Positions 1 to 64,000 of a DNA stretch of 64,000 nucleotides are shown one piece after another. The DNA is from Capitulum mitella. Its lineage: Eukaryota > Arthropoda > Thecostraca > Pollicipedomorpha > Pollicipedidae. Location of the stretch: NCBI GenBank assembly GCA_030062745.1, contig CP099843.1:19324997-19388996 (forward strand). The letters are read 5' to 3'. The translations under genes were made by a program, and so were the position numbers. Position 1 is the stretch's first letter. Every line of letters starts with the position of its first letter. The notes under the pieces are model-generated. The model saw only the letters and a program-made list of their open reading frames with translations. It was not told the origin of the DNA and did not search any database.

Positions 1-2175
1 TTGGAGCACACATTTTCTGGTGTTCTTCAAGAGCAGAAAACAACACCTTTTCCATTCTTGCCCAAGACCGTTGCCTTCTGGACACGTGCCTGCCCAGTGC
101 CAGTGCTTGTCAGAAACGACAAATTCTCGTCATTAACGCGACAGCAAAGGCGACTGAACTTCTTCTGGGAATCAGCATGGCATCGATATGCCACCAAAGG
201 GCATTCAGTCCAGCAATGGCCCATCCGTTTTCACTGCCATGCATTGTCATTCACCAAGTTGCATATACACCATTTACATGCTTCGTAAAAGATACCAAAT
301 GCTACCAATGCACTTCACAAGCAATGCCGTATCATCCAGACACTTCAAGTTTCCGTGTGACACAAACGGTGACAATGTTTGGTGCTATCTTCCTGTTTTG
401 CATGATAAGGCCAATGCATATTTTAATGGCTCGGTAGCGCATAACATGACCTATTACACGAAGTTTGCATTCCAGGAATATTTTCGGGAATTTTTATTTC
501 GAGTTTTCCATTCTTTAAGGGTTAACAGCAAGCTATGGTGCGTGGGAGAATGCTCGCGTGAAGAAGAGTCTAAAATCAATCCGTTCTAGTGGCCGTTATC
601 GCGTAACGAAACGCGACGCTCGGTTTGAGGACGCAATAAACTGTGGCGTGACAACACAATAGGCCGCTTTGCTGGTTGCGAACACCTGGCCCGTGCCGGT
701 CCCCGGCGTTCCAAGCTCTGCAGTCTGTTGCACACCACGGCGACAAGGTCTATATTCTGAGGTGGTGCCGATACCCGCAGACGACGTAGGTGAGTGACAG
801 GGGCATTCGTGCGTTCATGTTCATCGGAAAGTTTTGACCAACATCGATACGTTTTCATTTCAGTCTGTCACGGATCCGATGCAGTAAGGTAAGACTTTGA
901 CTACAGCAAGCTAACTTTCTTTGCAGGTAACAAGCAAAACACCGAAAGTGACGCGGCATATATCATTTCGTTTCTTTTGTCTACGTCGATCTGAAAGGGG
1001 TCAGATATCATTTCACCGTTAGACAACGTATATAAGACAGACAGCCGTATATAAGATAGTTTGGCGCCACACTTGCACTATGCCTCAGGTGTCTATGAGA
1101 CTACGAGCAGCCACTAGAAACTACCCGAACTTCTCACCTTGCACTACAGTGCCCCGTCATTCGGTAAATCGTTTTTTTTCGATCCTAGGTCTACTAATGT
1201 CTGGCGCCTTCGTATGTTTGTCTTTCACTGATTCCATTGACGAAGGCATGCAAACTCGTGTCGAAATACATGGGCATTTATAGTATGAAACGGCACTTTT
1301 ATCCATACACACCTCGAAAACTTAAGCAATCATCGGCTTCCTAAAAACACCGTTACGGACTCAAGGTTTATCTTCATACGCCGGAATTCAGACCTCGACA
1401 TTTGTATGCAAAACTGAGGAAATATGTACAAGTTTATCACGTAGCGACATGCGCCACAACACCAACAGAGCAATGATCTCTGTGGTCGTCCATGTGCATT
1501 AAAATGTGTGCATGACTGCGACCCCAATCCCTGGCTCTCGCAGAATGCACACCTGAAGAACTGCCGAATGGCATTCCATACAGCGAGAATTTGCTATATC
1601 ATTGCCCTTTGGCGGCGTTGAACTTAGCAAGACGCCGGAACCACGTGGTATCACGTTCGGAGCGGTACTTGGTGTAAATACCTAGTACACCGGGCGGTCC
1701 GAACCACGGCGGTACCGGCAAACGCTTACTCACGCCCACTTCAGGATGAAGGCACTTCTTAGCCTGACTTTCAAGCAGGCCATGAAGGCATCAGTACCGC
1801 AGTGCCCGGGCAGGGCTGTCACTGATGGTGTTACCGAGCAGTTAATGCTGGTACCAGGCATGTTCTGTAGGCACACCGGTGCAATGTGGCTCAAAGTACA
1901 TCTGTTGCTGAGTTTCCGGCGGAGCCGTCTGCTAGGCTCAGACGATCCTCATTCAGGATCCTTGCGCAGAGGCCGATTAGCCTCGAAGACGCCGAAGACT
2001 TCCAAATTAGTTATGTTCCAATTACTAGCGCAACGCGCGTGCTTACAGGGAACGTCGCTCAGGGTAGGACGCCGCCTTTTCCGATGTCCAGACCAATACC
2101 GATTTAAGCTTTCTGAACACGAGAAGGCAACCTTTGCCAATTACAGCGTAGACAAAAAAAGTGTCCGTTTTGCAA
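1..2175. other. Intergenic, downstream of the carboxypeptidase gene; nothing recognised
   Basis: This stretch lies past the stop codon of the minus-strand carboxypeptidase gene. Several short open frames exist on both strands (longest about 156 codons at 1746-2216 plus), but none shows a recognisable domain, splice structure or codon bias. I saw no clear AATAAA on the minus strand just beyond the stop at 2176, so the 3' UTR end is not located. Confidence 0.4.
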
Positions 2176-2690
2176 CTATAGATCTTTGGTATCTAGCTTC
2201 GCCACTGACTGTTTGAACACCTTCGTTTTAGTCTTAATTTTTTTGCCTTTCTTTCCCTTCGTTTTTTTCTTCTTGATGGCCACCTCACTGGAAGAGCACT
2301 GCTTGCTGCGGGCTGCGACGTCGGCGACGAGGGCGACCGAGGCCGCCGCGCCGCCAGAGGGCGGCACGTGTCGGAGGCCGGGCTCGTCTGGCAGCGTCCT
2401 GTCCGGCCGGCCGGGTCCCGGCGCCGCCAGTGAGGCCGGGCCCGGCGCCGGCGCCGGCCGGCCCTCTCTGCCCTGCTGACGGCACCTGAGCGGCGAGTTG
2501 GGCAACAGGCCGCGGCCCGGCGGCGGGCAACGCTGCTCAGCGGGCAGCCGCAGCGACAGCCGCTGCGTGCTGGCCGCCAGACGCTCCACGCTCGACGGCG
2601 GACACCTGCCGACACAAACGCCGCTGACGACAGCTCGACAGCTGGCACAGGATCGGCAGCTGCCGGGGATACGTGTCGACACCGATGCGA
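2176..2690 (-). CDS. AGBL2/3-like: CCP gene terminal exon (acceptor and frame uncertain)
   Basis: The strongest acceptor (ttatttgtgtctcctcag) starts the exon at 2690; weaker ones are at 2659, 2641 and 2605. The frame ending at TAG 2176-2178 has the best third-position GC bias and ends in a Lys-rich tail ([16 protein letters not shown], then [14 protein letters not shown]). It fits acceptors 2659, 2641 or 2605 with the first 49-bp-unit donor, or acceptor 2690 with the third unit. Acceptor 2690 with the first unit stops at 2537, and with the second unit stops at 2193. No homology fixes the choice. Confidence 0.5.
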
Positions 2691-5600
2691 CTGAGGAGAC
2701 ACAAATAAATAAAAATAAATGCACAAATATGCACTAAAGCAAAAACAAAAAAATATATAAAATATGACCTTAAAGTTGTGGATTATTCCTTGCAATGAGT
2801 AAAGAGACGTAGGAAAAGAAGGAAGCTCTTCCGTGCCCCTGGATCCACGTCTCTTGGGACATTGCTCAAAGCCCACGGTGTTGCTCCTTTCGATTCAGCG
2901 TCAGATATTGTACAAATGCTACCATGTGCAACTGCTTTTTCCCCTGCAAGCCGTGCTCCTGTTATGTTGTCCAAAGTAAGGCGATAGTTCACCGTATTCC
3001 CCTTTCGCCGTCCGGGGTGGACGGAGCATTGATTACTGAAGACACCATTTACCCAGCTCGAGCTTTTTCGAGAGCCCACCAGCACTAAAACTTTCCCACT
3101 TGTTAATGGTAGTCTTTTCAAGGATACCAGCCACGTTACTGACAGCTAAATCCATATAAAGGCAAAACATGAAACGGAGTTTAGTAGCTGTTTAAGACTC
3201 AAGATATGTATTGAAGCATTAAAAGGCAAACCATGGAAATGATTAGGATGTTGTACGAGTGGCACCAGACCTTCCATCAAAAACTTGGCCATAATAATGC
3301 AAAATCAAGTCGAAATTATATCATCAATTCACGTTACGATCAATCAACTTCATTACGCTAATCAATCAAATCAATTACGCGAGACCAACGATTAACGTTA
3401 TGCTCTTCGTTGTCTGTGTTCGTATAGAGGAAGTGGATCAGATACTGACTTGTAAGAACTGTCCATCTCCAGACTGAGGAAGCAGATCAGACACTGACCT
3501 GTGTGAATTGTCCGGCTCCAGGCTAAGGGGGCGGGTCACACGCTGCCCTGTGTGAACTGCCCGGCTCCAGACTGAGGGAGCGGGCCAGACACTGATAAAT
3601 GTGAACTGTCCGGCTCCCGGCTGAGGAAGCGGGTCACACACTGACCTGTGTGGACTGTCCGGCTCCAGGCTGAGGGAGTGGGTCAGACACTGACCAGTGT
3701 GGACTGTCCGGCTCCAGGCTGAGGGAGCGGGTCACACACTGACCTGTGTGAACTGTCCGGGTCCAGGCTGAGGGAGCGGAGTCAGACACTGACCTGTGTG
3801 GACTGTCCGGCTCCAGACTGAGGGAGCGGGCCACACACTGACCTGTGTGGACTGTCCGGCTCCAGGCTGAGGGAGTGGGTCAGACACTGACCAGTGTGGA
3901 CTGTTCTCACTTGGTCCAACACCTAGTAATTTTGTTCCAGACTGAGGGAGCAAGTCAGACACTGACCTGTGTGGGCTGTCCGGCTCCAGGCTGAGGGAGT
4001 GGGTCACACACTGACCTGAGTGGACTGTCCGGCTCCAGGCTGAGGGAGCGGGCCACACACTGACCTGTGTGGACTGTCCGGCTCCAGACTGAGGGAGTGG
4101 GTCACACACTGACCTGAGTGAATTGTCCGGTTCCAGGCTGAGGGAGTGGGCCACACACTGACCTGTGTGGACTGTCCGGCTCCAGACTGAGGGAGCGGGG
4201 TCGGGACAGCGGCACCTGCAGTCTGGCCGCCGTCGGGAGCGCAGTCTGGCCAGAGGAAGCTGCTGAGGATGTTCGGGCCGAGCCGGGCCGGCCGGACGGA
4301 GACCGGAACTGAGCCGGCGAGCCGGCCCGTCCGCCCAGCTTCAGGCTGACGGCGCCAGCGCCAGCTGCTGATAGTGTCGAGGGCGACCGCGGGCCCGGGA
4401 CCGGCGAACGCCCTGCTGGCGATGACAGGCTCGACATCGAGGACGCCACTTTCGGCGACGATAACCTTGACCCTGGTGACGAGGCTCCTGGAAGAGCCAG
4501 TGCCCCCTGAGCTGGAACTGCCGGGGTCCGCATCCCATCTCCCTGACATGATGAAGAACTAATCGGCGACTGATCGTCCTTTTCCACCTGGAAAAAGACG
4601 CATGCATAGTTTAAAGAAATGTAACTAATGATGGCAACAAAAGGCAGTACGAGGCAAAATCGCGGATTCCAGTAAATGCAAGCTACGATCATGAAACAGG
4701 TGCACGAAAAGGTGACAAGGAGTAGCGCATGCAAACACCATCAATGCGGAGTTCTGCCAAATGCCTTAACGAGACACAACCGTTCACAACCGCACCTGCA
4801 GAATACGAGTGGTTACTGAGACCATGCCGTTCTCGCTGGGAGGCCTCAGGGTGATTTTGGTCAAGGTCTGGAGAGTCTTGCCTCGCTTCTTCCACGACAT
4901 CAGCGTCTGCAGCTTCTTACTCTTCCACTTTTTAGTGTTTTTCTTGCTTTTGGACCCAGAGCCCGCCTCGTCGGAGTCGTCCTCACTGAAATGTTGAGTC
5001 GTGTATGGAAGACAAGCTTCTGAACTGCAGATGGTTTTGGACGGTAAGAACAGGGGTCACCACCGACGGTAATGAAAGTACATGTACCGACCCCGTCCCC
5101 GCCCCATTATTTAGATCATCATACAGATGCTTTGTCGGAATGCATGACGACTGAGACCTGCTGCGTTTCTGTTAACCCTCGCACGTATAGGGGCTTCCGC
5201 ATAATCCGAGGGTAACGCTTGGTACGACCCTCCGGCCATTTCCACACCGTGCGTCGTAGAGCGTCGCAGAAGAAAACGGCGGGTTGCGCGCGACAAGATC
5301 TCGCGACTGGTGCCCCCTTTTAAGCTCTCAGATCAACGGGTGGCCTTCCAGGCCAGGTCAAAGGTCAAAAATCGGCAGAAAGCACTTTTTCGAGTCAAAG
5401 CACAAATGAGCCCCAAAGAATAAATGATGATGAAACGAAACGGATATCACAGTGGTCGTTTTGAGTGTTTGTTTATGTGTTCAGTTATGAGTCCATTCAA
5501 ATCATGTGTTCAGTTATCACGCAGTGTTCAATAATGAGTCCATCTGTACCCCACATGACTGTATTTTATCCATGGAATCCGATCCAGGTCGTCAGCTTAA

Positions 5601-8600
5601 ATGCGTTCTCGGAGCTGCAGAGGCACCAACACTATTGTCGAATGACAAATAAAGGCCATCCTAGGTCATCAATGGCCATCTTAGGTCACCCAAGGTCATC
5701 TTGTCCCAGTGACCTAGAATGACCTCGGTTTAGCTAAAAATCGTGACTCAGATGTGTTAAACATGTTTTTTTGGTTGCTATTCAACACAAAATCCAACTT
5801 TAGATATGCCGTGGTACTGTAGACTCATCATCCCGCGGCTGGCACCGCTGCAGAGTCGGAGCAAGTCAGGCATTCGTTGCATTCCTCCCCCTTTTGATGA
5901 AATAAAAGATAAATTGCACCAAATTTATGCCATCGATTCCTTAGAAGTCAAGCAGTCTGAATATACAGGTTGTTTTGTGGTACCTGTTTCCTATCGCACT
6001 TCCAAACGTGGCGCGAAAACGGATGACAGTTCCCGTTATGGCGTCATGGTTCGTTACCATCACAATCGTAGAGGAAACGCTTTTCACCATCATATGCGCA
6101 AAGGATGTCCCAAAGGGTACACTAAGCATCAGATGGATCAAATAAACCGTTAAAAAATTATCCTTGGAAAATCCTACGGGGGTTGCATCACCCCACCTAT
6201 ACGGGCGAGGTTTTAAATTTGGGAGAGCGTTACTAAACGATACATGGCTCATTTGCTTTCCTTTGTTATTTTTCGCATAAAGACGGATATTCGTTCTTTT
6301 ATTTTAGTATTTTACACAAGAATATTTCCAAGCTTGAACATTCCTCCTGCTGATCGCTATCATTACTGAGTGTTCCAAAGACAAAAAAAAAAATAGGAAA
6401 AGAGTCGAAGGGGCAAAATCATCTCAGAGTAGCGATTTCAAAATAAAGGCGTGCAAGCTAACGGATTTTGAATGAAAAGGCAAAACTATTTCAGTACTTA
6501 CATATCTTCTGGTGGAATTGCGTGATTTAATCCTATTCCCGGAGGGGTGGATAGTATGGCCGATTCTCGGTAGGGAGCGGCGGATTCACCCCTCCCCCGA
6601 GATCTCGAGAATTACACATCCGATTTCATCGCAACAAACGGCAATCGATTTGCCATGACGTAAACTACATTTTTTAAGAGTAATTTTCAAAATTGTGAAA
6701 GTGGCGGATACAGGGGGCAAAAAAGTCCAAACAAGGGATATTTTGGGCTTGTTATAATTCTGTTGTTTATGGACTGACGTCGATGAAATTGGCATGAATC
6801 GAGAGATTACTGATGAGACTTTCACCATTGGTACATACATTTGAAATTTTAGGAAAATTTAAAGGCATTCACGGGGCTTCGAAAATAGGGGGATAAGTTT
6901 TTTTTTTCAAAAACTGAATTAACAAGAAAGTTAAAAACATTTGCTTTAGCTTCTTTTAGTCATGTTATGCTGAAGAAGTACAAATCGTATAACAATGCTT
7001 GTATAATGTTAGCATAGGCGATGCCAGGTCCATGAAAAATGGGGGAACTGTCATGGTCACATGTTCTTCAGGTCAACTTACGACCTTTGACCTAAAATGA
7101 CCTCCAATGACCTTAGAGTCACTTGGAATGATCTTGTGTATTTCATATTGTATGAAAACGTTTCCAGTCATTTGAATTCACTTTGTTTCCGAGATTTCAT
7201 TTTACGGCTGTTGTGGTATAGGGTGAGCCATTGACATTTTAGGTCATAGCTCCGTGACCCGACCTGATATCAAGCAGAAACTTGATACACAAGTAGAGCT
7301 CATCCTTCTACGTCATATACATTCCGAGTCTGAAGTTTGAAAAAAACAGTGCCAAAATTACTACTATAAAACCAAATTTTGACTTTTAACCTTGAACTGA
7401 CCTTTTGTAGTGACCTCAGACGGACAAAATTGTATTCATGTTGCCCAACTATTTACCTCCACACCCATAAAAAGTTTCAACTTCAATACAAAAAAACGGT
7501 ATTTTTGACAAACATTTTCCTTTCCATTCAACAGGACCAAAATGGCCTGAGGTGCCTCCCAAAATGGCTGTCTGTATCCGCCCCCGAGCAAAATAGAATT
7601 ACGGAATTTGGTTGCAATGCTTAAAATGAATAGCTAGAAAAAGTCACCAAGGTTCGTGAAGCGGCATAAAAAAACCATGGAGAGCAAAAAACCCGAAGGG
7701 GGCGGATTCAGCCCAGCTGCCGGGAATAGAGTTAATCCTACGTGGGTGCCTTATTATTGACATGAAAGAACACACACAAACAAAAAAAAACGCTACAGCT
7801 GGGCTGCTCAACTTCATTTCTATGCTTACTGAAGACTGAAGTCTCCTCACTGAGCCTACGGACTTGATACAATTGTGTTTGTTGTAGCAAATATAGTTGC
7901 GTAATTGTCTTTGCTCCACACCACAGTAATCTCATGCTCATGTAAATGCCAACGTTTTTGTAAACATTTGGGATTTTTTCTTTTGTTTATGAAACAAAAG
8001 AAAGTCATGTGCCAGTTTTCCTTGTACAGTCTTTATAGTTATCTATAAGTTATTTAACTGCTATCTTGTAAAACTGACTTTACAGCCATGTCTGTGCTTC
8101 ATTCGTCATTTGTCTGTAACAACTTGAGAGGTCATAGCCTCATCTTTGATGACGATATACTGTCAGGCATGTAGGAACGCGAAGAAAAGTGGGAGGACCA
8201 ACCGTCCACGAAGGGCGCCAACCCCGAGCAGGGGCACCATCTATTTGGAATGGAACTGGTAGACTGCTTACATATTTACGGATACAAAGATATATACATA
8301 CGTATATAAATATATAAATATATATATATATATATGTATATGTATGTATGTATATATATCAATGCATTTTTATCCTTTGAAACATGTACAGGGACATGAG
8401 CGGTGCGAAGAAATCGGATTAGATGAGCTGCGTTTTTGCTCGTGACGATGTGATGTTCAATTTCGAACTTTTGAATTAATTTTTTCTACTATTTTGTTTG
8501 CTCCTACTGACTGCAACAACTGCGTCACGTCTGATTTTTCCCCATAAAGCCTGCCCCATCCGGCTACCAAAAGTAAAAACAGTCAACCAGGGTAAAAGGT

Positions 8601-11600
8601 TTTTAGGTGTGTCAGTGTTCTTGAAATAGTGACGAAGAAGACAGCCGTCATTTGACCTTCTTTAAGTTTAAATTGTAAGCTATAAGGACAAACAATAAAT
8701 CACATCTCCGGGTAAAAAAACTGTATATTTTTCCAGCTAAGGGTTAGTCTCATCGAGTGTAAAAATCGAACGCATAAAGGGGAAATAAACATGCACACGA
8801 GACTGGTCTGTGCGGGACGCCTACCTCGCAAAGCGTGTATGTCCTGTATGGATGCCAAGTCCCGTATGGGCGCCTGGTTTGTAGAGGTGCACCAAATACA
8901 TGAAAGGTGCCTGATCTTTACGGGGCGCCTCGCTCACCAAGGGCGCCGATCTGTATGGGGGACGCCCTTACAGATCAGGCCCCGAGGGGGCGCCTGATCT
9001 GTATGAAGGGTGCCTGATCTATAAGAGACACCTGCATCATAGACGTGTCTGGTGTGTGAGGGGAAGCAAATTCTTTAGGGGCGTCTCATCTGTGCGAGAA
9101 GAGCAGCTGACTGGCCTTTATGGGGCGCCGAACATGTGAGGGTTACCTGACCTGTACAAGAGCGCTTATCTGTAAGGGGCCACGTGTCCACGAGGGAGTA
9201 GTTGATCAATACATGGGGAGGGAGCGCCTGGAGGCTGATGGTTGCTAAGGACGTGAAAAAGCCTTCCCCCAGCAAAAGAAAAGAAAAAGAAAAGGAGGCA
9301 GGAACGGATTTTGGCATCTCTGTAGGATCGGGTTCGAGAGATGTTTTTTTTATCGAAGCCCAATTTTTGCTGTGCCGTAAAGGGAGCGCCCGCATCACCG
9401 GCGATAGGTGCGGATGACATGTCCCCCTCCCCCCGGTAATTATATCCATGCATACTGTCACTGTCGCATCCTACTATGTTCTGGGATTACATTTAGACAC
9501 TGACACTTGTAAAACAGAAGACAAATTGAAACTGTCCACAGACATCTGGCGGGAAACAAAGTAGCACCACGCCTTTTAATTTGGAGCTCGATTTCTATAA
9601 CTGCCGGTTCAAACAAGCAGGTCCTGCATCACCCACATCCTGTTCAACCACAGAAATGGAGCAACCCGAGTCTGACGTGAACGGCCGCAGCGGTAGGTAA
9701 CGGCACAAGTACCTGGACGACTCGGAACCCTCCGCAGGTTCCGCGTAGCCGTACTGCTCTTTCAGGGTGTCCATGATCCGCTCTCGCACCCGCTCCTACG
9801 CCGTCTGAAACGGAACCAGCACAAAACTGTAACTGATCGCCTGCGACTCGGTTACAAAGGGCGCGGGGCGCGAGTGCCAGGTTTTCCGCTGTTCTTTTGT
9901 CGAGTGTCGTGAGCACGTTTTAACAGCACAGAAAATTCAGGGTTCTCTGTGACCCTCACGTTTCGCATCGCACCCCTCTCGGCACTTAAAAGCGAGGATC
10001 CGCATTTGCTGGTCTCATACTGTTCATACACACTTCCAAAACATGTAAACTAGAGGAATACCGTCGGGATAGGTTCGCACGAAACGGCCAGGAAAATACA
10101 GAACCAACCACTTACTTAGAGTGCATTAAAAGACATCCATTATCAATTATAACAGTATGCACCTCGAAATAGCTTGGCTTCGAAGTGCATGGCTGCCCAC
10201 CCATACCCAAACACTTGCACGGACCCGTACGCACGGGTTACACGTTTTGACATGAGAGTGTGCACTGGAGGGGCGGGGCAACGCGTTCCGATTTCAGGAT
10301 TTTAATACAACGCCTCATCTCTTGGCTTTCAAAACGCGAAGAAGGTAGAAAGCACACTTTTATAAGGCGGAGCATTTCTTGACAAACGCGTTAAAGCAAG
10401 AAGATATCCTGATCATCTGCAATGGTAAGTCATGTCTTCCTTAATCTGTCCAGTTTGGACAAGCGATGGTGGCAATAATGACTATTGACGAACCCCTACC
10501 AGAACGTTGTCAACAAACCCGACTTCACCACTTCGAAGTTTATAAGGTTTACTTAAATTTTCTTCGAATTATTCAGGACTTTGATTTAAATATATCCAAA
10601 ACTAGTTTCAGTCCCGTTTAATGTCCAGGACAAGACGCCAAAGCTCCTGGCAGTCAATATCAAATTCCCACTAAGCCGTCTGGGAAACGTGTGAACGAGG
10701 CACAGTCATGGTAGCAGTAGCATAACCATTTCTGTAATAGAAGAAACTCTATAACATTTGTCGGGAAGAAGGAAAAACTTTAAAGCTCTCTTGTACTTAC
10801 CAAGAAGTCATTAATCCATGCATGTGTAGTGAAGTGAAATGCCAGTTAATTCAAAGACCATCGTTGAAACTATGCATTATTGCAAAAAAAATGCAAGGAT
10901 AGGGTGTAATGTACAATGAGTTCACCACACTTGGCAATGCAGTCACAACAAAAAACCAGAAATAATTTGCCACGAACAAGAAAATCATGTGAAAGTACGC
11001 AAAAGGTAGCTAGAGTACTTGAATCGGAAAGTGCTGTACTCAGGGTCTTTCGTACGTTCATTGCCAGAGGACATTTCACATGTTTTGTGCACAACAATTC
11101 GCATTATCGCACGATGTTTTGTGCACATTTAAGCCCTTACATAACGTAATTCACCACATGCAAATCATTCCGTCATATCCAATTATAACCCCGTCATCCA
11201 CGAATAGCTGAACATACTCCGCATCGCAGCATCCAGGGACGCCCTTGACTCGGCGGGGCTTAGGGGCGCACCGACTTCGAGGTCATTCGGCATTGACTCG
11301 GCGTAGGCCGACGGTCGGACCGTCTCCGTACCTTGAGGGGCGACGCGTCGACGTACTCGAGCAGAGCCTCACAGAAACGCTGCCCGATCAGTTCGTAATC
11401 GTGCGCCCTGTAGTGCGTGCCGGCGCGCGCCCGCAAACTGGAGCCGGCCGCACTCGCCTCCAGCGTGTAGGCGTTGGTGATGCCCATGGCCCACATGACC
11501 ACCCGTCCGGTGCCTTCCTTGGACTTGTGGACCGTGAACTGGCAGCTGTCAAAGTCAAACTGCCAGCGGTACTTGTCAGACAGGCGAAACACTGCAAATA

Positions 11601-14600
11601 TTGTAAATCTTCGGAGACGGTATCAGACGTGGTCGGAACGCGCAACCCAAACACGAATTTTTGCGAGAACCATGGCGGCATTTTGTCATAATCGTTTCAA
11701 AAACAGCATGCGTGAAAAGGTCGAGCCAGAAGTAGGGAATTAGCTTTAGAGGTTACCAAACGATGGATTTTGTTGACATAAGCATGGTTTTAGCCTGCTA
11801 TTTGGCAAGATGTTTTACAATAAAATGTGCCTATGCGTACGGTTGCCTTCCTTTACGCTGTTTCCTAAACAAAGTGGCTATACTGTTACCAGTAGTCTTT
11901 TTTTAACTTGATCCAAATGCTTTGCTACAGGAGCTTTGGGATCACAGTCAGCGCTCAGCAGTGCTTGTTGCACGGACTCTGATCTCTTCACCCGATCGCG
12001 CCATTCCAGGTTAACGGCATAACGTGGAGGCGAAAGTTTAACGGGCCGACATGAGCGACGCAGTCGTGCGGCAGCCAATGTCTCCGTCTATAGGTCAGCT
12101 GTCAAGTGTCTGCGAGGGAAATAGCGAGCACCGACGCGACTCAAACCCAACTGGCCAGGACGGGGAGCGGTGGCAGACGCTGTACCAGTTGAACTACCGA
12201 CACGCCTCGGATCTTCATCAGTCTTCATAGTTCACCTCCGCTTTTGAGACTTACGGACAGTAGTCAATCGACTCAGAAAGGAAGGTAATAGCGTGCATAC
12301 ATAAATCAGAGATGAAACTCACAAGATTCCTAGCCATTCTGTCCAGGAGAAAAGGGAAGACCTTCTCGGTGAGGTAGCGGCTTGAGTTGCGCCTGTTCTC
12401 ACAGCCGTAGATGAAGGCGTTCTGTCTGCGTGAGTGTCCGTGGAAGTCGCAGTAGACAGTCACTCCTGTCTCCTCCATCAGTCTGTCCATAACAAGAAAA
12501 CCCTTAACTGATTGTTTTGTCAGCATTGGCAAAGCGAAAGCCGTCAAAGAATAAAAAAAAGACCAGAATGAGATGGCAGCAAGACGAAACAGCATGAGCA
12601 GCATTTCATTAACGATGTAGGTGCCTGCGCTGTCAAATGCTACTGAGAAACTGTTATCAGAAACACATTAACCCTCGCCGGACCGGCTTCGGGATCCAGC
12701 TTTGCCGAGTCCAGGGTTCATGAGCAGAGGTGAAAATAAGTGCCAACTCGGCAACGTACGACGGTGGAAATTGATGCCCTCCGGCCATTCTCCGTAGTGG
12801 AAATATAGCCTCGTAGACTCGGACCACACCAGCTGGTTGTTGGTTCCCAGCCTCGTGTAGGTATTATTCACAGACTTCCCGAATAAAATAAATGACACTC
12901 TCCGATTTAACCAAATCACACAAATCGATATGAAGAACTTGCAGTTTACTCCCCATTCATCCTATTCCCCCGAGGTATCCCGAAAAGCAAGAAGGGTTTT
13001 CCGTCTGTAAAGGCATTCCTCGACGTTAGTCATCAAAAAACTCTTCTTGCTCAAACCGGCAACGTTTTACCGGAAGTAGCCCATGATGGAAGTCGGTGGA
13101 AGTGCTTGTTACGAGAAACTAGACCACTACATGTCAAATTTGTGTGCCGTACCGATGAAAAGTAAGTTTTGCTGCTATGGCAAACCACGAAGATCATGCT
13201 TACATTCGTAATATATTTCTCTGAAGCCATAACTTGCGAAACGTAAAGGTAAAAAACTCCCAACGACGGTGGACAAATGGTTACCAGAAGGCTATGACGA
13301 AACAATAAATGCTATTCATACCGAAACTTTAATACTGGGCACAGCATCATACAATGCAAGAGGGCGGTCAATTTAACAACGCAAAGTCAGGAGAAATGTT
13401 CATCGTTTTTGATTCTCAAACAAAAAAAAAGTTTTGTAGTGTGTAAAACGACCATCCTCATCATCTTCAGGCATTTGAAATTATCAGAACAGGTATCCCA
13501 TCTGCTTTGAAAAATTCCAGAACGGACGTGGATTACCTTTCCCGTATTGGTATTTTCAGCCCTATTTCCGTTCCCATAGCGCTAGGACGCATTGCTGTAT
13601 GGGGGAGCTTACTCGCCCCCCACCCCCCTGAGTTCTCGAGGACTAAAGCCCGATTCGACTGCAGAAAAAACAGCACTCCATTCGCCATGACTTTAACTGC
13701 ATTTTCATAAGAATTCTAAAAATCTTGTAAGGGGAAGGAGGGCGGGAGGGGCAGAAGTGAGAACGGGCATCTTTTTACCTGATGCAGCTTCTATGTTTAT
13801 TGACCGATGTTGATGTAACCGACATGCGGGGGGTTAATCGACGGGATTTTTCCCTTCGCCTACCTTGGTGTTTGGTTTTTTAGCATTGGATCGATGGGAC
13901 CCTTCGTGTTTAGATTTTTGACGAAATTCATAGGCATTTAAAGGGCTTGGAAATTGGTCAATATATTTTTTTCTTGCCATATCAAAATAAAAATAACAAA
14001 TCTTTTTAGGTTTTTACTTGCCATTTTTTTCCTAAGAAATACAAATCGTATTACAATACTGGTATAATGCTAGCAAGGTGGTGTGAGGGTTACAGAAAAG
14101 GGAAGACTCCCATGTTCGGAATTACATCGGCTTAATTTGTGGTCTTCGACCTCAAATGACTTCAGATAACCCCAGTCATATAAAATGGCCTTAGATTCAT
14201 TTCATCGTGTTTGAAAACGATTCCAGTCATCTGAATTGACTACATTCCTCAATGCCCTATTTTTGACGGTCGTGATATAGAGTAAGCTCGCGGGCATTTT
14301 AGGTCATAGTTCTGTGACCTTATCTGATGTCAAACTGAAACTTAAAACAGAAATGGAAAAATTATGCGAGGTTATCTATGTTTTTTGTTTTTCATTTTGA
14401 AAATCAGCCCCAAAAATTATACATCAAACAAAATTTTGAACCTTGATTTTGACCTGACCGGGTGACGGGGTACCTCAGGTCAACAGAAGTATGTTTGTGT
14501 CCTTGTGTAGTTATTTACCGATACACTCAGATAAAATTCCGTAATCTATCTAAAAACTTTGGCATCCATCTTTACTTCTACCTTTACTGGTGCTTAAGGT

Positions 14601-17600
14601 ATGTCTCAAAAACTTGGCCTGGTTCCGCCTCTGGTCAGATAAATCCTGACTGAGTGAAGACAGTCTGAAAAAATGGAAATGGCGAGCAAAAACGAAGGGA
14701 AGAGTTTTCCGAAAATCCCTCGCCCTCAAACTGAAATAGGGTTAGGGGCGGTTCCAGGACTTTGCCAAAGAGGAAATTTTTAAAGGCGCCAAAACGATAT
14801 CGAAGAGGCACCAACATCGCACCGAAAGGGCACCAAAATCCAGCCGTAAAGGCACCAAAATCGATTTAAAATGCTGAAATCACGCGAAGCGTTCATTTGT
14901 ATGTGATAGGCGACGTCAAATCGAATCACGAACGCATGTTGACCCCTAGTTTCTTGAAAGCGGGATGCCCACATTATTTATGGACCTATTGTTTTACACC
15001 TGTACTCTATTATACCTGCTCCCTCGATGTTGCAAGGGTGCCTTTTAATAGAACAGCGCTCACGTCCTATCACAAGAAGGTGCGATGTTACATGTGTGTT
15101 CTGACAATACGACGCTTTTGTGTCCAGGGACAAAACTCGTCCGCAAAAATCGCATCAAGAAATAGTCTGAACGTAAGACCTGGCTCTGTGCCTCTGATGG
15201 ACAAGGCAGCCATTCTAGCAGAAGGGGGCCTATTCCTAAAACGTTGGTGCCGCCTCTTCGATGTGACTAGGACGTTATTTTGAAGTATAAGGTGTCATGG
15301 TCTTTCAGCGGTGTGCCTTTCGGGACGTCTTTTGAATGACGTCTTTTGAAAGGACGTCTCTACTTCGTCGCAGAAGCGTCTCTTTAGTACCACGGTAACC
15401 CCTCTTGTCCGACAGGCAACCCAGATTCCGAAATTGACGAAATATTCCATCACATGGGAGCTGGCTTGATGTCAAGGGGCACCTTTTGAACGCAGGATCC
15501 ATACTCCATCACAGAGGCGCCTTGCTGAAGTCACAAGGTCATCGTTTCAATGACAGCGCAACCATACTCTCCGCAGGAGCGACTGCTTAGTGTCGCAGCG
15601 GCGCCTTTTGATGAACAGGTTGGCCAGAAAACTTCACAGGGGCGCTCTCGTGATGTCACGTGGACTTTTGGAACGAGAGAGAGTCCATGCTCCATTGGCA
15701 CGCTAACCCGCCGAAAGCTGGTTAGCGCGCCAAAATGCTAAGGAGAGAAAGAGGCGGCCTCCTCTCTGGCCGCCGTCTCCCCCTTAGATCCGTCCCTGAA
15801 AGTGGTCCTCGTTTCCTTCAAAAAAAAAACTACGATGAACCCCTAAATCAATATAAATTGCACTAATCATGGCCTTTCCACAGTCCTATCATTTTGACCC
15901 GTTTTGTTGCCGATTTCCAAGGCTGAGCATCTGAGCCAAATACTACAACGAATCCTTTACAAAAACAACTATTCGCGGATACAGGCTGATTCCAGCCATT
16001 CGTTTCTTCATTAAAATATCTTTGGTTCTTTTCCTGGCACATAGAAATTATTCAGCTTTTCAAATGCCAGTACAAGTGGAAGCCACCATTTCTTGGAATC
16101 GTCAGTGCAACACAAATAATCCTGTAATTAAATATTACACAATGCAAATGTCTGACAGTGGATGAGAACAACGAAACTGAAGCCGTTTCTGGCACCATCA
16201 ATAATTTTCGGAACCTTCCATTCTTGCCAAATGAAACAAGTAACGAAATTTCCACCAGTCGAAACCAAAGATTCCCAGGGGGATTTTCTTTTTAGCAAAA
16301 GACGTCCCAAGCCACACTTCCCGTTGTCCCCACTGCCTAACCTCCTGACAAGCAGCTTCAGGTGCCAGACGGCCGGGTACAGGTCCCGGTGCGTGTGCTT
16401 GAACTGTCGGTTCATGTCTCGTCCGGCCAGCGAGCAGCGCGAGTTGCCCACGATCACTCCGTCTGGGTTCAGCATCGGCACGATCTTGAAGACAAACCGC
16501 TGCCGCAACAGCTGAAAATGGCAAAAACCAGTTACCTTGTTGCAGAATTAGAAACCTAAGCGGAGATCACGTTTCATCACCTCTCCATTCCAACTGAATG
16601 TCCGCACAAAAACGGATTTGAAGCGGCGAAATCCGCGTCGCAGAACTTCTGATCACTGGTCCTGGTCCTGGTCACTCCACGCGGAGCCCGAAATGCAATA
16701 GAAAGGGTCTTATACCCAAGTTTGCTCCTACCATGGAATTCAAATTTTGGGGTTAGGTAAACCTGATCTATCCATATCGAAATTAGCAAGCTCCAGCGAA
16801 ATTAACGTCGCCAGGCTGAGGGTCGGGCTAAAGAGAACCACTCTCAGGCTCCCTACGGAAAGCCGATAGACGAAACGACGCAGAGACATGAAACTCGGGA
16901 TAGCTTTGCATACACCATTATAACACCCTGCATCGATTTTTAAACTCAGGGCTACCTGAAGTTATTGGCCTACAGCAGGTCAAGAAGGGGCATGTTCCAA
17001 AAAAATTAAGTCCCATAACATTTCATGAAATGAATTGATTAACATGAAGTATGACATATTAATAGACCATGACGAATGACGAAGTTCCGCTATCTCGATG
17101 TTTTCCGAAATGTCCAAGTCACTGATCTTTGGTCAGCTTTACTTACGGTCTTTTTACTTTTGCTACTGGGGTTGGAGGTCTGGTTCGGCACTTTTGAAGC
17201 TTGAACCTTGAAGCCCTGGTGCTTCTCAAGCCCTTTGCACCTCTTGACCTATGAAATGACCTTGACCCACGTTTTATTCCAAATTTTCAGACCCGGACCA
17301 GAATAAAATTTCCCTGTTTACAGCCTTGGAATGTTTTTTAGTTGTCATGTGCTTCAGAATCATTAATATACGGTAAGAACTTACTTGTCAGTGCTGAGCC
17401 AATCCCATTTGACCCAGGCTGACATGGGCTGGCCTTTTGCAATCTTCTGCTCGTTTTCAACACGAACATGCTTGTATGGCCACAAGTAATAAAGACTGCA
17501 CCATAGACTTCTCTACACCCAGACTCCTCTGTACTACACAGGGCTATGACTACACCTACGCCTTCTTGCTGTACATTTTGTACTGCCCCAGTCCTCTTAT

Positions 17601-20600
17601 TTTGGGTCCCCAAAATAACGACCTCTACCATCGTAAAAAGAGCTTCCAACGAAATATCAGGCTTTTACATTGCGGCCGTGCCCGCCGCCCACAATGTAAA
17701 ACCCGCCCGACCTACGTGAAAAATGTTTTAGGACACCGGGTTCATGATATAGAAGGAATATTACATAAACCAATGTAACAGGTATATCGTGTCTGATCAC
17801 TGGTAATGCGACAGATGATGCGTCATATTTCATAATCGCCTGAAGTGTCTACCTTGACCTAGGTAGACCTTGATCAACCTTAATATGGATGGTGAAGACT
17901 TAATATGCGTGCCTAACACATCCGGAACGTATTCCAGCCAAAACAAATTCCTCTTCATTCGGAAAAACGCGACTCCTCTGTCCTGACCTTACAAAACGGG
18001 AATTTTGCCCCACTCATTTTCGGCGTTGTTTGAAATGATCAAATCTGTCATCAAGTGTAGCCTTTTTCTGGCTTCTGAAACGGGAATTTTACCCCTCCTT
18101 TTTCGGCTTTGTCTGAAATAGTCAAATCGATCATCAACCTTTTTCTACAGAAGGGTTCGTTTTAATTATCATTATGTGGAGCTAGTTTTCAGAACATGAA
18201 ATACTTTTTATTTGCATTCGCATATGTTTGTGTCAAGCCATTTGTAGATTATTAAATGTCTGGAATAATTAGAAACAGTTTTAAATAGTTCCCATACAAA
18301 ACAGCCGCGCACTGATTAAAATGGCAAATGTAGTAAGCATCCCAACATATGGCATACTTCTGATTACCTTTATGACATTATCCAGGCTTGTGTTGAGCGA
18401 AAATCTCTTTACATTTACCTGCCCTGATTTGCCCTGCCCTGCCCTGTCCCTTGCAATGTTCAGTTTCCCCAATGCCGAAATCCTGATTCGCCTTCGCGTG
18501 GCGTCTCATCTGTTTGCGTTAAATGCCTTTCCAAGACAAGACCTGCACATGGTAAGGATGCCGGATTTTTGTTTAATCCTATTCCGTGCTCCTGACTCCT
18601 ACGTACGATTCCGAGCTGGAGGAGGGAAGATTCTGCCCCCCCCCCCCGCGCCTCTCTTGTGATCTCGAAAACTACCGGTCCAATTTCCCAGCGGAAAACG
18701 GCGTTCGACAGCCTGTAGCAAGATGTACATTTCTAGAAAAAAATGAAAATCTGGAAAGCGAGGATATGGGCCAAAATAGGGTATAAAACAGGTTTACTAA
18801 TACGAGTTTCCTGATCACATCTGATGACCGACTTAGCTTTAGTTCATGTCATTCTACCAACAATTGACTGGTCTACCACATATGTTAGGAAGGTCGATTT
18901 TCAAAATTCTTCGGCGTACCCAGGGCACATAAAAAGGGGGTATACGTTTTTGGGAAATATTAATTCATTCTAAACATATCCTGGGCCTGGCGCGCTAAAC
19001 TGTATTAAAAAATATTTCCATATGTGTCACATATATATCATATGTATCACATGTATCGTATATATATATATATATCGCATATATCATATACATCATATTG
19101 TATATCTGATAATGCCCATAGGCGAACCCAGTTACCAGAAAAAGCGAGGAAACTTTCTACGTGGCAAACTGAATTATAGTTTCTCAGGAATAGGAAGAAA
19201 TAAGGCCCCTTTTTACATTGCCTGGAGCCGCCTCGGATCTATGTTTGCACTGAAGTATATGGCATTTGATCATAACATAAGTGGAACCAACAAAACCAAT
19301 CGCACAGATCCAGGTGTCTCTTAGGCCCACTAATGCGAACCCTAAAACCGGTGCCTGAAGACCCTCCTGTCAGAATATGGCAGATGAAATATACGCCCAA
19401 ACTATGATAAATATGTCTATATCAAACGTTACCTTTGTTTTATTCATAAAAATAAGTCATACTTTGTTACAAATAGGAAAACTTTACACCCTTTTGTCCC
19501 TGGATACACCACTGACCAACATTTTCTGAAAAATACTTGAAAGTGTGCAGATTACAGATATTTGAATAATTAAATTGTCCACGACATCATAAAGGACATC
19601 AAAGTGGCACATCACCACGTCGAAGTGCGCAGTCTCCAGAAAGTGCGATATTCCTCGAACATGCCTCCCTGAAACGTGTCCTGGAACCGCCTCTGGAGAA
19701 GGTGAATTTTGGGGATTTTGTCACAATACGTGAAAAACATATGTTGGAAGAGTCACCAAGTTTCGTATACCAGTCTCCAAAACCTCAGGAATGGCGAGCA
19801 AAAAAAAAAAAAAAAACGGGGGAAGGGCAGAATCTGCCTCCCCTCCAACACGGAACAGGGTTCAGATTCTCTCATTTTCTACTTAATTTGGTTGAGGGTA
19901 GGTCCTCAACACGATCTTCTTCAGCAGATCTTGATTGCAGAAACTGACCGCACCCAGAGTCGAAAACGACCGTCTCGTAATGTTAACCCTCGCCGTACGG
20001 GAGAACGGGTGGTTGTCACGCCGCATGGGGTTTTCGTAGAAAGCCAGTTAAAAGACTACGTCAGAAATTGGAATTCACGATTTCGGACGTAACTTCTTTT
20101 ATATGTCTGTTTCAACACATTTTCCAGGGTTGTGCCAGGCCACTACGAGTTCTGACGTCATAATGAAGGGCCTGAAAGCCTTTTCTAGATCTAAGCTCCT
20201 GTATGTATCCTTCCTTAACAATCTGACAACATATGGAGCATGAAGCCAAAAACTGACGTTTTTGGTGTCAAGATACACCAAAAAATTGTTACCCCAAGGA
20301 AAATTTTATTCTCATAAAGTCGTCATTGCACCATCATCAAAGAAGGAACATCATCATTTCGACAATCACTTTCATGTTACAGGAAAAGCGCCTATGATGT
20401 TCCGTATTTTCGACACCCAAGGGCAAAGAACTGCAGCAGGTAGCCATTGTCAGTGACAAGAACGGAAATAAGTCATCTGTGTGAAAGCCAAAGTTCGGCT
20501 GATAACAAGCAGAAACACAAATTTCCTTTCTCGAGCATTTTACTACTGGCCGCTTTGTAAATGATACGTATTGTGCATTTTGGAAACTGTGTGCACATTA

Positions 20601-23600
20601 TGTTTGCAAATGATCTCTCTGCATCATAGGATTTACAAATGCATGAGAAACTGAGCATGGATCGTGTTGAAACTACTGAGAGAAAGTGAACTGCCTGACA
20701 TTCACAAATGATAGCAAACTCACAGAGACGGAGATAGATGAATGCTTGCTTTAAATGTTCTTTGAAGGCAAACACCAGACAATGACGATATATATGACTG
20801 CAAGTTACTCACACAAATTAAGCGTCCAGAAAGCCATTTTCTCTCCACTTAGTTGCATTAAATGCATCCAAGTGAAGGACCCTACGCCGTAAGGAAACAC
20901 ATCTTACCACTCCACGTTGTTCCGTTCCAAACATACTAAATCTGGAAGGTCCCGATAGATGTTCTTACATGGCGCATTAATTTGCTGTTGTTTCATAAAT
21001 TATACGTACCATATCTTTCTTCTAAGCACGGTGCTGCATACTCCATCAGACCCACCAGATCTAACTATGTTCTTCCTAAAGACACTCAAAGCGCAAAACG
21101 TAGTCGTGGGCCAATCAGCAATACCAGCCAAACGCATACTTGCTAAGGCACTAGACAATCAATACAGAACTCATGTGAAACGAGTCTTACAGCTTATGCT
21201 TCCTACGAAGGCCTGACGCCTGACGAGATACCAGGACTTGACTCAAGGTACAGACGCTTGGGTCCAAGACGTTGTGCGTCCTTATAACAAACGAACAAAC
21301 GGCTTATGCTTGATAGCTAGCACTGCAGCTGTCTGTGTTCTAAAACGGGACTGTCGGCAGGTGAAACAGCATTGCAGTAACATTATAGAACTCTGCCTCT
21401 GTAGTTGCGTTACATAAGCGAAGAACTGCGAGGTGCTAAATAGATCCTGATGGCATGAAACTAATTTATAAGCTCTTTATCAAGCGGACAGCGTTGACTG
21501 TTCGAATATCGGCATGAAACTCCTTTTGGTTCTCAGTAACTGACATGTTCAGCGAAAAGCTTGGAAGCCAAAGGTCAGGTAACAGCCCAGGACGAGACAC
21601 TGCACGTGACGGAACCCAGGGGGCGAGGCAAACATTGCCGGGAATCCGGGCAACCTTGCTTAAGACAGAAGTTAACATCATATTACTCCCCTGATACAAT
21701 CGGAAACGAGAGATTCTGTTTGTAGTCCGATAACTTAACAGGCATGCATTGCATTAGTAATGCATGCATTGCTAATACGTTGAGCAGCTACGGTGGATTC
21801 CTGGCACTGGTAAAGACCTATTCACATATTAATCCGAACTAAACATACCTGTTAGCTAGTGTTCACCCTCGCCGGACAGGAGGGATTTTCATTCGCACCG
21901 ATGACGAAGTGTTGGGTACCCCCTTGCCATTTGGTTGCTAAGTGAGTTAGCACCACGCGTCAAAAAACAGTCGATAGCTCTGTGCCCAAGGAATTCGACG
22001 GTATCCTTTTTAATCCTCTTAGGTCAACCTGTGACCTTCTAGGCCAAGATCAAACTTTATGACTGGGAGTTATAAGTCGATTTTCCACAGTTAAAAACGA
22101 CACATTTGGGGTGGAATCGTCCTAAAATCGTCTTCTTTAACATATTCAGCGCTAAAAATTGGGATAGGAACGTTCCAAGGCAAAAAGAGTCATCTTAAGT
22201 CACTGACCTCGTTTGACTCTAAAAAAGGTCATTGACTTATCTAAAGTGACCTGTTCACACGAGGACTACCATTCTAAACCAACTTCATTCCCGTCATCGG
22301 CCGTCTGTGCATACCTATTGCCCTAAAACGGTAAGAAAAACGACATTTTGCGCAAACGTCGCTCTACAAGCCTTCAGTAATGACGTCATAACTCTATGAC
22401 CTGGGATGATCTGGGTCAGTCTTTTTCCCAAGGCATGGCGATGAATGTACTGTCAGCTATGCCAAATTTCACGGCGCTGTCCTTCGCCGTTTTGCCGTGG
22501 TTCCGGAACACTGATTGGGGAATGTGGCATCTACCCCCCCCCCCTCCTCCCCTCCGGTGAGATTGGTTGGTTGGTTATTGGGGCTTAGGTGAGCACCGAC
22601 TAAAAGATCATTCGGCGCCCAAAAGAGGTAAGCCCCTAAATCGCTTTGTCCGAGTCATTAGTACAGCCACAGCAGTACGCAGTACAAATTGCCCAAACAC
22701 GATTGCATACTTTTTTACCTGTCGCCATCTTTATGCAGTAGTCTATTGCAGGATTCCATCACTTCACGGGCATTCGTATGAGCCAGGTACTCAGCTGACG
22801 AAAAAAGACTGTTTTCGGAGGTCATGACTGGTGAACCACTTCCAGTATTTGTTTCCCAGATCCTCCGTGACTAGGTGTCGATTTCTGCGTCAATCGGTGT
22901 CCATTAGGACACTTGGTTATTTGTTAAAATGGGTCCTGGAAAAAGTTGGAGGCACTGCTCCCCTCATCAGTACATTGGGGGCATGTTTTCTCTGCCCACC
23001 ACCCTTCCCCCCCCCCCTTTCCGGACCCCATTATTTAAGAAAGTACTAGTTGGCCGCAACGTAAGGAATTGCATGAAAAACGAAATCATGATTTTCCTGA
23101 ACCCAAACCAACTGCTTAAATATAGGGGAAGAGGGGTATGACAGGATGTCCTTCCCAATCTTTGCTACTTAATGCCTCCTCACCAGGTAAAAATTCATAA
23201 AAGGGTTAAGGCGTATGGTGCGATTGCAGACGACCAACGCCCAACACTAAGAATAAACACCATGGCGCGTCCTGCTGTGACTGTTTCAGCGCGAATTACC
23301 TGTTCGAAGAAAGGATTTCAACATAGACTGCGGATTTTATTGCGATCCCCTTTGTAGGATTTGGGTTGGATTACAGTTCTTTTGGTGCCAAGGATTTGGA
23401 ACTGGATTGTCAGTCTTTCAAAAGAATTTTGATGGTCCCTGTTGTAGTGCGGAACTGAGTATTGTTGCATTTAGGTAAGGCAGATAGAAGTAGCCTTAAC
23501 CTCACAATATCCGATGAAATGTAAACAGACTGTTCCACCTCTATTTCGACCACGGGCCTTCCTCTTGTTTTTTCCAAAAAGGAAGAAAGCAAGGAAGGAA

Positions 23601-26600
23601 AAAACGTTTTCCATGAACTCTTTGGAAAACAAACCATTCGTGAGGAAGGCACGTGGCCGACTTGTAAGATAAATGAATTGTCTTGTTTTTTTCTGACATT
23701 ATCAGCTTAATGCTACTTCTACATTATCTAAGTGGAAATAGTACCACATTGTCTGCATAATCTTGGCATAGGCGGCGCCAGCGGCATGACAAAGGGAGAA
23801 CTGTCATGGTTGCGTGTTCATCATGTCAACTTTCACCTTTCGCCTCACATGATTTCTAATAACCTCAAAGTCGCATGAAATGGCCTTGCGTTCATTTCAC
23901 AGTGTTTGGAAACGATTCCAGTAATCTGAATTGACAACTAACAGTCCTGTTTTGGACCGTCGTGATATAAAATGCGCGCGAGGACGTTTTGGGTCATGGC
24001 TCCGTGACCCGGTTTGATATCCAGCTGAGGCTGAAACTTGAAACACAGGCCATTGTGCTGAGTCATATGTGTTCCTGATTTTCTATTTCGAAAATTAACA
24101 TTAAAAATACGCTTATAAAGCCAGAGTTTGACTTTGTCTTGACCCGACTTTGTGAAGTTGCCTCAGATAAACAAAAATATTTTAGTATTGTCGTCCAGTT
24201 GTACACCTATACATTCATTAAATTCCATGATAGAAACTGTTTCTGACAACCATTTTTCATTTACCAGCACCAAATGTGGGTTGGTGCCTCCCAAAAACTT
24301 GGCCTGACTATGCCCTTAGAAAACATAAGATTATGAAAATTTGACGTAATGCGAACACAAATACACAGGAAAAGGGATGAAGTTCCGAGAAGCTGCTTCA
24401 GAAGCCTAGAAGTGGCGAGTAAATAAACCGGAGGGGGCTTCTGAAGTCCTCCCCATACGGGAGCCGGGTTAAGGTGAGTTAACGAATAATTCAAGCATTA
24501 GCGCTGAGCCAAGATTCACAAATTATGCTTGACTTATTGCGGTATCTTGTGCCCTACACAAATGGTTCGTACATTTTAGCGCCGTAACCAACGGTTCCTG
24601 CGGTGCTAGCGAAACTCTGGGGAGAGCTACACTGAATTTAACCCTATTTGATCCCAATCACCTTGAATGCCACAACCCAGAGACGTCAAATGTCTACACA
24701 AGTTTCTCTAGGGCTACACCTACCCCATACATTTCGTGGCCTTAGTTCTGCTAATTTCCGAGATTTCGGGGAGTGGGGGAAGTAAAACTGACCCCATCGC
24801 ACCCGAACGCAACATATTTCACAGGTCACGCGTGCGAGGGCTAATTGTTTAACGGTTAAAGAAATCGCAGATCACTACAGAAAGAGGAATGTTTGTGTTC
24901 CTGCCAGGAAGATGGCATTTTGAAGTAGACTGCGGGTGCCACGTCACGCACTACTTGAGATTTCAAATAACCGTGCGTGCTCATTTCATTGGGTACTATT
25001 TGAAACTCAGAAATCTTCGAGGATGCAAAGAAACATTGGGGTACCGAGGTATCCACAACAGAAAAGAAAACCACACCCAGGGTTATTATGTCCGGAAAGT
25101 ATAGGGGGCATTTATGATCCGTACTGCGCATTGGAGTTAAGTATTGGCCAGACGGCCTAGCCTGTCCATAGCCGCATAAACTCTAATGAAGCCTATTTTC
25201 GAGACGTGAACTGCTGCGTGCGTGAGACTGAAACAACAGTGTCAAAACAGCACCACGCACCATTCATTAGCACCTCACGAACAGACGTGACCAAAAGTCA
25301 GCCTGGTGTGAGTTCCTCGACACGAAAGCAACATGATGGATTCTGAAGACATTCAAACTTTCCTGTCTGGACCGCAGGATCCATATCACTGTCGTTCTGT
25401 TTCCCCGTATCAGGACCAATAAACAGCGACCTCAGGACCCTGAACAAACACAGAGCGCAGGTACTGGCCGAAGGCGCGGCCCCGTACTCCGTACAGCGGT
25501 CCGGAATCACAAAAGAAACATCTCTGAGCGCAAGTGATAAAAATGATACGAAAATGAACTTTTTACTGGCAAGAAAAATGACATAACAGCTTTTCTACAT
25601 CAAATGCGACAAGAAATCCCTCTTTTCATCTAAAATGAACACTTACGGCTCGGATGGAGAGACCTCTCCTTTTGGACCCGACCTAGGTGCGCCACAGGGA
25701 CACGAGAAACGCACCTCCTATTTGACAGAGGTTCGATTGTTGCCTACTCAGTGCTGGTTCGACTGCCGGTGCTGGTCACAGTTTGGACAAGTGAGCTGCA
25801 GCCAGTTATTTGTGATGCTGCTGTACTCGACTCTTCCGAACGGAAAATTGAAGATTTGCAGGCTACCAGTCGGAAGTGAACAGGCTAGTGCCGTGTCCTG
25901 TAAAGAACCTCGCTAAACCTCTACCAAAGTATGTTTACCTCGCTGAGGCGTCGTCATGTGAAAGAAGGAGGGGGCTGCGTCAGATCTGGTCCAGCCTCTG
26001 CGCCGCCACTGACCTCAGCGGTCCTGTTGTGTGAGGTGAGGAAGTTGAGGACGCCTCGCATCATCCAGGAGGCCTGGGTCTCGGCCGGATGCACACGGGC
26101 CGTCAGCACCACCGCCTCGTTTGCTCTGGAACAAACAGGTGATCACCTGGTGGGGGGGGGGAAGGAGTGACGAGTCGAGCACATTTCGAGGCGCCATGGT
26201 GCGACCGCTTGTATTGACACATCCTTACCACGTGTCGACCTCTTCCCTGTTCTTGACTTTGACGTCGCATTTGTTCATTCACACATTGAAAGTGCATCTA
26301 AACCACTCTCCTGTTGGCTTTCGACCACGTCGTGTAATAATTCGAAATGGAGCTTTCAGTAGTTCCGGAATGTTTTGAAAAATGCAAGCTGTTGGAACGG
26401 AATGTCACAATACGGCATCCAGCAAAAGTTCAACATTGTTGCTTACGTCAAGCCTAGAGATCACGATGGCTATAGGTCCATTTTTCGAGATCAATATATA
26501 GGCCAAAGCAGGGGTGTCGATTTCTGTAAGCAACTGGGAGGGGGCGAGCCGAAGGCCCGACAACCTAACCTCAGAGGAGCCCAAATGGGGGTTTCTCCAC

Positions 26601-29600
26601 CGATTTAGCCCACTTTATTTTGACGAAGGGAAATTTATAAATTTTGTATTCCTATTTGTCAAAATAAAAAATACATATTTCCCCATGTATATATGCATGT
26701 ATATAGGCAGAAGGTAGAAAAATAGATACATACATCATTCTAGTCTTGATACTTTACTTCCCGCCTACCTCTTTTCTATTGCAGCCGTTCTTTTCTTTAT
26801 CATCGTCCATGTTCCTTCAAAGCCGGCAGAAAATATTAGGGAGGGGGACCAAACCAATACTGGGGGCACCTAATTAATGGGGGGTCAGGGCTCTTACAAA
26901 AGGACGTAGCCAAGGGAGACATGGGGCATCTCCCCCGCCCCCCCGAGCTGAGACAAGCGGGGTACACCTAGATATATAGCGACTTCGCAGGAATACGGAG
27001 TAATGTTCATATGTGTGTTGCAAAAGCAAACATTAGATGTTTTCCTGTGCGTTTAACACGAACTAAATTACATAAAATTGCTGTTTTTCCTACTAATTTC
27101 GTCCTATGCCAGTGGGATATCCTTAAATTTGACATTTGCTCTCCCCGAGGAAAGTCCTGGCTATGTGCCCACACAAAAGCATACAAATCGACATCCCTGG
27201 GCCAAAGGACGAGGTAACGCTGAACTGTTAATTCACTGTGAGCGAATGCCACATCACACGTAATTCAGTCATCGAATGTGACCTCGGATCCGAAAACATG
27301 ACCTATCAAGGCCACGTTGTACCGCCGCAGGCAGCACAAATGACCGGGTAACCCCACGCACGTTTTTTTTAACGGGGTCGAATGCTGCAGCGGATGCATA
27401 AAAAGAAAAACCGCCATCGTCTTGTATCACCCACAGGAGCACCACGTCCGAAGGTCATTCTTGGCCAATGAGGGCCATTTGTGACTCTAGTGATGCGATG
27501 CCATGAAGCCTTTTTAAGAGTATGATAAAGATACGATGAAGTAAAATCACGGGGGAGGGGGTGCAGTTATGAAGTGGATACCACTATTTTTCTAAATATG
27601 GCATGTAAAATCACGGGTCATGATGAACGTTCTTGATAAGACACACTTTATTTCCATCACCTGAAAACCAAACATGTTTTTGCAGCCTTCTTGTCGCACG
27701 TCTGAGCCCGAGGAATGTAAATAAAAGTTGGACCAATACAATGACTACTAGGGGTGGCACATGTTCTTACAAGGTTGGGGGGGGGGCACCAGTTACTGTT
27801 CGATCCATTTCTTTTCATGCAATGCCATAGGGTTAATGTTACATTTCGCCAATCAAGAAGGGAGCATGGTGACCCCGCAACCCCGCTCCTGCTCTTCCGC
27901 CTGTGATAATCACCAAAACAAAGCAACAAAAATAGACTGATGTCCAGCGAAAAACGCACCGATGCAATACAACCATGGCATTTCGTAATACCTTGCACCT
28001 TACGAAACAAATCTCGGCCGGTCTGGCGTCTCCTGCAGAAAACAGGATTGGAGCGTACGCTCTGATCTAGTCCGCGTGTCTTGTTTTCCGAAACACGCAA
28101 ACACTCACGCGCACACACGTACGCACACACACGCACGCACGCACGCACATGCACAAACATACGCACGCGCAAGCGCACGCGCTCGCGAACACGCAAGCGA
28201 ACACGCACATGCACGCGCACGCGCACGCACACGCACACACGAGCCGACGGACGCGGTAGTTGGCTCTCGGTCTGGGCGGAACGCTTCCGGTCCGGCTGAC
28301 ATCGGGCGATCGGTGAGAGGGTTGGGTGTTCCCCCATCCCTCGCCCTCCGGCCGATCAGCTGTCGGCCTCCAGCGATCTGACAGTTACCGCCGCTTGGTC
28401 AATTATTGGAAGCAGCGGCCGCCGGCCTGGGGGACAATGAAGCGGCATCGACCAAACAGCCCTGTTCCGGTCGGCCGCTCGCTGGAGACCACGTGTGGAC
28501 CGTCCAAGACCCACCGAACGGCTGGTGTTGCCGGCCTCCTATGGTGTTCCAAGCTCCGTTCTAGACCGCGGTACTCGGGCCAGGCGTGGTGTTCCACGCG
28601 CCGTACTAGACCGCGGTACATCAGCCGCAATACTCCCTCAGCAATCGCTCATCATCAGAAATCCCCGAGTGTCTATGAAGAAATGCGCTCATGTACACGG
28701 CTGTTGACCAACTGGCACGTGACACGGTGGGTGGGATTATTCACCTCGTTGTGCAGACGGACCATGATCTGTTCACGCCCCTCGAAGACGACGATGAAAC
28801 AGGTCCTCTGTGTTTAAGAAATGATGGAATTTTCCCCGGCTGCCGTCACCAACACTGGCCGTATTTGGAGGGCCGCTAAGGCAGGTCCTGTGTTACCGTT
28901 CAGGCACAGTCACAGCTGGCAGACATCAAAATGAAAGATGACGCACAGAGACTAAGTCGCTGTGGTACTGGATACACTAGTCCTTCAGTGACGACCAGCG
29001 TTTTACTTGCCTCACATGCCGCTTCAGATAACGAGGCATACTTGCGGTAGCTGACATCTCTGCGGCAACGTACCTTGAAGCCGGGGTTATCGGCTGAAGT
29101 GATGGTCAGCAGGAAGACAGGGTTACCGGCCAGGGAGCGGCACAGCACGCGCTGATGGCAGATGCTGGAGACGAAAGGGTCCACCTGGAAATCGACGGCT
29201 TAGCTTTACGTCATAAACCATACTAGTTCCCGTTGTCTCCGATAGACTTCAGCTGACAGGCGTGACTTGCACAACGTAGATCCGCTCTTGCTGCGTATTC
29301 AGCCTTGCACTGCTAAAGCTTTTGTACCACGGCGGCTCACTAAAACAGGAGAGACGGCTGCGGATGGATCAAAGAGCAATTACATTCCTGCGTTTAACGC
29401 TCCGGTAACAATGATCGTTCTGTGTTATTAATGAGTTGTTCGATGTTCAGACGGATCCTGGAACTCGGCCGTGCGCCGGAGTCTGCGTTTGTAAAGAAAC
29501 GGCAAAACAAAACAAAGCAAAACAACGCAAAACAAACGAGACGTGATTTACGTTATGGTTGTTGTTGCTTAAGAGCAAAAATACGCCATGGCAATAAAAT

Positions 29601-32600
29601 CACGCAAAGGAACAAAACGCATAGATCGGACCGCCACGGCGCCCTCTCCACCCCTAGATGATTCCTACTACAGCCTTTTCAGGATGACCCGGGCATTAAT
29701 TAGAGCTGATTTTTTCGGCCAGTTAGCAATCAGCATGTTTAACTTGTTGAATACTGCGGGGTCAATTGCCCTTCAATAAGTGTTCAAGATGCACCAAAAC
29801 AAGTCCTCCAACATCTTTTTGAAGCGCATGCGAGTGCTGCGTCCTGCCGTCGACATTCAACAGCTGACAGAGACGGGTTCAAGGCGCTCCGCCTCGCCTC
29901 GCGAAAGACTTCCTTCACTACAGACCTGCATTTGCCGGAGGTGATCCTGGAGGGCGGAGAATGTATATGGCAGTCCGCTCGCCAGGAACACGGTGTCGTT
30001 ATCGTACGGAAACTCCAGCGTGAACGACAGCACGTACGACAGCTCAGCGCCCTCCTGGCTGTCCCCGTCCCTGCCGGCGCCACACCCCTCGGTGCATGAG
30101 AACAAAGAAAACAGGCAAGGCGCGCAGAATACTTTTCAAAACACTGAAAAGATGACCTTGACCTAATCCTGCCCAGCCCATTGCGCTACTGATTTGTGCG
30201 TCAGTAATGAATCAGACATGTCTCAGGCTGCTTTGGTTCGTGATGCATGCCACTCTAAACACTAAACTCACAAATACGTGCGTAAAAGTATGGCAACCTG
30301 TACAGCCAAAAACAAAATGTACATGAATTATGCTGTCTGGTGTTTTCTGCCCTCTCTGCCTCTGCTCAGCCCACCGCATTTGCTCGATCGCGAACTTTTG
30401 AAAGCCACCATCTTTCTATCCATATTTAGTTGTGAGATCTTTGTCGTGTACATGTCTTTGACCTGGACACCTGGCACGGGCTGCACGACATCTGGTATGG
30501 ACACGTGACAGAATTCTGCCCTGCGACGCGTGGCAGGGTCTGCAAGACCTGATCTGAATACGTGCCGTATGACTTTTGTTGTTGTTTACTGGTATTTCGA
30601 GCGCACCGACTACTGAGGTCATTTTGCGCCCAGTGCCGTATGATCTCTGACCCGTGCACGTGACAGGAGTGGCATGACCTGTGACCTAGACACGTGGCAG
30701 GGGTAGTATGACCTCTGACCTGGACATATGGCAGGGACAGTATGACCTCTGACGTGAACACGTGGCAGGGGTAGTATGACATATGACCTGGGCACGTGGC
30801 AGGGGTAGTATGACCTCTGACCTGGACACGTGGCTGGGGCAATATGGCCTCTGACCTGGGCGCGTGGCAGGGGTAGTATGACATCTGACCTGGACACGTG
30901 CCAGGAGTAGTATGATCTCTAACCTGGATACGTGCCAGGAGTGTTGCTCTACCTGGATACGTGGAAGGTATGGCCTCCCTGGGGCGTGTGGGGCAGTGAC
31001 TCCCTGGCACTGGCAGGGTGTGCCATCTGACCTGGACACGTGCCAGGAGTACCATGATCTGTGACCTCTACACGTGACAGGAATAGTATGACCTCTGACC
31101 TGGACACATGGCAGGGGCAGAATGACCTCTGACCTGGACACGTGACAAGAGTAATATGACCTCTGACCTGGACACGTGGCAGGGGTAGTAGGCGACGTCG
31201 GAACCGGCCCGCCGCCAGCCGGTTCCTGTCCTCTGCGCAGCGCTGGCCGAGTACAGCAGCGGCTTCAGACCGGACGAGTACAGCGTGGAGCAGCGAGCGA
31301 AGTTCGTCACCGAAAACCTGTAAGACATACGCAAACCCACTGTATGTTGTGTTGCGACACAGCGGCAAATACAGCCTATGCACCCGGATGTTGTAGGGAT
31401 ATTTACATTAGAGACTACTTCCTCATATTCGTAATGACGACGTCTTTCCAACCAAGGCCTTACTGCACCAAAGCCAGCTGAGACTAAGTGGTAAACTGAT
31501 TCGAGGTACGGCCCCCTCGCCATGGTCAGTTTTCTACATTGCTCTAGCATCTGTTAATCACAGTCACACAGACCCTAGCAGCCACCTATATTCAATTTCA
31601 AACGCTGCAGTCAATGGTGCCTGCATATCCAGAAGTCATCCAGTGGTATGGTTCCCAGTTCCGACCGTAGGGGGGCTGCTTACTCACATCGAGACGAGGG
31701 CCCCGGCTGTGGCTCCTGTCTCCCCTACCTGTACAAGACACCCGCGCGGGTGTTCGTCACGCGGAAGTAAAACCACTGCGTGTGGCGCTCCGTGAACAGG
31801 TCATAGCGCATGCGCAGTTCGTAGTAGTTCCCCGACACGTGGACCGCCTCCTGCAGGTTCCCCGACTCGAAGCGTGACTCGAACTGGAGTACGCCGTCCG
31901 GCTCTGTGTCGGCCTGCTCAGTGGGGGCCGGCACCGGTTCCACGCGCTCCGGGCACGACTTGCTGAACTGGCGACGACACGAGGTGCACATGTGGCGACA
32001 GCGTCTGCACATGCATATTCGTGACTTCGTGGCCCAAGGTGGTTTGGTTGTGATATCGAGCCCAGAATGACGGAATCGCGACTGTGTGATAAACTCGTGG
32101 CAGCAGAACATCCTGGGCAGCGTGGAACAGCGTTACAGCGGTGTACGCTGCGCATGTTTCGCACTACTAGCACGCACTCCAGGCAAGCTCTAGATGATCA
32201 TCAGTAACAGTACCTATCCCCCCACCGTTCACGAAACACTGCAGCGAGCACGAGATGAGAGCGTGCGCACTGACAATGATGACCCCTGCTGAGCGTTCAA
32301 ACCGTACTGAACGTCCCTGTGACCGCGTGAGCAGTCGAGCGCCTGCATGTGACGTCGCCTGGTGGCCACGGGTGCGGCTCACCGAGCGCGAGCTCTCGTC
32401 CGGTCTGTAGCAGAAAACGACCCTGCCGAGCTGGTGGCCGACAGGTGTGGGCGTAAGCTCGTCGCCCCGGACTGAGTAGTAGTGTTCCGGCTCGGAGGGG
32501 CTCTCCAACAAGTGCGGGTGCCACTCGCTCGCCACCTGGTCGAGACCAACGCGACCATGAGCTGCACATGAGACAGGGCTGGCCGGGCCCCAGTACGGCG

Positions 32601-34936
32601 GTGAACAGCACAGGAGACAGGGCTGGCCGGGCACCAATACAGCGGTGAACAGCACAGGAGACAGGGCTGGCCGGGTACCAATACAGCGTTGAACAGCACA
32701 GGAGACAAGGCTGGCCGGGCCCCAGTACGCAGTGATCAGCGCTGAAGACCAGGCAGGCCCACAGGATTTGAAAACATCGCAGTTTTGCCTGCACCACTGC
32801 AACCAGGAGAAGACCCGTGTCCAATGATACCAACCCACGTCAGTCACAGAAATGTCCTTTTTTTTAGTCGAAGAGAACAGGGGAACTGCCAAGTCGTCGA
32901 ATTCGAAGACCATCGCAGACACACTTTTCACATCCAGGAACTTTAAATTTAACCTTGACTTGAAAGCCATCCTGTGCAAGGCCTATAAAAAAACTAAAAT
33001 TGATTGGACGTTACTAAGTTGACCAAAAATTCTCCAAGAGTATACCAAGGTGTGTTGAATTGCCAACGTAAAGTTGGAAAGCACAGGAGTCTATTTCGTC
33101 TTACGCATTGCGTGGTTTCATAAACTGCAAAACGCGGTGACGCAAAGGCCGAATGCTACAATTATACATTTAAATTTGTATCGTAGACCTGGTAAAGCAC
33201 CCGGCCACAGTCTTCCAAGCATCAAAAAAAGAAAAAACACATACCGCAAGCAACGGGTGACTGCAAATTATACACAAATCATTTGAACAGAACTACGTTC
33301 TTTACAAAATCACGTCCATTTAATCGCCCCTTTGGCTAATTTTCGGCACTGAATGGACAAAATTTTCACTGGCGCACATCCCGGGGCACGGGTTTTTCGC
33401 CCATCCGGAGTTTCTCAGAAGGCCCATGGTCTCTGGGACCTTATGAAGCCACATAAGTACGTGGCGCCAATCGAAATATCATCAGATTTTGTGAAGAGTG
33501 ATAGCTTTTTTCAGATTTTGTTAAGAGTGAATAGCTTATGACTATCATATGTTTCATTGCAAATTATGAGGGAAGATAATTCAGGTGACCTAACTTGCAC
33601 CTCCATGGGTCACACAGTCCAATAATCTCACGTAATCACCAATGTCACCAAAGCCTTTTAGGTTTGGTGACATCGTTTAGGGGATGGCCGAAACAAGGGG
33701 ATTCCAAGAGAGTTTCGAGAGTGCCTAACACTTTGGAAAGTGTTATGCCATGCAATGAATGGTATATGAGAGCGAAATGTATTTAAAATGTTATGCCACG
33801 TCACGAAATATTGAATGCCATCCTACATGCGACGACAAATTTCATTTCTGAATGCGTGATTGCTTGCTTGCTTACTTGGGTTTCGAGAATTTTTTCTTGA
33901 ACTGCTGCGAGAAGTGACGCAGCCTTGTTACCAAAGTGATGAATATTGATGCTCATCAACCTTGTCTGTATTATCATCATCATCAATATTATCTGCATTA
34001 TTGTCATTTCGTCATCGCCATCGTCATCATTGTCATCGACTATTTCAGTATTGAAGTTCAGGTCTAGCCAGGTACATGGTGAAAAGAAAACGACACTGAT
34101 TTACTTTGAATGTAACGAAAACAAACACATCCGACGGTTGTTTTTTATTACAATCACTGATGTTTCCCACCCAAGCCAAAGTGACAGCATGAACAGCCGA
34201 CTGTGCGCTTCCAAGGTCATATCAGGCCAGGTATGGTCACATCTCATGTCAAGGGATGTCGTTTTCTGTAGGTCTGGTGGTGCCTAGGCTATGCCAATAT
34301 TGATTTGAGCCCTACCAATGTTTGTTTTCAGAAAAAAATACTGAATGGCAAATGTATGTGAAAAAGCAGATGAAATAAAAAATGGAACCAAGAATCAGGA
34401 CTGTCAGGCAACAGAATGGAAGTACAGATGAGTATATATAGATTGTTATCTGGTAAATAACGAAATATGAAAAATGGTCGTCGGTCAAAACAAAGTGGGC
34501 CAAATCCGTTAGGTTGTCGGCCCTCGGCTTGGCCCACTAATCACTTACACAAAACAACAGCGCTTATGTCTAAAGTGAAGAGCATTGAGAACCCGCAAAG
34601 TTGCGCAGGCTGGCATACATACCTCGTCAGCCCTGGAAATAGCGGGCAGCAGTTGAAATGCACCCCGATTGGTCTAGTACTCAAAAGGACACGCATCGCT
34701 CACTGGAAACTGATCTGAGCGGGCTGTCAATGAACATAACATGGCTGGCCTGAAACCGAAGGTTGCTGAGTGTCGGACCTGACACTCGGTGGGCCAGCGG
34801 GCCGGCAGGTACTTCAGAACATCCCTGGCGGTGTTGGTCAGGCTGGGGTCACGTGACCTCAGCCGAGAGCCGGCCGGGCCACCGCGAGAGGACTGCCCAT
34901 CCAGCGTGTGGCAGAGCATGGCACCCGGCTGTCCGT
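2176..34936 (-). CDS. AGBL2/3-like: Cytosolic carboxypeptidase, CCP2/CCP3 (AGBL2/AGBL3) type; 14 exons, 5' end missing
   Basis: M14-family zinc carboxypeptidase of the Nna1/CCP group. Known family members remove C-terminal glutamates or the terminal tyrosine from tubulin in the cytosol, at centrioles and cilia. The order of conserved blocks follows vertebrate AGBL2/AGBL3: [102 protein letters not shown] and an AYTLEAS block with the catalytic glutamate. Zinc ligands are the H and E of HPAE and the H of the FHGHS block. Exon phases agree at every junction described below. The C-terminal third is Ser/Pro- and Lys-rich, as in many CCPs, and poorly conserved. The exon(s) with the start codon should lie between 34.9 and 53.3 kb but were not recognised. 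CCP2 and CCP3 cannot be separated from sequence alone. Confidence 0.9.
3430..4212 (-). repeat. 49-bp minisatellite made of exon end plus 5' splice site
   Basis: About 15 units at a 49-base spacing. GTCAGT donors on the minus strand lie at (plus coordinates) 4157, 4108, 4059, 4010, 3961, 3886, 3837, 3788, 3738, 3689, 3640, 3493 and 3444, with degenerate sites near 3591 and 3542. One 26-base insertion lies near 3905-3935. Each unit reads, in the coding direction, CCCTCAGYCTGGAGCCGGA, then CAGTCCACACAG|GTCAGT. The first unit is the end of the exon at 4587-4163. The array is largely stop-free on the minus strand in all frames. Confidence 0.95.
4163..4587 (-). CDS. AGBL2/3-like: CCP gene exon, Ser/Pro-rich, ending in the 49-bp minisatellite
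   Basis: 141 codons plus 2 bases if the first donor is used. The acceptor is tctttttccag, phase 0. The product begins [18 protein letters not shown] and is a low-complexity Ser/Pro/Gly segment with no recognised domain. It runs into the first unit of a 49-bp array ([10 protein letters not shown]), whose end is a donor CAG|GTCAGT. Later units carry the same donor at 4114, 4065 and beyond, each changing the frame. Confidence 0.65.
4796..4985 (-). CDS. AGBL2/3-like: CCP gene exon, Lys-rich C-terminal region
   Basis: One base plus 63 codons. The acceptor is acatttcag; AG|T joins as Ser. It reads [20 protein letters not shown] then [19 protein letters not shown] and [17 protein letters not shown]. 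The acidic-Ser then basic layout resembles the SDIESSTSGSDSS...KKKKKK tail of AGBL2. The donor is CAG|GTGCGG, phase 0. Assignment rests on phase compatibility with both neighbours and the style of the tail. Confidence 0.72.
6527..7735. mobile_element. piggyBac-like MITE, family A, copy 1
   Basis: The element is flanked by TTAA (6527-6530 and 7732-7735). Termini are TCCTATTCCCGG and its near inverted complement CCGGGAATAGAG. The interior of about 1.2 kb shares long stretches with the copies at 36035-37222 and elsewhere (for example ATCTCGAGAA, CATTTGAAATTTT and the TGACCT-rich block). No transposase frame is present. TTAA target sites with CCC/CCT-starting inverted repeats are typical of the piggyBac superfamily, so a non-autonomous member is inferred. 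Confidence 0.75.
8294..8360. repeat. AT/ATGT microsatellite
   Basis: Alternating tatata and gtatgtat tracts in an intron of the carboxypeptidase gene. No other role is visible. Confidence 0.9.
8800..9190. repeat. Decayed tandem repeat (GGGGCGCCTGATCTGTATG type)
   Basis: Variants of the phrases ggggcgcc and tgatctgtatg recur irregularly for about 400 bases. Unit spacing is uneven and copies are diverged. A similar decayed block (aaggacgtctttttga / gcgccttttgatgtca type) lies at about 15280-15680. Confidence 0.6.
9713..9795 (-). CDS. AGBL2/3-like: CCP gene exon after the peptidase domain
   Basis: 27 codons plus 2 bases: [20 protein letters not shown] then an acidic Ser-rich stretch. The donor is AG|GTACTT. 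This corresponds to the post-catalytic helix of CCPs. The in-frame acceptor is ...gcgtag (9796-9797). The stronger-looking tttcag nine bases upstream would add three codons ending in an in-frame TAG stop. Confidence 0.72.
11255..11295. repeat. Short dispersed repeat, copy 1 (GGGGCTTAG...GCACCGACT)
   Basis: The core ggggcttaggggcgcaccga followed by cttcgaggtcattcgg recurs at about 22575-22620 and, without its start, at 30595-30635. The copies share GCACCGACT and a downstream GGTCATT (or GATCATT). It lies just past the donor of the CCP exon at 11332. It is probably part of a SINE or other short mobile element; ends were not defined. Confidence 0.55.
11332..11571 (-). CDS. AGBL2/3-like: CCP gene exon (GTGR and catalytic Glu block)
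   Basis: 80 codons if the phase-0 acceptor ...gacaag at 11572-11573 is used. It contains [36 protein letters not shown] and [18 protein letters not shown]. The Glu of YTLEAS is the expected catalytic base. The donor is AAG|GTACGG. A more typical acceptor (tttgcag, exon start 11591) lies 20 bases upstream but is out of phase with the previous exon's GTGAGT donor, so the exact 5' edge is uncertain. Confidence 0.88.
12323..12482 (-). CDS. AGBL2/3-like: CCP gene exon (FHGHS zinc-ligand block)
   Basis: One base plus 53 codons, acceptor ttatggacag, strong donor CTT|GTGAGT, phase 0. It contains [20 protein letters not shown] and [18 protein letters not shown]. The His of the FHGHS block is the third zinc ligand. 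It matches the [12 protein letters not shown]...HERVFPLML block of AGBL2. Confidence 0.94.
12670..12730. mobile_element. TTAACCCTCGCC terminus of a third TIR family (family C?)
   Basis: ttaaccctcgccggaccggc resembles termini at about 5174 (ttaaccctcgcacg), 19983 (ttaaccctcgccgtac) and 21865 (ttcaccctcgccggac). They look like one inverted-repeat end of a TTAA-inserting family. The matching other end was not identified with confidence; gtgcgagggctaa at about 24830-24843 is a candidate. Confidence 0.4.
13555..14745. mobile_element. piggyBac-like MITE, family A, diverged copy
   Basis: It starts near CCCTATTTCCG and ends near GAAATAGGG followed by TTAG. The interior shares landmark blocks in the same order with the intact family A copies: a poly-C tract, TTCTCGAGGACTA, CATGACTTTAACTGCATTTT, and AAGAAATACAAATCGTATTA. 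The outer TTAA is degraded, so boundaries are approximate. Confidence 0.6.
15280..15680. repeat. Decayed tandem repeat (GACGTCTTTTGA / GCGCCTTTTGATG type)
   Basis: Related phrases ending in ttttgaa, ttttgatg and tcacaggggcgc recur at irregular 20-60 base spacing. No coding signal. Confidence 0.5.
16342..16511 (-). CDS. AGBL2/3-like: CCP gene exon (LNPDGV and RDMNR active-site block)
   Basis: 56 codons plus 2 bases. The acceptor is cattttcag and the donor AG|GTTAGG. It contains [19 protein letters not shown] and [10 protein letters not shown], substrate-binding signatures of the CCP peptidase domain (Asn and Arg near the scissile bond). It is preceded by a 9.5-kb intron. The split AG joins to A of the next exon to give Arg. 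Confidence 0.95.
18573..19864. mobile_element. piggyBac-like MITE, family A, copy with AT-rich insertion
   Basis: It starts TTAATCCTATTCC and ends CGGAACAGGG followed by TTCA (TTAA degraded). The left part keeps the family's poly-C tract and the GATCTCGAAAACTA phrase; the centre has an AT microsatellite (19026-19110). Confidence 0.6.
22563..22625. repeat. Short dispersed repeat, copy 2
   Basis: It starts with repeated GGTT then ATTGGGGCTTAG, GCACCGACT and GATCATTCGGCGCCC. This is the fullest of three copies (others near 11255 and 30583). Confidence 0.55.
23690..24472. mobile_element. piggyBac-like MITE, family A, right-hand part
   Basis: It ends CCATACGGGAGCCGGG followed by TTAA (24469-24472). 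The interior blocks (AACTGTCATGGTTGCGTGTT, a TGACC-rich segment, ACACAGGCCATTGTG) follow the order of the intact copies. The left end is decayed, possibly near 22930. Confidence 0.55.
26014..26115 (-). CDS. AGBL2/3-like: CCP gene exon with the HPAE zinc ligands
   Basis: 34 codons: [19 protein letters not shown] and [16 protein letters not shown] and E of HPAE are two zinc ligands; the usual family motif is HPGE, so Gly is replaced by Ala. The donor is GAG|GTCAGT. The in-frame acceptor is ...acgag at 26116-26117. A better-looking ccag lies 10 bases upstream (exon start 26125) but would break the frame from the preceding phase-0 exon. Confidence 0.88.
26116..29073 (-). other. CCP intron with AC/CG microsatellite
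   Basis: Nothing coding was recognised. A long run of CACACG/CACGCA repeats lies at about 28093-28247, and its translations produce spurious His/Thr/Arg-rich frames. Poly-G tracts occur near 26151-26161 and 27778-27786. Confidence 0.6.
28093..28247. repeat. (CA/CG)n microsatellite
   Basis: Near-perfect alternation of purine-C dinucleotides (acgcac, cacacg, acgcgc), about 155 bases. It could adopt Z-DNA; no function is claimed. Confidence 0.9.
29074..29184 (-). CDS. AGBL2/3-like: CCP gene exon (LCRSLAGN block)
   Basis: 37 codons, phase 0 at both ends. The acceptor is cgatttccag and the donor AAG|GTACGT. It contains [17 protein letters not shown], the start of the M14 peptidase domain. The end NPGFK joins directly to [10 protein letters not shown] of the next exon if the acceptor at 26116-26117 is used. 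Confidence 0.9.
29926..30070 (-). CDS. AGBL2/3-like: CCP gene exon (LEFPYDND block)
   Basis: One base plus 48 codons. The acceptor gccggcag completes AG|G from the previous exon; the donor is CAG|GTCTGT, phase 0. It contains [19 protein letters not shown] and [12 protein letters not shown], matching the FPYDQDTCFFAHFYPYTYTDL region that leads into the peptidase domain. Confidence 0.9.
30450..31195 (-). repeat. 34-bp minisatellite made of exon end plus 5' splice site
   Basis: Units read, in the coding direction, TACTACCCCTGCCACGTGTC then CAG|GTCAGAGGTCA. Donor-like GTCAGA occurs (plus coordinates) at 31162, 31128, 31094 and 31026, a 34-base register, and repeats with more variation down to about 30650; degenerate units continue to about 30450. 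The unit at 31162-31195 is the true exon end and donor. Every good unit contains CACGTG and the direct repeat AGGTCA-G-AGGTCA. A short dispersed repeat interrupts the array at about 30583-30640. Confidence 0.93.
30583..30640. repeat. Short dispersed repeat, copy 3, inside the 34-bp array
   Basis: tttactggtatttcgagcgc, then accgactactgaggtcattt and gcgccc. It shares GCACCGACT and AGGTCATT with copies at about 11255 and 22563 and splits the degenerate left part of the minisatellite. Confidence 0.5.
31168..31317 (-). CDS. AGBL2/3-like: CCP gene exon ending in the 34-bp minisatellite
   Basis: One base, 49 codons, then 2 bases. The acceptor is gtcttacag; the split codon joins as AG|G (Arg). It contains [10 protein letters not shown] and [10 protein letters not shown], matching the TVGMKPLLYS...NIGWRREGN segment of AGBL2. 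The last codons (YYPCHVS) and the donor CAG|GTCAGA are themselves the first unit of a 34-bp tandem array running to about 30.45 kb, so other units offer alternative donors. Confidence 0.88.
31729..31967 (-). CDS. AGBL2/3-like: CCP gene exon (N-terminal beta-sandwich domain)
   Basis: 79 codons plus 2 bases. The acceptor is cgtcgccag and the donor AG|GTAGGG. It contains [25 protein letters not shown] and [16 protein letters not shown]. This is the highly conserved N-terminal CCP domain that precedes the peptidase domain and is diagnostic for the family. The segment upstream of VLQFE ([11 protein letters not shown]) is variable in the family. Confidence 0.93.
32383..32535 (-). CDS. AGBL2/3-like: CCP gene exon (EWHPHL block)
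   Basis: 51 codons, phase 0 at both ends. It starts VASEWHPHL and includes [11 protein letters not shown] and [16 protein letters not shown], aligning with the EWAPPQPEYFYQPKGNE...GTVVYQLDS region of AGBL2. The donor is TCG|GTGAGC. The acceptor (gtctcgaccag) lies at the edge of a 44-bp minisatellite whose units resemble this same acceptor region. Confidence 0.82.
32528..32750 (-). repeat. 44-bp minisatellite made of 3' splice-site region
   Basis: The phrase agacagggctggccggg (and variants) starts at 32571, 32615, 32659 and 32703, exactly 44 bases apart. In the coding direction a unit runs CCTGTCTCCTGTGCTGTTCA through TATTGGTGCCCGGCCAG, a pyrimidine-biased tract ending in CAG. The real acceptor of the exon at 32535 ends a diverged copy: CCTGTCTCATGTGCAGCTCA through CGCGTTGGTCTCGACCAG. 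The array is open on the minus strand in the frame of the exon. Confidence 0.85.
32751..34778 (-). other. CCP intron, unique part
   Basis: No gene was recognised. An ATC/GTCATC microsatellite lies at about 33968-34036. The remainder is AT-rich single-copy-looking DNA. Confidence 0.6.
33968..34036. repeat. (ATC)n-type microsatellite
   Basis: Imperfect runs of catcat and gtcatc. Simple repeat in an intron. Confidence 0.8.
34779..34936 (-). CDS. AGBL2/3-like: CCP gene, most 5' exon recognised
   Basis: The acceptor follows ttttatgttgcag. Two leading bases complete a codon from an unseen upstream exon, then 52 codons. It ends ARWPTECQ before donor CAG|GTCCGA, phase 0. The end matches the RWPIECEV block of AGBL2 that precedes the EWxPP segment. 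The upstream exon must leave one base; none was found, so the protein lacks its N-terminus here. Confidence 0.78.
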
Positions 34937-36034
34937 CTGCAACATAAAACAGTCAGTGGAGTAACCTGTGATGGATAAACGCATGCACATCATTACATCT
35001 TTCAGGCAGGAATACTTGATGGTGTTCCTACTTCCGTTTTGGTATGCCTTTTTTGTAACAATGAGGACCAACAGTGTGTAATTAACTGAAGCGTTAACGT
35101 CCGTGTTTGACGATTGGCGACGTCAAAGTCCCCTATTTCGTTGACGCAGCATGGCCGTTCATTGTACCCGCAGCACTCCTGTGCAGGTGTTGTTTACCAA
35201 CGTCTCCATGCTTTTAGTGGCGTTGGTACAACCGCGCGACGGTTGTAAAATACTGACGACGTGTAACCGCTTCTCTCCGGCAAGTGAGACGTCAGCGTTG
35301 CAATACGTGCAAATCAATATCGATGCAGAAGAAAACCCTGTCTGGCCCGCCGGAAAACCCAAGTACCTTCCGTCCACGATCGCGGAGGAGTAAGCAGACA
35401 GTCAGTCAAGGGTGGCGGTTCCACGTCCTTTGGAACTCACGATTTACATGCAATTCGCTGGATGACGGGCGTTTGCGTGATCGATAGAAGTGACATGATA
35501 AATTAATCCTTGCTGTTGCTTGGCCACAAATAGATATAGCCTGTACAAAGACAACCAACCTGCCGTGCCGACGAAATCTTTCTTGATAGCTTTGACGAAA
35601 TGCATTCTATGCCGTTCGCTGTGCTCGTGGACGGCGGAAGCGCGGGGCGGAAGGAGGGGGGAGAGGTAGCAGGGGAGGCAGCTGCCCCGCGCCGAAACGC
35701 CTCGGGGGAGCCAAATTATGGTTTTTGCTATTTCAGTGTTTGAGCTCCAATATCTCGCCATGCAACTAGTTTTCTTCCCCACAAAACCGGATGATGGATG
35801 CCAGTATCTTCCCATATAGCCCTATGCAGCCCAGTTGGGTGGAACTGAGACCGTTTGCCCTGCCATATGACATAGATTCTGCCAGGGAATACTTGTAAAA
35901 TATATTCTTGGACGAGCTACTTGTGACAGAGCTTTTTTAATGCACTGAGTGATGGGCGTATTGCCCAGTGCCCCGCGGCCTGTGCCCAACAGTCCCTGTG
36001 CCTGTGCCCATCAGTCAAAAGTTCCCGTTTTGGA

Positions 36035-37222
36035 TTAACCTTATTCCCGGAGGGCTGGACGGTATGACCGATTCCCGGCAGGGGGATTCTACACATCCGA
36101 TTTCATCGCAACAAACGGCAATCGATTTGTCATGACGTAAACTACATTTTTTACAAAAGAGATTTTCAAAATTTTGGAAGGGGTGGATACAGGGAGGCAT
36201 AACAGTCGGAATGGGGATATTTTTTGACTTGTTATAACTCTGTTATTTATGGACCGATTTTGGTGAAATTGGCACGGATCGAGAGATTATGAATGAAATT
36301 TTTACCATTGGTCCATACATTTGAAATTCTGAGACATTCGTAGGCGTCCACAGGGTTTCAAAAATAAGAGGATTGGTTCTTCAAAAACTGAACTAACAAG
36401 AAAGCTAAAAAAACTTTTTAGCTTCTACTAGTCATTTTATGCTGAAGAAGTACAAATCGTATTACAATGCTTGTATAATGTTAGCATAGGGGGTACCAGG
36501 GACATGGAAAAGGGGAACTGTCATGGTCACATGTTCTTCAGGTCAGCTTATGACCCTTGGCCTGAAATGACCACCAATGACCTTAAGAGTTACTTGGAAT
36601 GGTCTTCTGTGCATTTCATATTATTTGAAAACGTTCCCAGTCATTTCAATTCACTTTATTTCTAAAATTCCATTTTACGGCTGTTGTGATATAGCGTACG
36701 AGCACTGACATTTTAGATCATAGCTCCGTGACCCGACCTGATATCTAGCTGAAACTTGGTACACAAGTAGGTGGCAGCCTTCCACGTCATATATTTTCTG
36801 GGTTTGACATTTAAAGAAAGAAAAATAGCACCGAAATTATTGCTATAAAACCAAATTTTGACTTTTGACCTTGACCTGACCTTGTAAATTGATCCCAGAC
36901 GTACAAAATTGTATTTGTATGTTTCCCAGCTATTTAACTATACATTCATATAAAGTTTTAAGTTCTATCTTAAAAACGCTGGTTTTGGCAGTCATTTTCC
37001 TTTTACCCTGAACAGGGCCAAAAATGGCCTGAGGTGCCTCCCAAAAACGTTGCTTGGCCCCGCTCCTGAGCAGAATAGAATTTCAAAATTTTGTCACAAT
37101 GCGTAGAAAGAATAGCTAGGAAAAGTAACCAAGTTTCGTGAAGCTGCATCAAAAACCCTGGAATTGGCAAACAAAAAACCCGAGGGGGGCGAATTCAGCC
37201 CCCCTGCCGGGAACAGGGTTAA
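36035..37222. mobile_element. piggyBac-like MITE, family A, best-preserved copy
   Basis: TTAA on both sides (36035-36038, 37219-37222). Left end CCTTATTCCCGG, right end CCGGGAACAGGG, an inverted pair. Length 1188 bases. It shares most of its length with the copy at 6527-7735, including CGCAACAAACGGCAATCGAT and AAGAAGTACAAATCGTAT. No transposase. Many TGACCT/AGGTCA motifs occur in the right half. Confidence 0.82.
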
Positions 37223-39633
37223 GGGCGCCCCGACGGCTGGATCATATGGCGCCCACAGGCGTGATAGAATGACACAGACACTATTCTATCAACTAATCTC
37301 TATTGCAGTGTGTCAGAGCTGTGTGTTCTCTTCATTTGGAGATGGAACATGCAATGGATGCAAAACTGCAAATAGGCGGAGCTTTGCAAAGTATACTAGG
37401 AAGGAAGATGGGTGGAGAAGCTGAGTTAGGAGTCATTGGCAAGCTGCCCAGAGAGCTAGGAAACAGTTTTTGTGGATATGTCCGCTGACGTTTTTAATTT
37501 AGTGAGGCCTTAGTTGTAGGAAAGGCGTAGGGCATTTGCCCCATCTTTTACGAAAGTTCATTGTTAGACTCTTGATGATACATGGGGAAAACACTTTTCA
37601 GGCCTCTTTTGTCCATGCTAGCATTTATTTGTCCGTTATGTCATGTAAAGGTGTGCTCTTCGTAAGTTCATAACTCACATCCATCAGGATGCCTGCTTGC
37701 ATGACAAAGCTGCTGAGACAAGAACAACACTTCCTGTCTCTTGTAAGTGAAACATGGTTGGCCATCTACCTCACCATGGAGCTTCATGGCCCTGGGTTCA
37801 CAACGGTGGCTCATGAGCTTGAAACTGGTCATGCACTCCCATCTTAAGTCTGGAGTCCACATTGCATGTGTGCATTCAGCATTGCCATTTATTTGCCATT
37901 CCAGGAATCCATCTCATACCATCCCAAGCATAGCGGGCTGTTCATCGGTACAAGCAGTAACGTCTCCAGCATAGTCCTCGACGACATGCTGCCACTTGCC
38001 ACCGTCGCCGGAATGCCCTCTGTTTCCGCCACCAGCCGCGTCTCCGGTACCACCACCACCTGCATCCTGTCTCGCACAGTCGTTGCCCGCGTCCTTTTCG
38101 GCACCGCTGTCCAGGATCACCGTTCCTTTGCCGCCCACTCAGAGATGTACATTGGACGGTAAGCTAGATTTTGTCGTTACCAAATGTGCTGTACTTGCAA
38201 GAAATAGCAGTTCGTAAATGGATTGTGGATGACACAACCTATGCCATCGGCTCAATTCCAAAATATGATATTGAGGAAAACAATAGGTTTTAATGGACTC
38301 TTGGCCATTACCGCGAAGACAATCGATATCCAACTGTCTTGCACCACGTTAAGTGCCGTCTTTTTCTTTAAAGGACTACCAATAGGCTCATGTAGGATTT
38401 GTTGCAATCACAGTTTATGCAGTAACTTTGTGTGGATGTTACGGGTGCATTGTGTATGGCCTATGTATGCCGTGGCTCGGGGGCCAGCTTCCGTGCGATG
38501 GCCGGGCTGGGTGATCTTGGACGTCGGTCGGACGAGCAGGGTCTTAGACTTGTCGATGTCTGGGTCTCATCCATGTTGACATTAGTGCTACAGTTGTGTT
38601 TTCCGTTTACAATCGTACGAGATGCGGAGTCAGTTTTGATGTATGATTAAAGGTATACACGACCGTCACATATATTTCGGGTTTTTAGTCAGTGACCTCT
38701 TCGACTTTAAATGAGGTCAGTGGAATTATATGACCTCGAGTTAGTTTTGAACAGTTTTAGAAGTGAACTCTGTTTCCCATTTCAGCGATGGAAATGATTT
38801 AACACTTCAGAGCATTGGTGTTCAGCCGGAGCGCGACGATAACGAGTGGAGCAAACAATAGGAAGCAATCTATTTTCCAGTAACTTGAGATACCGTAATT
38901 TAAACTTCAGTTCTCAAAGAAAGTGTCCATATGATACGAACGGCACAGACAATCTACTCGTCCTTGTTTCTCTACTTCATCTTGATTAGGGGAGAAATGG
39001 GCCGGGCTGGCAACTAACTCCTCTCGACGGGTGCGTGGGTGAACATTCTCACGTCTGGCAAGAATTAAGACAATGAGAGAAAGGACCTGACGGGGGTAGG
39101 GGGTTGACAACGTTATATGAGGACCACCTCCCCACCCCCCATTTACTTTGTTAGAGGACATCCTTGACTTATCAGCCCCCCCTATCGATTTAAAAGACTT
39201 GAGCTTCAGCGGGAACATACAAGGGCTCGAAGCAGTCTGTTCACGGCAGATGACTTTTTGTAACTTATCTAGATAAGTAAGTTTGACACAAGAAGAAACA
39301 TTCTGTATTTTGGCATTCGTAGGAGTCCCTCCTGTTCGAGAGCGCATGTACGCCTTTGGAGCTGGCCACTCACCGACGCTGGCCCCTAGAGATCTATCGA
39401 GGATTTTCCGCGGGCTGGATTCAACAGGTCAGAAGCACCCAGAGGCCAAAAGTTATGGTACCTGCCGGCACATGTCACGCAACGCGGACAAACCTGCCCA
39501 GGGGCGGGATTCCAACACCCACTGTGACCTCTGCGAACGTTTGTTATTCCCCCACGATACGCATATACTTTGGCTAACGAACTCCAGGCATTTTGAACGG
39601 TAGCTCCCTCATAGGGTTGTCCTCATTAGTTCA

Positions 39634-40839
39634 TTAACCCGTCCCCGACTGGGGGGCAGTTAACTGCCCCCTCCCTGAGGTTTTTCTGAGATTGCGAGAG
39701 AACCAACAAACACAGAGCCACGAAACTTTGTGTACCTTTTGCTTCATTAATTTTACATCTCGTGTCAAAATTTTGACCTCAGGTCAAGTCAGGCGCCTGA
39801 CCTAGGTCAGATCAAATAGACCTATGTCAAAAAAGTTAAGCGCCCTGCAACTTTTTCGCAAAACAAGATACCTCAATAATACTCTCAGGGATTAGTGATC
39901 GTGAGAGATGCAACAAATTTGTCATCTCAGATTTTTCGGAATTTTCCGGGTCATTGACCTAAGGTCAAGCCCATTTATAAGACATGTCGTTTTTTTTCGG
40001 AAATTGACGGAATATTTCAAAATCTTTTTAGTGTGGAGCGAAGCAGACATTTAGTCACCGCCATTGGGTAAAGTATCAATGACTTCCAGCCATTGACCTG
40101 AGGTCAGGTCACGAATAACTGTAGTGAGCCAAAATGTACCACCGTCAAAATCGACCATGAATTACTCAGAATGGGTAGAAAATGGCAGAACCAGCTTGCA
40201 CAGACGTAAGTAATATCAAAAAGTTTGAAAAAATAGCATATTTTGGAAATGAACAGACTCTCGCGAATAAAGTTCCGCCAATTGAGTAGATTCATAGCTA
40301 AAGAATTTTTCCAAAATTTAAGCATGAAAAACCATCACAAGAATCACTAAGATCAATAAAATTTACACAGATAGGCTTTTTCGCTGAAATAAAGGAACGC
40401 TACAATTAGTTACCGTCAATTTGGTACTGTATACGGCAGCGGCGCACACCGACAGTTGGTGGGAGAATTGCCGTGTTCAACGTTTCGGCATATATATTGA
40501 ACAAATCTGGGGAAATTAGGCGTGTATCGGCATCTGCGGACCTTCACTTGTGCGCTGTTGCCTTTACCTATGCGTTATTAGTCACAGCCCTTGAGATTCA
40601 GGCCATTTCTCGGTGTTATGCAGTCGGCTATGAGGAAACATATATAGGGCGTAAATTGCTTACATATTATCTAAAACTAAAAATGGGACCAGTTTTGAGC
40701 TCTACTCGTCACAAACTTTCCAACGGTATGCTTATTTTTATCGTGCGACCAACCGTTCGTGAGTTAGAGGGGGGTGGCCAACTGCCCCCCCCCCCAGTTG
40801 CCCATGTTCGAAATGGACCGACGGTCTTGCGCGGGTTAA
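39634..40839. mobile_element. piggyBac-like MITE, family B, copy 1
   Basis: TTAA on both sides (39634-39637, 40836-40839). Termini CCCGTCCCCGA and, inverted, TTGCGCGGG. Just inside are GGGGGCAGTTAACTGCCCC and GGCCAACTGCCCCCC, a subterminal palindromic motif. Near-identical over its length to 59062-60274. It carries TTTGACCTCAGGTCAAGTCA and GCCTGACCTAGGTCAG. No transposase frame. Confidence 0.85.
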
Positions 40840-42357
40840 TGATCTCAACCCAGCGTTTTGCAGCTTGCTGTGGTGTTCTATGTTAATATGTGGATGGTTC
40901 ATTATGAGACTGTGCCTATATCTCGGATGGATGGACAGTCTGTCGTTACGTTTCTATTAAGGTTAAAATGACCAATCTGGAAAGCAGCACTTCTTCCGCA
41001 GCAGTCGACAAAACCAGCGATTTCATTTTCATTGAAGATCAAGCCAGCGGATGATAGAGCAGAATGAAATGTCGCCTGTGGTGCATTGGCAAGGGACTTC
41101 CCCCCCACCAAGAATCGTTCTGCCGCCACTGCACCATACCTTGCTTTTCTCTCAGCTCGTTTTGACTCCCCATTTGCGAATCCACATCGTCAAAAGCATT
41201 GAAACAATTTTGCCTACCAAGCGGAGAACATAAGCAGAGCTGTGCATTACCTCCTGACAGTGAAGTGAGAAAGTGGTTCTTTAGCGGCATCTACCTTCCC
41301 TATAGGCATTTTTTTTAAATACAGGTGTGTAAGCTGATATCGGTTCTGCATTATGTTGCTCACAGTATATCACGAAGCTTTCGAAGCTGATTTGCGTAAA
41401 AGTGTTTGCAAATACTTACACCATTTAAACATAAATATGGGTCTAAATATCTTCGGCACGTGACTGTTTTATTTGATACTTAAAAAGTCGAAGAGTGTGG
41501 ATAATCTATGTCCTATTCAGTTTCTTATGGACAATTATTTGCCCAACTTTGCCAATTACTTACAGTGCGGTCGTGCCACTTATATATGTGAAAACCCGCT
41601 GAAATAAAATACAGCTGCGTGATTTTGGCAGACCTTCTTCAGTGTAGTGCATAGCATTGTAAAAACAAAACCTTACAAGCCACCAGCGCCAAGCCCGCCG
41701 TACGGCGTTAGTCCACGTGTCGGCAGTTTTTTGTGTGCGACCACCGGCCTCTGTCGGCGGGCCGGCAGTAACCCACGCGCCGAGCGAGGTCCCGCAATAC
41801 ACGCCAGAAGTCAAGCGCCACACGCCCGACGGGCTTCGCCAATCTCCTTTTAGCCCAGCGATGCGCGGAGGCTTTTATCTTCCAAAGCTCGTTTTGACCT
41901 GGGTAATATAAATTGGCGTTTTAACGACATGCTCTGCTGCCTCGCTTTGAAATGCTCTGACTGATAACTCTGAGTATTGCTTTTGTCTTGTACAGTAAAG
42001 GAACCAGTCACCAAACAGCCCTGGGCAGTGCCGCACAACGGTTCTTGAAGGGGTGGGTCAGGCGCTCAAAGACTCCCAAAGTTGGGGGGGGGGGCGATGC
42101 TTGGCTCACCCTGTTTTAAAGCTGGGTGGATACAAAGGCTCCCAAAGTTGGGGAGGAGCGCACCCTGTTTCAAAGCTGGATGGGCTCGGGCCCATTCTGG
42201 CCCCACGGTTCTGGTGCCTTTGCCCAAGGTGCACATGCCTCTCCCGAAATTTTTGGAGAGGCTTGGTGCCGGAAGAGCCCGATGTTGGAATATGCCTTAA
42301 TAAAACTCAGAAATAAGGAATAAATTAGAAGGACCGATGTATTTAACATTGTTCTTT

Positions 42358-42655
42358 TTAACCCTATTCCCGGAGGGCTAGCGATATGGCCAATTCCCGG
42401 TAGGGGGGAATTGCGCCCCCCCCCTTCTGAGATCTCGAGAACTACTCGTCCGATTTCATCGCAACGAACGGCAATCGATTTCCATGACGTAAACTACACA
42501 TTTATAAAAAAAGCTTCCAAAATTTGGAAAGGGGTGGATAAAGGGTTGAAAAGTCAAAATTGGGGATATTTTTGCATTTTTTATAACTCCGTTGCTTGTG
42601 GGCCTATTTCGATGAAGTTGGCGTGAATCGAGGGATTATGGATAAGACTTCTACA
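42358..42655. mobile_element. piggyBac-like MITE, family A, left-end fragment
   Basis: It starts TTAA then CCCTATTCCCGGAGGGCTAG and keeps GAGATCTCGAGAACTA and GCAACGAACGGCAATCGATT. It is truncated at about 42655, where unrelated sequence begins. Confidence 0.75.
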
Positions 42656-43056
42656 AGTTCCGGGACAGTAGAACGTGTGTACGTTCTGTTAGATGAGATA
42701 ACATGTACTGATATTGTCCCTGCTGCCGTCATCAGGTCAGGCCAGCCGGGACAACGATATCGACTCTAGCTCGCTGGTGAAGCCAGGATCACGGCCCAGT
42801 GTATTCACCTCTGGTCCAGTTGGTTACCTTGAGATACCCATTTGGTGCCCACATCGTCAAGATGGATTGGCTCATATGGTGTCCATGTGCAGACTACTAC
42901 CATTTATGGCCCCGGTATATAAAAGTGCTCTGGCCGAAGGTGCTGATAACGGGGCACATGCAGCATGTTTGACTGTCTGATAACGCGACAGACGTGACAG
43001 ACAGATAGACAGACGTGGTCCTTATTGTAAGACAAACTCTGAAACAGATACGCAGG

Positions 43057-45057
43057 CTACTGCGATCTTAAAATGGTGTGCAGCATGCTGACGTCAGCAA
43101 CAGTGGTTACGTCTCTGACAGTTAGCCACTTGAGTGACCGTATCACATCAGATCTATGCTGGAAGATGCGTCGACCCGAAATCACGCGAGCGGCGAAATT
43201 AAAAACTTTTTGAATTTTGGCTAACTGGGATGCAGATGCGTTTCCATAGATTGGTAAGCAATATCTGATGTGAGACAGCACCAGTGTCGATGAGACAAGG
43301 TAGCAGGTATGGTGGGAGAACGTTCCTGGCGTACAGCAGACCAATGAGTATGCCGTTACAATCTGAAACAACACTGTTGACATGCGTCTCCCACGTAAGA
43401 CACGAGTCCATGATCACGCCTAGGTTTTTAGCCTTTGTTAAGGGGGCAAGAAGCGGCTGTATGGATGCTGTGCCTGGATCTGTGATCATGATGAGGTTGC
43501 GGCTGCTACCTAACAACATGAGCTCGGTTTTTAGCGTTTACCTTCGTGCCGTGTTGAAGGAAACAAGTGTACACAGTGTCCAACACATTCTCCAGCGCGG
43601 CTCTCATTGCGGGCAGCCATGGGCCAGTGATCATCAGCTGGGTATCATCGGCGTATCGAACAATGCATATGCAGAAGCCATTGATCTCATTGGGAATGTG
43701 ACAAGCCAGGTCGCTACTGACGATGTTAAAAAGCAGCGGCCCAAGACACGATCCTTGGAACGTGCCAATCTGCAGCTCTTTCGGTTCTGAAAGTCTGTCG
43801 CCGTCTTTTACACGTTGCGTGTGGCCTTCCAGAAAGCTGGAAAACCAACCTGAGGATATCTGCAGCCGCTGAAGTTTCTCCAGGATCGCGTCATGAGCCA
43901 CTACATCAAAACACTTGCCAAGATCGAGCAGTGCCAGCAGCGACACCTCTGACCGGTCCATACCCTACAGAAAATGGTCTGTGACAGTTAAAAGAGCTGT
44001 ACACGTTGAGTGGTGGGACATAAAACCGTGCTGATCGTCACTGAACAAGCTACTCCGCTGCATGTAGGCGGTGACTTGGCGATGCACAACTTTTTCGACA
44101 ATTTTGCAGATCAGTGGAACGTTTGTAATGGGCCGGAAATTTGGCGCATTCGAGGGATCACCTGACTTATGGATCGGAATGACTATGGCACACTTCCAAG
44201 AGGACGGTACAATCTCCGTGACAATGCTGTAGTTTACGATGCGTAATAATGCCCGCCCGATAATGATGAAGCACAGCTGCAGGACACTCGGAGGGATGTT
44301 GTTTTCTATGCACGAGTTTTTATTCGGCATACTCACTAAGGTATGCTGAAGCTGGGAGAGCGTGATAGGTGTCAGTGTCAGGGTGCCGCTGTTTACACGC
44401 GGCAGGCGCACACCAAGCGGCTGACGATCTGGCTGCTGAAACTCCGCAATAACGCTGGCACGCATGCAAGCCCCGATGGAGGTGAAGTAGCTGTTCAGCT
44501 CGTCTGGAGAGATGTTTTTGGGTCGACTTCTCCGACTTTGGTGCGATGATGTGAGGGAGCTGAAGGTACAACCTCAACGCCGACGGCTCTTGCAGTCCGC
44601 GCTCGATGTCGTCACGACAGTCTCGTCGTATCGCGCGTTTCATTTGAACGTCGAGCTCGGCGTATGTTCCGTTCCTTGCAGCGCGAGCCGTACGTCGCTG
44701 GTCCATAAGCGCCAGGGTCGCGTCAGAGACAGGGGTGGTGTGGGACTGTGGACGCGGAAGCGACGCACGAGCGTGAGTGTTCAGTATAGTGTTGAACAAG
44801 GTCGAAAACGACTCCCACTGCCTCTCGCACGAGTCGCCGAGCCGCACCACCGACAGCCAGTCCACGGCGGCGACGTCAGCGACGAACGCCGCTGGATCAA
44901 AGGAATGCCAGCTCCGACCCACTCGAAACATTGGCTTCACACGCTGGCGAAGCGCATGGAACGTGAGTGTGACTCGCCAGTGATGTGCGGTAAAGTCACA
45001 CTTAGGCACATGACAAGTCGGTGGCGCCTCTTCGCGACACAGTCCAGCCGACAGCAA
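43057..45057 (-). pseudogene. Non-LTR retrotransposon fragment with reverse transcriptase, broken
   Basis: The minus-strand frame 45057-44320 covers the region before the RT. A frame at 44465-43965 carries CAIVIPIHKSGDPSNAPNFR and RPITNVPLICKIVEK. After one in-frame stop (43965-43967) the same frame continues 43961-43506 with LLALLDLGKCFDVVAHDAIL, FQGSCLGPLLFNI and the catalytic YADD (near 43655-43644). Further frames 43519-43199 and 43383-43057 hold the RT thumb-like LGVIMDSCLTWETHV and LSHIRYCLPIYGN. This layout is typical of CR1/Rex/Jockey-like LINEs. It has at least one stop and frame changes and no visible endonuclease, so it is a dead 5'-truncated copy. Confidence 0.9.
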
Positions 45058-46249
45058 GATAACTTCAAGAAGTGAGCTGGAGGAGCCGCGGTAGAAGGTA
45101 GATTGTTTTACTTGCTGACGTAGGCCGTACTTCCCTAGATCGTGGCCCTACGTGGGAAAAACTGGAAAAGATTGCTTTAAAACGTTTCAAACAAAACGAA
45201 ATCAGGAGAGTTTTGAAAATTCATGAGACTTTTCAGTCCCCTTCCAAACAAACACTTAGCCCCCAAACTAGTCGTATGAATCCGTCCTTGCAGCTCAGAA
45301 TGCCCCTCTTGTTGCTTAAGGTGCCCTCTCAAAGTGCCCGCTCTAAAGCTCATCGGTGATGTCACGCTCTCTAAGCGGGACTGTGAATTCAAACGGCTAA
45401 CTTACTATGTGAGGGGACGGGTGGAAGACCCAGTTTGACTCGACGTAACTCAATTTTCTCGGACCTGTCGCTTTGCGTCGTTGTAAATCTTGGTTTGGGG
45501 CATCCCGCCATATTGGACATCAGGAAGGGGTCATTTGCTAGTCTTATGGCGAGGACTGGTTTGGTGAAAGTCAACACGATGCGGTGCCAATGACACGAGA
45601 CATTCGTCGTGTGTTAGGCCACTTTTCTACCCTTTATTCTACTTGGTTCAAATCCTTAAAATACAGTTAACAAAATTTGTCGAAATGCCAACTTTTGTGG
45701 ACAGGTTAGGTCGCACGGAAGGGAATTATCGAACCAATCGAAAATCTGTGGCGGCATCGGTCCCCTTCCCCTTCATGAAGTGTTTCCGCAGCCCGTGGTT
45801 GTACGTTCTTGAAAGTTCAGGCTGGGGTTTTGTTGCTCTTGCTTTGAAAATGAGATTCGGCTCCTGAAAGGGTGGTTTTAATTCCCTGGAGCTTAGAACA
45901 TCACCCACTACTCGTGTGATATGTTCTGTTTTCGCAACACCTGAAGGCAATTACAACAGATGCTTCGCAATAGTGTTCTGATCACCGGAGGCAGCCCGAT
46001 GCCATGCCAAGAGACTTACAGTTCCTACGGCACACGGCGTCAACCGCTCATATCTAATGCCACAGCGAACGAGGTATCTGCACACACTGCTGTACAAAGG
46101 CGACCAATGTCGGGAGAGATTACTTCCAGGAAACGCAGCATTACTGCATTTACGTGCCCTGGGAAGTGCTTTCAAACTTTCAAGCCCGAAATCCAGCACG
46201 TGGCTAAGACTCGCCCGCGACGAATGAGACGCCGGCCACCGAGCGGCCC

Positions 46250-47730
46250 GGTCATCGGTCAGAATCCAGCGGAGACGAGCTGAGGCCGTGTCAGACCACT
46301 CCACCGGAGCCGCAGCCGGGGCCGTACAGACCTGACCGTGACGGAGGCGGTACTTACGTGACGCCCTCGGGGCGTGCGCGTGCCAGGAGAGCGGGGGCGG
46401 CCCCATGCCCTGCGGCCGCCGGCCCACAGCGCACACTGACGGCCGTCGGCGGCGTGCATCGATTGCGGCGAATGGGGCGCAGCGCGGCGCGCTCGCCTGG
46501 TCGGAGGACAGCCGAGGGTCGGTCAATGACCGGTCAGGGCACACTCACGGCGCTGCCAGGTGGGGGGGGGGGACGGCGGCGCTGGTTCTGAGGCATCGAC
46601 CTGGGCTTCGTGGTCTGCTGAGGCGGGCCGAGGGCCCTGGTGCGGCGTCGTCACCTGGTGTGGAGCGAACAGTGGGCCGCTGCCGGCGCCCGGCCGGCCA
46701 CCGCGGCTCGTTTCACCCCAGGATGTTGTTTGCCACACGCAGCTGTCCATTTTATGCGGTGTCAAGCCGTGTCGTGATATCCGCGAAAGCCGTGATACTG
46801 CACCGAGGCGACCGCCGTCTGTACCGAGCCGGGCGGCGTTCGACGACAGTGAGCAGTGACTGTGCAGTTAATTCCAAGGACACGGCCGGCTCCGTGATCA
46901 GCTGATTCTGCCGGTCTCGGGCCGGAGACAAGTGCCCGCTCTGGGCTCGAACCCTGAACCTGTCATTCACTGGCTGCTATTGCTCGGCCTCCTGTCCACC
47001 CCGCCACGGCGGAGGCAGCTCAGTAGGGAGTACCGCGACTACCGCCCTTGGTCCGGGCTCAGTTTCAGTTTCAGTTTGCTGCGGTTTCAAACGGGGTTGA
47101 TGTGCTTTTGCTTTGGCTCATTATTATGCTACGTAAATTACCCCACAGGCATTGTTGAGAAGGGTTGGGAAGAAACAAGGAATTACCGCATCGTAAACAG
47201 ATAAATGGGGCATGTGTCAAGCAACATGCTTGAGTCCGACAATGACAGCGCCTTTCAGTGTCCGACAAAAGTACACCAGTTACATACGACCAGGAGCATG
47301 TGTAAAGCTTTGCTGAACCCCCTCAATCCGTGCCCCTTCCCTCCACACCACTCCCCCGTCCAGCGACCTTCTGACAGCGACGAAGTCTGCTACCCACGAC
47401 GGTCCACCGGCGGCAGTATGAGCCGGCCATGGTGGCGGCATCAGGCGCCTTCGAAAGCGTGGCTTGTATCGGGCAGTGTTGCTCAGAACAGGAACAGCGC
47501 GGCGGCAACCGATCGTTCAGCGGCGCCGCCGACGACGGCAAGCGCCACCGCCGCCTACACAATACAGGCCGGCGGGGCGGCACGCTACCGCGCCGTTCTC
47601 TTTTGAAATCGACGGGTTCTAGAGGCGATTTCCCGCGACGGTGGGCAGACGACCACGGCTGACGGTATGGTCGGAGGCCCTGCGTCTGTGCTATGATCGG
47701 CCCACGGGGCTCTGAACTCCTCATCGCAGT
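46250..47730. other. GC- and CpG-rich stretch, possible promoter island
   Basis: CpG density and GC are far above neighbouring sequence, and open frames occur on both strands without recognisable domains. It lies upstream of the recognised CCP exons on the minus strand, so it could be that gene's promoter and first exon, but no splice-linked exon was identified. A poly-G tract lies at 46561-46571. Its right part (47497-47725) is a dispersed repeat also present at about 50397-50650 in inverse orientation. Confidence 0.35.
47497..47725 (+). repeat. Dispersed repeat D, copy 1
   Basis: It matches, in inverted orientation, about 50397-50650. Shared phrases include CGCCACCGCCGCCTAC, GCGATTTCCCGCGACG and TCTGTGCTATG. 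Translated, the copies keep a similar segment (ATAAYxIQA), suggesting origin from a coding sequence of a mobile element that I do not recognise. Confidence 0.7.
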
Positions 47731-48980
47731 ACGAGGCGGCTTTTACCAAAAACCACAGGGATTTATTAAATCCTTTTTCACTGTCCCCGATTTGGTTATG
47801 AGCAAGTTGGGGCTAGATTACTGGACTGTTTTCCGCAATGGTCCATAAATGTGACATCTCATTACAAAGAAATAACTTTGCAACATCCCTTTTTGCCTTC
47901 GTATACGTGAATTGCAACAATCAGTCCCTCGCGACTGAAACTGCTTTGTAAGCTAAAGGTATTCCGGTGAAAGACAGTCATATGCTGCGCTATTTGTGGC
48001 ATGGCGTCTCGCGCACCTAAATGGTAACGTCTAAATATAATCTGGACAATTAAGAGTTGACCGCCTTCATTCGCTGAACATGTCCGCCGCAACTTTCCCA
48101 TTGATCAATGCCGGTTATATTTTACCGTTGTTTAAAAAACTTTCACGGTTGATCCATGCATGCTTATTAATCAAAGATTTCACAATTCGAGACTAAACGG
48201 ATGTGGTCGCCAAAGATCCCAAGTCATCATCCAGTTGCCAAGATGGGTTTCAAGATGTGAAATCCGAAAACACCGCCGATGTGATGTTCAGCAGCCGTAT
48301 CACTTTATGCCCAAAGCCTCGCTCGTCAAACGTACAGTGGTCGCACGGTATCTAAGCAGGCGTTGAGGAGAGAAACAAACAATATGCTTATGCATTCACT
48401 CTCTTCTTCCACCTCCTTACGCAAGAAAAAAACGAAAATTTGCAGCTGACTACGCCACGCAGACACTTCTAACCATTCAGCCTCGGCCAAGGCAGACGCA
48501 CCATGCCGTCTTCATGACGCAATGACTCAACGATTCCACGGTTCACAAGACACCATTCGCCAGACAGGCTCGTCCGAAAGCCTCTAACCTGAATGCAAAG
48601 TTTTTTTTCTTCCACAAAAGAGAGTCCAAAAAGATCGAAACAGCAAACAATCGTGATTTTGGTTGACAAAAGGAACCAGAGAATAGCAATCATCTTTCGA
48701 CTCTGAATCGCTCAGTAGTAACGACAGAGAGGGCAACTAGAACTAGACCAGACCAGTTCTCGCAGCAGCGCCATCCTGTTTCGTTGCACCGAATCCCGTG
48801 TTATAAAAGCATTCTCAAGCTCCGTTAGTCCGGCTGGAGAAGCTCCTCTGAACACACTGCGCCGTCTGCGGCGTTGTTGGTCGCAGCCACGTTTTCGCCC
48901 GTCTGAGCATTCAGAAGCTGCGCTGGGCGGTGCAAGATATAGCAGGCTTCGTCATCAGAGCCCTAACCCGAATCGTTTAC

Positions 48981-50089
48981 TAGGGATGCACCGGATCCGG
49001 GGTTCTGTGATCCGGCCGGATACCGGGTATGCCGGATCGGGGTGCCGGACGTTCGTCCAGATACCCAGCCAGATACCGGATGTTGTGCTTACCTATTTTT
49101 ATTTACTATTTTTATTGAAAAATATAACGGAAAAGGCTAAATTAAAAAAGGAAAATCTCAAAAACTAAAGAAAAATCTTTAATAAAATGTTAACGCTGTG
49201 AATCACTCAACTTAGAGCCAACACTTACTGTGATTTTTCTATTGGTTTCCTTGTAAACAAAAAGATATATAAATAAAGAACAAAACAATCACAGCGGAGC
49301 TAACCATCTCTCACTGCATGCAAAGCCGTGGGTGTAACCATAGTTCAGAAACTGGCGGGGAATAAGCTGGCTGCAATCCACCAAGAATAGGTAGGGGGAA
49401 AGGAATCACTTTTTTCGATCCTTGCATTATAACGTACAGTTAAAATTTCTTTTATTGGATTTCAAAGTTCAAGAAATTGTGTCGCCAATGGGATGTACCT
49501 ATCTGATACTTTAAAAATAAGGGGACGAATCACCACTTCTGGAAAACTACGTGGGACATGCCCTGCACTCTGCTCATGGACAAAGGCTCCAGAATATGCA
49601 GAACGCCGTTATGACGCCTTGGTAGAACTAGAATACCTGGCTTGATGAGCATTCTATACGAATACTGAGGTATGTCTCTTGAAGTATATTATTCCTTCAT
49701 GCATTTGTATCGGAAGATTTGAGAAAGACAAATGCTTGAAAAATGGAAGGATAATACACCACAAAATGGCCTGCTAAGCTCATGCTGTCTATTGCTTCAC
49801 AGCTTTGGCTTCAGCCCCACTCTTGCAAAATATGCCTCAACCCTCCCAAACTAAGAGTGAAAAGTGGTGCTCCACACAGGCCTCGAAAATGTCAGTTACA
49901 TCGACAATCTGATATAACAAGGCACAGTTCTCCTGAAACGGTTTTGTAGACAGATATTAGAACAACGTCTTGATCGTACAACGGAAGGCTAAATATCCGG
50001 CGATATCCGGCCGGATCACAGAAATACCCGGCCCGACACCGGATACCGGATAATCCCTAGTATCGGGCCGGATCTCCGGTGCATCCCTA
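48981..50089. mobile_element. hAT-like non-autonomous DNA transposon
   Basis: It begins TAGGGATGCACCGGATCCGG and ends, inverted, GATCTCCGGTGCATCCCTA. About 100 bases at each end are rich in CCGGATA motifs in opposite orientation. TAGGGATGCACC-type termini are typical of hAT elements. Expected 8-base target duplications are tcgtttac and tcattagc (5 of 8 match), so an old insertion. The interior is AT-rich without a transposase. Confidence 0.75.
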
Positions 50090-50396
50090 TCATTAGCTAC
50101 GGCAGTATCGTGCGCAGTGATGCGTCTGTATTCAACGACTGCAGCAGCTGTTGAACATCTCGGAGACACTTTAGGACGACGCCTTGCTCTTTCACCGCGC
50201 AGCATAGTGTCGTGTAGTCTGAGGCCATTGTTGCCGAAGACTGATAAGACTGATTGGCGTAGTCCACTTGTCTGAAGGCAAATAGAGATGTGGCAGTTAT
50301 GTACTTGTAATGAGATGTCGCATGCATACATGAATGCCCAAAAAAACAAGTAGCTCCAACTTGTTCACGCCAGAACTGGAGATAATGGAAAGTGGG

Positions 50397-50650
50397 TTAA
50401 TCCCCAAAATTTGTGGCAAAAGCCGTCCTGGACTGCGACGAGTAGTCGGGAATAACGCTAACCGTGGGTCGACCATAGCACAGATGCCGGCCTCCTGGCC
50501 ATACAAGGGCGTCGCGGGAAATCGCCACTGGAATCCGTCGATTTTGAAACGAAACGGTAGCTGGCGTGCCGCCTTGATTGCCTGTATTGCGTAGGCGGCG
50601 GTGGCGGTTACCGTCGTCGGCGTCACCGCTGGACGACCAGTTGTTGCCTC
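50397..50650 (-). repeat. Dispersed repeat D, copy 2 (inverted)
   Basis: The minus-strand frame over this segment contains FRFKIDGFQWRFPATPLYGQ. It pairs with the copy at 47497-47725. The two lie either side of the hAT-like element, but the symmetry is loose and both may be independent insertions. Confidence 0.7.
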
Positions 50651-51699
50651 GCTGGCCTCTACACATCATTGAAACCCACATTTTTGCCGTTGGGTAATCC
50701 CATGCTATGAGCCTATGGGACCGATTTTCGCCAAAGTTTTACCAACCGACGCGGCATACGCGATTTACTTCTCGTCTCCGAACTTGACGACCTCAGGTCA
50801 CGTCGTTAACCTCTAAACACATCAGAAAGTTGCTTTTCGCTGCAGGCAGTCCTACACTCCGAGCTCATGGCACCGATCGCCACCAAACCTTCAACAATTC
50901 ACGCGTCATAAACGATTTGTCTATCTTCTCCGATTATGGCAACCTCAGGTCAAGGTGCTCTTAAGAGGTCATACTGCCCAAGAGCATAAGGTCGCCGTAT
51001 TTTGGAAAAAAGAGTAAGCCGCATATGGTAACTGCTAGCACTACATCAGTTTCGGACTTCGAAGAAGAACAGCTGCGAGATTTCGCACGTTCATAAACAA
51101 AGGCGCAGGAACCGATCTGAATGTCTCCGTATTGCATCGGGGATGCAGTGTACTTTTAGTATCTATAGCACTTAAATATCGCGACTTTTACATCACATTA
51201 CACGGCCTGCACTAGGCCATGACGAAAGCGGGCGTTCTGATAATAATAAAAGGTTTCTCACCATAATCAAACTCAGCCGCTCCGTCTCCGGTCGCCGGTG
51301 CTGTCTTGCCAAGCCATACGTTATACTGTGTTCACGCCAAAGTTTTCTGCCATTGAACTCTCAAGATTTTTTCATTTGTTTGGTAGTTATATTTCGTACT
51401 TTTCCAAGTACCGAAATGTAGACTGGTGATGACACAGTCTTCCCACTAAATAATCATAATTACCAATCTGCTCTATTTCTACTTTATTTATGTATTAAGG
51501 ATTACGTATTAAGGATTTTAATGGAGTTCTTCCTTACATTGAAGTACGAAAGCATTTAGAAACCTTAATAATGGGCAAATCACCAATCTCTCTGTTCACC
51601 CTAAATGGGCGTCCGAAAACTTTGAGAATGGTGGGAAACGTTTAAACGGGATGCAGTGCTATGCACGGTTCAAACTGCCCCACCTGTGTTAAAAAATCA

Positions 51700-51900
51700 T
51701 GACCACGTTCAGGGACGGATCCAGGATTTCGCCAAGGGGAGAGTGGTCATCGCGGACCCACTCCCTCCTAGTGCCCCATTTTTTTTATCTTTGGGTATGG
51801 AAAAAACGTTGATTTGCTCGGGTCCAGCGGAACAAATTTCCTGTAATTTTGCTCAGTTAATGTGATTAATGAAAACAACCGAAAAAAATCAAGTGCGTTG
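51700..51900. repeat. Probable dispersed repeat fragment
   Basis: cagggacggatccaggattt followed by cgccaaggggagagtgg is a phrase common at the ends of arthropod mobile elements (established from general experience, not a search). The other end was not found. Confidence 0.3.
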
Positions 51901-52099
51901 CGTTATCTGAGGAAGTTTGGCGTTTTCGCCCTATAAAGTGGACGAAATATGACAACGGCGGGGCTTTAGGCGGCTGCATCCCTCTCTCTAATTGAATTTC
52001 GTGTTTGTAGCTGGTCCAGTAACCCCTCTGCCGCCTCGCAGTTTCTGGAGCCCTGTTTGCTAGCCTAGGTTAGGTTTACTCTTGCGCTTATAGAGGCGT

Positions 52100-53150
52100 T
52101 TTTGGCGGTCTCGGGCCGTCTGCCGTGTCAGGACCCTCTGGTGGTCTCAGATTCCTTTTACAGTTTTACGTGTCCCTCGGAGCCTCTCAGGCGCCCTTTC
52201 GGCAGTTTCAGGGACACCTCGGGCAGTTTCATGGACCCATCCGGCAGTTTTAGGGACACTTGCACCATCTCGGGTTCCCCCTGTCGTCCCTCGGGAATTT
52301 TTGCCGTCCGAGGAGTCCCTCGGACAGTAACAAGGGCCCTCTATAAGTCCCACTCTGACAGAGTCTCCTCTGGCAATGGCTCTTCTGGCAATGCTTTAGG
52401 TCATTTGGGTGTTTCAGGAGGTGTCTGAACGTCTCAAGGCTAAGTGGTTTCAGGGGTCACTCTAGTCGTCTCAGGGACCCCCATTGCTACAGAATGCTAG
52501 TTAGCAGTCTCAAAGACCCCTCTCTAGCAGTATCAGTGGGCCTCCTGTTGTCCCAGATGCCCGTGTCGTTTCTGGGGAATAGTTTTGCCGTCTCAGGGGT
52601 GATCCGGCAGTTACAAGACCTTTTTGCGATTCCAGCCCCCCCCCCCCTGTAGTGTCATGGGCTCTCTGAACGTCTCCAGTGGTCTCCATGGCTGTATCAG
52701 GGGTCTTTCTCTGTTACATGGGGTATGTCTGGCAGTCTTAGGGCCCCTCTAGCCGTCTCAGCAGTCTTTGTTGGCGCCTTAGGGGCCTCACTGGCAGTTT
52801 CAGGGGGACCTTTTCCGTGCCAGGAGCCCGCCTGAAACCTTCGGAGACCCTCTGGCCGTCCACGGCCCCATATCGCCTCAGACGTCCTCTTGTCGTCTTT
52901 TTCTCGCAGAGGCTTTCCGACCTTTACGGCGGTTTCAGGGGCCATCTGCCGTGTAAGTCCCCCCCCCCCCGATTGCAGCAAGAATCCCTCAGGTTTTCGA
53001 AAAGGACCAGTGGAGCCCATTTGGAGCCCTTCTCGACGATGAGGTCACTGATGAATCCCTCTTCAAGGGGTCCCTCAGGCTGGCCAGCGCCTCCTTATAC
53101 CATGCTAGGCACCCTCTTACGTTCTTGCCGTCTCAGGAGTCTCTTTTTTG
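52100..53150. repeat. Degenerate tandem repeat downstream of SDHAF2
   Basis: About 1 kb built of variants of ggcagtttcagggacccctc and gtcgtctcaggggtccctc, roughly 25-32 bases each. Copies are too diverged for an exact unit. It ends about 190 bases past the SDHAF2 stop codon. Confidence 0.75.
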
Positions 53151-53335
53151 ACACAATATATTACCATATATTCAACATTCATAAATGATCAGCCACTTAA
53201 GATCATCTTAGCATGGTTGATGTTCCACCACCACTTCACAAAGTCGGCGGCGTTTTAACGTGAACCCCGGTGTTCCTTGCGATTCATAACAATCCGTGAC
53301 ACGCAGAGTCCAACACACTGTCACTCACTAAGTAG

Positions 53336-53448
53336 TTATTCATACAAAGCCGGCTGGGCTATCCTACTCTCCCTGTCTTTGTTCTGTATAAACTCCTTCA
53401 GCATCTTCATGATTTCACTGTCGTACTCCTTGGGCGTCTCTCGTACCC
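53336..53448 (-). CDS. SDHAF2: SDHAF2 exon 3 (C-terminal helix and stop)
   Basis: Two bases, 36 codons and TAA (53336-53338). The acceptor is gtttttatag. It contains [17 protein letters not shown], aligning with the FENEVMALLRDFAKNKNK end of human SDHAF2. It ends IAQPALYE, slightly shorter than human. Confidence 0.94.
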
Positions 53449-56400
53449 CTATAAAAACAAACAAATATACAAAAATGAGATACAAACATACAAAATGTAC
53501 AAAGACAAATACCACAGTACGGTATGGTGAGGAAAACATACCTACACAGATCTCGTCGATGAGCACATGAAGTTAAACCATCAAGCTGTACATGGGGCAG
53601 CTGCACTACAAATCAGAACGTCATTTAATAGGTAAAATGGACAGATATTCAAGGAGTATTAGACTTAAAAGGAGTAAATGAAATGGACCTTCGGAAATAT
53701 AAATCATATTTATGCCCCGCCAGAGATAAATCACAACGAAAACACCAACAGACAGTCCTGCCATGGAAAAAATAACTAATTACACAAAAAAACGTGTACA
53801 ATGAGGTATTCCAGCATACTACATGCCTTTCACAACGCAGAATCGTCGTCTGAACACCCAAGTGGTGGAGCAGCGCCGCCCAGACAGGCGCCGGGCAGAG
53901 GCCGCCGGCCCAGGCCTGTTGGGCCGTACCCACCGGTGGCCCAGTAGTAGATGTCCCAGTCGTTGGACGGCTGGTTGATGAGCTTGTCGTAGTCGTCCAA
54001 CTGCGGCCCGGTCATGTCGGCCAGGTACCGACTGGCGAACGTGCTCAGGACCAGGCCGTTCTCCAGCATGCCCCGCTTCCGAGACTGGTACAACAGCCTG
54101 CGGAGGCGCACGCGTCACGCAGACCACCAGTTACCGGGGGCGCCCAACATCTGGCGCCGTATACCACGATAAAGGACAACAGAATGAGGAAAACGGTGCA
54201 TAAGTCATGCTCAGCGGTACAGGCGTCCAATGCATGTCCAAAAAAATGAACGCCAGGCTTGATGATTTGATACAAGTTACCATATAAAAAGGCAAGTAAC
54301 AAATATGTCATCGCGGGTATACAGACGGAAATCCCAATGATGTACATACAGTAGGGCCGCCAAAGAGGAGCTGACGGGTCAAGTGAACTCCCCCCCCCCG
54401 CCCAGTATGGATAGGTTTCCAAAAACTGGCTATCGTCATAAATAATTTCTTTCAAACAGAAAAACTGAAAAGTAAACCGCTTCTGTTTTCAAAGTCGCCA
54501 TGTGTGCTATATGACATCGAAAATTTCCCATGTTACCCATGTTTGTAATACAGTAGTAAGAGAAGCATCAAAAAATTTATTTTAGCCTTGACCACTCGCC
54601 CCACGAAAATCCTGACTACGTTTCAGTGCATATCGATAATTCTGTGCCAGGTTCTCTGCTATTGCACACGTGTTTGGCTGTAACAATGCACTTCTGCATT
54701 TTCTACCAAGAGTGGTTATTGGTCTATGCGAGCCCTGCACGCGCTGGTAACTTTCATCTGGCGCTCCGGCACTCCATTGTAAACATCTGGATCCTCCCAG
54801 CATTGTGCAACACTTGCGGCAACGTGCAATATTGGCGCGTTTGATGCACAGAGCAGCTTGGAGACACCAGAAGCCTCCCCAGGCGTCGCGAGGCCTTCGA
54901 CAGTGACGCCTGCTAAATTAAAGCTGTGGCCGCCCACGTCCGTCCCTGTGGAACGGTCGCCTGTTGTGAACGGGGCCGTCCCTCCTCTAGCGGGACTGAG
55001 TGGTCATGCTGCTTCGTCCGCAGAACATTCCTGCATGGGGCTGGTCAATTCTGGCACACCGCATAGACAGTTCGTGGCCACAAGGAGGATCTGGTCCACC
55101 AGGGGTGAGCGGGGACATTCCTGGGCGGAGAGTGGACTGATGGATGGTTTCCTCTGCCGCACCCGGGTCCTCAAACAACTCGGGGGTTACCAAACAACAG
55201 CGGGTAAACGGTCCTTCCCACTGCATTCGCCATAATTCTGGCTGACTGATGTCGCTCTTGCTGAACACAACAGGGTGGTGCACTTACTCGTCCGTGGAGG
55301 CAATGCTTGCTTATGTTAATCCTACACCGCTGGAGGGACAAAAGGGGGCCCGTAACGCTTTGCTAACTGACCAATGACGGGGGGGGGACGGACGACGGAC
55401 GACGGACGACGGATGATGGGGGTGGACAACCTACATTACCAACGGCAACTGACCTCGGAGGCAAGCAAATTTTTACTCAGCAATACGAGCATCAGTCGGC
55501 CACAATTTCTGACCACGCAGTGAGAAGGACCGTTTACACGCAACTGTTTGGTAACCTTAAGGGATTAGGGGACTCGGGTGCGGCAGAGGAAACCATCCAT
55601 CAGTCCACTCTCCGCCCAGGAGCCTCTCCGTTCACCCCTAGTGGACCAAATCCTCTGTGACCATGAACTGTCTATGCGGTGTGCCAGCATTGACCAGCCC
55701 CATGCAAAAATGTTCTGCGGACGAAACAGCATAACCACTGAATCCCGCCAGTGGAGGGACGGCCCCGTTCACAACAGGCGACAGTTCCACAGGGACGGAC
55801 GTGGGCGGCCACAGCTTCAATCTGGCACGCGTCACTGTCGGAGGCCCCACGACGCCTGGGAGGGCTTCTGCTGTCTCCAAGCGGCTTTGTACATCGAATG
55901 GACCAATGTTTCATACTGTTGCAGTGCTGCAGAATGTTGGAAGGGTCCATATCTTGGAAACAAAGCGCCGGAGCGCAAAATGGCGGCCACAGGCGCGTTC
56001 CCAGGGCTCGGAACTGACCGAAACCCACTCTTGGTCGAAAAATGCAGTTGCAATAGTGCAGCCGTACATTGCCGCGACGACTGCAATCGCACGAAACCCG
56101 TCACAATTCCTTAAAAAACGAGCAAGATTTCGCATCTTAGCACCATGACTAAGACCCCTTCATTGCGGACACTCCGCAAAGTTCGAGTCTTTCCAGAAAC
56201 AATCTTCAACACGATTACTCAAGAGAGTCAAAGGTAGCAAACAAGGTGATCTTAATTCAGTGGACGAGGAGGAAAACAGTCCAAACGAGTAATAACCTGG
56301 TCAGGGTTGGAGCAGTCAGGTGAAAACAATTTACGCTGTCGGTTCCAATCACTTTACAAGAGAGTGGTACAACCTGGCAAAAAAAAACAACTTCATAAAA

Positions 56401-56732
56401 TGTTTAACATTTAGCATCTGAAGTGTCAGCCAATGGCAAGCACAACAGCAAATGAGACTGACACCTGACGAGACACAAGAATTGACACATGTGTCCCAAC
56501 TCACAAACAGTCGATCAAGCAAACGCGTGCTCGTCTGTCCTGATAAGCACACACACCTGGAGCGCTTCGTCTCCATGTGCTCGTCCGTCCTGGGCCGATA
56601 CTCAGGGATCCAGGGCTCCTTGATGCCCTCCGGCTCGTACAGGCCCGAGTCCGAGGCGAACGCGCGGCTCAGAGGCCGCAGGACCGGCCCGGACCGGCCC
56701 GCCAGACGGACGCAGAGCCGACTCAGCGACAT
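53336..56732 (-). CDS. SDHAF2: Succinate dehydrogenase assembly factor 2, mitochondrial; 3 exons, complete
   Basis: SDHAF2 (Sdh5 in yeast, SdhE in bacteria) promotes covalent attachment of FAD to the SDHA subunit of complex II in the mitochondrial matrix. Exons 56732-56557, 54097-53934 and 53448-53336 join with matching phases to 150 residues; human SDHAF2 is 166. Residues 1-25 ([20 protein letters not shown]) are basic with no acidic residue, a typical mitochondrial presequence. The conserved core is [20 protein letters not shown], with the RGxxE motif essential in the family, then [16 protein letters not shown] and EIMKMLKEF. An upstream in-frame ATG at 56822 is possible but the second start gives the expected presequence. 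Confidence 0.95.
53934..54097 (-). CDS. SDHAF2: SDHAF2 exon 2 (RGMLEN core)
   Basis: One base, 54 codons, one base. The acceptor is gcctccgcag and the donor ACCG|GTGGGT. It contains RKRGMLENG and [10 protein letters not shown], the FAD-insertion core. Confidence 0.96.
54640..56110. repeat. Large inverted repeat in SDHAF2 intron 1 (arms about 570 bases)
   Basis: The left arm about 54640-55215 and right arm about 55520-56110 are diverged reverse complements, separated by about 300 bases containing a GGACGAC-type simple repeat. Frames starting [10 protein letters not shown] (54858 plus) and [10 protein letters not shown] (55880 minus) share [25 protein letters not shown] and GTPHRQF, so both arms derive from one sequence. 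The outer parts also pair ([10 protein letters not shown] and [10 protein letters not shown]). No transposase motif was recognised. It may be a foldback element or an inverted duplication. Confidence 0.85.
55378..55420. repeat. (GGACGAC)n simple repeat
   Basis: gacggacgacggacgacgg and a poly-G run in the spacer between the inverted-repeat arms. Confidence 0.85.
56557..56732 (-). CDS. SDHAF2: SDHAF2 exon 1 (presequence)
   Basis: 58 codons plus 2 bases. It ends [13 protein letters not shown] with donor AG|GTGTGT. The RTDExxETKR stretch matches the family. Exon 2 adds G to make Arg. Confidence 0.93.
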
Positions 56733-59061
56733 CGCGCGGTCACACGGCCCAGCGCACCGGTTCAGTGCTGGCAAAACAGGCGTTAGGTCAGTCCCAGCCG
56801 GAACAGGGTCAGAACGACTCACGGCTTTCCCAGGATAGCTTCAGCATGGCATGAAACATCTGGCGTTGTCATTGGCTTTTGCGCAATCATGAACGATCAG
56901 CTAACACAATCGCAGGATTGATTTCCGGTTCAAGGTACCTGGAGTCATTGGTTTCCGTACAAATGCGTCAGGCTAACGTATTTTGGTGAAAACGTCTTTT
57001 AGCGTGCGTTTTTGCAGGGAACTTTACGGTAAAACTTGCGCCATAGCACATTATACCATGGTTTTCACTTTTGCTATCTCGTATAATCATGTATTGCTCA
57101 TAAAAGTGAGAAGCAAACTGGAAATTCATGACGTTTCGCGACCATTAACTTATTATCGAATTATGGCATCATCCCCAACATAATTCATCGACTGGACAAA
57201 ATGTGTACCAATTCTCACCTTCGGCAAAAGGAAAACAAATCATGGCAGAGCCTGACGAACTATTAAATGTCGCATTACTTTACTTTACTTTTCCCATTAC
57301 TAAGAACATATTAGTGCCAAAAATGCGACTGGATGCCAGTACTGGTTACAACATGAAAGGCGATCACGTTTACGGGTATCGGAGCCGGCCGTGGCCCTAA
57401 CCCTAACGAGCGTGCACAAACAGCAGTGTTGTCGTTATGCAGTAAACGAGGCAACACGCACCAATTTATTCTGTGCACATTCGCTTCGGAGGGCTATCTA
57501 CGTGCCAAAGAAAGTCGATGACCATGCAACAGGTGTAAAGCGTAACAAAAGAAGTAAAGTGAGATACTCGTACGTCGTCGTATGTACGCAAAACGGAGAA
57601 TCATATTTAAGCTACCTTACACATGGCACACTTAGAAGAAGAAACAAAGACGACCATCACACCTCTGGGGTCTCGGAAATCTCCGTGAACAAAGTGAAGT
57701 ACAGAAAGGACTGGTAGACGAATTCCAAACAGCTGAGCAACACCTTCGGCTCATTTTATTCCACCCACTCCTAGGTGTCCAAATCGCCCTCCGCTTGCCG
57801 GGGGGGGGTCTCGAGAACCCCCATGACTTCGAATAAATGGCTTCGAACTAATGAAAATACGGAGATGAGAGTGACACCAATCGAAAGCTCGTGAAATTTC
57901 ATAAAGAGTAACACATATTTCTTGGCTCTGGAGTAGTTTTTTTGGGGTCAAGAGGTCGCATCAAGATCATGTCGTACCGTCCGAAATCAGTGGGCAATAA
58001 AAGCAAATATGACAGTTCTATAAAACGATCTTACTGAACGTAATTCAACACAAGTCCAAAAAGGGCCAGAAACGTTTTTTTTCATTGTCAAAAAGCAATC
58101 TGATATCCCGCAGGTCATGTCACGTCCGGTCAAAAGCCAATGCCAGCAAGAATGATTTATGTCGAAATTAGCACCCCAGTAAAGTAGCTTCAAGCATACG
58201 TTTTGGAGTAACCATTCCAAAAGTTCAGTCACAGAGGCAACTCTTATAAGAAAAAGATTAATATAGGTCATTAAAGGTCACATTATGTCCACTAAGGTCA
58301 GATCTTACAGCATTCGTATCTCGTGACTGGGTAATGGTAATGCCAAACAAATGTCATTTGATCGCCATAATCATGTTAATGTGTTCTTGAATGACATGGA
58401 GGTCAAGGACGTGCCAAGCCAGGTCAGGTTAGGTCAAGGGCAATAGCAGGCAAAATTTATGTCTTGTTCGAAAAGAATCCCGGTGCTAAAGAATAAAACA
58501 AAGTACTGAAACATGTCTGATATCATAAAAAACCACCTGAAGCCACTAAAATCAAAGCTCTTACTGTCAATTAATGTCAAAAACTGTCAATATCGCCATG
58601 GAGTCAAGTTAGGTCAATTGAGTAGTCATTTGTATCCCAAAAACAAATAAATGGTAAGGTGTGGAACCAACTTTTTATGTTATCCTAAGACATTTCATGA
58701 AATTCTATGGCATCTCAGGTGACAAATGGCCTTAGAAATAATGTCAGGTCGTGTCAAGTCAAGAAACGTCATGGCATTTCAGGTTTCAGGAGCTTAAACT
58801 GAAATGTGCACATTGCATGCCTCACCAAAGGTGAATAGCTAATGCATTTCACACCCATTTTGTCACACATTCAATTCTGTCACCAAATTATGTGACAACA
58901 GGCCACTGACCCCTCAAAAAAACGGTATTTTTGGTTCGATCATTCAGAAAGTGTATCAGACCATTCACATCCACTTTTTTAATCTAAAAAGTTTCCTGTA
59001 CTGGGAATGTCTAGCAAAAACATCAAAAATGGCATCCCGGTACAGCTGATCAGAGGCCCAA
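56733..59061. other. Upstream of SDHAF2; no gene recognised
   Basis: The SDHAF2 promoter should lie just above 56732; no TATA or other element is distinctive. A plus-strand frame 57391-57717 (108 codons, ending SEISVNKVKYRKDW) has no known motif. About 58250-58800 is dense in AGGTCA-like half-sites (aaggtcac, ccaggtcaggttaggtcaag). Confidence 0.5.
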
Positions 59062-60274
59062 TTATCCCGTCCCCGAATGGGGGGGGGCAGTTGACTGCCC
59101 CCGAGTTTTTTTCTGGGATTACGAGAGAACCAACAAACAAAGAGTCACGAAACTTTGTGTATCTTTTGCACCATCAATTGTCGAAATTTTGACCTCAGGT
59201 AAGGTCAGGTGCCTGACCTAGGTCAGGTCAAACAGACCTATGTCAAAAAAAGTTTAGCGCCCTTGAACTTTTTCGCAAAACAAGATATCTCAATAATACT
59301 TTCAGGGATTAGTGATCGTGATAAATGCAACAAATCTGCTATCTCAGATTTTTCGGAATTTTCCGGGTTATTGACCTAAGGTCAAGTCCATTTTTAAAGA
59401 CATATCGCCGTTTTTTCGGAAACTGACGGAATATCTCATAACATTTTTAGTGTGGAGTCAAGCAGACATCTAGTTACCGTCATTAGGCAAAGTATCAGTG
59501 ACTTCCAGCAACTGACCTGAGGTCAGGTCACGAATAACTGTAGTGGGCCAAAATGTACCACCGTCAAAATCGACGATGAATTACTCAGAACGGGTAGAAA
59601 ATGGCAGAACTAGCTTGCACAGACGTAAGTAATACCAGGAACCTCAAAAAGTTTGAAAAAGTAGCATATTTTGGAAATGAACAGGCTCTCGCCAATAAAG
59701 CACCGTCAACTTTGTAGATTCGTAACTAATGAATTTTTCCAAAATTTAAGCATGATAAACCATCACAAGAACCACAAAGATCAATAAAATATACATAGAT
59801 CGTCTTTTTCCGCAAAAATAAAGGAACGCCAAAATTAGTTCCCGTCATTTTGGTGCCGCATACGGCAGCAGCGCGCACTGACAGCTGGCGAGAGAATTAC
59901 GGTGTCTTTAACTCAACGTTTCGGCGTATATATTGAACAGACCTGGGGAAATTAGACGTGTATCGGCACCCGCGGACCTTTACTTGTGCGCTGGTGCCTT
60001 TACCTATGCGTTATTAGCCACAGCCCTTGAGATTCAGGCCATTTCTCGGTCTCATGCAGTCGGCTATGAGAAAACATATATAGGGCGTAAACTGGCTTAC
60101 ATATTATCTAAAACTAAAAACGGGACAAGTTTCGAGCTCTACTCGTCACATGCGTTCCAACGGTATGCTTATTTTTATCGTGCGACCAACCGTTCGTGAG
60201 TTACAGGGGGGGGGGCAGTCAACTGCCACCCCCCGCCCATGTTCGAGACGGACCGACGGTCGTGCGCGGGTTAT
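59062..60274. mobile_element. piggyBac-like MITE, family B, copy 2, flanked by TTAT
   Basis: Left TTAT then CCCGTCCCCGAATGG; right GTGCGCGGG then TTAT. The interior is nearly the same as 39634-40839 (for example AACCAACAAACAAAGAGTCA and GAGATTCAGGCCATTTCTCG). Both flanks are TTAT rather than TTAA. Confidence 0.85.
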
Positions 60275-62700
60275 ATTAGAGGATAGTTGAACACCACAAT
60301 TTGGGTTTCCACAAGTTGCCACTTCAGGGGTTATGTTTGGGACAAATCTTAACACTTCTATAAACCCCACTTATTTATCAGCTCCACAAAAACTCTTCAT
60401 CCACATATTTCTGAAATGCTCGCAAAACTACTTCCGGTCGGACCTTCAATACATGGACTTCGATGGACCACCGGGAGCGCAACTTTTGGACCACGTTCTG
60501 ATGGAAATTTCTAGTTTTTTTCGGGGTCGAGGAATCCGGTTTTGTTGAAATTGGTAGCGAAGTGCAGCCCATTTTGGAAGGGGCGGTTTCAGGACGGGAA
60601 AATTGGAGATATTTGGTAGCTGTTTTTCAATTTTTAACTTGCGTTTGTATTGCTTTAATGTTTTTAATTATTTCAAATTCTGACTTTCCGTGCAGTTCCT
60701 TCCTTTGTAATGGCAATTTTGCCGGGGTTGGTGACAAAAGGAAGAATGGCGAGAGCTAAACTAAAAATAAAGAGAGAGCTTTTCCCTGTTTCAGTGGGAT
60801 TCACAAGCCCAGGTGAAGGTGTAATTCCTCTGGCACAGAATGAATTTCTAGAGATTTCAGGGGCCCAGGCATCAGAACTTATGAAAATAATTCATACTTA
60901 ACAGACCACAAAGGCAAGGGCAGTTCCAGAAAGGGGATGGTGTGTTAGTGTGCTGCCAATGGTCCTCAAGCAGGCTCATGTTGGAAACCGTGTATGGGCA
61001 TGCACTGTGTAACCACCTTTTAGTGCTGCCATAGAAATAAAAATATTCAGTTATAAGTGTGAATGTATTCATGATAAGACTCACAACCCATGTTGTACAG
61101 AGTTCCATCAAGTGTCATGGCAGGCAGGCTTGCAGCTAATGATATCAGTGCATCTCAACATTGGACAGATTCACTGAACATATCTCAAATTTCTGCATCT
61201 CTCTCTCTGCAACACATGCTGTCTGATACAAAATGGCATGCTTCTTAAAGCTTGAGAGGTACCATTAGGCCTCAGGCAGTACTTTAATGTTTTTTCAGAC
61301 AATTATGGCATACTGGTTGGTTTTCTGGATCTGCTGACTTGTTTTCATTTGAAGACTGGGTTGTCAAAAAATTGTGAATTAGGAATAGTATACTATGCTT
61401 GCCAGTTGTTGTGAAAATGTACCACAAATGTGTCATATGTGTAGAAGCATTCCCTATTTTTCAAACATAAATTTTTCTACTGCTAACACCCTATGACTGG
61501 GCTTTATGATAGGAAAAAACTGCAGGACAAAATGATATTGAAATCAGATAACATTTAGACTAACAAGCATTTTCAGATCTGTAGGCAGCCATATACTTGA
61601 AATGGGTTTACAGCTTTTGTTCAGTATCTTGTACAGCAAACCATTTAACCACAGCATGTGAGGTTCTCAGCACATCTTTGTTTGTCACTCTTTCATTTTT
61701 AAAGTACCTACAAATCAAATCCCTGCATCTCCAAAATGCACAAAAACTGAACCAAGTCAAATCACAGTAATCACATGAAACACATGAAATACAAAAAAAA
61801 ACTGCAGAATTTTTCATAGTGGAATGGATAAAATACCTAAATGAGGAGATGTTCCTTCAAAGTTTCCAAAATATCTCCTTAGGTACTGATTGCATCACAA
61901 TCATGGCATTTCTAACCACAGTCTGGCATGCATGGCAGCATTCAGCAGAGAAATTTGGAACACTGTCTTTGACACATCTCACATCACCAGCTTCCATATG
62001 TGCTTTACCTTTGGTCTTTAGTACCCACTGCACAGCCTTTACTGAAATCTAGGGTTTGGTAGGAGACAATGACAGGTAGAGAGACAGATGAATGACTGAT
62101 GCAAACTTCTCATAACTCTAGAAATCCACATGGCTGCCTTGCCACATTGGTACCAAAAGATGCAAAATAAAAATAGCATGCAACAGAAAGTATTTCTTGC
62201 CTTGTCAGTGACACAATTTCCCAAAAATATCATCTAGAATCTATCGTCTGTTACCCACTGCCTCCACAACTAGGAGCACAAAGGCACTGAACATCTCTGT
62301 AAAACAGATCAATGCTAAATGACAAGCACTTGCAATTCATAAGTGTTGTTAAATATGACATCACCAAAAGACTTCCACAAAAACAGCAATTGTGAAATCT
62401 GGGATAAAGGGCAACAATGCAATGAGATGGGGAGGTCAACTGGTACTGAACAAGGACAACCATGGGTGCCAGGGAGGGAGGAGAGATAGACAAGGAAAAC
62501 TGGGATAGTACTGGGATATGAAAGGTGATCTGGATGGGAAAGGGATAGAAATGGCCAATGGGATAGGCACGGAACAATGAGTCGGGAGACCAAAGTTCGC
62601 AAGTCAAGGTTTCGTAGGGGAAAATTCACATTGTGAAAGGTTTGAAATGGAAAAGGTCCATATTGGGAAGTTTGATATGGAAAAAGTGCATACAAAAAAG

Positions 62701-63133
62701 GGGTAATCCTTTAGAAGCACACGCCATAAACCAAGCACACTGGATGACACATATACAGCGCGCGTGGCAAAAGGAGACGCCAGCTGTTGCAAGAAACAAC
62801 AACATTATGCACTGGAGCTCCAGGGTTGTGGATCACCTACTATTCGCTAACCTAACCTAACCTAACCTAACCTAACCTAACCTAACCTAACCTAACCCAA
62901 CCCAACCCAACCCAACCCAACCCAACCCAACCCAACCCAACCCAACCTAACCTAACCTAACCTAACCTACTGTGTAAAACAAGAGTGAATAGTAGGTGAT
63001 CTACGACCATGAAGCTCCAGTGCATAATATTGCTGTTTCTTGCAACAGCTGATGTCTCCTTTTGTCATGCGCGCCGTATATGTGTCATCCAGTGTGCTTG
63101 GTTTATGGCGTGCGCTTCTAAAGGATTGCCCAA
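62701..63133. repeat. Foldback: inverted arms around a telomere-type array
   Basis: The left arm 62701-62846 and right arm about 62985-63133 are reverse complements at high identity. Shared phrases: CACGCCATAAACCAAGCACA, CTGGATGACACATATAC, AGCTGTTGCAAGAAACA and ATTATGCACTGGAGCT. The loop is the CCTAA/CCCAA array. Confidence 0.93.
62847..62969. repeat. Interstitial (CCTAA)n / (CCCAA)n array, TTAGG telomere type
   Basis: About 9 CCTAA, then about 10 CCCAA, then about 6 CCTAA, all in one orientation. TTAGG is the arthropod telomeric repeat; TTGGG is a transition variant. It is internal, not at a sequence end. Confidence 0.9.
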
Positions 63134-63575
63134 AAAAGGTTCATAAACTTTGGTTTGCATCACAAAAGATTTGCATCACAGAAGGAAGGAAAGAATAAAA
63201 GTAACCTTACCTAACCTTAAACATGGCTGTTGCACCAAGCCATGTCCAATCATGCTCTTTGTTGGCCTGCAACCTCTAGTATCAAGTACTGTGCCTTCAG
63301 TACAAAATTGGAACAAACTTTTTGATACCAACCATGTCCAACACAAATCTTTTCTGATACAAACATTGTTTATGAACCTTTGGCTACAGACCTTTTCCTT
63401 ACAAACCTTTTCCCTTATGAATCCAGCCCCTACAAACTTTTCCATACAAATAGTTGCAGTGCCTAATGTCTCACATTTTAAACTTCTGGACTGTTGCATT
63501 TTAGAGGAAGATTTTCAGTAACACTTTTTCACCACACTTGAGAAGTGCCATACCTTGTCAAATGGCACTAATCCG

Positions 63576-64000
63576 CCCCACTAAGATACTCCATGATCTG
63601 TACTTACGCTAATTGTGGAGGCAGTGGGTGAATGGATCACTTTCAAGAGTTATTGTACGGAAGTTGCGGCAATGATCAGGCATCAAACACCACAAATTGA
63701 GCTATTTGCTCATTTGCGCATCTTTTGGTTCCAATATGGCTAAGCAACTGCGTGGATTTTCAATGCTACGAAAAGTGAGACGCCTGTCAACCATTACCAA
63801 AACATGCATTATGCTGACGAAATTTCAATATCTTACACACCTTGGACATTAACTAGACCCAAAGATAACACAGTTCGCTAAAGAACGCAACAACTTATCA
63901 ATGAAGAACGGTCACAGAACACTCACGATCACTGAATTTCTTGGTTCAGTCTCGGCTTTGATGTTTCGACCTTCCCCGCTTCTCTTTTGACTGGTAATTA
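63576..64000. other. Right edge of window; nothing recognised
   Basis: CpG returns to normal frequency here. No gene, repeat or RNA was recognised in these 425 bases. Confidence 0.4.

What the first reader, a model, noticed from the sequence alone, without database searches (positions are those of the whole stretch)
3430..4212. A 5' splice site amplified into a 49-bp minisatellite with about 15 copies
The last coding bases and donor CAG|GTCAGT of the CCP exon at 4587-4163 form the first unit of a tandem array; 13 units keep an intact GTCAGT. Because 49 is 1 mod 3, each later donor shifts the frame by one. With the strong terminal acceptor (2690) the first, second and third donors lead to stops at 2537, 2193 and 2176, giving three different C-termini. 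The array is almost free of stops in the coding direction, so no choice ends translation early. This would be a length-variable array controlling the tail of a tubulin-modifying enzyme.
Basis: partly seen in the sequence, partly recalled or inferred. Interest (0 to 1): 0.9.

Follow-up and report, generated by a model that had tools for sequence, protein, structure and literature searches.

The report
Barnacle splice sites amplified into minisatellites
In a barnacle gene for a tubulin-trimming enzyme, the end of an exon and its splice signal have been copied about 15 times into the following intron; the evidence says only the first copy makes a normal protein, and the same thing has happened in other genes of this animal, which would make it a natural test of how cells choose the right splice site among near-identical copies.

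Summary
The array is real: 15 units of 49 bp on the minus strand (4195-3434), 13 with GTCAGT. The gene is a barnacle cytosolic carboxypeptidase (Nna1/CCP2-like). The proposed C-terminus switch is not supported. A Pollicipes orthologue fixes the join: donor 1 (4163) to acceptor 2605, not 2690, giving one conserved tail ending at 2176. Donor 2 frameshifts. Donors 3 onward lie behind an in-frame TGA (4104-4102). The array holds 14 stop codons, about the chance number.

The same gene has a second, independent array of this kind at exon 4 (34 bp, 15 copies), where only donor 1 joins in frame. Across the genome, triple CAGGTNAGT arrays give 832 overlapping matches against 86 for the reversed motif. 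Of 29 arrays examined, 9 or 10 have a Pfam-coding exon just upstream in sense; antisense gives none. In 7 of 7 joins tried (CCP twice, DNMT1, SAC3, RAB14, PLK1, ASCC3) donor 1 joins the next exon in frame.

Best reading: the exon end plus its 5' splice site seeded the repeat; later copies are intronic decoys. Human IFI6 and ABCA7 are single precedents; the recurrence here looks new. No RNA data were available.

The parts
4163..4587 (-). CCP exon 13 (my numbering); its last 33 nt are the exonic part of repeat copy 1
   Evidence: Open frame [12 protein letters not shown] aligns with Pollicipes RSHSLEPDNPE|R
3434..4195 (-). Array 1: 15 copies of a 49-bp unit (33 nt exon end + 16 nt intron start), 13 with GTCAGT
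   Evidence: TRF; copies; GTCAGT positions; one match in the 477-Mb genome
4162..4163 (-). Donor 1 (CACACAG|GTCAGT), the 5' splice site supported by homology
   Evidence: Best of 87 GT donors tried with acceptor 2605 (393; next 381 at 4157, 364 at 4106)
4102..4104 (-). In-frame TGA met when the exon is read past donor 2; lies before donor 3
2176..2605 (-). Terminal coding exon, acceptor GTCGGCAG|G, stop 2178-2176
   Evidence: Best of 134 AG acceptors with donor 1; [22 protein letters not shown] against Pollicipes [22 protein letters not shown]
31168..31317 (-). CCP exon 4, whose last 24 nt are the exonic part of array 2 copy 1
   Evidence: tblastn with Pollicipes to YYPCQVTR
30642..31191 (-). 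Array 2: 15 copies of a 34-bp unit carrying CCAG|GTCAGA; independent of array 1
   Evidence: donor frames
29926..30070 (-). CCP exon 5, joined in frame only from donor 1 of array 2
   Evidence: Pollicipes tblastn hit
32564..32740 (-). 44-bp x4 intronic array ending 28 nt before the exon at 32535; possible 3' splice-site relation, weak
   Evidence: 18/33 match across the acceptor, 37 of 20000 shuffles as good
2176..46406 (-). Extent of the CCP/Nna1 gene by homology (the exon at 46406-46320 is tentative, E 0.001)

Best explanation
The array was born by tandem duplication of a short stretch that spans the end of CCP exon 13 and its 5' splice site. Copy 1 is still the real exon end and its donor (4163) is the one that makes the normal protein, joined to acceptor 2605. 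Copies 2 to 15 lie in the intron as near-identical decoy donors. Using them would cause a frameshift or a premature stop, so selection keeps the first donor and largely tolerates the rest. This is one case of a recurrent process in this barnacle genome, where exon-end/5' splice-site segments have grown into minisatellites in unrelated genes. Shown: the arrays, the coding origin of copy 1, the frame result. Inferred: actual use of donor 1 in RNA, and mostly passive tolerance of the other copies.
For: Copy 1 is conserved coding sequence in another barnacle, so the direction is exon to array. Donor 1 is the best of 87 GTs and acceptor 2605 the best of 134 AGs against the orthologue. Array 1 DNA found one match in the genome, itself (the tool warns that counts of repeats are lower bounds). 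Array 2 in the same gene has the same geometry, and only its donor 1 joins in frame. 2 of the 12 donors of this gene that were tested carry 3 or more nearby copies, against 0 of 12 acceptors and 24 of 1500 random positions. Genome-wide: 832 donor-triple matches against 86 for the reversed motif. Of 29 arrays, 9 or 10 have a Pfam exon directly upstream in sense; antisense 0 of 87 peptides. Flanks of 21 sampled arrays gave 4 matches among 126 peptides. Alignments run to the last residue before donor 1 for the PLK1, RAB14, ASCC3 and DNMT1 homologues. Donor 1 joins the next exon in frame in 7 of 7 joins tried, and for the five other genes the joined peptide aligns to the solved homologue over the junction with equal lengths on both sides, RAB14 at 48 of 48 residues. 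Unit length mod 3 among the 29 arrays is 13/9/7, no clear bias to whole codons.
Against: No transcript data. The donor 9-mer is among the most conserved parts of both CCP units (rank 2 of 49, rank 1 of 34), which could mean selection on later donors, though permutation gives 0.17 and 0.08. In DNMT1, SAC3 and RAB14 some later donors keep the frame, so minor protein variants there are possible. The Pollicipes tail is a database protein whose RNA support I did not see, and no second barnacle supports it (the A. amphitrite record diverges after exon 12). The search that found it used only the 2176 frame of the last exon, though one search then tested joins into all frames. Acceptor 2605 has a poorer pyrimidine tract than 2690. 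19 or 20 of the 29 arrays gave no Pfam hit.
Confidence: 0.82

Rival explanations
1. Array length tunes gene output: decoy donors draw off U1 or lead to exon skipping and nonsense-mediated decay, so longer arrays give less productive mRNA, as reported for the human ABCA7 VNTR. This can be true together with the best explanation.
For: ABCA7: the first GT of the VNTR is the exon 18 donor; use of the next unit's donor keeps one unit and is out of frame; exon 19 skipping rises with VNTR length and expression falls (passages of PMC5954066). Here later donors of CCP, PLK1 and ASCC3 give frameshifts or stops.
Against: No expression or genotype data here; in ABCA7 unit retention itself did not depend on length.
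Confidence: 0.3
2. 5' splice sites are preferred birth places of minisatellites in this genome (for instance through a mutagenic structure at the exon-intron border), not merely hit by chance in a repeat-rich genome.
For: About tenfold excess of donor-triple over reversed-motif matches, while the single motifs number 10 against 3 in the 200-kb sample and 1 against 4 in the window without its arrays; two donor arrays in one gene.
Against: Minisatellites are common here: 21 arrays in the 200-kb sample. Exonic repeats may be purged, so that survivors pile up at exon ends. Single-motif counts are small. The search for the exact CAGGTCAGT triple did not complete, and searches with dead donor motifs could therefore not be started.
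Confidence: 0.35
3. One reading: alternative use of donors 1, 2 and 3 selects three C-termini.
For: The phase arithmetic for acceptor 2690 is right for donors 1 and 2; later donors are intact.
Against: In-frame TGA at 4104-4102 before donor 3; conserved tail requires acceptor 2605 and donor 1; 14 stops in the array.
Confidence: 0.03
4. Each unit acts as an optional 24-nt microexon: CTCAG before it, GTCAGT after it, so any number could be included without changing the frame, repeating SLEPDSPHR.
For: 11 of 15 copies have TCAG and GT at the places that bound a 24-nt stretch; 24 is a multiple of 3.
Against: CTCAG is explained as coding sequence; the space to the next CTCAG is only 25 nt (74 nt to the one after); no RNA evidence.
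Confidence: 0.03
5. The repeat is a dispersed family that inserted at the exon end.
For: Many unrelated donor-bearing arrays exist.
Against: Array 1 DNA has one match in the genome search; copy 1 is conserved coding sequence; the other arrays listed have different units.
Confidence: 0.02

Closest known systems
Human ABCA7 intron 18 VNTR (PMC5954066, passages seen)
   Same: Array whose first GT is the exon's canonical donor; the next unit's donor is sometimes used and gives a frameshift
   Different: 25-bp unit starting at the donor; here the two CCP units include 24 and 33 nt of coding exon, and several genes are affected; no RNA data here
Human IFI6/6-16 minisatellite (Turri 1995; paper not held; seen as citation and one sentence in PMC4526556)
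   Same: Minisatellite supplying multiple splice donors; two downstream repeat units used as donors, giving three mRNA species
   Different: There extra donors are reported as used; here later donors of CCP break the frame. The 12-bp unit of IFI6 is recalled, not read
Intron gain by tandem duplication of AGGT segments, including the multiple 24-bp duplication in fission yeasts (PMC4974935, passages seen)
   Same: Tandem duplication of an exonic stretch carrying AGGT, with an intron spanning several copies
   Different: There a new intron is made inside an exon; here an existing donor is multiplied into an existing intron

Membership tests
5' splice-site minisatellite (ABCA7/IFI6 kind) | Tandem array in which the unit carries a donor and copy 1 is the exon's own donor | tested here: met
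   for array 1; for array 2 (by homology and frame, not RNA)
5' splice-site minisatellite (ABCA7/IFI6 kind) | Transcripts using one or more repeat donors | not testable with these tools
   No RNA data available
5' splice-site minisatellite (ABCA7/IFI6 kind) | Length polymorphism between individuals | not testable with these tools
   One assembly only
Cytosolic carboxypeptidase (CCP/Nna1, M14) | M14 carboxypeptidase domain sequence | tested here: met
   Pfam PF00246 E 3e-4 on raw frames, 21 bits, just below the 21.6 cut-off; PDB CCP5 4e-20; A. amphitrite Nna1 86% identity
Cytosolic carboxypeptidase (CCP/Nna1, M14) | Enzyme activity on tubulin tails | not tested
   Inferred from family only
   In-frame TGA before donor 3

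The most novel reading that the evidence does not exclude
In this barnacle 5' splice sites are a favoured birth place of minisatellites, in of the order of a hundred or more genes, including homologues of PLK1, RAB14, DNMT1 and ASCC3. The spliceosome must therefore routinely commit to the first, intron-distal member of a row of 6 to 22 similar donors. Array length would be a heritable, fast-changing load on, or dial of, splicing.
Probability: 0.45. Interest if true: 0.82.

Novelty: new variant of a known kind. Interest (0 to 1): 0.66.

Why it matters
How one 5' splice site is chosen among competitors is an open question, often studied with constructs of two sites (recalled). Here a genome appears to supply natural cases with up to 22 donor-like sites (ASCC3 homologue), where only the first keeps the protein. 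It would also give a mutational route by which exon ends feed repeat growth, and a model for human repeat loci such as ABCA7.

Tried and rejected

Acceptors 2733 and 2659: score lower (324 at best and 365, against 393).

RNA folding that hides the later donors: the GT of donor 1 is almost fully unpaired (0.99) at +/-80 and +/-150 nt, but several other sites of the array come close; at +/-40 nt it is 0.64 and seven sites are higher. In array 2 donor 1 is not clearly special. Inconclusive.

Selection on later donors by conservation: ranks high but permutation 0.17 and 0.08. Inconclusive.

Unit length in whole codons as a sign of in-frame use: 13/9/7 of 29, not clear.

Protein-family scan of pseudo-translations that include the repeats gave hits I take to be made by the repeats (Kelch, Spore_YtfJ); not used. 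Pfam scans of raw frames of 4000-23700 found only the M14 stretch.

Literature: searches (open-licence PMC only) showed in their listings no report of donor minisatellites in barnacles. Word searches in three barnacle genome papers (PMC8270832, PMC8917513, PMC11331182, passages only) found neither minisatellite nor tandem repeat in the main texts. Supplements not seen. PMC12783039 (passages) reports intronic minisatellites in earthworm metallothionein genes, without a donor role in what I saw.

Wanted but not obtained: genome-wide controls with exact and mutated donor motifs (machine did not complete), and a protein search for the L023 exon.

Full report
WHAT IS THERE. The minus strand of the window carries a cytosolic carboxypeptidase gene (CCP/Nna1, M14 family). 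Exons were found by Pfam (PF00246, just below cut-off), by PDB match to CCP5, by A. amphitrite Nna1 at 86% identity and by tblastn of crustacean, insect and Pollicipes homologues. The window lies in a 477-Mb assembly of 16 contigs, position C5:19324997-19388996; the closest proteins of the two searches are from barnacles.

ARRAY 1. At 4195-3434 there are 15 copies of a 49-bp unit; 13 keep GTCAGT. Copy 1 is made of the last 33 nt of the exon 4587-4163 and the first 16 nt of the intron. The array DNA had a single match in the genome, itself (the tool calls repeat counts lower bounds).

THE TRUE JOIN. A tail search found one relative, an 814-aa Pollicipes pollicipes protein. Its ...[35 protein letters not shown]... 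aligns without a gap to ...[35 protein letters not shown]... made by donor 4163 and acceptor 2605. That pair is best among 134 AG acceptors (with donor 1) and among 87 GT donors (with acceptor 2605); runners-up reach 377 and 381 against 393. The reading frame ends at 2176 with a lysine-rich tail (KKKKTKGKK, against RRKKTKGKK in Pollicipes). The query held only the 2176 frame of the last exon; one search compared joins into all frames with the protein so found.

WHY THE C-TERMINUS SWITCH FAILS. Read past donor 1, the exon frame stays open through donor 2 and then meets TGA at 4104-4102. Donors 3 to 15 are behind that stop. Donor 2 with acceptor 2605 gives a tail, counted from exon 12, of 244 aa instead of 348. 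The array holds 14 stops over three frames, near the simulated mean of 15.3.

ARRAY 2, THE INTERNAL CONTROL. Exon 4 of the same gene ends TACTACCCCTGCCACGTGTCCAG|GTCAGAGGTCA, and this segment is repeated 15 times over 31191-30642 with a 34-bp unit. Pollicipes has the same exon end (YYPCQVTR). Donor 1 joins exon 5 in frame. Donor 2 stops, donor 3 is out of frame, and donors 4 to 15 are behind an in-frame stop. Of 12 donors and 12 acceptors tested (the first exon's donor and the third exon's acceptor were left out), 2 donors and no acceptor have three or more nearby copies; 24 of 1500 random positions do.

GENOME-WIDE. The pattern of three CAGGTNAGT with 20-50 nt between gave 410 and 422 matches on the two strands against 59 and 27 for the pattern read backwards. 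Matches overlap within arrays, so they are not array counts. The printed list is cut off; it covers C1, C2 and C3 to 15.75 Mb (about 99 Mb). By my grouping it holds 29 distinct arrays with unrelated units, which scales roughly to 140 in the genome. In this list the base at +3 is C in 22, G in 5, T in 2 and A in none.

DO THESE ARRAYS START AT REAL EXONS? I fetched the upstream flank of all 29 listed arrays. For the 240 nt before the first donor, in three phases (87 peptides), Pfam gave 11 families at E up to 0.01: SAC3_GANP, Ras and Roc (one locus), COMP, RBD-FIP, Sec63, cobW, BAH, POLO_box, A_deaminase (two members), fn3. Nine loci are identified by single scans, three of them below the curated cut-off (BAH, fn3, A_deaminase). 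The RBD-FIP locus was not identified, hence 9 or 10 of 29. The A_deaminase match at L045 is split over two phases. The same stretches in antisense gave none. As a further control, both flanks of 21 minisatellites (period 15-100) in 20 loci of 10 kb at fixed places on C1-C10 (126 peptides, 42 flanks) gave 4 matches: three immunoglobulin-type families, probably one exon, and one carboxylesterase. One of these 21 control arrays (L016) itself carries a donor-like motif. PDB comparisons run to the last residue before donor 1 for PLK1 (7e-33), RAB14 (6e-22), ASCC3 (5e-23) and DNMT1 (9e-8); for SAC3 the Pfam match does.

FRAME TEST. Next exons were first picked by eye; Pfam did not find them (one search found only a later SAC3 stretch). 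Donor 1 joins in frame in DNMT1 and SAC3 and in RAB14, PLK1 and ASCC3, making 7 of 7 tried with the two CCP arrays; no join was tried for the other loci. The joined peptides were then compared with solved structures: RAB14 is identical over 48 of 48 residues, and PLK1, ASCC3, DNMT1 and GANP/SAC3 align across the junction with equal lengths on both sides. In PLK1 (6 donor-like sites) and ASCC3 (22) only donor 1 works. Later donors also keep the frame in DNMT1 (2, 7, 8), SAC3 (4) and RAB14 (2, 3), a result against a strict decoy rule for every gene.

MECHANISM. Shown by sequence: copy 1 is exon, donor 1 alone preserves the CCP protein, and the other copies fall in the intron of that model. Inferred: tandem duplication across the exon end, growth by slippage or unequal exchange, and survival because copy 1 leaves the mRNA unchanged. 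What makes the first donor win is unknown; RNA folding gave no clear answer. In human genes SRSF1 and hnRNP A1 are described as pushing choice towards the intron-proximal and intron-distal site respectively (passage in PMC5585400), so an intron-distal choice among many similar sites is a fair puzzle.

IS SEEDING PREFERENTIAL? The reversed-motif control suggests it. Against it, minisatellites are dense here (21 in 200 kb). Single donor motifs against reversed ones number 10 to 3 in the 200-kb sample and 1 to 4 in the window without its arrays, too few to normalise with. The search for the exact motif did not complete, so controls with mutated donors could not be run. I leave this open.

KNOWN KINDS. 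The human ABCA7 VNTR (PMC5954066, passages) is the closest: its first GT is the exon 18 donor, use of the next unit's donor is out of frame, and exon 19 skipping rises with length. The passage gives 14 and 2% for two alternative forms, the second of which I take to be unit retention. In many brain samples the alternative forms together outweighed the canonical one, so the first donor of such an array need not serve a gene well. IFI6 is reported to use downstream units. Tandem AGGT duplication as intron gain is described in PMC4974935 (passages). The single array is thus a new member of a known kind; the recurrence across a genome, with coding sequence inside the unit, is the new part, as far as the searches listed under Tried and rejected show.

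Noticed in passing
window 31191-30642: AGGTCA-N-AGGTCA (direct repeat of a nuclear-receptor half-site, name recalled) occurs exactly 6 times on the minus strand of the window, all inside array 2, and once on the plus strand (5355); half of it is the donor itself.
   Followed up: no
window 4114-3646: Six array-1 copies carry GGTCA-N5-TGACC, a short inverted repeat across the donor; copy 1 has TGGCC instead.
   Followed up: partly
window 62847-62969: (CCTAA)n array, 24.6 copies at 98%, the arthropod telomere-type repeat (recalled) inside a chromosome.
   Followed up: no
window 43965-44573: Weak reverse-transcriptase match (RVT_1, E 9e-5, below cut-off), minus strand.
   Followed up: no
window 2485-2288: A possible 198-nt intron inside the last exon: CTCAG|GTGCCG to TTCCAG|TGAGG, same phase on both sides; read by eye.
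   Followed up: no
29 arrays of the list: GTAAGT, the form closest to the usual donor consensus (recalled), is absent; C at +3 in 22 of 29.
   Followed up: partly
P0001: The A. amphitrite Nna1 record loses homology near the end of exon 12, so its last part may be a misannotated intron.
   Followed up: no
L055, L046 (ASCC3 homologue): 22 donor-like sites over about 1.25 kb, the longest donor row seen here.
   Followed up: partly
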